From Brevibacillus humidisoli (GTDB taxonomy: Bacteria > Bacillota > Bacilli > Brevibacillales > Brevibacillaceae), in assembly GCF_020923435.1 (NCBI RefSeq), contig NZ_CP087263.1, positions 372,001 to 436,000 on the forward strand: 64,000 nt of DNA, in the 5' to 3' direction. The notes beneath the pieces were generated by a model that saw only the letters and a program-made list of their open reading frames with translations, was not told where the DNA came from and ran no database searches. Below, piece by piece: positions 1 to 64,000 of the stretch (position 1 is its first letter; every line of letters starts with the position of its first letter). The position numbers and the translations under genes are program-made.

Positions 1-572
1 TGACACTTTTATCAAAACTGGTAGTACGGCTAGAAGAAGGATATTACGTACTTCCGGCAGTTGAAATTGGACAGACTTGTCCAATGGAGGCAGCGGCCGC
101 CATCATCCGAGAGTTAAAGAGATACTTTGACTTAATCATCGTTGACATGGGTCCGGAACAACATGATCTCTTGGTTTCCGTGATGAAAGCAGCAGATAAA
201 ACTTTTGTAGTCATCGACTATGATTTTTCGACACTCAAAGATGTAGGTAACTATACAGCGTTATGGAAGAAGCAAGGGATATCCGATAATGTCTTTGCCC
301 TTGTCAATTTTGATCGGGGCAGGAAAGGAAGGAATAAGATCAATCGGGAAACATGCGAACGACTGTTACGTGAAGTAGGAATCTCCATCGTGGGATATCT
401 TCCAGAGGCGGATAATATGCGAAGCATCCATAATGAAGGAAAGTTGTTGGTGCATGAACAACCGAAACATCCTTTCACAAAGGCCTGCGGAGGCGTGTTA
501 AAGAAAAGTTTCCCAGAAATATTCGCGAAGCCGAAGCAGAAAGAAGGATTCATAAAAAGATGGCTACGATAA
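1..572 (+). CDS. CpaE/MinD-like ATPase, 3' part (gene runs off the left edge)
   Basis: The reading frame is open from base 3 with no start codon in view, so this is the C-terminal part of a longer gene. The visible protein has the MinD/CpaE beta-strand pattern: a hydrophobic strand ending in the Walker-B-like FDLIIVDMGP, then FVVIDYDFSTLKDV and a nucleotide-base region. The P-loop would lie upstream of the window. In Tad/Flp systems CpaE-type proteins position the pilus machine at the membrane. Here it precedes a run of surface proteins and a Tad locus, and two more relatives lie at 11.3 and 33.1 kb. An intrinsic terminator follows directly. Assignment to the family is fairly safe; the exact role is inferred from context. 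Confidence 0.7.
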   Translation, partial: TLLSKLVVRLEEGYYVLPAVEIGQTCPMEAAAAIIRELKRYFDLIIVDMGPEQHDLLVSVMKAADKTFVVIDYDFSTLKDVGNYTALWKKQGISDNVFALVNFDRGRKGRNKINRETCERLLREVGISIVGYLPEADNMRSIHNEGKLLVHEQPKHPFTKACGGVLKKSFPEIFAKPKQKEGFIKRWLR

Positions 573-579
573 CCAATCA

Positions 580-608
580 ATCCTCGCTTACGCTGAGGAT
601 ATTTTTTA
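580..608 (+). terminator. Rho-independent terminator after the CpaE-like gene
   Basis: Inverted repeat ATCCTC/GAGGAT with a short interior stem and a T-rich tail, immediately after the stop codon at 570-572. Confidence 0.65.
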
Positions 609-632
609 TTCCAAAAATGGAGGTGTGCAAAT

Positions 633-1580
633 ATGAAACGTATGACAGCAATGGGGATGACACTAGTGTTACTCATCAGTCCAATCTCTGTCTTTGCAGA
701 ACAGAAGGATGTCATCAAATTACCGGGGGCTACTGAACAGTACACGATCTATGATCAGGATGGGAATAGTGTCACGGTCACGTTCGATCATGAGGAGGAT
801 GAGATTCGGGTTGTCATTACGCCACCTGACTCCCCTGACTCCGATGAGGGAGAAGTTATTGTGATTCCCAAAGAAGACGAAGGAGGTGACGATAAAGATG
901 ACCATGATCGAGATGATGATAAAGACAACGGGAAAGACAATGATTCCGATAAGGACAAAAGCGACAGAGGCAGAAGAAACAATAGTAAAGAAGGGTCGAC
1001 AGACTCTGGAGATAGGATTGTTTTTGTGCCGGCGAATCACTCGGACATAAAGGGTCATTGGGCCGAAGAAGAAATCTTGGCTCTGTCCAATATGGGATTT
1101 ATTCAAGGGTATCCAGACGGTACCTTTCGCCCTAACAATCCCATCTCGCGTGCAGAGTTTGCAGCTTTGTTAGAGAGAGCACTAAATAAAATCGGGATTG
1201 AAAAAGAAGGGGAACAACCTCACACAAGGTTTAAAGATGTTCCTCAGTCATCTTGGTACTATCTTTCGGTCAATTGGCTAGAGAATAGGGGGAATATCCC
1301 AATCGACAAGTATCCAAACGGCCTTCTGAAGCCAAACGAACCGATTAGTCGAGAAGAAATGGCCCTGTGGTTAGCTAAAGAGGTCGCAAGTGAGAAAACC
1401 ATACCGGCATATAAAGATTTGGAACAAATCAGGTTCCAGGAGGAAGTTCGGGAAGCTGCGGGAGCTGGATTATTGCGGGGTTACCCTGATGATACATTCC
1501 GACCACAGGGACTAGCCACCAGAGCAGAGGCTGTAACCATTTTGATGCGGTTTATGCTAGCAAATGGTGATAACCCATAA
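633..1580 (+). CDS. Secreted SLH-domain surface protein with acidic linker
   Basis: 315 aa. Residues 1-22 are a signal peptide (basic start, hydrophobic core, VFA cleavage site). A strongly charged D/E/K/R-rich linker covers about 70-125. Three S-layer-homology (SLH) repeats follow (about 137-185, 198-255, 262-310), with the hallmarks GHWAE, GYPDGTFRPNNPISRAE and GYPDDTFRP. SLH triplets bind pyruvylated secondary wall polymer, so the protein should be held on the outside of the peptidoglycan. The ATG at 633 has GGAGGTG 7-8 bases upstream. It sits between two terminators, so it is probably its own transcription unit. Its acidic linker may project the N-terminal part outward; no catalytic domain is recognisable. 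Confidence 0.88.
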   Translation: MKRMTAMGMTLVLLISPISVFAEQKDVIKLPGATEQYTIYDQDGNSVTVTFDHEEDEIRVVITPPDSPDSDEGEVIVIPKEDEGGDDKDDHDRDDDKDNGKDNDSDKDKSDRGRRNNSKEGSTDSGDRIVFVPANHSDIKGHWAEEEILALSNMGFIQGYPDGTFRPNNPISRAEFAALLERALNKIGIEKEGEQPHTRFKDVPQSSWYYLSVNWLENRGNIPIDKYPNGLLKPNEPISREEMALWLAKEVASEKTIPAYKDLEQIRFQEEVREAAGAGLLRGYPDDTFRPQGLATRAEAVTILMRFMLANGDNP

Positions 1581-1611
1581 CAAGGAGTTTATGCTTCTTG
1601 TTATTTCTTTT
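1577..1611 (+). terminator. Terminator after the SLH gene
   Basis: ATAACAAG/CTTGTTAT stem overlapping the stop codon, 12-nt loop, followed by a T-rich tail. Confidence 0.65.
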
Positions 1612-1637
1612 ATATCAGAAACAGGAGGATGAAAACG

Positions 1638-4600
1638 ATGAGCAAAAAAATGTGCAAACTTATTCTGATTCCGGCACTAACCCTCTCTATGATAACTTGT
1701 TATGGGTTCCCTCAATCATTTCAGGTCCAGAAAGCGTATGCAGCTGCACCTGCAGCGCCAGTTAACTTGTACGTAAGTGACTATTCAAACGAAGACCATT
1801 CCAAAGTGACGATCACGTTTGAAAAATCCGGTGTTGGCATTACTCACTTTAACATCTATGTTGATGGGACGAAAGTTGGAACGGTGCCGTCAAGTAGCTC
1901 AACCACCTATTCATATGCTATTGACTCATCTGTTGTAACCAATTTACATAAGATTGGGCAACATGATATCGGAGTGAGCGCTGTTAACGCTGCTGGCGAA
2001 GAATCTTCTATTGTGCATACCAGCGTACCAGGAATTTTGCTACCAGACGGTAACTATCCATATCCACCTGATGTTACGTATGTATCGCCAAGTGGTGTCC
2101 AGTATACAGGGACTGTCAGATATAATGATCCAAAATATGCTGCTGGAGAATATGTAGCAAAGAATCAAACTCATGTTGTTTACCTGCCAACTGGAGAAGA
2201 GGTAGATGTCCTTGCTCAGGTTGAAAATCTTGTTGGGAAAAGATACAACTGGGAATTTACGCTTGAAGGAGTAACAGAAGCTGGACATGCAATTGTCCTA
2301 TTGCATGAGAATGACAGTCCATCACGTGTATATGTTTACAGTGTTGTTCAGGGTAAGATAACTCTTACGGTTTACGGTATCGATGATGTAACGCTTGGCC
2401 CAGATATAAGTGTAGCTTTCGACTCCAAACGAGAACACCTAGCGGTTCATCATAGATACCGATCTTCGACAGCTGAGAACATAAAATCAAAGGTCGAATT
2501 ATATGATTTGACGACTTCGCAACGATTACTTTCCTGGGAACGGAAGTACGGTTTTGATGACGATATGTACTTGGTGGACCAAACATTGATTGTTGACGAA
2601 GTGCAGAGCTCAGGTCATCATGTTTGGTCAGTAGATTTAGCAACAGGTACCTATGGGGATTCCATTTGGACTGACTCAGGTATTTCCCCGATTGGAAATA
2701 CTGGGTATTTCGTATTTGGTAACGCCTACTTAGCTACTGATAGTGATATTAAAGGATATCAAGTAGTCGAAACAGGAGAGGGAGCTTTTCCAGAGCAAGT
2801 TTTCGTCATTCCAACTGAATATTTTGAGCTTCATCTTCTGTCAAATGATCCTACAAAGGTACCTTTTACAGTGAGAAGGGATGGGGAAGACAGAACCAGG
2901 TTGTATAACTTGGTTGATCCAGCATTAAGTTTACCTGACCCAACAATTACACTTGACAAATCTACTCTTCAAGAAGATGTAGCGAATGATGGCTCAGTTT
3001 CGGAAAAGCTGGTCGTGAGACTTTCTGATGGTACATTTACGACCGATGTTGAAAGTGGAGTAACAGTTGATAATGTACCTGCCGGTTTAACAACTAATGT
3101 TGTGAGAGCGAGCGATGCACAATTGGAGATTACTTTTGACGGTCGTGCAACAATACATGGCGATGTCAATGATATATCCAACGTGCAGGTAACCATCGCA
3201 AAGGAAAAGGTTACTGGTGCGGCAAATGATTTGGTGGCCGCATTCGGAATCGACTTTATTGATCCGTATGCCACCATTTCATTGAACCAAGCAACGATAC
3301 AGGAAGCGACAGAAAACGATGGATCAGTTAGTGAAAAACAGGTCATTACCGTAACCAATGGAAAATTTGCGTCGGATATCCTCGATGGTGTACATGTAAA
3401 CAATCTACCAAATGGATTAACGGCCAACGTAGCGCGTATCAGTGATACGCAGGTGGAGCTCTCCTTCACGGGTAAGGCAACTAACCATAGAGCTGCTGAT
3501 AGTGTTTCGGCTGTTCAAGTAATCGTTGACCAGTCAAAGGTTACGGGAGCAAACGAAGATCTATCTGCAACATTTGGCATCCAATTTTCTGATCCTGATC
3601 CACTAGATATGCCTACTCTTAAAACACAAGAGAGTACGGCTTACGGTGTAACGTTGGAGATCAATCAAGTGAATGGGGCCTCCACCTATAAGGTCAAGCG
3701 ACAAGACAGCGAGGTCGTACAAACGCTGGAAAATCTAATCTTCCAAGATGATACCGTATTGCCAGCTCGTCAATACACATACGAATTTTGGGCAGATAAT
3801 GGTTCGGAAAGTCCACATAATACTGTAACGTTATGGACCAAGCCGGTCGAACCGTCTGTACAGGTAGCAAACGTCAACGACAGCAGTGTGACACTGGCCG
3901 TAGATTTGAAAGACAATCCATCAGACATTGTAGTAGAGGTAAGGAGAGAGGGCGGAAATCCGGTTGTGAATGGAACCGAAATTTCCGAAACGAGTCTTAA
4001 ACCTAACACTTCTTATACCTATGAGGTACGCCTGAAATCAGCAAACAATGAGTATACGGCATGGGTGACAAAAGAGGTTCAAACAACAGCAGATCCACTT
4101 GCTCCTACCTACGATACGGTGAAGGATGTCACAGTGGACATGGGTGATGACGGAAACATTGATATTGGAGGAATTAAAAATCCGAACGATCAGTTGCGAT
4201 ATAGCATTGCCGTAAAAAAATCAGGTAATGTAATTGCTACTTCTCCATTGGTCGCTGTTATCACCGAACTCGAAGATTGGCTGGAAGAGCAATTGGAGAG
4301 GAACACTAAATATGAGATTGTCTTTGGAGCACAAAAGGGAAGCGATGCTTCTACTAGGGTTGAAAAGACAATTATTTTGATTACTCCACCAGCATTTGTG
4401 ACGGAGGAAAATGTGACGGTTGTAGTAACGGAAGAAACAGCAACGATTGACTTGTCACAAATCGGCAATCCAGTAGGTTCGGTGTATCAGGTGACAGTCG
4501 ATTCGGAGCAGGGAACAGGTACCAATCAAGTAGAATTGAACGGCCTGGATGCTGGAACAGCCTATACAGCACAGATAAAAGTCATGCGACCGGACAGCAC

Positions 4601-5057
4601 TTGGATGTCCATCGGATCGGTGGCGTTTAAGACACAAGGTGAGGCAGTTGTTACGCCACCAAGTTCTCAGCCGACTCCTGACGAGCGAGAACAGAAGTTT
4701 CAAGAGGAGGTACAAGCAGCTGCCGGCACATTTGATTATGTAACGGATGGGGAACCGAACAGTGGCAAGGCATATATCGAGATGAAGATTGGTTCCACCA
4801 ACCTGACAGTTACGGCTACAGTGAACGGGGCGAACGGAAAGAGTGTAAATGTCTCCACTACACCTGTTCGCATTGAAGAATTAGAGGACAATGAGGAGTA
4901 CACTCTTGTTGTGTCTTACTCTGACGGTGAGTTCACTGAAAGCCGGGAATACAAGATTACAACTCCAAATAGAACTCCGCCAAAAGTGGAGAAGGTTTAC
5001 CTTCAGCAAGATGACTTTATTCTTGAGGTCATCTCAAAGAATGGAATAAAACACTAA
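1638..5057 (+). CDS. Very large secreted beta-rich surface protein (FN3-like and tandem-repeat domains)
   Basis: 1139 aa from ATG 1638, chosen because AGGAGG (1623-1628) is 9 bases upstream; an in-frame ATG at 1629 abuts that site and is unlikely. The signal peptide ends near KAYA-AAP. An N-terminal FN3-like region (about 30-130) is followed by a mixed region, then two tandem homologous blocks of about 110 aa (about 435-543 and 545-650), both opening with a TLxxxT-xx-NDGSVSEK signature. Several FN3-like segments follow to the end. There is no LPxTG sorting motif and no SLH domain, so it may be secreted or held through partners. Likely an adhesin or surface-filament component, judged only from architecture and from neighbouring SLH and stalk proteins. 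No enzymatic motif seen. Confidence 0.8.
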   Translation: MSKKMCKLILIPALTLSMITCYGFPQSFQVQKAYAAAPAAPVNLYVSDYSNEDHSKVTITFEKSGVGITHFNIYVDGTKVGTVPSSSSTTYSYAIDSSVVTNLHKIGQHDIGVSAVNAAGEESSIVHTSVPGILLPDGNYPYPPDVTYVSPSGVQYTGTVRYNDPKYAAGEYVAKNQTHVVYLPTGEEVDVLAQVENLVGKRYNWEFTLEGVTEAGHAIVLLHENDSPSRVYVYSVVQGKITLTVYGIDDVTLGPDISVAFDSKREHLAVHHRYRSSTAENIKSKVELYDLTTSQRLLSWERKYGFDDDMYLVDQTLIVDEVQSSGHHVWSVDLATGTYGDSIWTDSGISPIGNTGYFVFGNAYLATDSDIKGYQVVETGEGAFPEQVFVIPTEYFELHLLSNDPTKVPFTVRRDGEDRTRLYNLVDPALSLPDPTITLDKSTLQEDVANDGSVSEKLVVRLSDGTFTTDVESGVTVDNVPAGLTTNVVRASDAQLEITFDGRATIHGDVNDISNVQVTIAKEKVTGAANDLVAAFGIDFIDPYATISLNQATIQEATENDGSVSEKQVITVTNGKFASDILDGVHVNNLPNGLTANVARISDTQVELSFTGKATNHRAADSVSAVQVIVDQSKVTGANEDLSATFGIQFSDPDPLDMPTLKTQESTAYGVTLEINQVNGASTYKVKRQDSEVVQTLENLIFQDDTVLPARQYTYEFWADNGSESPHNTVTLWTKPVEPSVQVANVNDSSVTLAVDLKDNPSDIVVEVRREGGNPVVNGTEISETSLKPNTSYTYEVRLKSANNEYTAWVTKEVQTTADPLAPTYDTVKDVTVDMGDDGNIDIGGIKNPNDQLRYSIAVKKSGNVIATSPLVAVITELEDWLEEQLERNTKYEIVFGAQKGSDASTRVEKTIILITPPAFVTEENVTVVVTEETATIDLSQIGNPVGSVYQVTVDSEQGTGTNQVELNGLDAGTAYTAQIKVMRPDSTWMSIGSVAFKTQGEAVVTPPSSQPTPDEREQKFQEEVQAAAGTFDYVTDGEPNSGKAYIEMKIGSTNLTVTATVNGANGKSVNVSTTPVRIEELEDNEEYTLVVSYSDGEFTESREYKITTPNRTPPKVEKVYLQQDDFILEVISKNGIKH

Positions 5058-5168
5058 AACTACTTTTTTGAAATCTCGATCAATACTACAATAGAAAGCA
5101 CATCCAGGAAAAATGGAGAATCTGGGCTTCTGCAGATGAAAATATCGTGGCTGTTCGCTGCATAGCTT

Positions 5169-5248
5169 AGATCGAAATCCTCCATGTCAAGATCGTTCGT
5201 CCAGTAGGGCGCTCCATCTTGACATGGAGCCTCTGAGATTTTCGATCT
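5169..5248. repeat. Long imperfect inverted repeat in the 5058-5326 gap
   Basis: A perfect 14-bp inverted repeat (CTCCATGTCAAGAT at 5180-5193 and its complement at 5216-5229) is nested in an outer 9-bp repeat (AGATCGAAA at 5169-5177 and TTTCGATCT at 5240-5248). The loop is 22 nt and there is no T-run, so it is not a typical terminator. The rest of this 270-base gap shows nothing else beyond the ribosome binding site of the next gene. Confidence 0.7.
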
Positions 5249-5326
5249 GGTCAGCCGCAAAAACAGCCATCCCCACCCTGGATTCAGCGAAGTCCAGATT
5301 AATTCGGTATAAGGAGATGATGTGGC

Positions 5327-6280
5327 ATGAACAAAATAAGAGGGCTGATATTCGGGATCTGCATGTCTCTATTATTAACAGCAGGGATACAATCTGCACC
5401 GACCGTAGCTGCACAAGTTGCTCAGGTAAAGGTGAAAGTCGATGGCAGCCTGGTCAATTTCCCTGATGCACAACCATACATCGACGAATCGAACAGCCGG
5501 ACGATGGTGCCAGCCCGTTTTGTTTCCGAAGCACTTGGCTATCAGGTGTTTTGGAACGAGGCTACAAGGAAAGTAATCATCCACAAGATGGTTGGTGGCA
5601 AGGGCTTTATTGTCACCCTCAAGGTAGGGGAGAATAAGGCAGAGGTTGACGGGAAAGTAGTTACTTTCGACGCAAAAGCTGTCATCAAGAATGATCGGAC
5701 GTTTGTTCCACTCCGTTTTGTCTCAGAATCCTTTGGGGCAGATGTAGACTGGATTGCAGATCAGCGACTTGTAGTCATCACTACGGATGATGGAGCTGGA
5801 ACGGGGAATCAGCCGGGAACAGGCGATGTGGGGAGCGGTCAACCGGGTACCACTCAACCTCCAGCCAATGGAGGGGAAACTCCACAAACTCCAGATGAGG
5901 GAGAAAAAATCGGTGACGTCATCATAAAAAATCCGGACAACGAAAACTGGTTGCTTCCAGCTAGCCCTGAAACCCAACCGGCAGTGGAGGAATTCTTGGC
6001 CAGCCTGAAACTTGGCGATGGAGTTGTTACCGGGAAGATCCCGAAGATTCCTGATGGATACAAGTATGTGGTTGACTACACTGATAGGAATGGAAAATGG
6101 GGGAACCCTGATAACGATATACAATATACCAAATTGAAACCAGGAGTAACTTTCTCAATTCCACTTGAAGGAGTAGGTGGGCAAATTTCTTTTAGCTTGG
6201 CAGATAATACCGGCGCTGTTAAAAATGGTGTTTTTGTACAAGTACCATCAATGACAGCAGAATGGAGTGCAGAGCGGTAA
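5327..6280 (+). CDS. Secreted protein with copper-amine-oxidase N-terminal (stalk) domain
   Basis: 317 aa. Signal peptide about 1-28. Residues about 33-148 match the CuAO_N1 stalk domain (PF07833 type), with the paired hallmarks MVPARFVSEALGYQVFWNEA and FVPLRFVSESFGADVDW. A Gly/Pro/Thr-rich linker (about 150-190) and a C-terminal domain of unknown fold follow. This stalk is common in surface proteins of Paenibacillaceae and does not make the protein an amine oxidase. AAGGAG at 5311-5316 supports ATG 5327. The stop overlaps the next start as TAATG, so the two genes are probably translationally coupled and co-expressed. Confidence 0.83.
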   Translation: MNKIRGLIFGICMSLLLTAGIQSAPTVAAQVAQVKVKVDGSLVNFPDAQPYIDESNSRTMVPARFVSEALGYQVFWNEATRKVIIHKMVGGKGFIVTLKVGENKAEVDGKVVTFDAKAVIKNDRTFVPLRFVSESFGADVDWIADQRLVVITTDDGAGTGNQPGTGDVGSGQPGTTQPPANGGETPQTPDEGEKIGDVIIKNPDNENWLLPASPETQPAVEEFLASLKLGDGVVTGKIPKIPDGYKYVVDYTDRNGKWGNPDNDIQYTKLKPGVTFSIPLEGVGGQISFSLADNTGAVKNGVFVQVPSMTAEWSAER

Positions 6281-7758
6281 TGACTAGAAAGACAATAATG
6301 TTAGTATCAATGGTTTTTCTCCTCTTGCTGAGTGTGGTAGCTAATGCTGCCACACTCTATCCTTATGGTGAAGGTAGTTTCGGAAAGGATAACATTTTGT
6401 TTCGAGGGAATTTAGAGAAATCGGGTCTTGAAGGAGTTGACGAGAGGTATTCAATCAAACACCGCCACGATCTACGGTTCTATAATGTCAACACAGGAGA
6501 ATACATGCCCGAAGGGAACAAGTATCTCCAAACTGTACAATATGACATTCAGCCAAATGTTAACGAACCAGACGATAAATTTAGCCGAAGAAGCGGATAC
6601 CATGTTATACCTCTTGATGAAGAACTGATCAAAGACTTGGCGACCAAAGCAAACGGTAGTGCTGAATATGTTTGGGGTAGGATCAACAGCCTATACGCAC
6701 AAGCTGAGTCCAGTCCCAATATGTGGGTTTCGTTAAATCCCAATGATCCAAACTCTCCTAACAAGCTGTACTCATATAAAGTTAACAACCAGCCTTATCT
6801 CAACATCGGGGCTGTTTTTTATTTGTCGGGTGGAGGCGATCCACAAATGGTCGAGAATGAAAATGGAGACGGTATCAACTCACCGTTGTTCCATGCAACA
6901 GCTCAATCAACCAACTGGCCGGTGATTCACGAATTCAAGCAGAATCCAGATCGCAGTATCAAGATCAAAGCGACTGCCTACTCCTATTATGATACGGAGA
7001 TCATTGGGCGAATAACGGTGAACGATGATCCAAACCTGTCAAAGGAGTATTTCAGACGAAACAGCCCTGTAAATAACCACTCTGTTACCTATGAAGCGAA
7101 CATCCCGTTATCGGATATTGTTGGTCTTTCGGGTGGGGAGGATAAGCTGACATTGAAAGTTAGTGATCCATTTGGCCGTTCGGTCGAACAAACAATTACA
7201 CTAAACCAAACAAGAACGTGTAACACTGTCCTGATTTACCCCTATCGGGCTTTTCCCGTTGTAGGTATTTCGTTTGTTGAAGGTCTTGAAGGAATTGGGG
7301 GCATCGTGAAATGGTCGATAGAATATAGCCCAGATCGATGCGTAGCTGCGGAGTGGATGACCATGAATCCTGAGAACTATAGTCCCGGAAAAGCAACAAA
7401 GTTTGGGGATGAATACTTTTATACCCTTGCAAAGTGGGAGTTTAAACTCCTAAAAACGAAAGATGGATTGGTTTTGAAAAACGAATCAACAGAAAGCAGA
7501 CCGCTGGTTTTCTATCTGGTTGACGGGAACACGGATCAGCGGGTAAAAACCATTTCCGTTGATAAGGGGCAATCGGTCGATGTTACCTTGCCTGTAAAAG
7601 ATTTTTCAGGTCGGTATCACCTGGCACTTCCTGCACCAACGGAGTTGGCAGGTGACTGGGATCATCCAGACCTGACGTTAGATGGTTCTCCTGCGACAAG
7701 AGCATATCCGGAAGTTCTGCAAGCACCAATGCAAGAATTGCTTCAGTTTAATGAGTAG
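6280..7758 (+). CDS. Secreted protein of unknown function
   Basis: 492 aa. Start ATG 6280 overlaps the preceding stop (TAATG) with GGAG 12 bases upstream; the in-frame ATG at 6262 would add six residues before a clean signal peptide and is less likely. Residues 1-23 form a signal peptide ending VVANA. The mature part looks beta-rich and is acidic to neutral. It shows no domain I recognise; only two Cys lie in the C-terminal half. Coupling to the stalk-domain gene suggests a shared extracellular structure. A terminator with a 6-bp stem follows at once. Confidence 0.72.
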   Translation: MTRKTIMLVSMVFLLLLSVVANAATLYPYGEGSFGKDNILFRGNLEKSGLEGVDERYSIKHRHDLRFYNVNTGEYMPEGNKYLQTVQYDIQPNVNEPDDKFSRRSGYHVIPLDEELIKDLATKANGSAEYVWGRINSLYAQAESSPNMWVSLNPNDPNSPNKLYSYKVNNQPYLNIGAVFYLSGGGDPQMVENENGDGINSPLFHATAQSTNWPVIHEFKQNPDRSIKIKATAYSYYDTEIIGRITVNDDPNLSKEYFRRNSPVNNHSVTYEANIPLSDIVGLSGGEDKLTLKVSDPFGRSVEQTITLNQTRTCNTVLIYPYRAFPVVGISFVEGLEGIGGIVKWSIEYSPDRCVAAEWMTMNPENYSPGKATKFGDEYFYTLAKWEFKLLKTKDGLVLKNESTESRPLVFYLVDGNTDQRVKTISVDKGQSVDVTLPVKDFSGRYHLALPAPTELAGDWDHPDLTLDGSPATRAYPEVLQAPMQELLQFNE

Positions 7759-7781
7759 ACCTTAGCAGACGTCTACTTTTT
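7755..7781 (+). terminator. Terminator after the coupled secreted-protein pair
   Basis: GTAGAC/GTCTAC stem overlapping the stop codon, 10-nt loop, then TTTTT. Confidence 0.65.
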
Positions 7782-7806
7782 CATTTCATGAAGAAAGGAG
7801 GAATCA

Positions 7807-10026
7807 TTGTTGAGAGGGAAGACCTCGCCGCTGCTTGCGATTGTCATCCTACTTTCGGCGGTGTTTATGAGTGCAGGATCGTTAACAGTCAACGCCTCAC
7901 AACCTCCTGTCATCCTGTTCGTGTCGATAGACGGGTATACAACGAATACGGTATATGTTCCGGCAGGTGAGATTTCGTACACCATTCTTGGCCAAAGTTA
8001 TTCAGAAGATGAAAAGGCGAATGTAGAGTTCTCCATCACAAATCTGGACACGAATCAAGTAACGGAGGTGTATACACAGTGGTTATCCAACACTCCGAAC
8101 TCCGGTACCTTTACTTTGGATGAGGGAGTCTATGAGGCTACCGTAACCGCAACAGATGAAGATGGACAAACGTCAACTCCTTACACGGTTCGGATCATTG
8201 TAGGGGTCAAGCAGGATTTCCGTGTAGTGGAGGTAAATCCGAATCCGATCCTACTTGAACCAGGAAGTCGGAAGGCTTCCGTACAGGTAACCTTTCAAAA
8301 CAGGTTGCCGGAGGAGCATTCTTCCGAAGTCGGTTGGCGATGGGAAGATGAGGATGTATGGTATGATGTGCAAGTTATTGATTTCCCCGGTATGTATGTC
8401 GATGGGGGAAGACAAACGGTCACATTTGAGATCCCCATCCAATCAGAAGAATTACGCACGCTAGCGTTTGCCATTGATCCAAACCAAAACACAGCTGAAT
8501 TGAACGAGGATGACAACGAGATACGGGTACCAATTGAGTACAACACCCCGGACTTACGCATTAGCAGGATTGACGTAACCACCACGTCAGACAGCTTAGT
8601 GGAGCTTCTTTTAACGATTGTGGAAGAGAGAAATGTACCGGAAGGAGAGGAACTTCACACGCATATCCGGTATGGATACGGTTCGTACTCATACGGAAGA
8701 GTCCCAATCTCGGTCATCGCGGGAGGAAAAGAGACCGTCAGGATCCAGTTGCCTCGCTTTCCGGGGGAAGAAGTGATGTTTGTCGCCTCCATCAATAAGC
8801 CGATGGAGGTGGTGGAAGCAAAGCCCTACCAAGAAAATAATGTTACACCATCACATCTTTACTTAGGCAATAACCTGGATCTGGCGGCGATCAGTATCGA
8901 ATCACCACCAGCATACGAGGAAGAAGAAGTAACGACCGTTGTGAAGGTCGCCAATGTGATGGGTACGATGGACAGAGAGGTGGATGTTGTGCTCCGTCTG
9001 AATGGAGAAGAAATCGGACGGGAACCGGTTCATATCTTACCCGATCAGGGAAAGTATGTTTCCTTTACATGGGAGGCTCCACAAACGGGAGAAGGAAAGC
9101 CGGTCACACAGCAGCTGGAAGCAGAGATTAATCCAGAACCGCGAGAGCTGGAGGAAGTGACGTACAACAACAATGTCGTGAAAGCGACTCAAGTCATTCT
9201 TCCGGAGTTTGAAGGAAAGACTTGCCCGCGAATTGCAAACAGGACATCGGCTGTTTCCGGTTACTATGAATACTATTGCAATTGCGGTCCGACGGGGTGT
9301 TCAATCTGTGTTGGGAAGTACCATGAGTCCATAACGGTGACACCCATTGGACCGACACCAACACCCGTCAAAGCTGGAATGGGATTTGAATATCAATATG
9401 TTGTTCGTTATCACAATGATAACCCGAATAACGGGGACGAACATGGTTTTCAAGAAGTTGAAGCTGGATTTGACGAGGATCAGGATCTGCCGACTGTGGG
9501 GCTTGTTCCTACTCTACCAACGCCCCAGGCATTCGAGACCTGGTCAATGCCAAGGGCCAAAATTCAGCGTGGCCAGGGAGATCTCGAAATGATCGAATAT
9601 ATCCCGACCTTGCAACAGCTCCAACTCAATGAAAGTGAGCATGTTGACGGCGGCAACCAGTACTACACAAGTTTTTATCAAAAGGATGGTATGTACCCTT
9701 TCAGCGTGACAGGAAGAAGAGCAGGCGTGCGTGAGATTACCTACACCGACATTAATGGCATTACAAGTATCCAACGGTCAACGTCACCTCGTCTGACGGT
9801 TTGCACACCAGGAATGTATGAGATCGAGGGGAGTCCACATGATGACTACATTTTTAGGCGTGTGGATCCGAACAATCCTTATCCATTTGATACGGAACCA
9901 GGATGGGATTGGAAGGGTAAGAGGCATGTTTTTGACGAAATCGCTCCCTTCTGGAACAGTTACGGGAAAGAGAATCCATTCTTGGACACGTATTCACTGA
10001 ATATAACTGAATCGAGCTGGTATTGA
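7807..10026 (+). CDS. Secreted CARDB-domain surface protein with Cys-rich insert
   Basis: 739 aa from TTG 7807 (a second TTG at 7810 is equally possible); AAAGGAGG lies just upstream. The signal peptide ends near VNAS. Immunoglobulin-like segment about 25-130, then at least two CARDB-type adhesion modules (about 135-245 and 355-460), recognised by repeated endings such as ELNEDDNEIRVPIEY and ELEEVTYNNNVVKA. Around residues 477-503 there is a cysteine cluster containing YYCNCGPTGCSICVGK, a spacing that suggests disulfides or metal binding. Likely an extracellular adhesion or scaffold protein. Followed within 25 bases by a TadE/pilin-like gene, linking it to the pilus locus. Confidence 0.8.
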   Translation: MLRGKTSPLLAIVILLSAVFMSAGSLTVNASQPPVILFVSIDGYTTNTVYVPAGEISYTILGQSYSEDEKANVEFSITNLDTNQVTEVYTQWLSNTPNSGTFTLDEGVYEATVTATDEDGQTSTPYTVRIIVGVKQDFRVVEVNPNPILLEPGSRKASVQVTFQNRLPEEHSSEVGWRWEDEDVWYDVQVIDFPGMYVDGGRQTVTFEIPIQSEELRTLAFAIDPNQNTAELNEDDNEIRVPIEYNTPDLRISRIDVTTTSDSLVELLLTIVEERNVPEGEELHTHIRYGYGSYSYGRVPISVIAGGKETVRIQLPRFPGEEVMFVASINKPMEVVEAKPYQENNVTPSHLYLGNNLDLAAISIESPPAYEEEEVTTVVKVANVMGTMDREVDVVLRLNGEEIGREPVHILPDQGKYVSFTWEAPQTGEGKPVTQQLEAEINPEPRELEEVTYNNNVVKATQVILPEFEGKTCPRIANRTSAVSGYYEYYCNCGPTGCSICVGKYHESITVTPIGPTPTPVKAGMGFEYQYVVRYHNDNPNNGDEHGFQEVEAGFDEDQDLPTVGLVPTLPTPQAFETWSMPRAKIQRGQGDLEMIEYIPTLQQLQLNESEHVDGGNQYYTSFYQKDGMYPFSVTGRRAGVREITYTDINGITSIQRSTSPRLTVCTPGMYEIEGSPHDDYIFRRVDPNNPYPFDTEPGWDWKGKRHVFDEIAPFWNSYGKENPFLDTYSLNITESSWY

Positions 10027-10050
10027 TGATGGCTTAGGAGGGAGGAAGTA

Positions 10051-10482
10051 TTGCCTGGGATCGCCAAGTTTATCGCCTTTTTTCTCTTCTTAACGGTTTT
10101 TGTAGCTTACTTTGTAGATATCGCCGTCATTTCCTTTTCAAAGGAGGATTTGCGCAGCTCAGCTGTGTCGGCAGCGAAGAATGCAGTGATTAGGCATATG
10201 GATTGGGCAGCACTTCGAGTGGGGCAGCCTCCATACCTTTTAACAGAGGGAATTGACGAAACGATTGAAAACGTCATCGAGACCAGCACAAACTTTCGTG
10301 GCGTTGAACTGGAAGTTGAGTATCATGCCCGATCGACGCCAGCGGTGTTGTCCTTGATTGTGGAGGGTTCCTATCCAAGTTCGTTCTTGGAGCTAAGCGA
10401 TTACGATCAGGGGGAGCGTGCTCTTATCCCCGTTCGTGTTACAGAGATAATCGAATCGAAATACACAACAGAAAATAACTAA
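10051..10482 (+). CDS. TadE/G-like membrane-anchored pseudopilin candidate
   Basis: 143 aa from TTG 10051 with GGAGGGAGGAAG upstream. One N-terminal hydrophobic helix (about 3-28) and a soluble extracytoplasmic part, the layout of minor pilins of the TadE/TadG type. No Cys and no clear prepilin cleavage signature, so the class call rests on topology and position before the CpaB/CpaF/TadBC genes. Could instead be a membrane-tethered assembly factor. Confidence 0.5.
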   Translation: MPGIAKFIAFFLFLTVFVAYFVDIAVISFSKEDLRSSAVSAAKNAVIRHMDWAALRVGQPPYLLTEGIDETIENVIETSTNFRGVELEVEYHARSTPAVLSLIVEGSYPSSFLELSDYDQGERALIPVRVTEIIESKYTTENN

Positions 10483-10493
10483 GGAAAGGGGGG

Positions 10494-10518
10494 AAGGCGC
10501 AAAAACAAGCGCCTTTTT
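10494..10518 (+). promoter_or_regulatory. Hairpin with U-tail between Shine-Dalgarno region and start codon
   Basis: AAGGCGC (10494-10500), 8-nt loop, GCGCCTT (10509-10515), then TTT. It looks like an intrinsic terminator, but it lies between the purine-rich Shine-Dalgarno region (AAGGAAAGGGGGG, 10481-10493) and the ATG at 10522. It may act as an attenuator for the Tad genes, or fold and bring the Shine-Dalgarno to normal spacing. Confidence 0.65.
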
Positions 10519-10521
10519 CAC

Positions 10522-11337
10522 ATGAGAAAAGCAGGTAGAATCATCATTAGCTTTTTGCTAGCCTTGGCTGTTGGCGGCGCGACCTATTTTGGCTTCGAGG
10601 CATACGCGAAAGTCCAAGGGGAGACGGTTCACGTCTTAGTAGTGCGAGAAGAGATACCTCCACGTACGATGATCACCCCTACGATGTTTGATGAAGGGAA
10701 AATTGTTTTGAAGGAACTACCGGCGCGGGCAGTCCCGCCGAACGTGTTCCGTTCACCGAAGGAAGTGATTGGTAAGTACACGGTTACCAACTACGGATTG
10801 CCAAAGAACAGCTTCCTATTCCAGGAAAAAGTCTTACCGGCAGAGGAGATGAAGGATGGAGCAGCCATGTTAATTGATAAGGGAAAGCGTATGATCTCCA
10901 TCTCTGTCAACCTTCGTTCTTCCCTAGCCGCTCAAATTCTTCCTGGCGCATACATTGATCTTTGGCTTGTGGCCGAAAGCCAGGATGATGAACCGATTGT
11001 GGGACCGTTCCTTGAAAAGGCTAAGGTGATCGGGACGTACGCAACGAGTTCACAAAAGTCCAGATCGACAACGGATGTGGTGGTCAAAGAAGAGAATAGA
11101 CCCATTACGATTGGGGCCAACACGGTGCCACAAACGCTGCTGCTGGCCGTGACGAACGATGAAGCAGCTTACATTCAGGTAGCGGAGCAGTTGGGACAAA
11201 TCAATATCACAGGCATTGGATACGAAGAGACCGTTGAAGGCGGAAGTGCGGTCACGAAAGATGCCATCTGGTCCGTTGAACGGATTCAAGAGTGGATGAA
11301 AGCCCAAATGGGTCAAACGGCAAAAGGGGTGGAATAA
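10522..11337 (+). CDS. CpaB/RcpC-like Flp pilus assembly protein (SAF domain)
   Basis: 271 aa. One N-terminal membrane helix (about 7-25), then a SAF domain (about 37-110) with the typical VLVVREEIPPRTMITPTMF and a CpaB C-terminal domain (about 110-240) containing DKGKRMISISV and PGAYIDLWLV. CpaB proteins sit in the periplasm or on the outer face and assist Tad pilus assembly. The 3' end overlaps the next start by one base (TAATG). Expression may depend on the hairpin directly before the ATG. Confidence 0.85.
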   Translation: MRKAGRIIISFLLALAVGGATYFGFEAYAKVQGETVHVLVVREEIPPRTMITPTMFDEGKIVLKELPARAVPPNVFRSPKEVIGKYTVTNYGLPKNSFLFQEKVLPAEEMKDGAAMLIDKGKRMISISVNLRSSLAAQILPGAYIDLWLVAESQDDEPIVGPFLEKAKVIGTYATSSQKSRSTTDVVVKEENRPITIGANTVPQTLLLAVTNDEAAYIQVAEQLGQINITGIGYEETVEGGSAVTKDAIWSVERIQEWMKAQMGQTAKGVE

Positions 11338-12557
11338 TGATTATTAATGCTAGTAGAATCGAGCAAATCACTTCACTGGCACGGAAGCATGGGTTTGCGT
11401 GTGAGGAAAAATATGAATTGGGGAATGTCAGGGATCCGGTGATCTTATCGGACCATGAACTGTCGGATCCGACAGGGGAGATTGCTAATACACTCGTCAG
11501 TACGGGGGTTCAGGTACTTTATGTAGCCTATGAGCCCCCTGTTCATTTATCTCCATCGGTTATGATCCTGTCCGGAGAGAAAGTGACGTGGATGGAAATT
11601 GAAAATTGGATTCAACAAGCGCAAGGATCCACCCAAAAAACCAGAGCGGTAACGTTAGAGGTCAAACGCACAATCGCATTTTACGGGATCATACCTGGTG
11701 TGGGAGCTGGAAGTGTTGCTCGCGGACTGGCCTTCTACTCGGCCATGCGGGGAGTCAAGACCTTGTACATTGACTTGGATTATCGGTTCCCCAAGTCGCC
11801 CTACATCATCGGCTATAAGCATGCACAGAACACACTGGAAAACCTGCTGCAAACACTACTGAACAAAGAAACTCCAGTGATGGAATCGTACTTTTTGCAT
11901 AAGTCAAACCAGGTGAACCTGACAAAGCAGCAAGCTGCACATATAGAAGCCCTACCGGACGAGCTTTACGTTCTATCTCCATCTCCCGATCTGGGGATGG
12001 AGTATTTTCCGGGGGTGGGTACTGACATGGAAGAGGCAACACACTTGATCAAAACGATCCTTGAAGGGGCAAAGCCGTATTTTCAAAACATCATCGTATC
12101 CATGGGAAGTGATCCAGATGACATGGTCAATTTGGCAGCTCTTCGTGCTTGCGATCAGCGGATCTTCGTTATTGACACAAGTCCATGCGCGTTGCGGTTG
12201 TATCAGCAGCGGATGCCTCTTCTCCATAATAGCGGCGTGCAAATGGAGAATACGGAGATCCTGGTCAACAAGGTGCCAGATGAGGTAACGTTGCCATCCC
12301 TTGAGGAGTTTTTGCGGCATTCACTGCCGCTGTCTATCGATTACGATCCAAATATGGTGAAGGAGCTGAACAACCTTAACTCACTGGGGGGATCCTCCTT
12401 TCGCAAAGGGATTGAGAAAGTGGCCGTTCCTTTACTAGGGTTGAAACCGGCTGAAAAAGGTAAGGACTCGATTTTGACTCGGTGGTTTTCAAAGAATGAA
12501 AGGCAGGGTAAATCGGCAGTTGTCGGTACATATGCCGTTCCAGGAGGAGTACAATGA
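11337..12557 (+). CDS. CpaE/MinD-like protein with destroyed P-loop
   Basis: 406 aa from ATG 11337, which overlaps the upstream stop; the frame extends back to 11292 but that start lies inside cpaB. An N-terminal receiver-like region (about 1-100) precedes a MinD/CpaE fold. Where KGGVGKT is expected there is IIPGVGAGSVARG (about 117-129), lacking both the signature and P-loop lysines. TLYIDLDYRFPKSP and a later VIDTSPCALRL strand are kept. It therefore probably binds partners or membrane without ATP hydrolysis. It overlaps the CpaF-like gene by ATGA, so it belongs to the Tad operon. Confidence 0.8.
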   Translation: MIINASRIEQITSLARKHGFACEEKYELGNVRDPVILSDHELSDPTGEIANTLVSTGVQVLYVAYEPPVHLSPSVMILSGEKVTWMEIENWIQQAQGSTQKTRAVTLEVKRTIAFYGIIPGVGAGSVARGLAFYSAMRGVKTLYIDLDYRFPKSPYIIGYKHAQNTLENLLQTLLNKETPVMESYFLHKSNQVNLTKQQAAHIEALPDELYVLSPSPDLGMEYFPGVGTDMEEATHLIKTILEGAKPYFQNIIVSMGSDPDDMVNLAALRACDQRIFVIDTSPCALRLYQQRMPLLHNSGVQMENTEILVNKVPDEVTLPSLEEFLRHSLPLSIDYDPNMVKELNNLNSLGGSSFRKGIEKVAVPLLGLKPAEKGKDSILTRWFSKNERQGKSAVVGTYAVPGGVQ

Positions 12558-13921
12558 AGCAGTTCATTGCACGGAATCGGGTGGATCTGCAACAAATCCA
12601 GAGTCAGCGGGTAGTTCCCGAAACGACAACCGGTCAAGAATTGAGTGCGGACGGTACCAAATATGAACATGTGAAAAACGAAATTCGTTCCTTTCTGATC
12701 GAATCACACCCCACGCTTTTAAAGGAAGGCGTGTTTAATAAAAAGCGAAAAGCAGAAATCGAGCGGGTCGTTCGGACGTACATTCAGGTTCAACGGATTA
12801 TTGTCAAAGGGATGATGATAGACGAGCTGGTAGAACGGATATGGAAGGACCTGTTTTCACTCGGTCCACTTGATGGGGTGCTGGAAGATCACTCCATTAC
12901 GGAAATCATGATCAACGGGTTCGATGAACCATGGGTGAAGCAAGACGGACAAAACAAACCGGCTGACCATCTGATCAAGTTCGATCATGTGAAGCACTAT
13001 GAGACGATGATCCAGACGAAGATCCTCAACTCATGTGGTAAGCAGGTGTCGGAAAAAGATCCAATTGTGGATGCCAGGGTTGGCGATTGCCGGGTTAGCA
13101 TCGTTTGGCAGCCGACATCCCAAATGAAGGGACCGATATTAACCATCCGTAAGTTTCCTCCTATCGTTCTTACGCCGGAAGAGTTTCTGGACAAGGGAAC
13201 AGCAAGTGAGGAAATGTTTGACTTTATCCGCTTAATCGTAGAGGGGGGCTGTACCATTTGTATGGGTGGTCCAACCGGGTCCGGAAAAACCACCACCTTT
13301 AAGCTGATGGCCAAATTCATCAAGAAAGGGCAACGCACTATCGTAATTGAGGATACTGCAGAGATGCGGTTACACAAACTGTATCCGTATGCAGAAAGAT
13401 ATCACTTTGTATCAGAGGAATGCCGGATTTTTGGAGATGACAAAACGGATATCACGATCCAAAAACTGATTGTCGCCAGTCTCCGACAAACGCCTTATCG
13501 GATCATTATTGGAGAGATCCGAAAGTCTAATGACCTGCTCAGTGCGATTGAAGCGTCGTTCACGGGGCATCCTGTCTGGTTCACGATGCACGGGGACTCG
13601 GCGGAAGATTTAGCGGAACGAATGGCCATGCTACTGGGCTTTCAGATGACGAAAACGGACGCCTACGCTCTCTTATCCAAATCTATGAATATCATTATCA
13701 TGCAGAAACATTTTGAGACAGAAAACAAAAGACGAATCTTTGAAATTGCTGAGGTTGTGGGGACAGATGAGAAAGGCAAACTTGTCATTCGGAAGATCTT
13801 TGAGTACGACTGGGATCTCAAGACGTTTCTTCGTCTCCATCCGATCTCTGAGCGGCTCATCCAAAAATTTCGTCATGCCGAGATCCCCAGGGAACGATAC
13901 GAACGGTATCTCAGTGTGTGA
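12554..13921 (+). CDS. CpaF/TadA-type secretion ATPase
   Basis: 455 aa. N-terminal helical domain, then a PilT/VirB11-type motor with Walker A GGPTGSGKTTT at about 238-248, an Asp box RTIVIEDTAEMRL, a Walker-B-like IIIGEIRKSNDLLSAIEA and a His box FTMHGDSAEDLAERM. This is the motor that powers Tad/Flp pilus assembly at the cytoplasmic face with TadB and TadC. All key residues are present. Start ATG 12554 overlaps the previous stop (ATGA). Family membership is certain; Tad rather than conjugative VirB11 use is inferred from the adjacent tadB/tadC pair. Confidence 0.93.
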   Translation: MKQFIARNRVDLQQIQSQRVVPETTTGQELSADGTKYEHVKNEIRSFLIESHPTLLKEGVFNKKRKAEIERVVRTYIQVQRIIVKGMMIDELVERIWKDLFSLGPLDGVLEDHSITEIMINGFDEPWVKQDGQNKPADHLIKFDHVKHYETMIQTKILNSCGKQVSEKDPIVDARVGDCRVSIVWQPTSQMKGPILTIRKFPPIVLTPEEFLDKGTASEEMFDFIRLIVEGGCTICMGGPTGSGKTTTFKLMAKFIKKGQRTIVIEDTAEMRLHKLYPYAERYHFVSEECRIFGDDKTDITIQKLIVASLRQTPYRIIIGEIRKSNDLLSAIEASFTGHPVWFTMHGDSAEDLAERMAMLLGFQMTKTDAYALLSKSMNIIIMQKHFETENKRRIFEIAEVVGTDEKGKLVIRKIFEYDWDLKTFLRLHPISERLIQKFRHAEIPRERYERYLSV

Positions 13922-13938
13922 GGAGTGGGGGATGAAGA

Positions 13939-14799
13939 TTGAGTGAAATCATTTTGGCCTTGTGTATGGCAACCTTGGTTTATCTTTTTCTGCTGCATGT
14001 CGTATTCAAAAAAAGAGAAAGGATCAAGTGGATAGAGGTTCAAAAACCGAAGACCACACCACGGCTGAAATTCCTGGAGGATGCAGAGAAAAAAGGGGTC
14101 TCCCTTTCCTTTCGAACCTATGTCGTGTGGTGGTCCGCAGCTGTAGGGAGTGGGGTTACCCTCTCCCTGCTATTTTCTAATCCTCTTTTGTTAGCTTTGA
14201 TGGTAGGCGTAAACTTTTTCGCGCTCAAGATATACGTCTATCAGAAAGAGAGAATGATACGGGAGAAGGCGAAGGATCAACTAGGTCCCGCGCTGCAAAA
14301 CCTTGGGTCCGCCTACCGAATGCAGCGCAATTGGAAACGTGCACTGGAAACGGTTATTCCAGTATTGCAGGAGCCACTAAAAAGTGAATTTCAAAGGGCA
14401 TATCAGCTCCATAACACCGGTGTAGCAATTGGAGAAGTGTTTCAACGGATGATGGCCAATCTGAAAGTGCCTGAAATGCAGTTGTTTGTCACCATGGCGG
14501 AAATCAGTGAAGAGATTGGAGAAGATGCAGCCGAAGGGGTTTTGGTTGCCGGAGCATATTTTCAAACCCGCAGGATTGCGATGGCGGATCTGGCAAATGC
14601 CATGATGAACGCAGTGAAGGAAAATCGATACCTCATGTATGCGTTTATCGGGGTGGTTTTCTTCTTCCGGTTTCTGAAGCCTGACTTATTCTCCGTATAC
14701 ACAGATAACATACTCGGCAAATTTTTTCTGGCCTTGTATATGACCATCGCACTGGTGGTACCCATTGTTAGCTTTTTCATAATGCGAAAGGAAATTTGA
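13939..14799 (+). CDS. TadB-like pilus platform membrane protein
   Basis: 286 aa from TTG 13939 behind GAGGAGTGGGGG. Helices near 3-20, 55-72, 76-96 and at the C-terminus (about 230-285) flank a cytoplasmic helical domain with LGSAYRMQRNWKRALETVI and ISEEIGEDAAEGV, the type II secretion F (T2SSF) pattern. TadB and TadC form the inner-membrane platform for the CpaF motor. It follows cpaF and precedes tadC. Confidence 0.8.
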   Translation: MSEIILALCMATLVYLFLLHVVFKKRERIKWIEVQKPKTTPRLKFLEDAEKKGVSLSFRTYVVWWSAAVGSGVTLSLLFSNPLLLALMVGVNFFALKIYVYQKERMIREKAKDQLGPALQNLGSAYRMQRNWKRALETVIPVLQEPLKSEFQRAYQLHNTGVAIGEVFQRMMANLKVPEMQLFVTMAEISEEIGEDAAEGVLVAGAYFQTRRIAMADLANAMMNAVKENRYLMYAFIGVVFFFRFLKPDLFSVYTDNILGKFFLALYMTIALVVPIVSFFIMRKEI

Positions 14800-14811
14800 T
14801 GGAGAGGAAAG

Positions 14812-15696
14812 GTGGAAATGATGTTAATATTGGCAGTAGGAGGGGGCCTGACAGCCTTTCTCCTCTTTTTATTGGTTTCCTTTTCGCTCCAACCAAAGGA
14901 AAGATATAAAGCCGGTTTGTTTTTACAGGAAGTAAAACCTCAGAAGACCTGGCATCATGCCTTTCGGTTTCTTCCGCAATTTAGTAACCGATACATGCGA
15001 ACGTTCCAGAGCAAGATTCAAGAGGAATTACAAAACGCCAAAGACTCCCGTACAGTGGAACAAATCGTGATTGAGCAGTTTGTTTACTCGGTTGGTATAT
15101 TGTTCATCTTTTGTGTTGTGTATCTCATCCATCCGTCCTGGATGTTAATTGGGCTAGGAATCGGACTGAGTATTTATTTCTTTCAGGAGCCGCGGCGTGA
15201 ATTAATAAAGAAGTTTAAAAAGCTTCAGGAAGAGATCCGGAAGGAAACGCCAAACTTTGTCATTACGGTTCGACTGCTCATCAAAGGGCAAAAAACAGTC
15301 GTGGATGCTTTGAAGTTGGCATGTGATTATGCAAAAAACCCTGCTCTTCTCCCTTATGCGAAAGCACTGAGAGAGGATCTGGATTATCTCAATCCAACTG
15401 ATGCGCTTTATAAATTTGTTTGGGGAACACAAGTACCGGAGTTGATTGAGTTTGGTTCCTCGTTGGCCCAGTACATGACGATAGGAGCCGGTGAAGAAGG
15501 GGAAAAAATCTTGGTGCAAATGGAGCAAACGTTCCGGGAGCTGGACAAGAAGTTGTTAGAGCGCGAAAAGGAAGTGCGGCCAGCTAAAGTGAAGGGAATG
15601 AATTTCGTGATCATGATCAATGGTGTGCTTTTTATCGGGACACTGCTGATACTGTACCTCATGTCTGCGCTACAGAAAGGGGTGACATTTGGATGA
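14812..15696 (+). CDS. TadC-like pilus platform membrane protein
   Basis: 294 aa from GTG 14812; ATG 14818 or 14821 are alternatives because GAGAGGAAAGG precedes all three. Helices at about 4-25, 90-125 and 260-285, with a T2SSF domain that includes RKETPNFVITVRLLIKGQK and a conserved EEGEKILVQMEQTFRELD. Partner of the preceding TadB-like protein. A strong terminator follows, closing the cpaB-cpaE-cpaF-tadB-tadC operon. Confidence 0.8.
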   Translation: MEMMLILAVGGGLTAFLLFLLVSFSLQPKERYKAGLFLQEVKPQKTWHHAFRFLPQFSNRYMRTFQSKIQEELQNAKDSRTVEQIVIEQFVYSVGILFIFCVVYLIHPSWMLIGLGIGLSIYFFQEPRRELIKKFKKLQEEIRKETPNFVITVRLLIKGQKTVVDALKLACDYAKNPALLPYAKALREDLDYLNPTDALYKFVWGTQVPELIEFGSSLAQYMTIGAGEEGEKILVQMEQTFRELDKKLLEREKEVRPAKVKGMNFVIMINGVLFIGTLLILYLMSALQKGVTFG

Positions 15697-15725
15697 TTGA
15701 TCATGAGATCAGAAGGATGAGAGAT

Positions 15726-15750
15726 CCCCCAACCATTTGGGGGGTTCTTT
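15726..15750 (+). terminator. Terminator after tadC-like gene
   Basis: Perfect 7-bp stem CCCCCAA/TTGGGGG with a 4-nt loop, then GTTCTTT. It separates the assembly operon from the small pilin-like genes. Confidence 0.8.
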
Positions 15751-15790
15751 ATTGGGACAGCAAACAAATTCAAAAAGGAGAGATGAAAGA

Positions 15791-16003
15791 ATGGGAAAAG
15801 CAATCAACTGGATTGCCGTAAAGTCTGTGCTGAAAGGTGAAAGAGGTGGACCACTGATTGAAAACAAGCTGCTTCTTGTGGTGTCCGTCATCGCGATTTT
15901 TGGTATTACCGCTATTGTGTATCCTTTCATCCAGGAGTACACACAGAATCGATTGGAGACAATCGAAGAAAAAAGCACGATTGACACGTCAGTAGAGTGG
16001 TAA
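15791..16003 (+). CDS. Small Flp-pilin-like membrane protein 1
   Basis: 70 aa. ATG 15791 is preceded by AAGGAG at 15775-15780; the longer open frame reads through the terminator and is not real. A single hydrophobic helix spans about 24-46, followed by a short acidic tail. Size, helix position and location next to TadC and a prepilin peptidase fit an Flp-type pilin. The usual processing motif is weak: GPLIENKLLL could be a G-x4-E-like site. Being first after a terminator allows higher, separate expression, as expected of a major pilin. Confidence 0.55.
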   Translation: MGKAINWIAVKSVLKGERGGPLIENKLLLVVSVIAIFGITAIVYPFIQEYTQNRLETIEEKSTIDTSVEW

Positions 16004-16015
16004 GGCAGTTGTTCA

Positions 16016-16038
16016 GGCCGGGCCGAGTTTGCCCGGCC
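16016..16038 (+). promoter_or_regulatory. GC-rich hairpin between the two pilin-like genes
   Basis: Perfect 8-bp stem GGCCGGGC/GCCCGGCC with a 7-nt loop and no T-run. It may protect the 3' end of the upstream mRNA or mark processing, a common way to raise pilin expression. Confidence 0.55.
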
Positions 16039-16062
16039 ATTGATATGGAAAGGAGGGGGAGT

Positions 16063-16254
16063 TTGAAATCGTTATGTAATCAGTCGGGATCTATGTTGAT
16101 GCAGTATCAGGCGGTGCTAGTGATTGGCGTTGTGTTGATTTTCGGTATTGCCATGTACTTGTTTCCATGGTTACAAACCTACTTTGATGATTATACAAAC
16201 GACGTGGCACAACATGGGAAAAATAACTCCTTCCGGAGTGTGACATACCAATGA
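16063..16254 (+). CDS. Small Flp-pilin-like membrane protein 2
   Basis: 63 aa from TTG 16063, chosen because AAGGAGGGGG ends 4-8 bases upstream; ATG 16045 in the same frame would overlap that site. One hydrophobic helix at about 17-36 with MLMQYQAVLVIGVVLIFGIA. It resembles the preceding protein in size and layout. The stop overlaps the next start (ATGA). Either a second pilin or a pseudopilin. Confidence 0.52.
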   Translation: MKSLCNQSGSMLMQYQAVLVIGVVLIFGIAMYLFPWLQTYFDDYTNDVAQHGKNNSFRSVTYQ

Positions 16255-16673
16255 ACAGATGGAAGAGAATACGGTGTTCGTTGAGAAATCAGAAGGGGTT
16301 TACAGCCATTCAATACCTTCTGGTTTTTTTCTTCGTCTTCGCCTTTGTCATGTTGCTGCCAGATTTAATGCTTTGGGGTGGAACATGGTACAGTGCACAA
16401 GTGGTGATCAATGACACCTCTCAGTTCATGGGAGAGCACGGAGGAGGAACCAGTGAAACCATATCCTATTTGCAAGAACGATTTGAGAAGGCGGGTTTAG
16501 ATCCGGCTGAATGGGATCTAACGATCACGCAAGGACCTATTCTAAAAGGGGGACAAGGAGTCGTGGCCGTTAGCTCAACGTATCAGTTCTTCTCGTTAAA
16601 TTTCATCGGGTTACATGTGGAAATGCCGATAGGCGCTTCATCAACCTTTACGTCACAACTTTGGGTGAGGTGA
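16251..16673 (+). CDS. TadE-like pseudopilin (DUF4320-like)
   Basis: 140 aa. RNQKGFTAIQYLLVF (about 12-26) looks like a prepilin-type leader: a Gly before a hydrophobic helix running to about 40. The extracytoplasmic domain follows. Such proteins occur in Firmicutes Tad loci and conjugative elements; DUF4320 is my closest recollection. Overlaps the previous gene by ATGA and runs directly into the prepilin peptidase, which is the likely processing enzyme. Confidence 0.6.
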   Translation: MNRWKRIRCSLRNQKGFTAIQYLLVFFFVFAFVMLLPDLMLWGGTWYSAQVVINDTSQFMGEHGGGTSETISYLQERFEKAGLDPAEWDLTITQGPILKGGQGVVAVSSTYQFFSLNFIGLHVEMPIGASSTFTSQLWVR

Positions 16674-16681
16674 GTCAATCA

Positions 16682-17080
16682 ATGGCCTGGTATGCATTGG
16701 TCGTCACGATTATAGCTGCATGGATCGATTACAAAAAGCTCATCATCCCTCACATCCTTACCATACCGTCTATCATAGTAGCCCTTATCGTTGCGTTTCT
16801 ACATGGGAACGGAATGGCTGCAGTAATAAGTGGCGCCATCATGTTTGCATCCTTACTGCTACTGTTGTTTCTAACTGGTGGTGGGATCGGGGGTGGGGAT
16901 GTCTACCTCCTCACCTTCTTAGCCATGGTAGTTGGTTTTCCAACAAGTCATTTGCTGGTTCTACTTGCCCTGTTGGTTGCGTTTGCCTGGAGTTTGATCT
17001 TACGAAAACGGAATGGATGTATCCCACTTGCTCCACCTATTTTTGTTGGCTATGCCATCTTGATGATGACAAATATGTAA
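16682..17080 (+). CDS. Prepilin peptidase, A24 family (TadV/CpaA type)
   Basis: 132 aa from ATG 16682 with GAGGTGAG just upstream; TTG 16661 is an in-frame alternative inside the previous gene. Polytopic, with the two catalytic aspartates of GxGD aspartic proteases: D near the N-terminus in WIDYKKLIIP and GGGIGGGDVYLL in the middle. Short A24 peptidases without a methylase domain process Flp pilins and TadE-like pseudopilins. Substrates are probably the three small proteins just upstream. Confidence 0.88.
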   Translation: MAWYALVVTIIAAWIDYKKLIIPHILTIPSIIVALIVAFLHGNGMAAVISGAIMFASLLLLLFLTGGGIGGGDVYLLTFLAMVVGFPTSHLLVLLALLVAFAWSLILRKRNGCIPLAPPIFVGYAILMMTNM

Positions 17081-17101
17081 CCGAGTAGTGAGGTGATTGT
17101 T

Positions 17102-17281
17102 ATGAGAAGAAAACGGGAGAAGAATTTTCAGCAGATCCATGTAGAGGACGAGCTCGTATCTTTTATTCTAGAAAAGCAACAGAAACCTTTCCGGGCTATG
17201 CTGCGGGTAAACGTTAACAGTGGAGCCATTGAAGTTGACAGGCGAAAAGAGACCTACTGGTCACTAAGGAAAGAAGCATGA
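17102..17281 (+). CDS. Small hypothetical protein
   Basis: 59 aa, basic N-terminus, no membrane helix, no recognised domain. ATG 17102 has GAGGTG 7 bases upstream. Lies between the prepilin peptidase and the EAL-like gene and is probably co-transcribed. Confidence 0.5.
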   Translation: MRRKREKNFQQIHVEDELVSFILEKQQKPFRAMLRVNVNSGAIEVDRRKETYWSLRKEA

Positions 17282-17338
17282 CAGTACCGGTTCGAAAGAT
17301 TTCAACCTATCGTCAATCTGGCGAGTAGGCAAGCCATC

Positions 17339-17869
17339 ATGGAGGAATGGTTATGCCGACCCGTATCCCTATCGCTTTCGGAGTTCTTCTGCACGAAGGA
17401 TCCGGGAGAACTGTGGGAACGTGAGGCATTGTGTATTAAAGAAACTTTACAAATGAAGTCTTCCGTTCCACGAACCAACAATTTGACATTATCTTCTGTG
17501 CCCTATTTCCTGCAAACATCGTGGTCATGGATAGGAGGAGTTGAGATTGTCGAGTGGGGGTTAAGTAATCTGGAATCGTTTGGTCGATATGCGGTAGCAA
17601 TACGCCAAAAAGGTTTAGAGATCTGGGTTGATGATCTCAGTCCTGCTGACTGGAACAAATGGAAATGTTATGGCGTCGACGGGTACAAGGTCCACATTAA
17701 GACAGCTAAACAATTTCCGCGTTTCTTTAACGAAGTGAAGCGTAAGGGGAAACCAATCGTTCTGGAACACATTGAGTCAAAGGATATTGAGGAGGAGGCA
17801 AAGCAAATTGGAGGAAATATGGGACAGGGGTTCCTGTATCTTCCGTTTGAGATGAGCTCGAAGTATTGA
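17339..17869 (+). CDS. Degenerate EAL-like protein
   Basis: 176 aa. The order of segments follows the C-terminal half of an EAL phosphodiesterase domain: VEIVEWGLSN (like evtES), IRQKGLEIWVDDLSPADW (like the iDDFGtG strand), YGVDGYKVHIKTAK (like vD.iKiD), then PIVLEHIES and NMGQGFLYLPF (like AEGVE and QGYyfgkP). The EAL signature and most metal ligands are missing, so it should not hydrolyse c-di-GMP. It may sense it or serve as a scaffold in pilus control. No good ribosome binding site precedes ATG 17339; a frameshift near 17353-17425 is possible, since a GGAGGAATGGTT-ATG in another frame opens a short ORF. Confidence 0.5.
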   Translation: MEEWLCRPVSLSLSEFFCTKDPGELWEREALCIKETLQMKSSVPRTNNLTLSSVPYFLQTSWSWIGGVEIVEWGLSNLESFGRYAVAIRQKGLEIWVDDLSPADWNKWKCYGVDGYKVHIKTAKQFPRFFNEVKRKGKPIVLEHIESKDIEEEAKQIGGNMGQGFLYLPFEMSSKY

Positions 17870-17897
17870 ACGAGCGTAGACAACTGGTCTTCGCGCA

Positions 17898-17922
17898 ATA
17901 GATACAGCAGGTGTGTATCTAT
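17898..17922. repeat. Inverted repeat downstream of the EAL-like gene
   Basis: ATAGATACA/TGTATCTAT, 9-bp perfect stem and 7-nt loop. There is no T-run on the + strand; it may be an RNA-processing hairpin or an operator for the following gene. Confidence 0.5.
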
Positions 17923-18047
17923 AGTGGGGGGGAGCGATTTTTTCCTGCCCAGAAACTATTTAAAAGAAAGGGGATGCGTATTGGTTGATGAGAAAATAAA
18001 GGGGGGATCTAAACATCGGAGCTTCCTATGTTACTGAACCGATCATC

Positions 18048-18665
18048 GTGCTGATTGGTTTTCTTTCGCTTTGTTCCATTTTGAGCTTGATGGCATCTAG
18101 GCGGTTCCATCAACAGAAAATGATAGAACGGCTCCGCTCATATGGATTGTCGGACATTGATCGAATGGATGGTTACCAATTTGAACAGTACGTAGCTCTG
18201 TTGCTAAAAGCACTAGGATACCAAGTCAGTGTTACCCCAAAGAGCAAGGATTACGGTGCTGATCTCTTGTTAATCAAGGGAGAGAAGAAAATCGTTGTTC
18301 AAGTCAAACGTCATCGCAAATCTGTAGGGATCGGTGCAGTCCAAGAAGTCGCAGCATCCATGAGATACTACAAAGCAACAGAAGCCTGGGTTATTACAAA
18401 CGATGATTTTACAGTATCAGCTCGTCAATTGGCAAGCTCTAATGATGTACGTCTAATAGATCGAAAGGGTTTAACAGAACTGATCCTTTCGGTACACCCG
18501 GATCTGGTTCCGATTCCGAGAAATGTTCTACGAGACATACCTGCAAAAGAGATTATCTGTGAGCGTTGTGGAGCCAAAATGGTTCAACGTAAGAGCGCAT
18601 CAGGGTTATTTTACGGTTGTTCTCGCTTTCCAAAATGCCGCTACACTCTATCACGAAAAGCATGA
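18048..18665 (+). CDS. Membrane-anchored Mrr-like nuclease with topoisomerase-type zinc ribbon
   Basis: 205 aa from GTG 18048. N-terminal membrane helix (about 1-17; the frame is open back to 18000, so a non-canonical earlier start is possible). Mrr_cat domain about 38-145 with GADLLLIKGEKKIVVQVKRH, the PD-(D/E)xK core (D and QVK). The zinc ribbon (about 170-200) is C-x2-C-x16-C-x5-C ending in GCSRFPKCRYTLS. Such Mrr/zinc-ribbon proteins are thought to cut or sense DNA at membranes. An 18-codon leader ORF (17981-18037) with its own ribosome site ends just before, which may couple translation. Possibly defends the element or processes entering DNA. Confidence 0.78.
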   Translation: MLIGFLSLCSILSLMASRRFHQQKMIERLRSYGLSDIDRMDGYQFEQYVALLLKALGYQVSVTPKSKDYGADLLLIKGEKKIVVQVKRHRKSVGIGAVQEVAASMRYYKATEAWVITNDDFTVSARQLASSNDVRLIDRKGLTELILSVHPDLVPIPRNVLRDIPAKEIICERCGAKMVQRKSASGLFYGCSRFPKCRYTLSRKA

Positions 18666-18685
18666 AAAGAAAGGGGGAAAAATAA

Positions 18686-20302
18686 ATGAAGCATGAACAG
18701 TATGCAGATAAGTTACTGCAGATAGCGGAAATCCAACAAAAACTTCAAAGCTACTACCTTTTGCCACTAGCTATGATGCATGAACTACAAGAAGCAGGGA
18801 AGGAAACGCTTAACAGGGTGGATCAGCTAAGAACAATGGCTGCCCAGCCGAGCGAGATTAAAGGATTACGTAGGGATTTGCGTCAACTTCAGAAAGAAAT
18901 AAAAGACTATGAACGAAGTCAGAACGTGACAGGTAAGATTAGGATCATACGTGAGAAACTATCTCTTTCCGAAAAACTTCAGAAAGAGCTTACTCGTTAT
19001 GAAAAGCTTCAAAAACAACGTGAGCAAATTCCATCAAAAGGTATGCAAGGGCTTCTCACAAGTCTTTTTCGTCGCAAGCAAGTTGAACAACTTCATAACC
19101 AACTGATCAATAGCGAGAGAGAAATACATCGGTTAAGATTGGCCGCACCGCGTCCCAGGCAAGTAAAAGCCTTAAAGAAATCGCTTAGTAAACATTTCAC
19201 TGAAAAGTCTGAGCGAGATATTAAGCGTGACATCCGCGAAATGAAAAAAGAAATAAACATTTTTCGCCAGGCAGATCTAGAACGCGCTTTAATTCGGTTC
19301 TATCAAGAAAAAGCCTCTGTAAAGGGATTGGATCGTCTGAAGTTGATATTCAAACACGCAATAGAGCGTCTAAGTGGAAGGGCGTTAGAACAACGTTTGC
19401 AAAAAGCCGATGACATCCAAGCAAATCATAACATAAAGGGGGAATTAAGAGAATTTTCGTTCTGGAGAACGATCTTGCATCCGGAAGGAGTGTACCTTAA
19501 ACAAGCGGAATATCTTCAAAAAAGGCTATCCTTGTATGAAAAGCAGGTCCCTTCAGAAAGAGTAGCTTACCGCTTAGGAGAAGAGATAGCAGATTGGCAA
19601 AAGGAGCTGATCAAAAAACAGCAATTGCAGAGAGAACGAGAGTGGTCTACCCTTCGAGAGACAAGTGATCGAGCTAAAACTGAACGGGAATCAGTTAAAA
19701 TAACAAAGTCTTGGGTACAGTCCAACGCAGCTGATCGGACGCAACAGACACAGAAAGTTGATTCAATCAAAGAAAGATTGCTTCGGTTGGATCCCGACGA
19801 TATTACCAAGTTACGAGAAGCAAAGATCGAATTCCGGATGGTAGAAGAAAAAGACAAGGGGTATGCTGTGCTGGAGCAGAAAGGATTGATTGAAGATCGA
19901 GAGTACAAAGGGATCCAAGTAGCCTTTGCACGTGAGCAGATCCCTACCATTGAAAAAGTTTTGGGTCGATCCCTTCAAATCGATCCCGAAGCAGGAACGG
20001 TAAAATATGCGGATTTTGTTAAAGAGCCCGGGAAAAATCTTTTAATACCGTTCGTTACGCAGGGACAAATTGAAGAGCTCAAACGATCTAATATCCGATT
20101 TGCAGCTTTCCGGAAAAATGAGAATGTCTACAACGTTTATGTGAAAACGGCTGCGGTACATCATGTACAAAAAGTAGTGCAATTGAATCCATTGAGCTCC
20201 AAGAGGAGACAGCAAGCGGAGGAGACAAATAAATCCGGATCTTTAGCACACGATCATCAATTCAACAGGAGGTTAACACATAAGCAGGTGCTAGATCGGT
20301 AA
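18686..20302 (+). CDS. Long coiled-coil protein of unknown function
   Basis: 538 aa, soluble. Residues about 1-390 are highly charged and helical with heptad-like Leu/Ile spacing (repeats such as RDLRQLQKEIKDYER). The C-terminal part (about 365-520) contains two similar segments, each built as an I-x2-L-x5-IxF strand, a charged turn, YxV and a helix. It resembles the small mobilisation-associated domains next to relaxases, but I cannot name the family. A good terminator follows. Confidence 0.62.
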   Translation: MKHEQYADKLLQIAEIQQKLQSYYLLPLAMMHELQEAGKETLNRVDQLRTMAAQPSEIKGLRRDLRQLQKEIKDYERSQNVTGKIRIIREKLSLSEKLQKELTRYEKLQKQREQIPSKGMQGLLTSLFRRKQVEQLHNQLINSEREIHRLRLAAPRPRQVKALKKSLSKHFTEKSERDIKRDIREMKKEINIFRQADLERALIRFYQEKASVKGLDRLKLIFKHAIERLSGRALEQRLQKADDIQANHNIKGELREFSFWRTILHPEGVYLKQAEYLQKRLSLYEKQVPSERVAYRLGEEIADWQKELIKKQQLQREREWSTLRETSDRAKTERESVKITKSWVQSNAADRTQQTQKVDSIKERLLRLDPDDITKLREAKIEFRMVEEKDKGYAVLEQKGLIEDREYKGIQVAFAREQIPTIEKVLGRSLQIDPEAGTVKYADFVKEPGKNLLIPFVTQGQIEELKRSNIRFAAFRKNENVYNVYVKTAAVHHVQKVVQLNPLSSKRRQQAEETNKSGSLAHDHQFNRRLTHKQVLDR

Positions 20303-20310
20303 CACATTAG

Positions 20311-20340
20311 GAGACGCATCAAAATGAATGCGTCTCTTTC
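20311..20340 (+). terminator. Terminator after the coiled-coil gene
   Basis: Perfect 9-bp stem GAGACGCAT/ATGCGTCTC, 8-nt loop, TTTC tail. Confidence 0.8.
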
Positions 20341-20389
20341 GTTGTTCTGACTGTGCGAAATGGTTACTAATGAGAAAGGAAAGAAGGGT

Positions 20390-20926
20390 ATGAACACCAT
20401 ATCGGTTTACCAGGTTAAATTGCAAAAGGTTGGCGATGTATCATTTGAATGGAGACCCATTCATGCACCCAAGGATGCAGTATCTATATTTCAGACATAC
20501 TTGGAGCACTACTGCCACACGGATCGTGAGAACTTTATAGCGATGTACTTGAATGTAAAAAATGAGGTGGTGGGTTTGTCCACTGTCCACATTGGATCGT
20601 TGAACGCTAGTCTTGTTAATCCTCGTGAAGTGTATACCGATGCAGTGCTCCATAAGGCTGCGTCTGTCATACTGTGTCACAATCATCCGAGCGGGAATCC
20701 CTCACCGAGTAGAGAAGACATTGAGGTCACAAAAACCCTTCGACAAGCTGGAGAAATCTTGGATATTGCTGTCTTAGATCACATCATTATCGGTCAAGAC
20801 CGTTTCATTTCGTTTAAGGAACAGGGCTACATGAATAATACGCAAGCGATGGGTGGATTCGTATGGGAAAATCGAGTAGTAAAAGAGACAGTCCGGTTTA
20901 GAAACACAGAGGGTATGGAAAGGTAA
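20390..20926 (+). CDS. RadC-family JAB/MPN domain protein
   Basis: 178 aa. ATG 20390 follows GGAAAGAAGGG; the in-frame ATG at 20360 has no such site. C-terminal RadC JAB domain with the full metal motif HNHPSGNPSPSREDIE (about 97-112) and DHIIIGQDRFISF. RadC-like JAB proteins are frequent on plasmids and ICEs next to repair or anti-restriction genes; their substrate is unknown. The N-terminal helix-hairpin-helix of chromosomal RadC is absent. The stop overlaps the ATG of the next, related gene. Confidence 0.88.
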   Translation: MNTISVYQVKLQKVGDVSFEWRPIHAPKDAVSIFQTYLEHYCHTDRENFIAMYLNVKNEVVGLSTVHIGSLNASLVNPREVYTDAVLHKAASVILCHNHPSGNPSPSREDIEVTKTLRQAGEILDIAVLDHIIIGQDRFISFKEQGYMNNTQAMGGFVWENRVVKETVRFRNTEGMER

Positions 20927-20943
20927 TGAAGGGAGAGGAAGAT

Positions 20944-21402
20944 ATGAATCGAATGAGCTTTTATCGGCCAACGTTCGTGAAGATTACCCAGTTTTCATCA
21001 TCGAACAAGCGGATTAAGGATTCGGTTGAGGCCGTTTATCTATTCCGAACTTTCGCGGAGATCTTCCATAGGGGAAAGCAGGAAATATTGCTGGTTATGA
21101 GCTTGGATGAAGATAACCGATTACTGGGCATGGAAGTCATCCCGGTAAAAGAGAGTCAACCACTTCGTGCTTCGGAGGTCTTTGCCGGTTCCATACTTCG
21201 CAAAGCTAACGCGATTAAGATTGGTCGGTTTACTACGTCTGATCTAATGCCAAGTCCGTCTGATGAATGGATGGCGATAAGATTGACAAAAGCAGGCGAC
21301 TTTCTTGGTATCGCTGTAAAAGATTTTATCATTATTACCGACAAACAATATTTTTCACTGATGGATGATGGTAGTAAGGAGAGTCAATTACCCACCACGT
21401 AG
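20944..21402 (+). CDS. Degenerate RadC-like protein lacking the metal site
   Basis: 152 aa from ATG 20944 (AAGGGAGAGG upstream; ATG 20926 overlapping the previous stop is the alternative). It aligns by eye with the preceding protein over the whole JAB fold (SILRKANAIKI, LTKAGDFLGIAVKDFIIITD). The HNHPSGN motif is replaced by GRFTTSD (about 94-100) and the later SxxD is reduced to SPSDE. It is probably a catalytically dead paralogue that pairs with the active subunit, as in eukaryotic MPN+/MPN- dimers. That pairing is inference. Confidence 0.7.
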   Translation: MNRMSFYRPTFVKITQFSSSNKRIKDSVEAVYLFRTFAEIFHRGKQEILLVMSLDEDNRLLGMEVIPVKESQPLRASEVFAGSILRKANAIKIGRFTTSDLMPSPSDEWMAIRLTKAGDFLGIAVKDFIIITDKQYFSLMDDGSKESQLPTT

Positions 21403-21475
21403 CTTCTAATAGACGCTTGATGTGGGCTTTAGAAAGTATAGGGTGCTCTTTTTGGAAGAAGGGAGAGCGCCCTTG

Positions 21476-21532
21476 TTTCGTCCTCGCGTAACGGATATGC
21501 CTTGCTTGTGTATCCATTACGGGGAGACGAAA
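21476..21532. repeat. Long hairpin upstream of the ParM-like gene
   Basis: Arms 21476-21497 and 21511-21532 are complementary at 18 of 22 positions (outer TTTCGTC/GACGAAA perfect), with a 13-nt loop. The region 21403-21639 otherwise holds a smaller interrupted repeat (GGGTGCTCT...AGAGCGCCC near 21441-21472) and the ribosome site of the next gene. It may be an operator or leader controlling the segregation operon. Confidence 0.6.
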
Positions 21533-21639
21533 TGGTCCACCCGCAGATCAGAGTTTGTGGAGGTGAAATTTACAGAGAATAAAGAGCAACCTTTTTAGTA
21601 GCTAAAGGCAGTATTTGAAGAGGAGGGAGTATACCGTTA

Positions 21640-22695
21640 ATGAGACGTGTTCAAGGAGGATTTGACTTAGGGAATAACGCGTTGAAAATGGTTTTAGAAG
21701 GGAAAAGAGCGAAGATCCCTAATGTGGTGAGGGAAGTTCCAATTCCGACGGAAAGAAAACGAATCAGCAATAATGAAAAAATGGAAAACACATTTGATGT
21801 TATTCTGCGCTGCCCTCATGTTCCTGAACTTCACGGGAAGCGTTTTTTTGTTGGTAAGCTCGCCATCGGGAACGGAGAGCATGAGATTGATCCGCAAACC
21901 AAAAAAGCAAGGAATCCTTTGGTTCTAGTTCCGTTTTTGACAGCATTGGCAGCACATGCCGAGTCGGAACAAGATGAGATTCAGGTAAGTGGATATGCGG
22001 GTTTACCGATGGATGAGTATCTGATTGCAGATCTAAAGGAAGAATACCGACAACGGTTGAACGGCAGATTTCAAGTGGAATTCGTCTCTACAGCAGGGCG
22101 AGAGGGATGGAAAGTGCAGCTGCACCTCAACATTGAGGTCAAGCCGGAAGGAATGGCTGTTACTCTCCGGCAGATTCAAAAAAACATGGGAAGATGGAAT
22201 CTCCAGACGATGGGGGCAATTGATATCGGGGCGTTTTCAACGGACATCTCGGTTTTAGACCGAGAATTCGAACCGATCCCGGAGTTATGTCAAGGTTTGC
22301 AGATTGGTACCGCGAGTGCTTTGGAGAGCATTCGAGAGAGAATCAATAAAGAATACCGAGTGAATTTCACCAGGCATATGATCGATGAGATCGTCACGAA
22401 AGATAACGGAAAGATGCAACTTGGTATCAGAGAGATTGACATCTCAGATGTCATCGAAGAACATTTCCGACCCTATTCCAGACAAATTGCTCAGGCAATA
22501 ACGGAGATCCTGGAGCATCCCAAAGGAGTCTCGACTGCTCGCTTTTTTATCTTCGGAGGTGGTGCTATTGCCTATAAGCCCTACTTGATAGAGCTGCAGG
22601 AGAGGACGTACAGCGAGTTCGTATGGTTGGATCACGATCCGGACGAGGTGATCTTTGAAAATGCCATCTCCTTTTATTTGTTGGCCATTATGTGA
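21640..22695 (+). CDS. parM: ParM/Alp-like plasmid-segregation actin
   Basis: 351 aa. Actin-like ATPase fold: phosphate-1 loop GGFDLGNNALKMVL at the N-terminus, phosphate-2 loop GAIDIGAFSTDISVLD (about 190-205) and adenosine motif FFIFGGGAIAYKPYL (about 304-318). Such proteins polymerise to push plasmid copies apart when bound to a ParR-centromere complex. AGGAGGG lies 12 bases before the ATG. A short RHH-like gene follows after 12 bases and a repeat array after that, completing a type II partition cassette. Confidence 0.85.
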   Translation: MRRVQGGFDLGNNALKMVLEGKRAKIPNVVREVPIPTERKRISNNEKMENTFDVILRCPHVPELHGKRFFVGKLAIGNGEHEIDPQTKKARNPLVLVPFLTALAAHAESEQDEIQVSGYAGLPMDEYLIADLKEEYRQRLNGRFQVEFVSTAGREGWKVQLHLNIEVKPEGMAVTLRQIQKNMGRWNLQTMGAIDIGAFSTDISVLDREFEPIPELCQGLQIGTASALESIRERINKEYRVNFTRHMIDEIVTKDNGKMQLGIREIDISDVIEEHFRPYSRQIAQAITEILEHPKGVSTARFFIFGGGAIAYKPYLIELQERTYSEFVWLDHDPDEVIFENAISFYLLAIM

Positions 22696-22707
22696 GTGTG
22701 ATGGTTT

Positions 22708-23085
22708 ATGAACTATCGTGTGTCGTTGCGGTTACGTAGTTCGGATGAGCAACTGGCAGCCTGGTTAGATGAACATGAGAATAAAAATGAGGCGATCTTG
22801 GATGCTTTGAATCAGTATCTTTTTGGGGAAAATCATCAACCTGTGTATGATCAGGGACCACTAGTTACACGGCCTGTTTGGGCAACGGAACTACAGCAGA
22901 TGATCCAGCAACTGCAGGATGTTGTTGCACAACTGGAGAGAAAAGTAGATGCCAAGACAGAACAAGTAGTTACAAGTTCAATCGGTTTGCGAGGTCCCAA
23001 TCAACAACCTGTCGCTAATGGGCAAGGCACGGAAGAACAAGAACCTCTTTTTCGTGATTTGGCCAAAGGTATTTTGAATTTCTAA
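22708..23085 (+). CDS. ParR-like partition adaptor candidate
   Basis: 125 aa. The N-terminal about 45 residues fit a ribbon-helix-helix protein: beta strand YRVSLRL, helix LAAWLDEHE, then NKNEAILDALNQYLF. A coiled-coil stretch (MIQQLQDVVAQLERKV) and an acidic tail follow. ParR proteins bind centromere repeats with the RHH part and contact ParM with the tail. Position directly after the ParM-like gene and before the 125-bp repeat array supports this; the sequence match alone is modest. Confidence 0.65.
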   Translation: MNYRVSLRLRSSDEQLAAWLDEHENKNEAILDALNQYLFGENHQPVYDQGPLVTRPVWATELQQMIQQLQDVVAQLERKVDAKTEQVVTSSIGLRGPNQQPVANGQGTEEQEPLFRDLAKGILNF

Positions 23086-23106
23086 TCATCTGCTAACCGA
23101 TACTTA

Positions 23107-23578
23107 CTGTCCTGCCGAGAAGCCAGGAATGGCGCGGGATTGAGCATGTCATACAAATGTCCGACACAATGTCGGACAAGTGTCATACGTTAATGGCTGG
23201 AAATTGAAGAATAGGCGTCAGCCGATTTTCCCTGTCCTGCCGAGAAGCCAGGAATGGCGCGGGATTGAGCATGTCATACAAATGTCCGACACAATGTCGG
23301 ACAAGTGTCATACGTTAATGGCTGGAAATTGAAGAATAGGCGTCAGCCGATTTTCCCTGTCCTGCCGAGAAGCCAGGAATGGCGCGGGATTGAGCATGTC
23401 ATACAAATGTCCGACACAATGTCGGACAAGTGTCATACGTTAATGGCTGGAAATTGAAGAATAGGCGTCAGCCGATTTTCCCTGTCCCGCCGAGAAGCCA
23501 GGAATGGCGCGGGATTGAGCATGTCATACAAATGTCCGACACAATGTCGGACAAGTGTCATACGTTAATGGCTGGAAA
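23107..23578. repeat. Array of four 125-bp direct repeats (candidate centromere or origin iterons)
   Basis: Units start at 23107, 23232, 23357 and 23482; the fourth stops after 97 bases where the next gene's ribosome site begins. Units are nearly identical (one C/T change in unit 4). Each unit carries the inverted pair TGTCCGACA/TGTCGGACA flanked by two direct TGTCATAC boxes, so TGTC recurs about every 11-12 bases (23147, 23158, 23170, 23181 in unit 1), about one helical turn. It lies between the ParR-like and the Rep-like genes. Confidence 0.88.
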
Positions 23579-23596
23579 CAGGAGGAGGTGCAAATC

Positions 23597-24361
23597 GTGC
23601 AAAGTAAATCAAAAACTCTGGTTCGAGTCGTGAAACGAGAGAACAACTTTGTACAAATCGACAAAACCCCGATAAATGACAAGCGGTTGAGCTGGAAGGC
23701 TAAAGGGTTGCTGGTGTATCTGCTGAGTAAACCGGATGACTGGACCATCATGATCGATGACCTGGTCAAACATGCCAAAGACGGTCGCGATTCTGTCCGT
23801 ACCGGTCTAACAGAACTCGAACAGAACGGCTACCTGTTGCGATACCAACGGCGTAAGGATAAAGGGGAGTTCGGATCCATGGAGTACCATGTATTCGAGT
23901 TACCGCAGACGGAAATTCCGTTTACGGTAAGGTTGGAAGGGGATGACAGTCCGGTAAACGGAAATACCGTAAACGGAAAATCCCTAAACGGAAATACCGT
24001 AAACGGAAAATCCAACCCTACTAATAATAATAAAACTAATAATTATTTAACTAATAATGAATTTGATGAGGATTTAGAAATAAAAGCAGGGCTCTCCCCT
24101 ACCCAGTTGCAACAAAATAAGCGAATCGTAGAAGAATTTAGCCACTATGCGGAAAGTCGAGGATTGCACATTGATTACGTGAGAGACATATTACAACTGC
24201 TACATAGGGTAGACTTTGCTCTCACATATAACACCTTGGGGGAAGCTTTGGTCAAAACCCTTGATTGTATCTCTAAGTCGAAGGTTGTCCATGTCCCTAA
24301 CTTCTTCATGTCTGTTCTGCAGAACGAGGTGAGGAAAGGTTCGTCCAAATCCGTTTCGTAA
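23597..24361 (+). CDS. Replication-initiator-like protein (wHTH/DnaD-type) with internal iterons
   Basis: 254 aa from GTG 23597, preceded by AGGAGGAGGTG; longer frames run back into the repeat array. The N-terminal about 100 residues match the winged-helix region of phage and plasmid replication proteins: FVQIDKTPINDKRLSWKAKG, then LLSKPDDWTIMIDDLV and GRDSVRTGLTELEQNGYL. A low-complexity linker (NGNTVNGKS repeats, about 119-145) is encoded by four 15-bp iterons and an AT-rich tract. The C-terminal domain (about 155-250) is helical. Lambda-O-like and RepA_N-type initiators often carry their origin inside the gene, which would fit. Initiator role is inferred. Confidence 0.65.
   Translation: MQSKSKTLVRVVKRENNFVQIDKTPINDKRLSWKAKGLLVYLLSKPDDWTIMIDDLVKHAKDGRDSVRTGLTELEQNGYLLRYQRRKDKGEFGSMEYHVFELPQTEIPFTVRLEGDDSPVNGNTVNGKSLNGNTVNGKSNPTNNNKTNNYLTNNEFDEDLEIKAGLSPTQLQQNKRIVEEFSHYAESRGLHIDYVRDILQLLHRVDFALTYNTLGEALVKTLDCISKSKVVHVPNFFMSVLQNEVRKGSSKSVS
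23954..24013 (+). repeat. Four 15-bp intragenic iterons
   Basis: Copies start at 23954, 23969, 23984 and 23999 with core (G/C)TAAACGGAAA(T/A)(A/T)CC. A partial inverted copy (TTCCGTTTACGGTAA) lies at 23926-23940. They sit inside the Rep-like coding sequence and are directly followed by AT-rich DNA. Confidence 0.85.
24014..24090. other. AT-rich tract next to iterons (candidate DNA unwinding element)
   Basis: A run dominated by TAATAATAA, TTATTTAAC and GAAATAAAA follows the iterons within the gene. Iterons plus adjacent AT-rich DNA is the standard layout of a theta-type origin. Confidence 0.5.
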
Positions 24362-24382
24362 AAAAACTGAAGGAGAGGGGAG

Positions 24383-24481
24383 ATGAGGAGACTATGTATG
24401 CTGCAGAAGGTCAAACAAAGCTGGTCAAGAAGGTGGGTCCGCCAGGGAGAATCCACCCAAACAGAGGGCCTCCCTATGTAG
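24383..24481 (+). CDS. Possible small basic peptide upstream of the mobilisation genes
   Basis: 32 codons from ATG 24383, preceded by the strong AAGGAGAGGGG at 24370-24380. Rich in Arg, Lys, Gln and Trp (KQSWSRRWVRQ). No homology recognised; it could be a leader peptide. Supported only by the ribosome site. Confidence 0.3.
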   Translation: MRRLCMLQKVKQSWSRRWVRQGESTQTEGLPM

Positions 24482-24680
24482 ATTTAGAAGGCAGGATAAG
24501 GGGGCTCCGCCCCGTCATCCACAGATTGCAGACAAAGCCTGCAACAATACATTTTTAAACATCCGTAAGGTGGCGGAGGAAAGATCAGATGTTGTATCTT
24601 TCATCCGTTTTTGCATAAAAACGCTTGATGCAACTAGGGTTTTGACCTCCGTCTACACATCATTGGGGAAAGGAGAGGGA
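24482..24680. other. Candidate oriT region
   Basis: Non-coding stretch directly upstream of the RHH accessory and relaxase genes. It holds several short inverted repeats: GGGGC/GCCCC near 24501-24513, TTGCAG/CTGCAA (24526-24544) and TTGCAT/ATGCAA (24611-24633). It also holds three CATCC motifs, two of them CATCCGT (24560 and 24602), reminiscent of the (C/T)ATCCTG(C/T) nick core of MOBP relaxases. Position and structure fit an origin of transfer; the nick site is not established. Confidence 0.45.
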
Positions 24681-24682
24681 AC

Positions 24683-25069
24683 GTGCCGCGTTACAAGAAA
24701 AAGCCAGAACTTCGTTTTGTGGTGACGGAAGACATTTACGAGATCTTGAAGAAAATAGCAGATCGGAGAGGGGAGACGATGGCCGAGGTCGCAAGAAAAA
24801 TTATTGTTCGCTCAGTCTCCGAAGAGGCAGCTAAAGACGGGATGGATTACGTAGCGGCTACCTTGCGAGATTGTCTTCGGGATTCACTCAAACCCCTAGA
24901 AGACAGATTGGCAAAAATCAACGCGAAGGTTGCTGTCACCTCCGGAACGTCGATGTACATGTCCATGCAGGTCATCGAGGAGGCCGGTTATGATTCACAG
25001 GATATCTACACCAAGGCACGAAAGAAAGCTGTCGCTCTATTGCAGGAACGTGAAGGTGACACGTTGTGA
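24683..25069 (+). CDS. RHH-type relaxosome accessory protein
   Basis: 128 aa from GTG 24683 (AGGAGAGGG upstream). The N-terminus has the ribbon-helix-helix pattern LRFVVTEDIYEILKKIADRR-GETMAEVARKII, and the rest is helical. It overlaps the relaxase start by GTGA (25066-25069). Accessory proteins of this kind bind oriT and recruit the relaxase. Lying immediately downstream of the candidate oriT supports that. Confidence 0.72.
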   Translation: MPRYKKKPELRFVVTEDIYEILKKIADRRGETMAEVARKIIVRSVSEEAAKDGMDYVAATLRDCLRDSLKPLEDRLAKINAKVAVTSGTSMYMSMQVIEEAGYDSQDIYTKARKKAVALLQEREGDTL

Positions 25070-26328
25070 GCCGGGTTGCAAGCCCACTCGTCGTGAAGAT
25101 TGGCTTTTATACGTCCACTAAGGCGAATACAGCCAAAAACAAAGCACACGTCAATTACATTGCGACCAGGCCGGGAGCTGTAAAAGAAGTAGAGCCCCTT
25201 TACGAAGATTTCATCGATCCGGGGACAGCTGTTGGCCACATTAAATACGCCCAGGAGCGTCCGGGGAGTCACGGATTATTTGGACCTACGGAGGAAACGC
25301 ATCTGGATGACATCAAAAAGGAGTTAGGAAAACATCAAGGTGTTGTTTGGAGGCTCATCGTTAGCCTACGTGAGGAAGATGCCAAACGTTTGGATATGAC
25401 GACCCGCCGACAGTGGGAACAAAAATTACGTGCCGCTCTTCCAGATGTTGCAGACAAAATGGGCATACCACTTTCAAACCTTCGGTGGTGTGCCGCGTTT
25501 CATAAAGAACCTGGTCATCCGCATGTACACGTCATGCTGTGGGAAAAGGAACCGAAGAGAACAAGAGGGAAACTTTCACATGCAGAACGAAAGGACGTCC
25601 GTCGCACATTGGCTAAAGAAATCTATGCGGAAGAGAGATTGCACCTCAGCCGAGAAAAAACAGCGGAACGAGACCTTGTCCGCGAGATGGTCAAAGAAGA
25701 CGTGGACAAGATATTGTCATTACGGCAAGATCTACAACAACACCGAGAGGATGTGGTCCTGGAGCTCAAGATGACGGGACAGGGAGGCAAGGAGATTGCG
25801 CCTGGTGCCCCCACTGCACTCGCCCGTGAATTGCAATTGAGACTTGATGCGCTAGCGCAGCAGATGCCGACGAGAGGACGGATCGTGTTCAAGTTTATGC
25901 CGGAAGAGGTCAAGCAGAAAGTAATGGATATGGCCGATTGGGTTTTACAACAACCTGGAGTAAAGCAGCATGTTCGGAACTATTTACAGGCTCATGAGGG
26001 ACTAGCACGAATCCATGTACTACATCCAGATAAACGCAAAGAAGCGCAGAAAAGTGCTTATGAGGATCTCCAAAAACGGGTAAGTCAGGTCTTGCTAAAA
26101 GCGGCAGCGGATATCGATCGGGGTAGGAATCAAGAGCAGGAAGAGAGCTTGCAGGTGGTCCATGACCCGGTACATACGATATCAGCTTCGGTATCCGTTT
26201 CCCAATTTGTGTTCGGCAGCATCTTTCGTACCATCCAACGGGAGAGGGATAAAGCCGAAGCGAAAGCAGCATGGAAACAGCGAAAGAACGGAAGAAAGAG
26301 AAAAAGGAGCAAGGAAAGGGGGATATGA
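25066..26328 (+). CDS. MobP3-type conjugative relaxase
   Basis: 420 aa from GTG 25066. MobP3-like landmarks in order: VNYIATRPGA near the N-terminus (candidate catalytic Tyr), ERPGSHGLFG, VVWRLIVSLREEDAKRLD, and the three-His metal motif GHPHVHVMLW at about 150-159. The C-terminal half is helical and basic. It should nick oriT, stay covalently attached to the 5' end and be pumped out by the VirD4/VirB4 system encoded next. GTG start and overlap with the RHH gene show tight coupling. Confidence 0.87.
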   Translation: MSRVASPLVVKIGFYTSTKANTAKNKAHVNYIATRPGAVKEVEPLYEDFIDPGTAVGHIKYAQERPGSHGLFGPTEETHLDDIKKELGKHQGVVWRLIVSLREEDAKRLDMTTRRQWEQKLRAALPDVADKMGIPLSNLRWCAAFHKEPGHPHVHVMLWEKEPKRTRGKLSHAERKDVRRTLAKEIYAEERLHLSREKTAERDLVREMVKEDVDKILSLRQDLQQHREDVVLELKMTGQGGKEIAPGAPTALARELQLRLDALAQQMPTRGRIVFKFMPEEVKQKVMDMADWVLQQPGVKQHVRNYLQAHEGLARIHVLHPDKRKEAQKSAYEDLQKRVSQVLLKAAADIDRGRNQEQEESLQVVHDPVHTISASVSVSQFVFGSIFRTIQRERDKAEAKAAWKQRKNGRKRKRSKERGI

Positions 26329-26331
26329 CCC

Positions 26332-28233
26332 GTGTCAAAGAAAGCTCGGTTTGCGTTTTCATTGATTTCGCTCGAAGTGGTACTTCTTCCGTATCTGCTG
26401 GCGTTCTTGTGGTTGCTGAAAGAAACCCAAACGATTCGTGGCTTGCAGGATGTGTGGTTATCACACGTGACAACTGAACCGATCGGCACATACCTAAACG
26501 TTTTGAGCGATCCGACTTTGCTCAAAACTTTTTTGTTGCTTCAGGTCATCGTGGGGGCCTTTCTCCTCCAATTTCTTTGGCGACCAGAGAACAAGGTCCT
26601 CCGGCAAAAAAAGAGACGGTTGCGGGAGGGAGTCGGTGGTCCAGAAGCAGCAGGTGATGGACAACACGGTACAAGTCGGTGGCAAACCGAGGAGGAGCTG
26701 GATGCTTCGACTACGGTTTGGTATACCAATAAGCCACCACAAGAAACCGGATTAGTTATCGGCATGAGGAACGCCGGGAGAAAAAAGTTGAAGGTCTGGA
26801 AAATCACCAGAGATGGCCACAACCTGATCATCGGGGCAACTCGGTCTGGGAAGTCTCGCAGGTTGGTATTGCCGAGTATATGGAGCATTGCCCAAAAAGG
26901 GGAGAGCATGATTCTCTCAGACCCAAAAGGGGAGCTGTACGCACGTTCCCATAAATATTTACGGGAGCGTGGATACGAAGTGGTAATGCTTGATTTCCGT
27001 AATCCAAAAAGGGGAAATTACTGGAACCTGATGGATCCCATCATCCGGGGGATGGAAGAAGATGAATATGCCCGAGCTTCCGAGGCAGCCTGGGATATCG
27101 CTCATACCATCGTCCATCAAAAGCAGCATAATGGTGATCCGATTTGGGCAAACGGGCAAGAGAGTATCATTGCTGCACTCATGCAATTAGTTGCCGCAGA
27201 AGCCCAAATGGATGAGGAGAAACACCTTCATTCTGTTTACACCATCCTGTCAGAAATGGGAGAAACGATTCAGCTCCCCAATGGAATGGACTATAATCCC
27301 TTGCTGCAGTATTTGAGGAATCTTCCCATGGGGCACGTGGCACGAATGGCGTTAGCAACTGCTCGAGTCTCTCCAGAGAAAATGCGTTCTAGCTTCTTGG
27401 GTGGGGCGACCGTTGACCTTCGACTTTTTGCGGATCCATCTATAGCTCGGATGACGAGTAAACAAGACCATGACCTCGCGGGCCCTGGAAGACAAAAAAC
27501 GGCGGTGTTTATGATCATCCCGGACGAGAAATCAACAAGGCATGTGCTGGCAACTTTGTACGTTTCGCAAACCTATGAGGCTCTAGTCCAATTGGCAAAC
27601 CAGAACCACGGACGCCTGCCTGTCCGTGTGCACTATCTCTTGGACGAATTTGGAAACCTACCACCGGTTCCTGACTTCGGTACGAAGATTACGGTATCAG
27701 CGGGACGGGGGATTCTGTTTAATCTCATCATTCAGGATCTTGGTCAAATCCGCAAAAAATATAAAGACGATTACACGACGATCATCGGGAACTGCCAGAC
27801 ATGGATATACCTTTTGACACGGGATATTGATACAGCAAAGCAGTTGAGTGAGATGACGGGAAAATATACGGTTGCGACACAAAATCACTCGGCCAATGTG
27901 CAGACGAAGAGCATCTCAACTGGCTATTCAAGTGGCTTAACAAGCCGCCCGCTGTTGATGCCGGATGAGATCCTGCGATTTCCCCAAGATCAGGCGTTGG
28001 TGCTGCAAGCGAGGCAATTTCCGGCGATTACTCCATTACCTGACCTTTCTTTCTGGCCAGCAGATGGAGACTTGGAAGAGGCGGACGATCATTACGACAA
28101 ACCCATAACGTCCGAACCGGTTCGGGTATGGATTCCGGGAATGGAAGAGTCAGACGAAACTCCCCTCTACGAATATCCGGATGAGCCAGAAAGAAAGAAA
28201 AAATCAATCTTCGATGAAGATAAGGAGGACTAA
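26332..28233 (+). CDS. VirD4/TraG-type coupling ATPase (T4CP)
   Basis: 633 aa from GTG 26332. Two N-terminal membrane helices (about 8-30, 66-83), then a RecA-like motor with Walker A GATRSGKSRRLVLPS (about 168-182), the VirD4-typical SDPKGELYARS and Walker B VHYLLDEFGNLPP (about 432-444). The coupling protein recruits the relaxase-DNA complex and feeds it to the type IV channel. The acidic C-terminal tail is typical of substrate-docking ends. It starts 3 bases after the relaxase. Confidence 0.93.
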   Translation: MSKKARFAFSLISLEVVLLPYLLAFLWLLKETQTIRGLQDVWLSHVTTEPIGTYLNVLSDPTLLKTFLLLQVIVGAFLLQFLWRPENKVLRQKKRRLREGVGGPEAAGDGQHGTSRWQTEEELDASTTVWYTNKPPQETGLVIGMRNAGRKKLKVWKITRDGHNLIIGATRSGKSRRLVLPSIWSIAQKGESMILSDPKGELYARSHKYLRERGYEVVMLDFRNPKRGNYWNLMDPIIRGMEEDEYARASEAAWDIAHTIVHQKQHNGDPIWANGQESIIAALMQLVAAEAQMDEEKHLHSVYTILSEMGETIQLPNGMDYNPLLQYLRNLPMGHVARMALATARVSPEKMRSSFLGGATVDLRLFADPSIARMTSKQDHDLAGPGRQKTAVFMIIPDEKSTRHVLATLYVSQTYEALVQLANQNHGRLPVRVHYLLDEFGNLPPVPDFGTKITVSAGRGILFNLIIQDLGQIRKKYKDDYTTIIGNCQTWIYLLTRDIDTAKQLSEMTGKYTVATQNHSANVQTKSISTGYSSGLTSRPLLMPDEILRFPQDQALVLQARQFPAITPLPDLSFWPADGDLEEADDHYDKPITSEPVRVWIPGMEESDETPLYEYPDEPERKKKSIFDEDKED

Positions 28234-28236
28234 CAC

Positions 28237-28566
28237 ATGAAGAAATATCTTGCCGCTATCATACTGTTTGTCAGTCAACTTATGACGACATATGCTGTTT
28301 ATGCCGCCAAAGACAATATTTTAGTGACAGGAACGAAAGCTCTGCTCAATGATGCGTTGTTTTGGATTCTGATCCTGATTCCCGTTGCAGCTGCCGTAGC
28401 CATTGCATGGGCAAATTTTCAAAAGAAAGGAACGGAAGAACCGGCAGAGATCGCAGCCAAGGACAAGCTGATCAAAAAGTATATCTGGGCTGCGATAATT
28501 GGTGAGTGTTCGGCTGCTATTGTCAAACTCGTTTTGAGCTATTACGGTGTGACTGCGGACATATAA
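28237..28566 (+). CDS. VirB2/TrbC-like small membrane protein (pilin candidate)
   Basis: 109 aa with a signal-peptide-like N-terminus (KYLAAIILFVSQLMTTYAVYA) and two further helices (about 39-62 and 82-105). Size and topology match the VirB2/TrbC-like subunits found between virD4 and virB6/virB3 in Gram-positive conjugation loci. Sequence itself is not diagnostic. Confidence 0.55.
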   Translation: MKKYLAAIILFVSQLMTTYAVYAAKDNILVTGTKALLNDALFWILILIPVAAAVAIAWANFQKKGTEEPAEIAAKDKLIKKYIWAAIIGECSAAIVKLVLSYYGVTADI

Positions 28567-28582
28567 GAAGGGGGTATTTCAC

Positions 28583-29434
28583 TTGGATTGGATAAAACAG
28601 CTGATCCATGAATCCGTGATGTACTCCATGCAGAAACAGGTGGAGTCAATCGTCAACGAATACATGGGAGCACTCGTGTATTTGCGTGAAATCATCCTTG
28701 ACCTGTTAGCAAGCCATTATTTTACGCAAGCGATCCTCTACGTTCAGGGGATCGCTGCTTTAGTATTGGTGGTAAAAATCTCCTTTGAAGCCTGGAGTAC
28801 TCACATCCTGCGATTAAACGGAGATCCGGATGCGGATCCAGAAGGTTTGCTAAAGGGGGGGATTGCGTCTGGGGCAATAATCGCGACAGCTCCGTGGATT
28901 GTACAACAGGTGTGGATGTTTGGTCTATCTATTCAGAGAGACATTACGCAGTTACCAGGGACAGATTTGGGGTTTGAGCAAGATGCGCTCCTGAACTTCT
29001 TTCTCAATTGCCTTACTCTACCCGGTACCCTCTTTCTAGGGGTCATAGCCGCTCTGCTGATTTATCTACTTGTTGTGTTTCAAAGTATTATCTTTGCCAT
29101 TGAAACCAGCATCCTGGTGTTAATTGGTATGTGGATGGCATTGGGGTTGACGAATCCCCAATCCAGTTCATTTCAAATATGGTGGAAAGACCTACTGGGT
29201 ACCACCTTATTGCCTGGGGTACAATTACTGACTTTGAAGGGTGCCTTTGTCTTCTGGACTGATGTAAACGGGACGCCTGGGTTAAAATTACTTCTGTTTA
29301 TCTTATTGATGTTTGTCGCTTATAGGCTACCGCAACGAATACAAATGTATGTAGCATATTCGAGCAGCGGAGTTGGGAGAACAACGGTGAATATGGCGCA
29401 AACGGTGCTTACAAAACTCTTGATGAAGAGGTGA
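28583..29434 (+). CDS. VirB6/TrbL-like polytopic channel protein
   Basis: 283 aa from TTG 28583 (AAGGGGGT upstream). About five to six hydrophobic segments (about 42-68, 88-110, 134-160, 165-190, 205-225, 228-248). N-terminal amphipathic part and a C-terminal basic end. Position between the VirB2-like and VirB3-like genes and the topology fit the VirB6/PrgH class of conjugation channel proteins. Confidence 0.65.
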   Translation: MDWIKQLIHESVMYSMQKQVESIVNEYMGALVYLREIILDLLASHYFTQAILYVQGIAALVLVVKISFEAWSTHILRLNGDPDADPEGLLKGGIASGAIIATAPWIVQQVWMFGLSIQRDITQLPGTDLGFEQDALLNFFLNCLTLPGTLFLGVIAALLIYLLVVFQSIIFAIETSILVLIGMWMALGLTNPQSSSFQIWWKDLLGTTLLPGVQLLTLKGAFVFWTDVNGTPGLKLLLFILLMFVAYRLPQRIQMYVAYSSSGVGRTTVNMAQTVLTKLLMKR

Positions 29435-29440
29435 TAGGGA

Positions 29441-29746
29441 ATGTACCTAATCCCCAAAAATGTGAACACACGATTCGAATTTCGGGACGGGGTAGGATGG
29501 AAAGAGATAGTGGTCATGCTGGCTGGTGTGGGAGTCGGACTGATCCTCTTTTTTCTACTGGGTTTGTTCTCTACTGGTTTGTTTATTCGACTGATCCTTT
29601 TGGCTGCCCCGATTATCGGGGCGTTTTTCCTCATCCAGCCGCACCCAATGACCAAACAATCGGTTCTAGATACGTTGTGGATGGCTCATCGTTTTCGTCG
29701 CTCGAAGAAACGATACTTGTATAAGTTTGGAGGAGATCGGGTATGA
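29441..29746 (+). CDS. PrgI/VirB3-like conjugation protein
   Basis: 101 aa. N-terminal MYLIPKNVNTRFEFRDGVG is typical of PrgI/VirB3 proteins, then two close helices (about 24-45 and 48-65) and a basic tail ending in KKRYLYKFGGDRV. Overlaps the next gene by ATGA. VirB3 anchors VirB4 at the membrane, and VirB4-type genes follow. Confidence 0.75.
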   Translation: MYLIPKNVNTRFEFRDGVGWKEIVVMLAGVGVGLILFFLLGLFSTGLFIRLILLAAPIIGAFFLIQPHPMTKQSVLDTLWMAHRFRRSKKRYLYKFGGDRV

Positions 29747-30387
29747 ACTTGAATAAGCTGAAGGAGTTCCTCCCTCGCAAGATAACGCAACATCATCAGA
29801 AAGGAAGCGTCCAATCCTGGATACCGGTTCAGGACGTGGCAGAGCACCATATGACTCGTCAGGATCGCTGGCATGTTGCAGGAATACGAGTTTCTCCAAA
29901 AAATATTGATTTATTAAGTCAACGAGAGCGGAAAAGATTAATCCACCATCTCAAGGAAGTGCAAAACGGACTCCGTGGTCACTATCAGATCTATTGTGTT
30001 GGCCGCTCAGTAGATTTGGATGGGTACATGTCCCATTTGGAAGAGATAAAGGCCAAAACTGAGGATCCGATTCGAAAGAAAATTCTTCAGTCACAAATTA
30101 AACAAGCTGCACAAACGGCGATTTCCGGCGAGTCACTGGAAACGCTATTTTTTATTCTATTTGCCGCAGAACACAAAGCGGAGCTGATCGAACTCGTCAA
30201 GCATCTGGTAACGGAACTGCGAAACAAGGGAATCGGCTGTTACGTGTGTGATCACAAGGAGTTGATGGACATGCAATTTGTCTTCACCCATCCTGTTCAG
30301 GCCGCTTACGAACGGATACCGGAAGATACCAAAGATTATTTACCGCCACAATTTTTGAATCCGGAAAGGATGAAAGCACTTGGCTAA
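29743..30387 (+). CDS. VirB4 N-terminal-domain-like protein
   Basis: 214 aa, no P-loop. The pattern WHVAGIRVSPKNIDLLSQRERKRLI, then YQIYCVGRSVDLDGYMSHLE and a hydrophobic-helical segment ending in DHKELMDMQFVFTHP, resembles the N-terminal domain of VirB4/TrbE proteins. The neighbouring VirB4 already has its own N-terminal domain, so this seems an extra, separately encoded copy. It overlaps the VirB4 start by 8 bases. It could be a docking subunit between VirB3 and VirB4. Confidence 0.55.
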   Translation: MNLNKLKEFLPRKITQHHQKGSVQSWIPVQDVAEHHMTRQDRWHVAGIRVSPKNIDLLSQRERKRLIHHLKEVQNGLRGHYQIYCVGRSVDLDGYMSHLEEIKAKTEDPIRKKILQSQIKQAAQTAISGESLETLFFILFAAEHKAELIELVKHLVTELRNKGIGCYVCDHKELMDMQFVFTHPVQAAYERIPEDTKDYLPPQFLNPERMKALG

Positions 30388-32185
30388 GAATCCGAAAAAA
30401 ACGGCTCCGGCCATGGGAAACTTTCTTGACTTGATCAGCCCATCCGCTTTGAAATTTGAGGAAAGGCGGGTCGTAGTGGGTGACCAATATCAACAGATTC
30501 TGGTGATCGTCGATTACCCGGAGAGTGTAGAAGTGGCTTGGCTCTCCCGTGTCGCCAATCTCCCTGGTGTGGTATGCAGCATCCACGTAGAATCCACATC
30601 CTCTGCAGACCTGTTGGACCATTTGAAAGTAGCCATGGGAGAACTGCAAGGAAAACTCCTGCAAGGCGGTAATCCATACTCTTCGATGATGACGGAAAAG
30701 AAATTTAACCACGCGAAGGAACTGGTCAAAAAAATAACGGATGAGCAGCAATGTGTTTTCCACGTAACCGTTGTTCTTGGGGTAACTGCTCCTAATGAAA
30801 AAACACTACGAGCAAGAGTGAAAAATGTAGAGCAGACGTTAGCTGGTTTACAGCTGCGAGTGCGTACAGCTGTGTATCGGCAGGAAGATGGATATAAGGC
30901 AGCGGGTCCTTGGGTAACGTTGCCAAAGTCGATCCGTGAAATGGGTGCTAGAAATATGCCTGCTGAAAGTGTAGCTGGTTCTTTCCCATTTACCTCAAGT
31001 AACTTAAACGATGGCAGGGGTATCCTTTTGGGAACGGATCGATCAGATGGTGTCGTTCTTCTGGATATTTGGAAGCGCGAGGGAAGTCGCACAAACTCGA
31101 ACATGCTGCTCACCGGTCGTCCGGGTGTCGGAAAATCCACAACCGTGAAAAAAATCATTTACAACGAATACGGTCAAGGCAGAAAAGTCATCAAGATTGA
31201 TCCAGAACGAGAGTACAAAGACTTGTGTCAGTACGTAAAAGGCAACTGGATTAATTGCGGAGGAGGAGCCGGTGGTCGCATTAATCCGTTGCAAGTTCGC
31301 ATCGTACCGTTGGACGATGAAGAGGAGGAAGCCATTGAAAATGGGTTGGCAGAGTACCGTCCTCTTGCGCATCACTTCCAAACGTTGCGAACGTTTTTTT
31401 CTCTCTACTTACGTGACTTGACTGGGGAGGATCAGGCTCGGTTGGAAATGGCGTTGGAGGAGGTGTACCACCGTTTTGACATTCAATGGACCACACGACC
31501 CGAAGACGTGCCTAACGACTCTTGGCCACATATTGGACATCTACATGAGTGGATTGAACAAAGTAGCAGGAAGGCAGCGGAATGGGAGCGACTTGGACTA
31601 CGCCTGCGCAGTGCCGCAAAAGGAGCCGATTCGGCTTTGTGGGCAGGGCATTCCACGATAACGGATCAAGCAGAATTTACCGTTCTGGACATCAAGAATT
31701 TAATGGATGGAAGTCAGAATGTCATTGCAGCCCAATACTTCAACATGCTCACGTGGGCATGGAACGAAATCGCGTTTAATCGGTATATAGAAGTTCTATT
31801 TGGAATGGACGAGGGATATCTCATTGCGGATCCGAAAGCACCCGATGCTCTACGGACCGTCCGAAATATCTCGAAACGAATCAGGAAATACAGAGGGGGC
31901 CTATTCTTCATCACTCATAACTTTGAAGATTTGCTCCATGATGATGTACGACTATACGGTCAGTCACTTATCGATAACCCAACGTATAAGGTCATCATGC
32001 CGCAAGGGGAGAAGGACATTCAGATCCTGACTCCCCTTCTGCATTTATCCGAGCAGGAAGTGGATTTGCTCGAAAAAGGAGGGCGTGGGGATGCTCTCCT
32101 CATCGCAGGTAACCGGAGGCTGTATGTGAAGATCGAGCCGACGACAGAGGAGTTGGAGATTTTCGGTTCGGCGGGTGGCTTGTAA
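30380..32185 (+). CDS. VirB4-type conjugation ATPase
   Basis: 601 aa from TTG 30380. N-terminal domain about 1-220, motor about 235-590 with Walker A TGRPGVGKSTTVKK (about 245-258), VIKIDPEREYKDL, the conserved INPLQ and a Walker-B-like VLFGMDEGYLI (about 472-482). C-terminal ILTPLLHLSEQEVDLL is typical of VirB4. It energises assembly of the type IV channel. It ends with TAATG overlapping the M23 gene. Confidence 0.92.
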   Translation: MAKNPKKTAPAMGNFLDLISPSALKFEERRVVVGDQYQQILVIVDYPESVEVAWLSRVANLPGVVCSIHVESTSSADLLDHLKVAMGELQGKLLQGGNPYSSMMTEKKFNHAKELVKKITDEQQCVFHVTVVLGVTAPNEKTLRARVKNVEQTLAGLQLRVRTAVYRQEDGYKAAGPWVTLPKSIREMGARNMPAESVAGSFPFTSSNLNDGRGILLGTDRSDGVVLLDIWKREGSRTNSNMLLTGRPGVGKSTTVKKIIYNEYGQGRKVIKIDPEREYKDLCQYVKGNWINCGGGAGGRINPLQVRIVPLDDEEEEAIENGLAEYRPLAHHFQTLRTFFSLYLRDLTGEDQARLEMALEEVYHRFDIQWTTRPEDVPNDSWPHIGHLHEWIEQSSRKAAEWERLGLRLRSAAKGADSALWAGHSTITDQAEFTVLDIKNLMDGSQNVIAAQYFNMLTWAWNEIAFNRYIEVLFGMDEGYLIADPKAPDALRTVRNISKRIRKYRGGLFFITHNFEDLLHDDVRLYGQSLIDNPTYKVIMPQGEKDIQILTPLLHLSEQEVDLLEKGGRGDALLIAGNRRLYVKIEPTTEELEIFGSAGGL

Positions 32186-33102
32186 TGCCACTTGCCATCC
32201 GGGTTTTACTCTTTCTTTTACCGAAGAATCGAAACGCGATGGCAGGTGTGATCGGGCTTATCTTCCTGCCGTTCGTGCTGTTTTATGTGATGATTTCATC
32301 TGCCATATCGGTCTTACACGTGCCGGCGATTGAACCGAGTCAGATGGATTTTTATAAAAATGCAGTGGACGCGATACAAAAGGATACAGGGGTCAGGACT
32401 GAATGGCAAGAACTTGTTGCGATTGATGCTGTACGGTTCAACCAGGATTTTCAGAAGGCATCTCCCACTGGCGCCAGGAGATTGGCTCGTAAGTTCATCC
32501 GAATTGAAAAGGAGACCAATGAGAAGGGAGAGGTTGAAACCCATTACTACAAGAAATCTCTCGAAACAGTCGTAGAGGAAATGATACAAGATGGTCTGCT
32601 GGTCGAAGGTGACCTACAAAGAATCAAGCAATATCTATTGTTGCCATGGGATACGGGAGGTGTTGGTTCTCTCCCTGATGGGTATGTGCCGGTTCCTAGT
32701 GAGGGTGGACTGGTGTTTCCTGTAGTAGGGCAATGGGTTGTCACAGACGGTTTTCATGAGCGAATCAATCCGGTTACCGGGAGATATGAATTCCACCGTG
32801 GGATTGACCTGGCTGCAGAGAGCGGTACACCTGTGGTGGCTGCAAGGGCAGGGAAAATTGTTTTTGCAGATGAGAATGGCAGCGCGGGTAACGAAGTGAA
32901 AATCGATCATGGTGACGGCACGAAAACAAGGTATCTCCATCTGGATTCCATTATGGTGCGAAGAGGGCAGTTCGTAGAAGCAGGAGAGCTCATTGGCAGT
33001 GTTGGATCCACCGGACGCTCGACTGGCCCTCACCTTCACTTTGAGTTTCATGTAAATGGTAGACCAGTAGATCCAGCTTTTTATCTATTCTCAAATGACT
33101 GA
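32185..33102 (+). CDS. Membrane-anchored M23 endopeptidase (VirB1-like wall hydrolase)
   Basis: 305 aa. One membrane helix (about 19-45), an extracytoplasmic linker domain (about 55-150), then an M23/LytM domain (about 175-300) with the zinc ligands in FHRGIDLAA and PHLHFEF and the core YLHLDSIMV. Gram-positive conjugation systems use such hydrolases to open peptidoglycan for the channel. Start overlaps the virB4 stop (TAATG). All active-site residues are present. Confidence 0.88.
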   Translation: MPLAIRVLLFLLPKNRNAMAGVIGLIFLPFVLFYVMISSAISVLHVPAIEPSQMDFYKNAVDAIQKDTGVRTEWQELVAIDAVRFNQDFQKASPTGARRLARKFIRIEKETNEKGEVETHYYKKSLETVVEEMIQDGLLVEGDLQRIKQYLLLPWDTGGVGSLPDGYVPVPSEGGLVFPVVGQWVVTDGFHERINPVTGRYEFHRGIDLAAESGTPVVAARAGKIVFADENGSAGNEVKIDHGDGTKTRYLHLDSIMVRRGQFVEAGELIGSVGSTGRSTGPHLHFEFHVNGRPVDPAFYLFSND

Positions 33103-33120
33103 ACGAAGGAGTGAGGAAAG

Positions 33121-34269
33121 GTGTTTGGAATCGTATCCGCTAATTTGGATGGTTTGATTCAGGAGGCAATAGGGGAACCGCCTATCTTTCAATCAGATGG
33201 TTCGTCCATCCGTGATGAACTCGATGCTGCTGCTAGAGCTGCCATCCGAACATTAGTCATTGACTTGGATTGCTTAGCAGAGGACGAGGGGTTGATGGCA
33301 CTTAGAAGCTACCGGCGAAGAAGACCTCACACCCGCATTATTCTGTTAGGGATAAATAGGGTGCCGGGTGATTCGGTTTTGGCTAGATGTGTATCCCTGG
33401 GGATCTACGATGTTGTCAATATCGAAACAGACGGAAAGGATGAGGAGCAAGTACGTTCTCTCATCCTTTCTTCGTTACAGAGACAGCTGGCACAACCGGC
33501 TGCAACCTATGCCGATGCAGCCAGATGGGATATTTACGACAGCCCCTTTTCTCGCGTGAACAAGACAGTAAAATCTATTGGAACAGAAGGGGCGAACATC
33601 AAAAGCGTTGTGATTAAAGAGCGGCTGATCGGAACGCCCGTCATCGTGATAACAAGTGCGACGAAAGGAAGTGGCTGCACGTATGCTGCTATCCAATTAG
33701 CACAGTTGCTGCAGAACTTCGGGAAAGTGGCATGCTTGGAGCTGCAGCATGGTGACTCTGCAGGGAGTTTGCCGTTATTGACAACGGAACATGTGGAAGG
33801 TGTTTTTCAGGTAAAAGGGATGCCGCATATCGACTTTGCTTACGTAAAAAGGACGACAGACGTAACAAAACAGAAAAAATATGACTGGATTGTGGTGGAT
33901 GCCGGGTACTGGAAAGATCGGTCGGATGACACCATAGACGAGTGGGAAAGAGCTACTGTTGGATGTGTGACGGTTGCTCCTTCTCCCTGGGGATATTTTG
34001 AGTATCTAAAACAGATGGACTCTATTTCACGACACCGGCAGGATTGGATATTGCTGCTACAACACCCATCGGCGGGTCAGGAAAAAAAGATTAAGCAGGA
34101 CATGGCAGAATATTGTCTGCCGATTTACTCGTTACCGTATCAACCGGAGGTATTTTCTCTATCTGATGAAACCGCAGGTGTACTTCAATCCGCATTTCAT
34201 CAAACCTTACCACAGTCGGTAGCGAAGAAGAGAATAACCTTTCGATTTCCTTGGTGGAGATCCTCATGA
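33121..34269 (+). CDS. CpaE-like protein with receiver-like N-terminus and altered P-loop
   Basis: 382 aa from GTG 33121. Residues about 1-125 resemble a receiver fold with a VIDLDCL strand and IILLGI, as in CpaE. The ATPase-like part starts near 175: IVITSATKGSGCTYAAIQLA keeps the signature lysine but has Cys in place of the P-loop lysine. YDWIVVDAGYW supplies the Walker-B-like strand. It is therefore probably inactive or weakly active as an ATPase. Third relative in this window; here it sits in the conjugation operon rather than the Tad operon. It overlaps the next gene. Confidence 0.75.
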   Translation: MFGIVSANLDGLIQEAIGEPPIFQSDGSSIRDELDAAARAAIRTLVIDLDCLAEDEGLMALRSYRRRRPHTRIILLGINRVPGDSVLARCVSLGIYDVVNIETDGKDEEQVRSLILSSLQRQLAQPAATYADAARWDIYDSPFSRVNKTVKSIGTEGANIKSVVIKERLIGTPVIVITSATKGSGCTYAAIQLAQLLQNFGKVACLELQHGDSAGSLPLLTTEHVEGVFQVKGMPHIDFAYVKRTTDVTKQKKYDWIVVDAGYWKDRSDDTIDEWERATVGCVTVAPSPWGYFEYLKQMDSISRHRQDWILLLQHPSAGQEKKIKQDMAEYCLPIYSLPYQPEVFSLSDETAGVLQSAFHQTLPQSVAKKRITFRFPWWRSS

Positions 34270-34643
34270 TGTTGGGCACAAAGTTTGTTCCCGAACACCT
34301 GGTGAGTCTTCTACAAAAAATTGCTAAGGTTCCTTTGTCGAACCATGCGGGCAAAGCACATTACGAGCTGGTGGATTTTTTGGAGCAAGAATCGTTCTTT
34401 TGTGAGTGTGAACATACCATTTATCACCTGGACGGACGTCAGGAGCGCGTTGATGTCATGGCACATCGGGATGGGGAAGTCTTGGCAATTGAGGTTGACT
34501 CTCAATTGAAAAGAAAATCCGTGATGAGGTTGTCTCAACTTGAAGGAGGTGATCTCTACCGCATCATTGTAATTTTGAAAGGTACTTGCAAGAAAGTACC
34601 CGATGATATACACGCTGTTGTGAAGGTCCCGATCAAAGAGTGA
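34266..34643 (+). CDS. Small PD-(D/E)xK-nuclease-like protein
   Basis: 125 aa from ATG 34266 (GGTGGAG upstream, overlapping the preceding stop). The order YELVDFLEQE, then RQERVDVMAHRDGEVLAIEVDSQLKRKSV resembles the small restriction-endonuclease-like fold (E, D and ExD in place of ExK). Lys is absent at the usual place, so activity is uncertain. Alternative: an adaptor with the same fold. Confidence 0.5.
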   Translation: MMLGTKFVPEHLVSLLQKIAKVPLSNHAGKAHYELVDFLEQESFFCECEHTIYHLDGRQERVDVMAHRDGEVLAIEVDSQLKRKSVMRLSQLEGGDLYRIIVILKGTCKKVPDDIHAVVKVPIKE

Positions 34644-34683
34644 GGTTTTTCCTGACCAGAGAAAAAAAGTAAAGGATGTGATA

Positions 34684-35565
34684 ATGGTGGAGCGTGACGT
34701 CATTCTTCAGGCGCGGCAGACGGATCTCCCTTCTTTTTTGTGTTCGATGGGATTTGACCTGAAGAAAGAGGGAAAGAATTACCGGCTCACCAGTTACAGT
34801 GGTGTCCTCGTGCGGGACAATATGTATACGGATTTTGCGAATGGGAAAAGTGGAAATGCCGTTGACTTCTGCATGCAGGTGCTCCACTTACCTTTTCATG
34901 AGGCGGTTGAGGCTTTAAACAAGTATGGTGCGAGAGTACAATTGCCTGAATCCCTGTCAAAAGAGGCCAAGCAAGAACAGCCGGTTGTGTTGCCCGAACG
35001 TGCTGAAAATTACAGAAGAATATTTGCATATTTGCATCGTACGCGAGGCATTCCGGTATCACTGATCCAGGAGTTAATCAGAGAGAAGCTGCTGTATCAG
35101 GATTGCAAAGGGAATGCCGTTTTTATTTGCCGGGATGAAAGTGGTGAGGCAAGAGGGGCGATGATCCGGGGAACCCTAACCGGCAAGAGCTTTAAACAAC
35201 GGATTGGTAGCGGAGAATTTCCCTTTATTTGGGGAGCTGCAGTAGGAAAAACAACTTTAACGCTAACGGAAGCACCTATTGAGGCTCTTTCTATTGCGAC
35301 ACTCTATCCTGAAAGCCGTCAGTCTATCTTGGTATCCTTAGGTGGGATTGATTTCATAAGTAGTGTAGAAAAACTACTTGAACAGTATCTGATTAAGCGG
35401 CTTGTCTTGTCCTTTAATAATGATCGACCAGGAAGAGAAGCTGTCCAACGATTTACGGAACGCTTTGGCCACCAAGTGGAGGTCAAGGCGTTTTTACCTT
35501 CTGCGGAGGATTGGAATGAACACTTATTAACTCATAAAAGTGGAACTCAATGTTTGGAAAGATAA
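34684..35565 (+). CDS. DUF3991/Toprim primase-like protein
   Basis: 293 aa from ATG 34684 (AAAGGA 7 bases upstream; GTG 34678 overlaps it). The N-terminal part (about 1-90) has the primase CHC2 layout (YTDFANGKSGNAVDFCMQVL) but no zinc-binding Cys/His. DUF3991-like middle (about 105-180), Toprim domain about 190-280 with LTLTEAPIEALS (Glu motif) and VLSFNNDRPGREA (DxD replaced by NND). Such proteins accompany relaxases and Rep genes on Firmicutes elements and may prime the transferred strand. The loss of zinc ligands and the changed DxD weaken the case for activity. Last gene before the IS1634 insertion. Confidence 0.75.
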   Translation: MVERDVILQARQTDLPSFLCSMGFDLKKEGKNYRLTSYSGVLVRDNMYTDFANGKSGNAVDFCMQVLHLPFHEAVEALNKYGARVQLPESLSKEAKQEQPVVLPERAENYRRIFAYLHRTRGIPVSLIQELIREKLLYQDCKGNAVFICRDESGEARGAMIRGTLTGKSFKQRIGSGEFPFIWGAAVGKTTLTLTEAPIEALSIATLYPESRQSILVSLGGIDFISSVEKLLEQYLIKRLVLSFNNDRPGREAVQRFTERFGHQVEVKAFLPSAEDWNEHLLTHKSGTQCLER

Positions 35566-35585
35566 GTAAATAAAGATGTAGCTGG

Positions 35586-35590
35586 TTTAA
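35586..35590. repeat. Target-site duplication, left of IS1634-family element
   Basis: TTTAA, repeated at 37513-37517 just outside the right end. Confidence 0.8.
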
Positions 35591-37512
35591 CCCGAGTTCG
35601 ACAGTTGCTAGGTAAATGAAATGCCCGTCATCCCTTGTGCAGTCTGGGTTTTCGGGCATAAGCATGTAAAACGGCGTGTATCTATGACTTGGGTTGGATT
35701 TCGAGGAACCTCGGAGGAGCCTCAATCCCAAGCGTATCAAAGGTTTTTCGTTGTTTGGCGGTCAATTCGGTGCTCTGGTACACGTCTCCGTTTTTCGAAG
35801 AAAAATGTCCGAGATGGATGCGATCCAGTTCCTTGCGCAATGCACTCCAAGTTTCGCCGGTTTCCACCTCGACAATGCGCACCAACAGCAACGCCAGCCA
35901 ACTGAGTAGAATATGCGCGCGAATGCGCTCCTCCAGACGATGAAACATCGGGCGAAGTTCTAGTGTCGTCTTCAGCGTACGGAACGCATCCTCCACATCG
36001 ACGAGTTGCTTGTAGCCAAGCGCCACATCTTCCGCGGAAAGCGTGTCATCCGAAGTTCGGATCAAATACTTGCCGTCGTACTTCTCCGCATCGCGGATCG
36101 CCTGCTTATCCAGCTTGAGCGTCCCGTCCTTGAGCTGGCGCAAATACTTTCCGTAGGTCGTATGGGAGCGCAACTTACACGTTGCCTTCGTATGGGCTTG
36201 GCCGCTCAACGGCTTGAGTGCATCCAGTTCCACTTGCAGGTGGTCGATCATCTGTTCACGGCGAAGGCGATCCCGCTCAGCTTCCCTGGGATTGTGAACC
36301 AAGACATAGCGCTTGCGTGCTTCTCCATCACCGACGACGATGTCCTTGACTTGCAGATTCTCGCGAACATGATGGTATCGGCCTTTGCGGCTCATCGCTG
36401 CGTCCGTCGTTTCTTTGCCGGATCGCATTTTCTCCCCAACAATATAATGACCGCCTGTGCGCTGCAATGTGCGCAAGTTGTCTTCGGAGGAGAATCCCCG
36501 ATCCATGACGCTGATCACTCTGCCGAGTTTCCAGCCGACCAAGTCGCGCTTGACCTGATCGACGACGGACATATCCGACGTATTGCCCGGCCATACCCAC
36601 GAGCGGATCGGAATGCCTTGACGGGTGACAGCCAATCCGATGACGACCTGAACCAGATCCGGACGTTTGTCCTTCGAAAATCCCTGCTTACGCAAGGTGT
36701 CGTCTTCCGGTACATCGAACGGATCGACTTCGAAGTAAGAGGAGGTGGTGTCGAAGTAGAGCAGATCGACCTCCAGATTCAGCAAATCTGAGACAGAGCA
36801 ATACACCTGGTGCTCCAGCTCCGACTGAACGTCCAGCAGTTCATCCATCGCCCGGTACAGTTGCTGACTGCTTACCTCGCTTATGCCTGGCAGATACACA
36901 TCTTCCTTCACCCAATCTTCCATGGCCAGCTTGCTCGAGGGATTCAGCGCCCGATTCGCCACCATGGCGAAGATCAGACGTTCAATCGACGCTTGATGCT
37001 TGCGATCGCTGAACAGTTTCTCGAGGATCACATCCAGGCCGATCTTGTGCCACAGTTGATGGAGCAACCAGGCCCCACCCAGACGTTTGCTGGACTGGAA
37101 CAGGAACTGCGCCGTTTCGCCGATCGCATTCTGTACTTGCAAAGCCGCTTCCGGCGTAAGATAGCGGGCGATGCTTTGCACCAAGCGTTCCAGGACTGAG
37201 CGATCGATTTCATCTTCGCGACCGAACGAGTAAATGACCTTGGCTTTGGCGTGTTTAGCGATGGGATCCCATTCATTGTGTGCTAATTGGAGGTAAGCGG
37301 TTGTGGATCCATTTTTATTTTTTCGAGAAACGCGACGTATATACATGCCTATATAATATCATAACAAATCGCTATATACAAGAAATATAAACCAAAACGT
37401 GTGCCTATGAAAATTCGTATTTTTTTCTATTGGCAAACCCGAAGACCCTTGCTATTATGCGATTCTTGATTTTTCATGTGCCCCAAAATGCCGATTTACT
37501 GTCGAACTCGGG
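35591..37512. mobile_element. Intact IS1634-family insertion sequence
   Basis: 1922 bp bounded by perfect 15-bp terminal inverted repeats (CCCGAGTTCGACAGT at 35591-35605 and its complement at 37498-37512) and a 5-bp TTTAA duplication. It contains one transposase gene on the minus strand. Identical termini and an open gene suggest recent insertion, 25 bases after the Toprim gene. Confidence 0.92.
35682..37346 (-). CDS. IS1634-family transposase
   Basis: 554 aa, uninterrupted. DDE transposase of the IS4 superfamily: N-terminal MYIRRVSRKNKNGSTTAYLQ, first Asp region VDLLYFDTTSSYFEV, second Asp VISVMDRGFSSEDN, and the late YREK-like region with VEDAFRTLKTTLELRPMFH. Lengths and motifs match IS1634 family members. 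The base composition is more GC-rich than the flanking genes, consistent with a foreign source. The long frames on the opposite strand are shadows. Confidence 0.93.
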   Translation of the reverse strand: MYIRRVSRKNKNGSTTAYLQLAHNEWDPIAKHAKAKVIYSFGREDEIDRSVLERLVQSIARYLTPEAALQVQNAIGETAQFLFQSSKRLGGAWLLHQLWHKIGLDVILEKLFSDRKHQASIERLIFAMVANRALNPSSKLAMEDWVKEDVYLPGISEVSSQQLYRAMDELLDVQSELEHQVYCSVSDLLNLEVDLLYFDTTSSYFEVDPFDVPEDDTLRKQGFSKDKRPDLVQVVIGLAVTRQGIPIRSWVWPGNTSDMSVVDQVKRDLVGWKLGRVISVMDRGFSSEDNLRTLQRTGGHYIVGEKMRSGKETTDAAMSRKGRYHHVRENLQVKDIVVGDGEARKRYVLVHNPREAERDRLRREQMIDHLQVELDALKPLSGQAHTKATCKLRSHTTYGKYLRQLKDGTLKLDKQAIRDAEKYDGKYLIRTSDDTLSAEDVALGYKQLVDVEDAFRTLKTTLELRPMFHRLEERIRAHILLSWLALLLVRIVEVETGETWSALRKELDRIHLGHFSSKNGDVYQSTELTAKQRKTFDTLGIEAPPRFLEIQPKS

Positions 37513-37517
37513 TTTAA
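37513..37517. repeat. Target-site duplication, right of IS1634-family element
   Basis: TTTAA, matching 35586-35590. Confidence 0.8.
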
Positions 37518-37560
37518 CAGAAAAATGGCGGGACGACTGTAAGTGTCTGATGAAAATTTT

Positions 37561-37610
37561 GTTTTAGGCCTCCATGCCGCTTACGCGGCATGGAGGCCTA
37601 AAACTTTATT
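37561..37610. terminator. Very strong bidirectional terminator
   Basis: Perfect 20-bp stem (37561-37580 and 37585-37604) with a 4-nt loop, bounded by A/T-rich tails on both sides. It can end transcription from both the conjugation operon and the minus-strand genes to the right. Confidence 0.88.
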
Positions 37611-37656
37611 ATCTCTGTACAGTAGGGGAGAGTGACCATTAGTACAACTTTCTCTA

Positions 37657-37827
37657 TCACCCAAAAATCTTTCGTACCTGGTCGTAGATTCTTATGGGAA
37701 GATTCGCGAAGCAGAAACCGACTTGGTTCTCCTGTGCCTCAACGAGAAATGGAGTGTTGAGGTGCAGAACTTCTTCAAACAATCCTGCCGAAAACTCCCG
37801 TTTGACCAGTACGAATGATGTTTTCAT
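37657..37827 (-). CDS. Small hypothetical protein
   Basis: 56 aa. ATG at 37827 is preceded by AAGGAGGGTG on the minus strand, a near-perfect ribosome site, so the longer upstream frame is not needed. Sequence MKTSFVLVKREFSAGLFEEV... has no recognised domain. It is in line with the toxin-antitoxin pair to the right. Confidence 0.5.
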   Translation of the reverse strand: MKTSFVLVKREFSAGLFEEVLHLNTPFLVEAQENQVGFCFANLPIRIYDQVRKIFG

Positions 37828-37944
37828 TCCAACACCCTCCTTATATACTGAGTGTACCATTGAGGAATGGGACAAAAAACAATACAGTGGATCGAGAAAA
37901 ATTAAAGAAAGCTCCTTAACGGGATCGCCCGTTTCAGGAACTTT

Positions 37945-38454
37945 TTATCGCTCCATATTTATATCCTTTCTTTGTGCCCCTGACAACAAACGCTTTTCAA
38001 CTTCATATTCGATAAGTTGACTGATGGTCTTCTGCAGCTGCAGTGATGAGATGAGCAGCAAATCTAAACTGATCATATCTTCTGGCAATAACTCCCCGAC
38101 CTTCCTCTCCAAGAGGTGCCGCGAGATGGACCGAATTTGCTCCGTTTTGATAAAGCTATCTTTTACAATGGTTCCTCTGTATGTATTATCAGCGGCAGCA
38201 TAGTCTTTTGCAGATAGAATAAGATCAGTACGGGTGGTCTCTTTCTTCTCTCCCTCTTGATTATAAAGAGAAGTGATAGGTAGAATGGTAACTGTCTTTC
38301 TTGGAAAATCACTATCGAAAAGAACAACACAACGATGAGATCCCCTTAAAATACGTGAAGGATCTGGCTCTACAGGTGGTTCTGCAGGTAGATCGACGAA
38401 GAAAACCTCGCCACGTTTAAAGGTACGTTTTTGGTTCCATTCTGGATTTCTCAA
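37945..38454 (-). CDS. PemK/MazF-like toxin
   Basis: 169 aa from TTG 38454 on the minus strand (GGGGGGAAGG upstream). MazF-type barrel signatures: FKRGEVFFVDLP, RGSHRCVVLFDSDF, KTVTILPITS and a C-terminal helix region with IKTEQIRSISRHLL. Toxins of this family cut mRNA at short motifs. It is longer than typical MazF (about 110-120 aa) through an insert around GEKKETTRTDL and a longer C-terminus. It follows a small gene by 19 bases, the antitoxin-first order of type II modules. Confidence 0.82.
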   Translation of the reverse strand: MRNPEWNQKRTFKRGEVFFVDLPAEPPVEPDPSRILRGSHRCVVLFDSDFPRKTVTILPITSLYNQEGEKKETTRTDLILSAKDYAAADNTYRGTIVKDSFIKTEQIRSISRHLLERKVGELLPEDMISLDLLLISSLQLQKTISQLIEYEVEKRLLSGAQRKDINMER

Positions 38455-38473
38455 TAACCTTCCCCCCAGTCTG

Positions 38474-38695
38474 CTATTCAGATGAGAGTCTAACAGCGTC
38501 TTGGTAGTGCTTAAACCTTAGCCGCTGATTTTCTTTCTCGTCACCGATTGCAACCTTGGAGAAGTCGATACCAGTTTGCTTATATAGTTTTGAAACGGCT
38601 TTCTCCATTGAAGAACGTGAGGCTGCTTGTTCAGCAAGTTGCATACGGTTAGCTTGCAATCTTTTAGCTCGAAACGGAATGATTTTTTGATCCAC
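38474..38695 (-). CDS. Putative antitoxin
   Basis: 73 aa from GTG 38695 (AGGAA 9-13 bases upstream on the minus strand; GTG 38704 abuts that site). Small, basic, helical, with no recognised DNA-binding motif. Called antitoxin because it directly precedes the PemK-like gene and matches the size of such partners. Confidence 0.58.
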   Translation of the reverse strand: MDQKIIPFRAKRLQANRMQLAEQAASRSSMEKAVSKLYKQTGIDFSKVAIGDEKENQRLRFKHYQDAVRLSSE

Positions 38696-38805
38696 TCGAA
38701 CCACTTCCTATGCTCTCATTTGTCATTATTATAACCTAAACTGGGGGGAATTAGTAGATAGTATGATGGTACCCAGTCAATTTAATACCAAATATTGATG
38801 AAGGA
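38688..38805. repeat. Repeat copy A: antitoxin 5' end and upstream region
   Basis: About 118 bp that recur, diverged, at 49065-49182. Shared blocks include TTGATCCACTCGAACCACTT and GTAGATAGTATGATG. Each copy is followed by IS3-type debris. Confidence 0.75.
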
Positions 38806-39180
38806 AAGCATAGATACTGACCCCTTTATTGATGCCTATGATCGAGAGATTGTTGGCTACAGCTTTTCTCGTTTCTGCCGAACGGATGAATTGTTACAAG
38901 CAGTGAACATGGCCATTGATTATCCGTTTCCAACGTGCAAGGGTTAAGTATTCGCAGCGATAACGGGTGCCAGATAATCCGAAAACAGTATGTATCAGGA
39001 ACGAGCCAGGTTATTAAGATATCAAGAGAAACGGTATAATCGTCGGAACAGTTACCAAGGTTGCCTCTAACAGATGGATCGCTTATGGAACGGTATGCGA
39101 TACGAAGCAACGTGTCTGAAGCATGCAGCCTTTTGCGCTTGTGAGGGGTATAAAGACAATCCCAATCGTAAAATACTTAT
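38806..39180 (+). pseudogene. IS3-type transposase remnant (rve core)
   Basis: Frame fragments read FIDAYDREIVGYSFSRF, TDELLQAVNMAIDYPFP and, one frame over, SIRSDNGCQ, which are landmarks of the IS3-family integrase core. Stops and frameshifts interrupt it and both ends are missing. It fills most of the 38.7-39.2 kb gap; the remainder is the promoter region of the helicase gene. Confidence 0.7.
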
Positions 39181-39228
39181 GGTAAAATGTAGGTGTAAAT
39201 GGACGGATTCGAATATTGGAGGAACAGT

Positions 39229-41322
39229 ATGATTACCATTATCCGCGGTAGTTCTAATAAACCCATATCAAGCCAACACTTAGTGGATTATTTTGAGCAA
39301 CGTTCTGATTTAGAAGGTATTTTGTATCTTGGATACCCGATCATAGGTAGTGTTGATGGTTCGATTAATATCGATGCCATGCTTGTTTCCCCTAGCTTTG
39401 GGATGATTATATTTGACCTTGTTGAGGGAATCAACTTTGAAGATCGAACTGAGATCCGAGATGACCTTTATACAAAGATATATTCAAAGTTAATCGATTA
39501 TAAATCACTTAGTGTTCGAAGAAAACTTCAAGTGAAAATAAGCGTTGCTACCTATGCTTCGGGTTGGAGTACTCGGCTGGAGGATGAACCTGAAGTGGTT
39601 ACTTCTCATGAAGCTTTGGATACTTACTTAAGCGATATAACTTGGCAGAACAATGAGTATTATAGAGTATTATTGCAGGCGATACAAGCAGTTACAAATA
39701 TCAAGAGTACACCTAAAAGAGAAAATGTAACAAAACCCAACTCCAAGGGAGCAATCCTTAAATCGTTAGAAGATTCTATAGCTAACTTGGATAGTAACCA
39801 GAGTGCAGCAGTTATAGAAACTTCTGATAGTGTTCAAAGGATACGCGGGTTAGCAGGATCAGGTAAGACAATCGTACTTGCATTAAAAGTTGCTTACTTA
39901 CATTCTAAAAATCCTGAGTGGAATATTGCAGTAACATTTAATACTCGTTCATTGAAAAAGCAATTTGAAGATTTAATAACTCGATTTACGTATGAACACA
40001 AAAGGGATAAACCCGACTGGGATAAGATCAAGATAATGCAGGGGTGGGGAAGTCCATCGAATAAGGGAATATACTACGAAGTTTGTAAACAACATGATAT
40101 TGAGTATTTTGACTATACTGCTGCCAAAAATGCTTATGAGGGGAGTTTTGCGGCCGTTTGCAGGAAAGCATTATCGGATATTCAAAAATTTATCCCGATG
40201 TACGATGTGATTTTAATCGATGAGGCTCAAGATTTTTCGCGGGAGTTCTTGACGCTTTGTTACGAAATCTTGACACCACCAAAAAGGCTAATATTTGCTT
40301 ATGACGAACTTCAAACATTAAGTCGTAATTCTATGCCACCAACGGAGGAAATTTTTGGGTGTGATGAAAGAGATAGACCCAGGGTTGTTTTGCGAAATGA
40401 ACGAAATAAACCGAAGCAAGACATCATTTTGAGGGTGTGTTATCGGAACTCAAGACCAGTTCTCGCAACTGCACATGCTCTTGGCTTTGGGGTATACAGA
40501 GAAGACGGCATGGTTCAAATGTTTGGAGATAAGTCACTATGGCTTGATGTTGGCTACCAAGTTATTGACGGCGCATTAAATGATGGAGAAAAAGTAAAAC
40601 TGGGGAGGAACGCTGATTCTAGCCCAGAGTTCTTGGAAAATCATTCACCCATTGATGATTTAATTCAGTTCAAATGTTTCGAAGATGTTCACCGACAAGA
40701 AGAGTGGATTGTTCAAGAAATATACAAGAATTTGACCCAGGATGAGTTGCGTCCACAGGATATCATGGTTGTTCACACTGACCCATTAACAACCCAAGAT
40801 GCGGTGGGGAATATGCGCAGACGATTATTTGAAATGGGCATCAATACACATCTGGCAGGTGCAGCAAATCCTGACTTGTTTAATAAAGATGATTCGGTAA
40901 CATTTACTGGGATTTATCGTGCAAAAGGAAATGAAGCAGGGATGGTGTATGTAATAAATGCTCAGAACTGCTACAGTGGGATGGAATTGTCAAAAAAGAG
41001 GAACATTTTATTCACCGCAATAACTAGGAGTAAAGGTTGGGTTCGTGTGACTGGTTACGGTGAAGATATGTTAAAACTGACTCGAGAGTATCAAGAAACA
41101 AAGGATAGAAATTTCGAACTCCATTTCACATATCCCACAGCTGATATGAGAAAGAAAATGAATATTATTCATCGCGATATGACAAGGGATGAAAAGAGGT
41201 TCGTTGAGTCCAGTATTGAGAACCTCACTGAGATTGTTAAAGCAATTCGCCGCAAGGAAATTTACCTTGAAGACTTGCCCCAAGAATTAAGGGAGGCTTT
41301 GAAGGTGATTTTCGATGAGTAG
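39229..41322 (+). CDS. UvrD/Rep-like superfamily 1 helicase with N-terminal nuclease-like domain
   Basis: 697 aa. ATG 39229 has TGGAGG 6 bases upstream; the in-frame ATG at 39199 lacks a site. Residues about 1-150 resemble a NERD-like nuclease fold (LGYPIIGSVDGSINIDAMLV, then FGMIIFDLVEG). Helicase motor: Walker A IRGLAGSGKTIVLALK (about 205-220), motif II VILIDEAQDFSREF (about 328-341), later motifs GIYRAKGNEAGMVYV and ILFTAITRSKGWVRVTGYG. The last 8 bases overlap the DUF2290 gene, so the two proteins are made together. It sits among IS elements, typical of defence islands. Target and mechanism unknown. Confidence 0.85.
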   Translation: MITIIRGSSNKPISSQHLVDYFEQRSDLEGILYLGYPIIGSVDGSINIDAMLVSPSFGMIIFDLVEGINFEDRTEIRDDLYTKIYSKLIDYKSLSVRRKLQVKISVATYASGWSTRLEDEPEVVTSHEALDTYLSDITWQNNEYYRVLLQAIQAVTNIKSTPKRENVTKPNSKGAILKSLEDSIANLDSNQSAAVIETSDSVQRIRGLAGSGKTIVLALKVAYLHSKNPEWNIAVTFNTRSLKKQFEDLITRFTYEHKRDKPDWDKIKIMQGWGSPSNKGIYYEVCKQHDIEYFDYTAAKNAYEGSFAAVCRKALSDIQKFIPMYDVILIDEAQDFSREFLTLCYEILTPPKRLIFAYDELQTLSRNSMPPTEEIFGCDERDRPRVVLRNERNKPKQDIILRVCYRNSRPVLATAHALGFGVYREDGMVQMFGDKSLWLDVGYQVIDGALNDGEKVKLGRNADSSPEFLENHSPIDDLIQFKCFEDVHRQEEWIVQEIYKNLTQDELRPQDIMVVHTDPLTTQDAVGNMRRRLFEMGINTHLAGAANPDLFNKDDSVTFTGIYRAKGNEAGMVYVINAQNCYSGMELSKKRNILFTAITRSKGWVRVTGYGEDMLKLTREYQETKDRNFELHFTYPTADMRKKMNIIHRDMTRDEKRFVESSIENLTEIVKAIRRKEIYLEDLPQELREALKVIFDE

Positions 41323-41977
41323 TATTTCACAATTGTTGTATACAGAAGTGATGGATGTAACAACTTTGCTGATCTCATTTAATCTAAGTATCGATCAAAA
41401 CTTTCCATCTAATCGTGAAATAGTGGATAAAGGAACAGTCTTTGAAGTAATAGACTGGGGTAAGACAGATACATTATCGATAGTGTTTAAGAATGTCGAA
41501 TACAAGGTAATATACGATGAATTGAACAATGGTAGGAATTTCAATATTAAAATGATTGATGGTGCATTGATTCAACTAATGTATAAGGCTAAGAGGAATG
41601 AAATTGTTTCCCATAGATTAGCTTTCTTCCCCAATCCTTACTTAGAGAAGTTTCAGAACGATCCAGAAATATATGAGAAGGCAGACCTTTATGCAGATAT
41701 ACTTGCTAAAAATATAGTCCCGGTACCTATTAGATTTGACTTTAATGCGGATGTTCATGACGAGATGCATGCAATGTCCCATGCTTCATTTGGTCAGTAT
41801 AAAAATTGCCGAATACCTGTTTGCTCACCCTTAACTCCTTCAAAGTTCATTGATTTCATATTGAGGAACTTCTATTCGAGTGCTTATCGAGAGTATCGAA
41901 ATGATTATGAGAGCAATATCTCATTTGGTCGAACGATTACATCTGATGAAGAAAAGCTTGTTCACTTCAATTTCTAA
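41315..41977 (+). CDS. DUF2290 protein, partner of the helicase
   Basis: 220 aa from ATG 41315, overlapping the helicase gene by 8 bases. Matches what I know of DUF2290 (PF10053): VSHRLAFFPNPYLEKFQNDP, VPIRFDFNAD, SHASFGQYKNCRIPVCSPLT and FIDFILRNFYSSAY. No catalytic chemistry is known for the family. Two conserved Cys and a possible His-rich stretch (VHDEMHAMSHASFGQ) could bind metal. Its strict pairing with an SF1 helicase makes a helicase-accessory role in defence or repair likely. Confidence 0.75.
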   Translation: MSSISQLLYTEVMDVTTLLISFNLSIDQNFPSNREIVDKGTVFEVIDWGKTDTLSIVFKNVEYKVIYDELNNGRNFNIKMIDGALIQLMYKAKRNEIVSHRLAFFPNPYLEKFQNDPEIYEKADLYADILAKNIVPVPIRFDFNADVHDEMHAMSHASFGQYKNCRIPVCSPLTPSKFIDFILRNFYSSAYREYRNDYESNISFGRTITSDEEKLVHFNF

Positions 41978-42020
41978 TAATAATAAAGGAATAATAGTCC
42001 TTCTGTGGAGGGTTTGAGGG

Positions 42021-42028
42021 GCTGAAAG
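42021..42028. repeat. Target-site duplication, left of IS256-family element
   Basis: GCTGAAAG, repeated at 43496-43503. Confidence 0.85.
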
Positions 42029-43495
42029 GGGTCTGTCAAGATTTTTGTGTAAACTTAATCAACCGATATATGAAAAGGTTTCATCCCATAATCGGAACAT
42101 CTTTCTCGTAGCCAATGGGGGTCAAGGGCGTAAGGCGTAGCAAACCCTTGACCTGATTGGCGAAGAGAAAGACAATCTTTTTGGGGATGAAGCCTTTCAT
42201 TTTAACGAATGTACGGTTGTACTCTCTCTTCAAAGAATACGGATAGTTGTAACAGGATCTGTCCCCAGTTTTGGACTCGTCCCGTCCATTTCCGTAAGAC
42301 ATCCATCGTCACGAGATAAAGCATTTTGAGAAGGGCTTCGTCCGTTGGAAATACAGCTTTTCCTTTCGTAACTTTCCGTAATTGTCGATGGTAACTCTCA
42401 ATGACATTCGTCGTGTAAATGAGTTTTCGAATCTCTGGTGGGTATTTGAAGAAGGTGGCGATTTCGGCCCAATTGTTCCGCCAGGAACGTACCAACAAGG
42501 GATATTTGTTACCCCAGGACTGTTCAAAATGATCGAGTTCTTCTAAGGCTGCTTGCTCCGTTGGAGCCTTATAGATCGGCTTAAGCTCTGACGTAATCTT
42601 CTTCAAGTCCTTGTATGACACATACTTGATGGAATTCCGAATCTGATGGATGATGCACTTCTGAATTTCTGTCTTCGGGTAACATGCCGATATGGCTTCT
42701 GTAAAGCCTTTCAGGTTGTCAACGGAAGTGATTAAAATATCTTGGACACCACGGTTCTTCAACTCGTTAAGTACGTGGAGCCAAAACTTCGCGGATTCAT
42801 TTTCCCCGATCCAGATGCCAAGGACATCTTTGTGGCCATCCAGATCGATGCCAATGACCATATACGCAGCCTTATTGACGATGGCTCCGTCCTGCTTTAC
42901 CTTAAAATGAATCGCATCCATGAAAACGACAGCGTACACCGATTGCAGGGGACGATTCTGCCACTCTTTAATCAAGGGAATGATTTTGTTCGTTACGTTG
43001 GAAATGAGTGTTGGCGAGACCTCAATGCCATAGAGCTGCTGCAGGTGATCTTGAATGTCGCGAGTGGATACCCCTTTGGCGTACATGGCAAGAATCTGAT
43101 CTTCGATCCCTGTAACGTTTGACTGGTGTTTCTTCACGATAACGGGATCAAACTCTCCCTCTCGATCCCGTGGTACCTGAATGTCGATATCACCATATTC
43201 GGAACGAACGGTCTTCTTGCTGTATCCATTGCGACTGTTCGTGGTTCGTTTGTTTTTGGAGTCATGCTTCGCGTAGCCAAGTTCAGTCTCCAATTCGGCT
43301 TCCAGCATCTCCTGGATGGTGTCAGCGAACAGCTCTTTTAAAGCTGATTGCACATCCTCCATCGACTTCATGTTCTTTTCCTTAATCCACTGCCTGAGTT
43401 GCTCTTTTGGTATGAGGCTCATAAAAAATCCCAACCTTTCTAAGTTAATTGTAAATGAGTAGGTTGAGAGTTTACACAAAATATTTTATAGACTC
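42029..43495. mobile_element. Intact IS256-family insertion sequence
   Basis: 1467 bp with imperfect terminal inverted repeats of about 26 bp (both ends share TTTTGTGTAAAC and an outer GTCT) and an 8-bp GCTGAAAG duplication, as expected for IS256. It carries a complete transposase on the minus strand. Confidence 0.92.
42202..43422 (-). CDS. IS256-family (mutator-type) transposase
   Basis: 406 aa from ATG 43422, starting MSLIPKEQLRQWIKEK. An upstream in-frame start at 43479 lies almost in the terminal repeat and is less likely. DDE residues sit in VYAVVFMDAIHFKV, ILITSVDNLKGFTEAI and the C-terminal IYTTNVIESYHRQLRK, with the family hallmark CIIHQIRNSIKYV. No interruptions. Confidence 0.94.
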   Translation of the reverse strand: MSLIPKEQLRQWIKEKNMKSMEDVQSALKELFADTIQEMLEAELETELGYAKHDSKNKRTTNSRNGYSKKTVRSEYGDIDIQVPRDREGEFDPVIVKKHQSNVTGIEDQILAMYAKGVSTRDIQDHLQQLYGIEVSPTLISNVTNKIIPLIKEWQNRPLQSVYAVVFMDAIHFKVKQDGAIVNKAAYMVIGIDLDGHKDVLGIWIGENESAKFWLHVLNELKNRGVQDILITSVDNLKGFTEAISACYPKTEIQKCIIHQIRNSIKYVSYKDLKKITSELKPIYKAPTEQAALEELDHFEQSWGNKYPLLVRSWRNNWAEIATFFKYPPEIRKLIYTTNVIESYHRQLRKVTKGKAVFPTDEALLKMLYLVTMDVLRKWTGRVQNWGQILLQLSVFFEERVQPYIR

Positions 43496-43503
43496 GCTGA
43501 AAG
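43496..43503. repeat. Target-site duplication, right of IS256-family element
   Basis: GCTGAAAG, matching 42021-42028. Confidence 0.85.
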
Positions 43504-44300
43504 ATCTCCACCTATCCGCCAATCCTTTCTCCGGACCACTCCGCCGGAGGTGGTGAACAAGCTGTTGGAGATGAGCCCGAGTAACCTACATGGAGTTGTA
43601 CCCGGCTGAGTGATATGCTCATTCTGCAAGGAACCTAAGTCAGTCCTCCCACGATTCAGAACATCCTCAACAAGCACGGCATGGGTACCCAATGCGAACG
43701 GATGGAAGAAAAAGTGTTGCAGCCCCTATGGAGCTGACAGCGGAGCAAGCGGTCCCGATTGAAAAGGCGAATCCCTGTTTATCGCGAACGCCATGTGAAA
43801 ATCGGCCGTCTAGGAGAGTTGCTGGCTCGAATAAGTTTTTTGTCGGGATCTTTAAAGGGAGTGAGCAAAATCTACCTGTAAGCGATCATCGATACGTACC
43901 GGCAGTTATGCATTTGGGTTTCTGCATACCGGAAACTGCCTGAATGTACGGTAACCATTCTCTATAACGACGTGCTGCCGTTTTATCGGAACACGGTCTT
44001 ACGGAATCGGCTGTTCTGCGGACAATTGCCGGGAGTTCTGCGGTCGGGATACCCATCCGTATGAGCTGTACTTGGCTGTGAACGACATCGAATACAGAAA
44101 AACACGAGTGAGATGTCCCCAAACCAACGGACTCGTAGAACGTTTTAATCGTACCGTGTTCGATGAGTTTTTCCGGATCAAGTTTCGTGAATAATTACGA
44201 AATCTCGAAGCATGGTGGTACACTATAACATCGAGCGGCCCCACCGTGGATATTGTAACATGGGGGAAGGGGCTATGGATAAATTCACCAATGGGTAATG
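43504..44300 (+). pseudogene. IS481-type transposase pseudogene
   Basis: Frame fragments in order: SDMLILQGT with VSPPTIQNILNKHGMGTQ, LGELLARISFLSGSLKGVSKIYL, AIIDTYRQLCIWV, ILYNDVLPFYRNT, LAVNDIEYRKTRVRCPQTNG and VERFNRTVFDEFFRIKF. These follow the IS481 transposase order with at least three stops or frameshifts. No terminal repeats found. IS256 inserted next to its 5' end. Confidence 0.75.
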
Positions 44301-44344
44301 GAAGAAAAGTCTTTCAGTGTTGTCCGGACAGAAGCTTAACTGAA

Positions 44345-44526
44345 CGGATCAGGATTTAGAACGTATATATCCTCAAGAGGTCAACCAATACAACAGGCAC
44401 AGCACGCTGATGTCCGCCTATCGGCACATCAAGGAGCCGAAGTTCATGCATTGTGTGATCCGGGAGAAGGGTGAGGTGTATAAGGCGTTCAGGACGTTTT
44501 TTGGGAAGAAGGAAGTATCGGCGTAA
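44345..44526 (+). pseudogene. C-terminal gene fragment of unknown family
   Basis: An open stretch ending at TAA 44524-44526 reads DLERIYPQEVNQYNRHSTLM...YKAFRTFFGKKEVSA without a start codon or ribosome site. It looks like the tail of a longer, lost gene, perhaps from a mobile element. Confidence 0.4.
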
Positions 44527-44610
44527 ACCAATCAGAATAGTTGTTGACGATCACTTGGAAAATGGCCAAATGACCTATACGGAAGCAGTTGTTATCAACA
44601 AACAAGAGGC

Positions 44611-44760
44611 TGTCCCAAAAGGGTAGTCCCAAATGACTGAATCCCAAAAATGAACGAAATCATCCCGTTTCACTAATAATAGTGGGACGGGATGTTTGCT
44701 ATTAGGATTATTTCAACAGGAAAGCGGGGCTGGATAAACCAGTAAATTGCTTTTGGGACA
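44611..44760. mobile_element. MITE-like element with internal hairpin
   Basis: About 150 bp bounded by TGTCCCAAAAG (44611-44621) and its perfect complement (44750-44760). Such ends are common to several IS families. An internal near-perfect hairpin (CATCCCGT...ACGGGATG near 44662-44697) and no coding capacity fit a non-autonomous element. No target duplication was identified. From 44761 to 45155 I see only short broken frames (e.g. PYFERPGYVEVRLGGYHH) and no gene. Confidence 0.5.
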
Positions 44761-45155
44761 CCCACGGCAAAGAAGTGGTACGTTGAGTTGTTGATATCGT
44801 CCCATATTTCGAACGCCCGGGATATGTCGAGGTTCGACTCGGCGGCTATCATCACAAGTGGGCCTGATCGATAGCCGTTATGCGCCCGAACAAGATGCTG
44901 AGCGATATTGTATGTTTATGAGGCTGTCTTTGGCTTCGATAACCATTTTCCCAAGTAGTCTCCAGTTCCGCTGACCTTACTTTTTTTTCTGTCACGTTTC
45001 GTAGAGGCTGGTTCGTTGTATAGGGTGAGAGGGATGAGGAGTTTGGAAGTGGCTGATCTACAGCAGGCAGCATGACCCGCGCATTCCCGAGGTCGAATTG
45101 ACCGGAACCGTGATGAAGCAACTGTACGCAGAACAGAAAAAAAGGAGCGATTTTT

Positions 45156-45968
45156 GTGAAATTCAAAGTAGGCGTATTGGCAGCAGCAGGCATGCTTTTG
45201 ACAGTATCCACCGCGTTTGCGGCGACGAACTTTACCCTGACGGACAAGGAAGGGAGAGTCGTCTTTGAGGAAATAACACCGGAACAGGCGAACTACACGC
45301 CGCCTACGATGGAAGAGATGAAACGCAAGGGAAAAAGCTTTGACTATGCGGATCAGCTGTTGAAAGAGGGGACAGCCGCCATCTTTTACATCGTTTCCGA
45401 TTTGCCGGATATGAAACTGTACACCCAGGACAAGTCCTTGCACGTTACTGATTCTGCCGCACTGCGGGCCAAGATGGAAGGGCAATACGTGACAATTTTG
45501 GACAGCTTGAATGGGGGATACGCGTTCAAGGATGCCGCCGTCACGTTCACCCCGATGACGTATGTGAACCCTCTTTCTCCGGAAGAAAAGGCGGCACTGG
45601 CGGAAAAGCTGAAGAAGCAGGCCGAGGAATCGAAACAGGATTATGCGATGCAGCCTGTGGAGCTGTCGAAAGATCATTGGCAGATCAATAGCACGTATAC
45701 GCAAAACGGAAAAGACGTCCGCGTTTCGATGTTACGCACGAGCGGCAAAGAGACGCTTATCTTCAGCGAAGATACGGACTTCCAACGGGAAAAACTGGTT
45801 GTAAACGGAGTCGATATCTGGTACACGGACTTCGGGGCCGGGAAAAACGTGATGTGGATCTACGACGTACCCGGCACCGGGCAAACAATCCGCTACCATA
45901 TCGAAACCGGCAATCCGGTCAGCAAGGAAGAATTGATTGAAATGGCCAAAGCGTACCTGCAGCAGTAA
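45156..45968 (+). CDS. Secreted protein with DUF4367-like C-terminus
   Basis: 270 aa from GTG 45156 behind AAGGAGCG. Signal peptide 1-22 ending STAFA. The middle (about 25-160) is unrecognised; the C-terminal about 90 residues (NGKDVRVSMLRT...VNGVDIWYTDFG...VSKEELIEMAKAYLQ) have the DUF4367 pattern found in anti-sigma and sporulation-associated lipoproteins. There is no lipobox Cys. It is the first intact gene right of the transposon debris and has a more GC-rich composition, like the backbone. Confidence 0.65.
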   Translation: MKFKVGVLAAAGMLLTVSTAFAATNFTLTDKEGRVVFEEITPEQANYTPPTMEEMKRKGKSFDYADQLLKEGTAAIFYIVSDLPDMKLYTQDKSLHVTDSAALRAKMEGQYVTILDSLNGGYAFKDAAVTFTPMTYVNPLSPEEKAALAEKLKKQAEESKQDYAMQPVELSKDHWQINSTYTQNGKDVRVSMLRTSGKETLIFSEDTDFQREKLVVNGVDIWYTDFGAGKNVMWIYDVPGTGQTIRYHIETGNPVSKEELIEMAKAYLQQ

Positions 45969-46102
45969 ATTCGCGAATCAGCCAGGGGGGCGTTTGACGA
46001 CCCTCGCCCTCCTGGTTGATGGAATATCATCCTTCTCCATTCGTGATGTGGAGGGCACTGTTTTTTACGGAACAAACCTTGGAATCCGGACCATAGCGGG
46101 AA

Positions 46103-46145
46103 ATATAAAAAGAACCTGGATAGTTTCACCAGGCTCTTTTTATAT
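46103..46145. terminator. Bidirectional terminator
   Basis: Long stem ATATAAAAAGAxxCTGG/CCAGGxTCTTTTTATAT with one interior mismatch and a loop of about 9 nt, T-rich on both strands. Confidence 0.82.
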
Positions 46146-46219
46146 TGCAAATAAACAGATACGATGATATAATCAGATCACGACTGCTTACAATTTAATG
46201 CGCACAATAATTGCATCTT

Positions 46220-46232
46220 ACACTTTAAGTGT
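46220..46232. promoter_or_regulatory. Palindromic operator candidate upstream of rph
   Basis: ACACTT-T-AAGTGT, a perfect 6-1-6 palindrome 65 bases before the rph start. About 18 bases further on lies TTGTCA (46250-46255), with TTTAAT 16-17 bases later as a possible promoter. An antibiotic-resistance gene of this type is often inducible. Confidence 0.4.
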
Positions 46233-46245
46233 ACCACGCCGATAA

Positions 46246-48912
<2,667 letters not shown>

Positions 48913-49064
48913 GGGCTGAATACGTCTAGTAAGAGCCTCTGTCATAATGGTAGGCATTGTATGCAACTTGTCATAGATACTTAGCCACATCAGCGACGCC
49001 ATACATTGCAATTTTTAACCTGTCTCTGTTCTCCTTATCATTCCACCAAGAGTCCTCGAAAATT

Positions 49065-49182
49065 TGATCCACTCGAACCACTTCCTATGCACTCATTTGT
49101 CCTCGTTGTGACATGAACTGGGGGAATTCGTAGATAGTATGATGATACCCCGTTAACTTAATGCGAAAAATGAGTTGAAGGA
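49065..49182. repeat. Repeat copy B: second copy of the antitoxin upstream region
   Basis: Diverged copy of 38688-38805 without the toxin-antitoxin genes. The preceding 48913-49064 holds nothing recognisable. Confidence 0.7.
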
Positions 49183-49194
49183 TGCCCCTCAAAA

Positions 49195-49320
49195 AGTCTA
49201 TAACTCAATTCTGGACTTTTGGGGGCTTTACGGATTATTACAACAATGAACGTAATCAGAGTGAATTGAATCACCTGTCGCCTGCAGAACACAGGCAACA
49301 GGTAAACTCGTCTAGTTGAT
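49195..49320 (+). pseudogene. IS3-type transposase C-terminal remnant
   Basis: A frame reading FWGLYGLLQQ... and, after a shift, YYNNERNQSELNHLSPAEHRQQ matches the YxxxRxHxxLxxxsPxexR tail of IS3-type transposases. No start, no inverted repeats. Confidence 0.55.
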
Positions 49321-49396
49321 TTTCTGTGTCCCGCTAAAGGGGTTCAGACCACTCAACCCGACTTCAATTATTTTCCAACGCGGAAGCACATATCCT

Positions 49397-50305
49397 TCAC
49401 TCTACTACCGCCCACGCCAGGCACACATTTTCATTCGCATGATACCCGTCGGTTCGACCTTGAAAATAGCGTTCTTGAATATCGGACGGACTCAGGTTCT
49501 CTTGGAGGCGGAGCCCTATCCGTTCCAGTTCAGAAGCCAGTGTTGACGGATCAAAGGTCGTTTTCATCGGCTCGCCGATCTTGCGTAACTCCTCTCGTAT
49601 CTCTTTCATATGCGGCGTACCTTCTTCAGGCAAAAAGTAATCGTAAATAACTGAGCTGCCTGCACAGGCAATATCGGTAATCGATCGCAGGGTAGCGAAC
49701 ACTTCGTCACTGGTTAAGTACATGGTGACGCCAAGCCAACTAAAGAAGCTTTTCAGCTGTTCGTCATACGGCGTTCTTTTGAGAGCATCAGCCAGGCTCT
49801 CCTGTGTGAAATCAACAGGTACAAAGTGAAGGTTTGCAGGGATGTCCCACTTTAACTCGGCCAGTCGATCGCGTTTGAAAGCTTGTGTGGCCGGGTGATC
49901 CACTTCAAATACCCGAATCTTGCTGAGGAGATCCGGACGACGAAAAGCAAAGGTGTCCAGTCCGGCTCCAAGTATTACGTACTGCTCCACCCCTTGCTTT
50001 ACAGCCTGCTCAAGATTGTCTTCGGTATACCGGGAACGGCTAAGGACATTGGGCAACCCGATGGATTGCAAAAAAGAGAGCAAGGCATTTGGATTCGTGG
50101 TCTGGTCTGCGTTTTGTATGCTGCTTGCAGGAACATTCATCTGCTGAGCCTGGGAAAATCCTTGTTCAATCAGTGCACGTCTTTCCTCTGGGATCAAACG
50201 ATGGGCGAGAAAGTCATCAAAAATTTTGGGGGTATCGCCTATGGCATGGTGGGCACGTAAGTAGGCAGTCATGATGGCAGTAAGACTAACTTGACTTTCA
50301 TTCAT
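49397..50305 (-). CDS. SAM-dependent methyltransferase, LCM/TIGR00027 type
   Basis: 302 aa, minus strand. Motif I region QYVILGAGLDTFAFR, acidic motif II VFEVDHPATQAFKRDRL, then FVPVDFTQESL and WLGVTMYLTSDEVFATL, all typical of the leucine-carboxyl-methyltransferase-like family common in polyketide or unknown small-molecule O-methylation. ATG at 50305 has a good GGAGGATAT site upstream. The promoter region to the right (50306-50530) is strongly AT-rich. Substrate unknown. Confidence 0.83.
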   Translation of the reverse strand: MNESQVSLTAIMTAYLRAHHAIGDTPKIFDDFLAHRLIPEERRALIEQGFSQAQQMNVPASSIQNADQTTNPNALLSFLQSIGLPNVLSRSRYTEDNLEQAVKQGVEQYVILGAGLDTFAFRRPDLLSKIRVFEVDHPATQAFKRDRLAELKWDIPANLHFVPVDFTQESLADALKRTPYDEQLKSFFSWLGVTMYLTSDEVFATLRSITDIACAGSSVIYDYFLPEEGTPHMKEIREELRKIGEPMKTTFDPSTLASELERIGLRLQENLSPSDIQERYFQGRTDGYHANENVCLAWAVVE

Positions 50306-50541
50306 ATGGATATCCTCCTTTTCGATCCAATCTTCTCAGCGACTGAGAGGCGACCTAAAAAGAGTATACCAAACACACCACTAATTTCAAACAATTAAAA
50401 TTTAATATTACCATAAAAATAAAATTTTGTCAAGGATTTTGTTTTATGAACGTGTGGAGTGGAATTCTCCGATCTATAACTCGCGGTTTATTTGCTTGCT
50501 GTTCCATAACTGACCCATTTTTAAGTGCATTTTAGCATAGT

Positions 50542-50568
50542 TCCCGGAAGAGATGCCCTCTTCCGGGA
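50542..50568. promoter_or_regulatory. Hairpin in the methyltransferase/AraC divergent region
   Basis: Perfect 11-bp stem TCCCGGAAGAG/CTCTTCCGGGA with a 5-nt loop, no T-run. A possible operator or leader structure. Between here and 50892 an extended -10 (TGCTACAAT, 50610-50618) is the best promoter candidate for the AraC gene; open frames in this leader look non-coding. Confidence 0.45.
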
Positions 50569-50892
50569 GAGGGAGATGAATTGACATGGTGCAATATCAC
50601 GAACATATGTGCTACAATGAAAGAAGCAATTGTCAATCGGTGGTGGATCAATTTCGCGTGTTGCACTATAAAGCGTTTCGTTTTGCATCTGTCCCAACGA
50701 TGGACAAAAGCAGCTTTCCTGGCAAACGTTTGGATGCTGTCGCCCGGTGTTTCATTACTTTTGGAAAGAGAGAAATCAGTCTGCCCAGCAGTAGGGAAGG
50801 GCTTGGCGTACCGTACTGATGCCACGCAGCTTCCTGTCTTGAAGAAAGCTTTTCCCATCTCACGAAAACGCAGCGGCAAGGAGGGGATAGGG

Positions 50893-51690
50893 ATGACGAT
50901 GGATCGTTATGCAGCGATCGACGCGGTGATTACATATATTCATCAGCATATCGATGAGCCGCTTTCATTGGCTCAATTGGCCCGATATGCAGGCTATAGT
51001 CCGTATCATTTTGCGCGCTTGTTCAAAGACCGAATGGGACTCTCGCCTCAGTATTATGTGTCTTCTCTCCGGCTGCAAAAGGCAAAGGACTTGTTGTTGC
51101 AGACAAACCTGAGTATTCGCGATATTGGCTTGGAGATTGGGCAGCAGAGTCTTGGAACCTTTACCACTCGCTTTACCGAGCGGGTAGGCGTGACGCCGTC
51201 TGCCTTTCGCAACTCCATGCTGCATGCGGACGACCTTTTTCGCTCTCTCCAGCAGCTCAACGACTGGCGTCCGTCGCAACCTTCGTATCACCGCAACGCG
51301 ACAATAGAAGGGAGCGTCCACGCGGCTGCTCCTTTCCATGGTGTGATTCTGATCGGGCTGTTTGCCAAACCGATCCCAGAAGGGCTTCCTCTATACGGTA
51401 CCCTGCTTCCATCTCTGGGGCCCTTCTGTTTTACCGACGTCAAACCTGGCACTTACTACTTGATGGCTGCGTCGGTTCCATGGGGAATGCAGGCCGTGGA
51501 CATCCTGCTGCCGTACAAAACCTTGCGCACTCGTTCGAAGGAGCCGATCATCGTCGAGCCCTACGCCTCTGTCCCGCCTCGACAGGTGATGCTCTATCCT
51601 CCGCGTATCGATGATCCGCCAATCCTGATCTCTCTTCCTTTGCTGATGCATAGATTTCTCAGTCGAGTGATGCAAAGTAGTGTACGTTAG
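50893..51690 (+). CDS. AraC-family transcriptional regulator
   Basis: 265 aa from ATG 50893 with AAGGAGGGG upstream; the open frame extends 104 codons further but has no ribosome site there. Two HTH motifs at the N-terminus (about 8-105): LSLAQLARYAGYSPYHFARLFKD and IRDIGLEIGQQSLGTFTTRF, ending in GVTPSAFR. The C-terminal about 150 residues are a ligand-binding-like domain of unknown specificity. Its last 392 bp are duplicated at 53120-53511. Confidence 0.88.
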   Translation: MTMDRYAAIDAVITYIHQHIDEPLSLAQLARYAGYSPYHFARLFKDRMGLSPQYYVSSLRLQKAKDLLLQTNLSIRDIGLEIGQQSLGTFTTRFTERVGVTPSAFRNSMLHADDLFRSLQQLNDWRPSQPSYHRNATIEGSVHAAAPFHGVILIGLFAKPIPEGLPLYGTLLPSLGPFCFTDVKPGTYYLMAASVPWGMQAVDILLPYKTLRTRSKEPIIVEPYASVPPRQVMLYPPRIDDPPILISLPLLMHRFLSRVMQSSVR

Positions 51691-51706
51691 GTGTGACAAA
51701 AGGGAA
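51315..51706 (+). repeat. Direct repeat copy 1 (araC 3' end)
   Basis: 392 bp matching 53120-53511 with about five substitutions and no gaps. Weaker similarity continues past the 3' boundary. Confidence 0.92.
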
Positions 51707-51845
51707 AGGCTAAGCAGTGGTTGTATTGACAAAAAAGGATATAAATAGTAAAATATTCCATGAATTAAAAAAGGTTGAGAGGGGTGTATGAGCGTTCAAG
51801 ATAAGGCACTTTTACCCGTTCGCACTCTCCATCTTAGTTTGTTTT

Positions 51846-52181
51846 TTGGTTGTTCTTTGGCAGTATTTATTTAATGTAGGATTAAAGTTCCAGTCATTAA
51901 CATGGATCTGGGTTATTTTGCTTTATCTATGTCCGTACCTCGTTGCCATTCTAGTACTCCTGCTTTATGTCTTAACAATGAAGGCTTCCACTGTATCGGT
52001 CTTAATTGGCTTTACATTACCTCTGCTTCTTCTGACGACTCCTGCAAGTGAAATATTCGGAAGGTTTAGTGTATTCTTTTTTGGTGTGCAGAGTAAGTTA
52101 GTCGTTCACTTTTTTGTTGGACTTAGTGTTGTTTTTCTCTTGTATAAACTTAGAAAAAGAGGTGAGCAAAATGAAACTTAA
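51846..52181 (+). CDS. Small polytopic membrane protein (possible frameshifted start)
   Basis: 111 aa from TTG 51846 with no good ribosome site. Upstream in the same frame the DNA still codes for a credible helix (KIRHFYPFALSILVCFLVVLW from 51801), but no start codon is present. A well-placed ATG with GAGAGGGG (51788) lies in another frame. A single-base indel near 51790-51812 would join them. Three to four membrane helices. AT-rich compared with neighbours and overlapping the next gene. Confidence 0.5.
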   Translation: MVVLWQYLFNVGLKFQSLTWIWVILLYLCPYLVAILVLLLYVLTMKASTVSVLIGFTLPLLLLTTPASEIFGRFSVFFFGVQSKLVVHFFVGLSVVFLLYKLRKRGEQNET

Positions 52182-53082
52182 GTTGTTTGTGACAATCATG
52201 ATGTCGATCGTACTGTTTATTCTACCAATGGTGTCCTTCGCAGAAAATGATAATTCTCAGACTGTCCAGAAACCAAGTGTTGCCTTGACGCAAGAAGAAT
52301 ACAATGTACTAAAAGATAAAAATCAATTGCCAACTGATGTGAATATTGAAATTGTTGAAATAGACCCCATGGAGGAGGCAAAAAAGATACCAAAGGGTGC
52401 AGAATTAGTTGAAGATCCCAAAAAAACCGACTTTGGGAAAAAGCTAATCAAACAATTTGGAGAAGATTTAAAAAAAGAAGTCAAATTACAGGACAACAAA
52501 AAAATAGTGATCCAAGTAGAGGATTTAAAATATTGGAAGTATAACGATGAGTATACGAAAAGAAAAAATGCAACTTCCTTCACGAAAAAAATAAACAATA
52601 TATTACTACCCGAAGCATGTGCTATCTGTAATAATCCTACTGGCGGGGGAACGACAACTATCAGCTCTAACTATTTTGCTGGCTCCGTTTTAGAGGCGAA
52701 AGTATATTTAACATTTACAATTGATGAGTATTCAGATGGTTGGTTTAGATATGTCCATCACCCAGTAGAAAGTACTGCGAAATGGTGGAGAACGAATACC
52801 GAATACACAGTGAAAAATGCAGAATTTCAATTCTATCTTGTTGCAAATGAGCTATGTAGTAATGATCGTGGAGAATATGAATCCTATAGTACGGTGTTTA
52901 CTCCGAGTTGGAAAGATAGCAGTAATACCTACACATATAAATTTAATGGTAACTATACGGATTGGGATGCTCTATATAGTGAGGGTGGTCCCTATAATAG
53001 ACATATGATCACAAGTGAACTTTTCCGCCGTGGATCTCAGGTAGAGGATCATTTTGAGGTAAGGTACAGTAACTATAACTAA
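52171..53082 (+). CDS. Secreted protein of unknown function in AT-rich insert
   Basis: 303 aa from ATG 52171 (GAGGTGAG upstream). Signal peptide 1-24 ending VSFA. A Lys/Asp/Glu-rich region (about 60-150) is followed by a C-terminal beta-rich part opening with PEACAICNNPTGGGTTT. No family recognised. The AT-rich composition and the flanking direct repeats indicate acquisition as a cassette together with the membrane protein upstream. Confidence 0.6.
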   Translation: MKLKLFVTIMMSIVLFILPMVSFAENDNSQTVQKPSVALTQEEYNVLKDKNQLPTDVNIEIVEIDPMEEAKKIPKGAELVEDPKKTDFGKKLIKQFGEDLKKEVKLQDNKKIVIQVEDLKYWKYNDEYTKRKNATSFTKKINNILLPEACAICNNPTGGGTTTISSNYFAGSVLEAKVYLTFTIDEYSDGWFRYVHHPVESTAKWWRTNTEYTVKNAEFQFYLVANELCSNDRGEYESYSTVFTPSWKDSSNTYTYKFNGNYTDWDALYSEGGPYNRHMITSELFRRGSQVEDHFEVRYSNYN

Positions 53083-53119
53083 TGCCGCCTTTTGGCTACC
53101 CAACAGCTAAGATTTCCAC

Positions 53120-53511
53120 CGTCCACGCGGCTGCTCCTTTCCATGGTGTGATTCTGATCGGGCTGTTTGCCAAACCGATCCCAGAAGGGCTTCCTCTATA
53201 CTGTACCCTGCTTCCATCTCTGGGGCCCTTCTGTTTTACCGACGTCAAACCTGGCACTTACTACTTGATGGCTACGTCGGTTCCGTGGGGAATGCAGGCC
53301 GTCGACATCCTGCTGCCGCACAAAACCTTGCGCACTCGTTCGAAGGAGCCGATCATCGTCGAGCCCTACGCCTCTGTCCCGCCTCGACAGGTGATGCTCT
53401 ATCCTCCGCGTATCGATGATCCGCCAATCCTGATCTCTCTTCCTTTGCTGATGCATAGATTTCTCAGTCGAGTGATGCAAAGTAGTGTACGTTAGGTGTG
53501 ACAAAAGGGAA
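53120..53511 (+). pseudogene. Direct repeat copy 2: araC 3' fragment
   Basis: Copy of 51315-51706. It codes in frame for the last about 125 residues of the AraC protein but has no HTH region, start codon or ribosome site of its own. Confidence 0.9.
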
Positions 53512-53647
53512 TAGTTGGACGGAAGGTGGTTGCGTTAACAAAAAAGGATATTAAGAGCAGACCGGGTGTGTAGGCTTGATTCTTCATTTTCACCGCGAGG
53601 ATATGTCATATAATATAACACAAAAATAGGATAATTATTATTTTTGC

Positions 53648-53678
53648 TTGACTACACTTGTCTTTGTGTTAGTATAAT
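53648..53678 (+). promoter_or_regulatory. Candidate sigma-A promoter
   Basis: TTGACT (53648-53653) and TATAAT (53673-53678) separated by 19 bases, a slightly long spacer. It leads into a very short terminated transcript. Confidence 0.5.
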
Positions 53679-53683
53679 TAACA

Positions 53684-53743
53684 TATGAGGTTTCTCTCCA
53701 CTCCTATCCTGTATTTGCTCCTCTCAGAGAGGGGCCTTTTTTT
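53684..53743 (+). ncRNA. Possible short transcript (small RNA or leader) of about 60 nt
   Basis: The region between the candidate promoter and a terminator (GCTCCTC/GAGGGGC stem, 53717-53735, T7 tail 53737-53743). An open frame starts at ATG 53685 but has no ribosome site and runs through the terminator. Could be a stand-alone small RNA or an attenuated leader. The rest of 53512-53979 shows no gene. Confidence 0.35.
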
Positions 53744-53979
53744 GTTATCAGAAAGAAAATTTCTTATCGGTGAAAGCATAAGTGACACTAAGGCTTTGCT
53801 TGCTCAGAGGCATGGAAAAACCAAGTTTTCTAATATTGATGATGAGAGAGGGATCAGCGGCAGTTGAAAATACCGAACAAATGTTCTATATTAGAGAGGA
53901 GACACATAGTAAAACTTGATCACGAAATGAGACGTACGGACGTTCTTGCGTCATCGCAAAGCGATAGGAGGATGCATTG

Positions 53980-54183
53980 ATGTTGCAGATTGAACAGGTC
54001 AGGAAAAAAATCGAAAACCTGGGCGAAACAGATGCCAAAAGCTTGTTGATGATCATTTATGCAAGACTTGACACGGCCATAAACGGAACCGGGGGCATCC
54101 AAGTTGTTGAGAAGACGATGCATGACTTGTTTGAGATGTATAAACGCCTGCCGGACAAACAGCATCAAGGAAAGCAAAGCTGA
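53980..54183 (+). CDS. Small hypothetical protein
   Basis: 67 aa. AGGAGG (53967-53972) is 7 bases before ATG 53980; TTG 53977 is in frame. Helical, charged, with EQVRKKIENLGETDAKSLLM; no known domain. Followed by a clean terminator, so it is a monocistronic unit. Confidence 0.6.
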   Translation: MLQIEQVRKKIENLGETDAKSLLMIIYARLDTAINGTGGIQVVEKTMHDLFEMYKRLPDKQHQGKQS

Positions 54184-54211
54184 CGTAACCGGCAGTTGAA
54201 TCAAACATACG

Positions 54212-54243
54212 AAAAGAGACCTTCCCGGCTGAAGGTCTCTTTT
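54212..54243 (+). terminator. Terminator
   Basis: AAAGAGACCTTC/GAAGGTCTCTTT stem, 6-nt loop, T tail; works on both strands. Confidence 0.82.
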
Positions 54244-54275
54244 CATGAAGTACGTTCAACGCCCAAACATGGTGG

Positions 54276-54491
54276 CTAATCATTGCGGATGACGAGGTAT
54301 ACAATCAATCCTGCAATCGGAAAGATCAGAGTGCCGACGAGGACAATCAGTGCGTACTCCTTGCTGTTCCCGCGACGTCGCGCATCACGGTAGGCCCATA
54401 TGCTGGTAATGATGTTTAGCAGATACAAGAAAAGGATGATCAAAAGCGGAATTAGGGCAAATCCAAAAGGGACCATAAAATCTATCATCAT
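54276..54491 (-). CDS. Small two-helix membrane protein (PLDc_N-like)
   Basis: 71 aa, minus strand, CAGGAGGGTGT upstream of ATG 54491. Two helices (about 9-33 and 46-67) flank WAYRDARRRGNSKEYAL; the second ends in PIAGLIVYLVIRND, the PLDc_N pattern (PF13396 type). Function unknown; close behind the ABC operon but probably separate. Confidence 0.6.
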   Translation of the reverse strand: MMIDFMVPFGFALIPLLIILFLYLLNIITSIWAYRDARRRGNSKEYALIVLVGTLIFPIAGLIVYLVIRND

Positions 54492-54560
54492 ACACCCTCC
54501 TGACTACGGCTCTTTCATTATCATACGTTTAAACCGGGCTAGAGTTTCAATGCAACGTTT

Positions 54561-55505
54561 TTATTCCGCTTGTTGTATGGCATAGGGTGATTTGTGCCAG
54601 GTGAATACGATCAAGATGCTGGAGATGATCACAAAACCGGAGATGGCGAGCAGATAAGCAGTGATCGGTTGATTGAGATAGTAGCCGTAAATCGCTTGCA
54701 GCAGCCAGTAGAAAGGATTAAACAAGGCAATCGTGTGCATGATGCCGCCCAAGAGCAGTCCCAGCAGAGGCAGGAGAATGATCACGACCGTGATAACCGG
54801 CTTCAACAGAGCGATCGCCTGCGCTTGATTTGTGGCATAGTAAGCCGTACATAGTCCGAGCAGCAGACACAGGGGGACCCCAACGAGCAGCAGGAGGGCG
54901 GCATCCCCCACCCGCAGCGGTCCGCCCAAGATGAGCAGACTAAATAGAAACCCTGAGATCGCCAGCAAACTGACGATGGCCATCTTCGCTGCCAGCGGCA
55001 CGATTTGCGGGACGGGTTGGGTTTTCAGCAGATCGATCGTCTGATACTCTCGTTCCTCGACCAGTTTGAACAAGAGGATGCCGCCAGCCAGAAATGAACT
55101 GTACAGGGCAAAAGCGAAAAATGGGACGGCTCTGGTTTGCCTGGCCTCTTCCGTTGCCGGGTGCAGCTTCCCTTGGACTAATGCTTTGGCCTGCTCCACC
55201 GCTTCTTTCCCTTCCCGACCGTCGATGACCAATTGTTTGTTCGGCAGTACCCCTATGGCAGTATCGATGTCGCTCACTCTCGCGCGCAGCGATTCAGCCG
55301 TAGCTGCAACCTCCACGCTTACTTGTTCCGGAAAGTTCACAACCGGTGCTTGCCCGGCGAGCACGACGATTTTGGGATAAGGTGAATAGGCTGTAGTGAG
55401 CGCCAGTGTTGCCCAGGAAAAGAGCAGGGGAAACAAAGCTATCATGACAATAAAGAAGTTGCGGACCGACAGATGCCATTCTTTTCTCAAATACGTGAGA
55501 AACAA
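54561..55505 (-). CDS. ABC-2 type exporter permease (second subunit)
   Basis: 314 aa from TTG 55505 (GAGGAGGG upstream on the minus strand). N-terminal helix about 17-37, a large extracytoplasmic loop (about 38-125), then five C-terminal helices, as in YhgE/Pip- or NatB-like ABC-2 permeases. Third gene of the operon with the ATPase and first permease. It starts 16 bases after the first permease gene ends. Confidence 0.78.
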   Translation of the reverse strand: MFLTYLRKEWHLSVRNFFIVMIALFPLLFSWATLALTTAYSPYPKIVVLAGQAPVVNFPEQVSVEVAATAESLRARVSDIDTAIGVLPNKQLVIDGREGKEAVEQAKALVQGKLHPATEEARQTRAVPFFAFALYSSFLAGGILLFKLVEEREYQTIDLLKTQPVPQIVPLAAKMAIVSLLAISGFLFSLLILGGPLRVGDAALLLLVGVPLCLLLGLCTAYYATNQAQAIALLKPVITVVIILLPLLGLLLGGIMHTIALFNPFYWLLQAIYGYYLNQPITAYLLAISGFVIISSILIVFTWHKSPYAIQQAE

Positions 55506-55520
55506 TATGATCCCTCCTCC

Positions 55521-56237
55521 TCACAACCGATACCCTTGACGGTAGGTGAGATGGTAAAACAAAGTCAGGCAGGTCAAATAGAAAACGACGGCAAACAGGC
55601 TGAGCTGCAGTAGTGGCAGCGGCGCCGCGATCCCAAGCGGCGGATCGAGCAGATCATAAAAGGGTTGGATCAGATACTCAAACGGATTAAACGGGATCGG
55701 CGGAATGTTCCAGGTTGGCAGGATCATACGCAGTAAAACAGCCAAGGCCAATACATTGACAAAGCTGCCGATCGTCAGAATCGCCGTCTGCTGTTTAAAG
55801 AGAGTGGTGATCGCCACGCCGAACCCGATCATCGTAAGCGAGATCAGGATTGTGAGGTGGACAAACCGGAAAACAACCCCGGGGTCATGGAGGCGCAACG
55901 CCATCAAACCAAAGGCAAACATGGTTGCGAGCAGAAGCAAGAGTGCGTGTTTGCCGATGAAATACTGAACGATGCTTCTGCTTGTGCGCATCACCTGAAT
56001 CATCTGTGTTTGCGCATCTTCTGCGATAGGGAGGGCTGTCAACCAGAAAATCATGTCCAGCATAATCGTGACGAGAAAGATGGCGATCCTTCCGTTCCAT
56101 TGCTCCATCCAATCGGTTTGACCGAAGATGATGGTAAGCAGGTTGAAGGCGGCAACCATTGTCGCGATATATCCAAAGATAAGGGAAGACAAGTTGTTTC
56201 TGAGGAGCCGCAGCAGCTCCATCCGCAGCATACTCAT
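55521..56237 (-). CDS. ABC-2 type exporter permease (first subunit)
   Basis: 238 aa from ATG 56237, overlapping the ATPase stop by ATGA; the longer open frame to 56498 lies inside the ATPase gene. Six hydrophobic segments, no large loop. Forms a heterodimeric membrane part with the next gene. Residues near the start (MELLRLLRNNLSSLIFGY) are typical of ABC-2 permeases. Confidence 0.8.
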   Translation of the reverse strand: MSMLRMELLRLLRNNLSSLIFGYIATMVAAFNLLTIIFGQTDWMEQWNGRIAIFLVTIMLDMIFWLTALPIAEDAQTQMIQVMRTSRSIVQYFIGKHALLLLLATMFAFGLMALRLHDPGVVFRFVHLTILISLTMIGFGVAITTLFKQQTAILTIGSFVNVLALAVLLRMILPTWNIPPIPFNPFEYLIQPFYDLLDPPLGIAAPLPLLQLSLFAVVFYLTCLTLFYHLTYRQGYRL

Positions 56238-57088
56238 TCCGATTCGCCTCCTCGCAAACCACGTCCGACGACCTTGATAAATATTTCCTCCAGTGTTGCC
56301 TCTTTGGAGCGGATGCTGCTCCACTTTTGCTCTGTCCAAATCTTGTTTAATCGATCCCAATCGCGGTAACGATCCAAACAAAGTTGTTCGCCTGCCAACT
56401 CCACGATGACCTGCTGCTGACCGTATTTCTTGCGGTAATGCTCGGGAGAGTCGATGTCCACGATCCGGCCGTTGTGAAAGAAAGCGATGCGATCGCAAAG
56501 GGTTTCCGCTTCATGCATGTCATGGGTCGTCAGAAACATGGTTGTACCCTCTTGGTTCAAGGAAAGCAGGACTTCCCGGACATAGGCGGCGATTTCCGGG
56601 TCCATCCCTGACGTCGGCTCATCCAAAAAGAGGATACGTGGTTTGGTCACGATCGCTCTGGCCAGGACCAGTCTGGTCTTCATTCCTTTGGAGTAGTCGG
56701 AGACTCGTTTATCCTTTGCGTCGTAGATGTCCATCGTTTTTAGGATCTGCTCGATTTCTGCTCTGCCTATGCCATAGAGCTTGGCATGAAAGTAGAGATT
56801 TTCAAAACCGGTCAACGTGGGGTACAGAACATCATTTTCAAAGGCAATGCCGATGTTTCGGAAGAAATGATGGTCCGCCTTGGCCATATCTTGACCCAAC
56901 AGAAATACGCTTTGGACCGGCGGGACCAAAAGTCGGGTCAGCAGCTTGATGGTTGTAGACTTGCCGGCTCCACTCGGCCCTAGAAACCCGAAAATTTCAC
57001 CTTCTGTCACGGAAAAACTGAGATGATCGACGGCGTTGGTTTTCCGATCATAGGAAAACGCAAGGTCATTTACCTGAATGGCGTCCAT
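56234..57088 (-). CDS. ABC transporter ATP-binding protein
   Basis: 284 aa from ATG 57088 (AGAAGGTGATC upstream). Walker A LGPSGAGKSTTIKLL (about 34-48), Q-loop region, signature VSDYSKGMKTRLVLARA, Walker B RILFLDEPTSGMD and switch His in FLTTHDMHEAETL. Powers export by the two ABC-2 permeases; substrate unknown, drugs or lipids are typical. Divergent from the TetR gene, which probably represses it. Confidence 0.92.
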   Translation of the reverse strand: MDAIQVNDLAFSYDRKTNAVDHLSFSVTEGEIFGFLGPSGAGKSTTIKLLTRLLVPPVQSVFLLGQDMAKADHHFFRNIGIAFENDVLYPTLTGFENLYFHAKLYGIGRAEIEQILKTMDIYDAKDKRVSDYSKGMKTRLVLARAIVTKPRILFLDEPTSGMDPEIAAYVREVLLSLNQEGTTMFLTTHDMHEAETLCDRIAFFHNGRIVDIDSPEHYRKKYGQQQVIVELAGEQLCLDRYRDWDRLNKIWTEQKWSSIRSKEATLEEIFIKVVGRGLRGGESE

Positions 57089-57116
57089 GTAACTGATCAC
57101 CTTCTTTTATAATTTT

Positions 57117-57142
57117 TGAAACGTAATATTATATTTGTTTCA
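57117..57142. promoter_or_regulatory. Candidate TetR operator in the divergent promoter region
   Basis: TGAAAC...GTTTCA inverted repeat with a 14-base AT-rich centre; a further TTTGTTTCA half-site lies near 57206-57214. The region between 57089 and 57230 is AT-rich and must hold both divergent promoters. Confidence 0.5.
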
Positions 57143-57230
57143 TTTCGTGAGTATATGGTATACTATGCAAAAGTAAAATGCAATATATAAAACAAAAAGA
57201 ATCATTTGTTTCAAAAAAGGGGCTGCGTAC

Positions 57231-57827
57231 ATGGATGGGTTCCAAGAGCGGACAGAAAAGAAAAAAACCGCTATTCTCATGGCGACGAAGCGATTATTGC
57301 GGCAGTATCCTCCCAACAAAGTGAGCATTCGGGACGTTGCAGAGGAGGCGGATGTTTCTGTCGTAACGATCTACAATCATTTCGGGAGCAAAGATCGCTT
57401 GATTTTGGAAATCGTGCGACAAGTAGTAGAGGAACAATTAGCATGTTTCGAGACCATTTTGCAGAGTGACGATCCCTTTCCAGAGAAATGGAAAGCGTTG
57501 CTTTTCAACAAGACAGAGACCCTAGCCGACTTTCATCCCGAGTTTGCCAACTTTATGATGCTGCAGCCTGACATTCGGGACTATCTGACTGCGGTCCATC
57601 AAGTGAGCAGCTCTGGGATGATTCAGCGGTTGATCGAACAAGGACAGAGAGCCGGTTACATCAATCCGGAGCTGAATGTCTCTTTGATCATGAGTGTTTT
57701 TGAACTGTTTCGCCAAGATCTTGCCTCGAAAGACAGCCTGCTGTTATCCACTGTCGATCTCTCACAAGATCATGAAAAAATTTTTGATATTTTGTTTTAC
57801 GGCATTTCTGGAAAACGAAACGATTGA
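57231..57827 (+). CDS. TetR-family repressor
   Basis: 198 aa. N-terminal HTH about 12-60: KTAILMATKRLLRQ, VSIRDVAEEADVSVVTIYNHFGSKDRLILE, the TetR signature. The C-terminal ligand domain is diverse. Divergent from the ABC-2 operon, so it likely controls that exporter and itself. ATG 57231 was chosen for lack of a better one; only a weak AAAAGGGG lies upstream. Confidence 0.88.
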   Translation: MDGFQERTEKKKTAILMATKRLLRQYPPNKVSIRDVAEEADVSVVTIYNHFGSKDRLILEIVRQVVEEQLACFETILQSDDPFPEKWKALLFNKTETLADFHPEFANFMMLQPDIRDYLTAVHQVSSSGMIQRLIEQGQRAGYINPELNVSLIMSVFELFRQDLASKDSLLLSTVDLSQDHEKIFDILFYGISGKRND

Positions 57828-57846
57828 GCATTGGCTGGTCAGCAAA

Positions 57847-57878
57847 AAAGGCTTCTCCGCGGAGAAGCCTTTCCCTTT
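57847..57878. terminator. Bidirectional terminator between tetR and the repeat protein gene
   Basis: Self-complementary AAAGGCTTCTCC-GC-side stem (57847-57872) flanked by A-rich and T-rich runs. Confidence 0.75.
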
Positions 57879-57895
57879 ACTCATCGAATGAAGCG

Positions 57896-59047
57896 TTACT
57901 GGATAAACCCTGCTTGGTAAGCTTGGGCGCCGCCGAAGGCTGCTTGACCAGCTCTGTTGGCTGCTTGAGCAGCATTGCTGGCGAATCCGCCCTCTTGAGC
58001 GATCTGCTGTCTCACCTGCTGCGGGTTGGTACCGGCAAATCCAGGTTGGAACACAGCTTGTGCTCCTCCACCAAAGGCAGCCTGGGAAGCTTGAGCGCCG
58101 CCAAAAGCAGCTTGAGGAGCTTGCGCGAAAGCGTTGCTGGCAAATCCGCCTTCGCGAGCGATGTCCTGTCTCACTTGCTGCGGATTGGTACCGGCAAAAC
58201 CAGGTTGGAACACAGCTTGTGCTCCTCCACCAAAGGCAGCCCGGGAAGCTTGAGCGCCGCCAAAAGCAGCTTGAGGAGCTTGCGCGAAAGCGTTGCTGGC
58301 AAATCCGCCTTCGCGAGCGATGTCCTGTCTCACTTGCTGTGGATTGGTACCGGCAAAACCAGGTTGGAACACAGCTTGTGCTCCTCCACCAAAGGCAGCC
58401 TGGGAAGCTTGAGCGCCGCCAAAAGCAGCTTGAGGAGCTTGCGCGAAAGCGTTGCTGGCAAATCCGCCTTCACGAGCGATGTCCTGTCTCACTTGCTGCG
58501 GATTGGTACCGGCAAAACCAGGTTGGAACACAGCTTGTGCTCCTCCACCAAAGGCAGCCTGGGAAGCTTGAGCGCCGCCAAAAGCAGCTTGAGGAGCTTG
58601 CGCGAAAGCGTTGCTGGCAAATCCGCCTTCACGAGCGATGTCCTGTCTCACTTGCTGCGGATTGGTACCGGCAAAACCAGGTTGGAACACAGCTTGTGCT
58701 CCTCCACCAAAGGCAGCCTGGGAAGCTTGAGCGCCGCCAAAAGCAGCTTGAGGAGCTTGCGCGAAAGCGTTGCTGGCAAATCCGCCTTCACGAGCGATGT
58801 CCTGTCTCACTTGCTGCGGATTGGTACCGGCAAAACCAGGTTGGAACACAGCTTGTGCTCCTCCACCAAAGGCAGCCTGGGAAGCTTGCGCCCCGCCAAA
58901 AGCGGCTTGAGGAGCTTGCGCGAAAGCGTTGCTGGCAAAGCCACCTTCTTGTGCGATGTCCTGTCTTACCTGTTGCGGGTTGGTACCGGCAAACCCAGGT
59001 TGAAATACGGCCTGAACTCCATTTGCTTGCTGATAGTTTGCAGACAT
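57896..59047 (-). CDS. Repeat protein resembling gamma-type small acid-soluble spore protein
   Basis: 383 aa from ATG 59047 (AGGAGGTGAG upstream on the minus strand). After MSANYQQANGVQA it consists of seven 53-aa repeats, each containing VFQPGFAGTNPQQVRQ, (D/Q)IA(R/Q)EGGFASNAF and two QAAFGG segments; the last ends differently. TNxQQVRxQ followed by FAS resembles gamma-SASP (SspE) repeats, which store amino acids for the germinating spore. No Cys, Trp, Leu or His; rich in Ala, Gln and Gly. Placement beside the cotJ operon supports a spore role. Gamma-SASPs are usually below 100 aa, so this is a greatly expanded version. Confidence 0.7.
   Translation of the reverse strand: MSANYQQANGVQAVFQPGFAGTNPQQVRQDIAQEGGFASNAFAQAPQAAFGGAQASQAAFGGGAQAVFQPGFAGTNPQQVRQDIAREGGFASNAFAQAPQAAFGGAQASQAAFGGGAQAVFQPGFAGTNPQQVRQDIAREGGFASNAFAQAPQAAFGGAQASQAAFGGGAQAVFQPGFAGTNPQQVRQDIAREGGFASNAFAQAPQAAFGGAQASQAAFGGGAQAVFQPGFAGTNPQQVRQDIAREGGFASNAFAQAPQAAFGGAQASRAAFGGGAQAVFQPGFAGTNPQQVRQDIAREGGFASNAFAQAPQAAFGGAQASQAAFGGGAQAVFQPGFAGTNPQQVRQQIAQEGGFASNAAQAANRAGQAAFGGAQAYQAGFIQ
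57935..59010 (-). repeat. Seven tandem 159-bp repeats inside the spore-protein gene
   Basis: Near-identical units recur every 159 bases (for example GGTACCGGCAAA at 58029, 58188, 58347 and onward). High DNA identity implies recent homogenisation or slippage, so copy number may vary between strains. Confidence 0.85.
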
Positions 59048-59206
59048 TTTCCTCACCTCCTACCGATTAAAATGGTCATTCCGCGATTCCCCTATACATC
59101 GCTTTTCATATTTTTTTCCGCTGTTTAGGGTAGTGAGCCGTATAGCAGACGCAAAACAAATTTTCGCAAAATAGGCGGTTATCCATTACCTAACATGGGT
59201 TCTTAT

Positions 59207-59215
59207 CATAGGCTA
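59207..59215 (+). promoter_or_regulatory. Possible mother-cell sigma -10 element for cotJ
   Basis: CATAGGCTA fits CATAnnnTA of sigma-E/K-type promoters, 45 bases before cotJA. No convincing -35 was identified. The rest of 59048-59206 shows nothing certain. Confidence 0.3.
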
Positions 59216-59259
59216 CATTGTGTCTGGTCAAAAACCCAATGGTTAGGAGGTTTCAAGTT

Positions 59260-59493
59260 TTGCACTCCCAAATCAGGATCTACTACCCTTATGTCAGTCC
59301 GTTTGATCCTTGCCCGCCGATGCGAGTCAAAACGTATGTCGTTCCGCCTCAGCTGTTCCTTGGCTTCCAACCGGAGAATCTGGCCCAGTATTCTCCACAT
59401 AAAGCATTGAGACGTGGAGTGTTATGGCCAGCCCTGTACAGTCCTTATGAAGGTCGAGGAGATCAAGAAGGATTGGAGGATTGCTATGAGTGA
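59260..59493 (+). CDS. cotJA: Spore coat-associated protein CotJA
   Basis: 77 aa from TTG 59260 (AGGAGG 59245-59250). Matches CotJA: PFDPCPPMRVKTYVVPPQLF, GFQPENLAQYSP and LWPALYSPYEGR. CotJA is needed to place CotJC in the inner coat of the spore. The 3' end overlaps cotJB by 8 bases. Confidence 0.9.
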   Translation: MHSQIRIYYPYVSPFDPCPPMRVKTYVVPPQLFLGFQPENLAQYSPHKALRRGVLWPALYSPYEGRGDQEGLEDCYE

Positions 59494-59755
59494 TACGCGA
59501 CAGGTTGACGAGAGGTATTATGAATTGCTGCACCAACTGCAGGCGCTTGATTTTGCCTTGGTAGAGCTCAATCTGTACCTCGACACCCACAATAAGGATG
59601 CGGATGCACTCCACCAGTACAACCAACTGGTGAAGCAGCGATGGCAGTTGGCCCATGAGTACGAGTCACGGTATGGTCCTCTGATGCACTTTGGACACAG
59701 CTACTCTGGATACCCCTGGCAGTGGGATGATCTACCCTGGCCATGGCAGGTTTAG
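59486..59755 (+). CDS. cotJB: Spore coat protein CotJB
   Basis: 89 aa from ATG 59486 (GGAGGA upstream); the longer frame to 59414 lies inside cotJA. Typical CotJB: YYELLHQLQALDFALVELNL, LYLDTHNKDADAL and a Trp/Pro/Tyr-rich tail (YPWQWDDLPWPWQV). Expected in the mother cell during sporulation. Confidence 0.9.
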   Translation: MSDTRQVDERYYELLHQLQALDFALVELNLYLDTHNKDADALHQYNQLVKQRWQLAHEYESRYGPLMHFGHSYSGYPWQWDDLPWPWQV

Positions 59756-59770
59756 TACAGGAGGATAATT

Positions 59771-60340
59771 ATGTGGATCTATGAGAAAAAACTGCAATAC
59801 CCGGTTCGCGTCAGCAAGTGTGATCCTCAAATGGCTAAATTTTTGATGGAGCAGTATGGAGGAGCCGACGGAGAGTTGGCAGCAGCCCTGCGCTATCTGA
59901 ATCAACGATACACCATCCCCAACAAAGTGATTGGCCTTCTTACTGATATCGGAACAGAGGAGTTTGCCCACTTGGAGATGATTGCGACCATGGTCTACAA
60001 GCTAACCAAAGACGCAACCCCCGAGCAATTGGAGGCCGCCGGCTTAGGAGCACACTATGCCAACCACGACAAGGCACTCTTTTACAATAACGCAGCAGGT
60101 GTACCTTGGACGGCAACCTACATTCAAGCAAAAGGAGATCCAATCGCTGACCTGTATGAAGACATCGCTGCTGAAGAGAAAGCTCGTGCAACCTATCAAT
60201 GGCTGATCGATATGACAGATGATCCTGATTTGAAAGACGGTCTCCGTTTCCTGCGAGAGAGAGAAGTTGTCCATTCACTACGGTTTCGGGAAGCTGTTGA
60301 GATCCTCAAGGAAGAACAGGACAGGAAAAAAGTATTCTAG
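59771..60340 (+). CDS. cotJC: CotJC manganese-catalase-like coat protein
   Basis: 189 aa, ATG 59771 behind AGGAGG. Manganese catalase four-helix fold with Glu/His ligands in ELAAALRYLNQRY, TEEFAHLEMIATMV and EDIAAEEKARATYQWL, plus EREVVHSLRFREA. CotJC is thought to protect the spore against peroxide. Completes the cotJABC operon. Confidence 0.93.
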   Translation: MWIYEKKLQYPVRVSKCDPQMAKFLMEQYGGADGELAAALRYLNQRYTIPNKVIGLLTDIGTEEFAHLEMIATMVYKLTKDATPEQLEAAGLGAHYANHDKALFYNNAAGVPWTATYIQAKGDPIADLYEDIAAEEKARATYQWLIDMTDDPDLKDGLRFLREREVVHSLRFREAVEILKEEQDRKKVF

Positions 60341-60473
60341 GTCTGTGTCGATGAGATGATGGATCACATGGGATTGCATGCAACAGAGGCAAGATGAACA
60401 TACTATGTCTGAACTGACCACAAGCGTGATCACAAGAGCTTTCACAGCGGAAAATAAACGTACGGAGGAGAAT

Positions 60474-60704
60474 ATGCGTCAGACCAACGTCGATCAACGA
60501 GCAGCAGAACGGATTGCAAGCGAGTCGTATGATCCATCCGACAACCAAAGCAAGAATCCCGTATCTCGTGGTCTTGCCACCACACATGAGCAGGTAGCTG
60601 ACGATTACATGGAGGGGACAAACGACGGACATATTGATCAGTATGCCGGGGAGGATAACGTGGAGATTCCTCGAAAAGGGTATCAAGGCATGTTTAAGTC
60701 ATAA
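60474..60704 (+). CDS. DUF4025 (YozQ-like) small protein
   Basis: 76 aa from ATG 60474 with CGGAGGAG upstream; longer frames to 60378 lack a ribosome site. RIASESYDPSDNQSKNP and RGLATTHEQVADDYMEGTNDG match the DUF4025 pattern of Bacillus YozQ. Function unknown; hydrophilic, acidic. Followed by a terminator. Confidence 0.68.
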   Translation: MRQTNVDQRAAERIASESYDPSDNQSKNPVSRGLATTHEQVADDYMEGTNDGHIDQYAGEDNVEIPRKGYQGMFKS

Positions 60705-60794
60705 CAGGGGTCCTGTATGCTCCACGTTGATGGTGCACCTCCCGTTTCTCGATCGGGGGATTTTAAGTTGCGAAAACAACGGTGCCATAAGAGG

Positions 60795-60828
60795 CAGCCA
60801 GCTTCTAAAAGAAGTGTGGCTGTTTTTT
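60795..60828 (+). terminator. Terminator of the cotJ/DUF4025 side
   Basis: CAGCCAGCTTC/GAAGxxTGGCTG stem with a 5-nt loop and T6 tail. Confidence 0.75.
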
Positions 60829-60845
60829 GTGTATGCAGGAGTGAC

Positions 60846-60892
60846 AAAAAAGCCACTCTCTCCCAAGTGTGATCTGTGTGGGGGAGAGTGGT
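60846..60892 (-). terminator. Terminator of ppk
   Basis: On the minus strand a CCACTCTCCCC-type stem with a loop of about 15 nt is followed by TTTTTT just after the ppk stop. Confidence 0.75.
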
Positions 60893-60899
60893 CATGCTT

Positions 60900-63023
60900 T
60901 TAAAAGTCCTCTGGAGGACTGATAATCGGCTGCAGACGATAAGGAGCCGCATCTGGTTCTTGCTCCTGGACGGTTCGGAACGCTTCGTCGAGGAAAAACA
61001 TCTGGCTGTCCAGCGGTGCCGCATCACTGGACGCGGCTCTCCTGTAGGTACCGTCGGACTGCAGGATGCTAGCCTTGACGTTGTCTTGCAGCATGATATC
61101 GAGGATGGTCATCAACCGGTCTTTTAAGTTGTTTTGCAGGACGGGAAAGAGAATCTCCACCCGCGCAATCATGTTTCGCGTCATCCAGTCGGCGCTGGAG
61201 AGATAAATTTTTTCCTCCCCGCCATGGAGAAAGTAGTAAATCCTGCTGTGTTCGAGAAAACGTCCCACAATGCTGATGACCCGGATGTTTTCGCTAACAC
61301 CTGTGATGCCAGGACGTAGACAGCAGATTCCACGAATGATCAGGTCAATCTCGACCCCAGCACATGAAGCTTGATACAAGGCCTCGATAATCTGCTTGTC
61401 CGTCAGCGAGTTCATCTTGGCAATGATGCGGGCTGGTTTACCCGCTCGACTGTTGATGATCTCTGTTTCGATCAGGTTGAGAAATGTCTTGCGCAGTTCC
61501 ACCGGAGCCGTAGCGATCGCCTTCCAGGCCGGAGGACGGGAATAGCCGGACAGGTGGTTGAAGAAATGGCTCGCATCGATCCCAAAATCTTCTCTCGCTG
61601 TCAACATCCCAATGTCTGTGTAGATTCGAGCAGTCGTATCGTTGTAGTTGCCTGTGCCCAAGTGAACATAGCGGCGAATGCCGTCGCCTTCCGAACGGAC
61701 GATCAAGGTAATCTTGCTGTGTGTTTTTAACCCAACCAGCCCGTAGATGACGTGACAGCCGGCCTGCTCCAGTTTCTTGGCCCAGACAATATTGTTCTCT
61801 TCGTCAAAGCGGGCCTTTAGCTCCAGCAGCACCGTCACCTGTTTTCCATTATCGGCCGCCCGCAAAAGAGCGTTGACGACAGGGGAATCGCCGCTCACCC
61901 GGTACAATGTCTGCTTGATGGCCAGCACTTTTGGATCTTCCGCCGCCTCCCGGACAAAATCGATAACCGGATCAAATGATTCGTACGGGTGGTGGAGCAG
62001 GATATCGCTTTTTTTCACCGCATCAAAGATGTTTTTCACACCCAGCAGATCTTTCGGCGTCTGGGGAACATGCTGCTCAAAACGCAGGTGTTCATACCCG
62101 GGCAGAGTGGAAAACTTGAAGAAAAAAGTGGGATCAAGCGGACCGTCGATCCGGTACACCTCCCAATCCTCCAACTCCAGCCAGTCTTGCAGTGTGTTGG
62201 TCAAAAAATCGCTCATGGCTGCGTCTACGGCAAAGCAGACCGGTTCTCCCATTCGCCGCTTTTTCAGCTCTTGTTCAATCGCTTCCAGCAGGTCTTCTGT
62301 TTCGTCCTCATCAATGGTTAAGTCTGCGTTGCGGGTGATGCGAAACGGACTCGATTCCAGGATGCTGTACCCTTCAAACAGACGTTCCATATGCTTGCGT
62401 ATCACGTCTTCCAGCAAGATAAAGTGAGACTCGCCTTCAGGAGACGGAAGCGGCAGGAAGCGAGGGACGACGGCAGGCACCTGAACGACCGCAAACAACG
62501 GGTCTTCATCTTCCTCGTTATCTAGCAGGACTGCCAGATTCAAGCTTTTATTCAGCAGCATCGGAAATGGACGGCTAGCATCGACGGCCATCGGAGTTAG
62601 TACAGGATAGAGGTGGTAATCGAAGAAATCCGTGACAAAAGCGGCCTGCTCTGCATTCAATTGATCTGCGGTCAAAAAACGAATCCCTACTCGTTCCAGT
62701 TCGGGATAAATCTCATCCCGCAGTATCTCGTACATCCTGTTGGTTACGGCATGCGTCTGCTCCCAGACCGCAGCCAGCTGTTCTTTTGGCGTCATCCCTG
62801 ATTTGTTGTCAGGCCCCTCAAACCCTGCTTTGACCTGATCTTTCAGCCCGGCTACCCGAACCATGAAGAATTCATCAAAGTTGCTGTTGACGATTGCGAC
62901 AAACTTTAGTCGCTCCAGCAGCGGGTTGTCAGGATTGGCCGCTTCCTCTAACACGCGCTCATTAAAAGCAACCCAACTTAACTCCCGATTGATATAGTAT
63001 TGCGGAAGACTGAAATCATTCAT
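60900..63023 (-). CDS. ppk: Polyphosphate kinase 1
   Basis: 707 aa, minus strand. Ppk1 landmarks: YINRELSWVAFNERVLEEA and NSNFDEFFMVRVAGL at the N-terminus, HHPYESFDPVIDFVREAA, LKARFDEENNIVWAKKLEQA, the active-site region RRYVHLGTGNYNDTTARIY, and CCLRPGITGVSENIRVISI. It makes and degrades long-chain polyphosphate from ATP at the membrane. Full length, about the usual size. The upstream neighbour is the exopolyphosphatase gene in the same direction. Confidence 0.96.
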   Translation of the reverse strand: MNDFSLPQYYINRELSWVAFNERVLEEAANPDNPLLERLKFVAIVNSNFDEFFMVRVAGLKDQVKAGFEGPDNKSGMTPKEQLAAVWEQTHAVTNRMYEILRDEIYPELERVGIRFLTADQLNAEQAAFVTDFFDYHLYPVLTPMAVDASRPFPMLLNKSLNLAVLLDNEEDEDPLFAVVQVPAVVPRFLPLPSPEGESHFILLEDVIRKHMERLFEGYSILESSPFRITRNADLTIDEDETEDLLEAIEQELKKRRMGEPVCFAVDAAMSDFLTNTLQDWLELEDWEVYRIDGPLDPTFFFKFSTLPGYEHLRFEQHVPQTPKDLLGVKNIFDAVKKSDILLHHPYESFDPVIDFVREAAEDPKVLAIKQTLYRVSGDSPVVNALLRAADNGKQVTVLLELKARFDEENNIVWAKKLEQAGCHVIYGLVGLKTHSKITLIVRSEGDGIRRYVHLGTGNYNDTTARIYTDIGMLTAREDFGIDASHFFNHLSGYSRPPAWKAIATAPVELRKTFLNLIETEIINSRAGKPARIIAKMNSLTDKQIIEALYQASCAGVEIDLIIRGICCLRPGITGVSENIRVISIVGRFLEHSRIYYFLHGGEEKIYLSSADWMTRNMIARVEILFPVLQNNLKDRLMTILDIMLQDNVKASILQSDGTYRRAASSDAAPLDSQMFFLDEAFRTVQEQEPDAAPYRLQPIISPPEDF

Positions 63024-63101
63024 TCTGACTCAACCTTTTCCTTGTAAAGTGGAATGTCGTTCAAATATGCAACAGTATACCAATCTATTATTAAGCTTGT
63101 G

Positions 63102-64000
63102 TTAATCTTTGGCAGGATTCTGTATCGCCAAATAGGTAACAGGACGCTTCAGTAGTTTTGACATTTTGACCAGCACTTCTTGCAGCAGCGAATACTCAAT
63201 AAGCTCCTTTTTCGTTCCCACACATTCCAGTACCAGGTTTTCCCCGTTCATGCGCAGGAGAACGTTTTGAATCTGTTGTGTCATCGATCGATCCAATGCA
63301 CGGGCCAGCAGGATAATATATCCTAGCAGCTCGATCATCTTTTTGTCGGACTTGTCCACAATGTCCGAATGGCGGCTAAGCTGGGCTTGCAGTTGTTTGC
63401 TGTTCTTGTAGGACGAAATCATCGCGATCAGCAGGCGCTCCCGGTGGCTGAATCCTGGCAAGAGTACGTGTGACAGCAAATAAAACGTATGTTGCGAAGA
63501 CTCGTATACATTGATCGATCGACCGATATCGTGCAGAAGGGCAGCCGCCTCCAGCCAGTCTTTCTCTTCTGACCCCAGATCAATCAGATTTAGTTGGTTC
63601 AGATGGTCAAACAGGCTGGATGCCAGATGACGAACGTGAAAAGCATGCAATCGGTTCATCTGGTAGCGCGTCATAAACTGCTCGATACTGGTCTGTCGGA
63701 CGGTCCGTGCTGCCGGAACATGTTCATTGTGCCCCGCTTTTTCATGCAACAATCCGTCGCGCAGTCCCTTGTTGCTGATCAACAACCGCGTACCAGCAGC
63801 ACTCTTCAACAGCTGCTCAAAAACAATGATGCCTGGGATGATCACATCGGCCCGATCCTTTGACAATCCGGGGAGCTGTTTCCGCTGCTCCAGCGGCAGG
63901 CTGCCGGTCAACTCCAACATCTCGTCAACTTGCGCGGCGGACATTGTGTAATGATGCAAGCTGGCCATCGAGTAATGGATCTGACGCTGATGAATCTTGG
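63102..64000 (-). CDS. ppx: Exopolyphosphatase Ppx/GppA family, C-terminal part (runs off the right edge)
   Basis: The frame is open to the window edge; ATG 63968 is internal because the preceding codons give KIHQRQIHYS, which belongs to the family. Visible: MASLHHYTMSAAQVDEML, QRKQLPGLSKDRADVIIPGI (end of the Ppx ATPase core), then an HD-like C-terminal domain with AAALLHDIGRSINVYESSQH. Ppx releases phosphate from polyphosphate ends, opposing Ppk encoded 78 bases downstream. Confidence 0.9.
   Translation of the reverse strand, partial: KIHQRQIHYSMASLHHYTMSAAQVDEMLELTGSLPLEQRKQLPGLSKDRADVIIPGIIVFEQLLKSAAGTRLLISNKGLRDGLLHEKAGHNEHVPAARTVRQTSIEQFMTRYQMNRLHAFHVRHLASSLFDHLNQLNLIDLGSEEKDWLEAAALLHDIGRSINVYESSQHTFYLLSHVLLPGFSHRERLLIAMISSYKNSKQLQAQLSRHSDIVDKSDKKMIELLGYIILLARALDRSMTQQIQNVLLRMNGENLVLECVGTKKELIEYSLLQEVLVKMSKLLKRPVTYLAIQNPAKD

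Follow-up and report, generated by a model that had tools for sequence, protein, structure and literature searches.

A predicted anti-phage Helicase+DUF2290 gene pair adjoining a conjugative element in the chromosome of Brevibacillus humidisoli

On the evidence of full-length profile matches, two overlapping genes of Brevibacillus humidisoli are an intact member of the described Helicase+DUF2290 anti-phage/anti-mobile-element system, and activity of this copy against phages is predicted. The first gene (39229..41322, plus strand) encodes an SF1 (UvrD/PcrA-like) helicase of 697 amino acids, and the second (41315..41977, plus strand) a DUF2290 protein of 220 amino acids (PF10053, E = 3.8e-51), the proposed effector; positions are those of the window, the whole stretch of 64,000 nucleotides that was analysed. 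Residues 1-695 of the 697 of the helicase matched the PADLOC model PDLC03002 ('Helicase') with 1081 bits, the second-best model being that of the NERD+UvrD candidate (C3a187) with 58 bits, and the DUF2290 protein matched PDLC02999 with 270 bits.

Rousset et al. (2022) cloned a helicase and DUF2290 pair from a P4 satellite and observed specific inhibition of T7; in the same work the pair was present in P4 satellites and prophage hotspots alongside phage-defence systems (PMC9122126). It is catalogued in PADLOC, in DefenseFinder (Rst_HelicaseDUF2290) and in several surveys. The proposal of a candidate two-gene defence operon made in the preliminary description is thus supported by the PADLOC matches of both proteins and by the T7 inhibition exerted by another family member, whereas a described system made up of these two genes, of which that description knew none, does exist, the pair having been described in 2022 and named in both catalogues. 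A novel system was ruled out by the full-length PADLOC matches and the literature, and the locus is a further example of a known system. The window pair shares with that system both genes, their order and coupling, the full-length profile matches and the carriage by mobile elements, and differs from the member studied by Rousset et al. in lying on a chromosome next to a conjugative element rather than in a P4 satellite. Compared to an E. coli chromosomal pair, the helicase is 48% and the DUF2290 protein 40% identical.

A second described member is the pair PA1372 and PA1371 of Pseudomonas aeruginosa PAO1 (PMC11637435), which resembles the window pair, as far as its description goes, in being a named Helicase+DUF2290 pair, mobile and of low GC, but is known through a plasmid cost rather than through a phage assay. 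Mutations in PA1372 abolish the cost, the SOS induction and the high rep expression due to plasmid pNUK73 (PMC4410645, PMC4208098); the cost was attributed by San Millan (2015) to raised rep expression and not to an effector. The loss of SOS induction and fitness cost together with PA1372 would be in keeping with a response of the system to foreign replication.

Both ORFs of the window pair are complete and co-directional, and they overlap by 8 bases (41315..41322, plus strand), as had been noted before, so that translational coupling across the overlap is likely. An in-frame ATG at 39199 could serve as an alternative start of the helicase, but the start at 39229 was favoured because GGAGG stands just before it. 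Promoter and terminator scans gave results that were not above chance. The GC content of the helicase gene (39%) and of the DUF2290 gene (34%), versus roughly 46% around them, fits a recent acquisition.

Since the 4.9-Mb genome is a single contig, the locus is chromosomal. The pair is located between a PemK/MazF-like toxin gene (37945-38454, minus strand) and an IS256/Mutator transposase gene (42202-43479, minus strand), and a 76-residue ORF upstream of the toxin gene (toxin and ORF spanning 37945-38704 on the minus strand) matched no family. The setting described previously is therefore confirmed for the toxin gene and the IS256 element; the IS debris also mentioned there, at about 38.8-39.1 kb in the interval that separates toxin from helicase, resembles by eye a decayed IS3-type transposase, but Pfam gave no support for it, the one piece searched (53 residues) having no match. 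To the left lie a DDE_Tnp_1 transposase gene (35682-37346, minus strand) and, further left and adjoining the pair, the genes of a conjugative element integrated in the chromosome (21640-35565). These encode a ParM/Alp7A-like protein (21640-22695), a MobL relaxase (25066-26328), a TraG/TraD coupling ATPase (26332-28233), a VirB4/TraG-like ATPase (30380-32185), an M23 peptidase (32185-33102) and a Toprim/DUF3991 protein (34678-35565), and with the nearby transposases they bear out the mobile-element context proposed for the pair. Upstream of the conjugative genes, at 10522-13921, RcpC/CpaB-like and T2SSE-type ATPase genes resembling those of Flp/Tad pili were observed.

Genomes, plasmids, E. coli and IMG/VR were searched for DUF2290 homologues, and IMG/VR also for homologues of the helicase. 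The helicase gene was directly upstream of the DUF2290 gene and on the same strand in all 33 uncut and undecayed loci, the window included, with a gap of -23 to +43 nucleotides in the 27 loci with full-length genes. Among loci found via DUF2290 alone, 21 of the 22 that could be judged had the SF1 helicase adjacent, as had been expected for this pair (a count that leaves out L011, a 34-residue fragment match, and L023, a match at a contig end), and in the helicase-first search of IMG/VR a DUF2290 gene came next wherever the contig continued. The sole exception, L004, is a decayed remnant in which a near full-length DUF2290 sequence without a start of its own is preceded by unrelated sequence and in which no helicase was found. 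Pairwise identities of the two proteins were correlated (r = 0.88, a value that none of 2000 permutations attained), a parallel divergence to which the common descent of linked genes contributes. The linkage of helicase and DUF2290 is near-obligate.

Tight coupling and the invariable first position of the helicase, as in many antitoxins, would also suit an abortive system of the toxin-antitoxin type, with DUF2290 as toxin and the helicase as antitoxin or trigger. We regard this as very unlikely, as a 697-residue SF1 ATPase would be an unusual antitoxin and the remnant L004 keeps its DUF2290 sequence in spite of having no helicase, even though, with its start lost, it may not be expressed. Separate toxin-antitoxin genes were observed beside or near the pair, as in the window, in five loci on unrelated elements (L013, L014, L015, L016 and L022), where they belong to the BrnTA, RelE/HTH, UPF0175/DUF3368, addiction-module antidote and ptaRNA1 types.

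DUF2290 was present in 4 of 99 relatives, the own genome included, and in 5 of 398 genomes sampled from the phylum, and it was absent from both other genomes of the same genus and from 14 of 14 control genomes; because of this rare and patchy distribution the pair was considered an accessory system. That it is instead a housekeeping DNA-repair module, as its UvrD/PcrA-type motor might suggest, is highly improbable in view of the same counts, of the low GC content (34-39% versus about 46%) and of the mobile context.

The carriers of the pair include plasmids, integrated elements and viral contigs. DUF2290 relatives were found in IMG/VR contigs, and none was encoded in the INPHARED phage records at the sensitivity used. 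Type I restriction-modification genes lay near the pair in L012 and L019, type III genes in L035, and the pair of L016 (1-10648, plasmid pTHIMO01 of Thioflavicoccus mobilis) stands inside a BREX operon among brxC, PglX-type methylase and PglZ genes; these neighbours are individual examples, and no enrichment is claimed from them. In L016 the pair is flanked by methyltransferase genes.

That plasmids, integrated elements and viral contigs carry the pair, that a conjugative element adjoins it in the window and that the pNUK73 cost depends on PA1372 could all be understood if the pair mainly targeted plasmids or other mobile elements in a competition between elements, anti-phage activity being a side effect. 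We consider this unlikely, given that resistance to T7 was shown directly for another family member and that P4 satellites and prophage hotspots also carry the pair, together with phage-defence systems (PMC9122126).

The UvrD-like nature of the helicase was confirmed by Pfam (UvrD_C_2, E = 4.5e-10, and the UvrD-helicase N-terminal domain above cutoff), and a sequence profile search with it found PcrA. Walker A (GLAGSGKT, residues 207-214, 39847..39870, plus strand), Walker B/motif II (DEAQD, residues 331-335, 40219..40233, plus strand) and the motifs RAKGNEA and FTAITRSK are all present, and their core residues do not vary in the family; G207-T214 and DEAQD are invariant in 14 aligned homologues. 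The AF2 model (pLDDT 87) resembles SF1 helicases, its best fold matches being the helicase parts of group III Schlafen proteins (SLFN11/SLFN14), with human SLFN11 at E = 1.4e-16; at 12% identity and a TM of about 0.4, this is a resemblance of the SF1 core rather than membership.

The NERD-like character attributed earlier to the same protein stands in part. Residues 12-109 are predicted to follow a helix-strands-helix-strand order, which suits a NERD/PD-(D/E)XK-like domain predicted at residues 1-110, but Pfam NERD matched none of the 18 helicases searched. The E-x-K of the PD-(D/E)XK fold is not conserved either, positions 63-66 being variable, while D49 is kept in 25 of 30 helicases. The domain is therefore unlikely to cut DNA, and a NERD nuclease as the effector was rejected on these two grounds; the lack of a conserved E-x-K leaves DUF2290 as the candidate enzyme.

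Other systems share parts of this architecture. Gabija (GajA/GajB) also joins a UvrD-like helicase to an effector partner; however, GajB profiles match the window helicase weakly and partially, with 29 bits at best, and GajA is an OLD/TOPRIM nuclease instead of DUF2290, no GajA profile of PADLOC matching the window pair. NERD+UvrD (C3a187) and Nhi have the SF1 core in common with the window helicase, on which they scored 58 and 30 bits, respectively, compared to 1081 for the Helicase model. Hachiman (HamA/HamB) is functionally alike, with two genes for a sensor helicase and a small effector nuclease (PMC12278908), but HamB is a Ski2-like SF2 helicase (PMC12839542) and HamA is not DUF2290. Within the phylum, four helicase relatives (L047-L050; E about 1e-65, match covering residues 141-648) look like a sister branch of the helicase of the pair and are possibly a separate defence branch. 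The two that were scanned, L048 and L049, have an N-terminal DUF4145, one of them is followed downstream by an N6 DNA methylase gene, and no DUF2290 neighbour was seen among their listed ORFs.

Six residues of DUF2290 (D82, R140, H152, H156, R166 and F178) are the same in all 34 proteins compared, of which 32 also have D142. Five of the six invariant residues are polar or charged, in proteins that reach down to about 17-20% identity, which suggests a candidate active site in the stretch R140-x-D142 ... H152-xxx-H156 ... R166 (41732..41812, plus strand). The AF2 model (pLDDT 78, pTM 0.79) had no significant match among PDB folds (best E = 0.3) and none among viral folds (BFVD), and no sequence relative was found in the PDB. 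Because the model has no PDB or BFVD match, the enzyme class is a guess; a literature search found no biochemical test of DUF2290.

As the NERD-like domain is unlikely to be a nuclease and DUF2290 carries an active-site-like invariant set, we propose an arrangement of sensor and effector. The helicase, by means of its nuclease-dead NERD-like domain and SF1 motor, would recognise aberrant or foreign replication structures such as ends or forks of phage or plasmid DNA. Its ATP-driven engagement would activate or deliver the co-translated DUF2290 protein, in which the R-x-D...H-xxx-H...R constellation would be the catalytic effector site; our best guess at the chemistry is a nucleic-acid or nucleotide phosphodiesterase. 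We infer, at what we judge to be an even chance, that abnormal DNA in replication is sensed by the helicase, which then licenses DUF2290 as the effector; that foreign replication is what is sensed is deduced by analogy from T7 and pNUK73, both in other family members.

Alternatively, the helicase itself could be the effector, unwinding or stripping replication intermediates of phages or plasmids, with DUF2290 as a non-catalytic loader or specificity subunit. The compensating mutations in PAO1 fall in the helicase gene, with none reported in PA1371, and the helicase is better conserved (mean column identity of 58% in a 14-member alignment versus 38% for DUF2290 in an 18-member alignment), both of which agree with such a role. 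We nevertheless hold it to be rather unlikely, since the invariant polar R/D/H/H/R set in so divergent a protein as DUF2290 (down to 17-20% identity) looks like an active site and not like an interface.

The locus itself is ordinary, and the question worth pursuing is the function of DUF2290. Given the invariant residues, a DUF2290 protein with no structural relative in PDB or BFVD and the connection with the plasmid cost in PAO1, the mechanism of the system could be tested with a few point mutants. Tentatively, and at somewhat less than an even chance, DUF2290 may be an enzyme of new fold whose active site is R-x-D...H-xxx-H...R and which is licensed by an SF1 helicase sensing foreign replication; a single system would then restrain both phages and plasmids.
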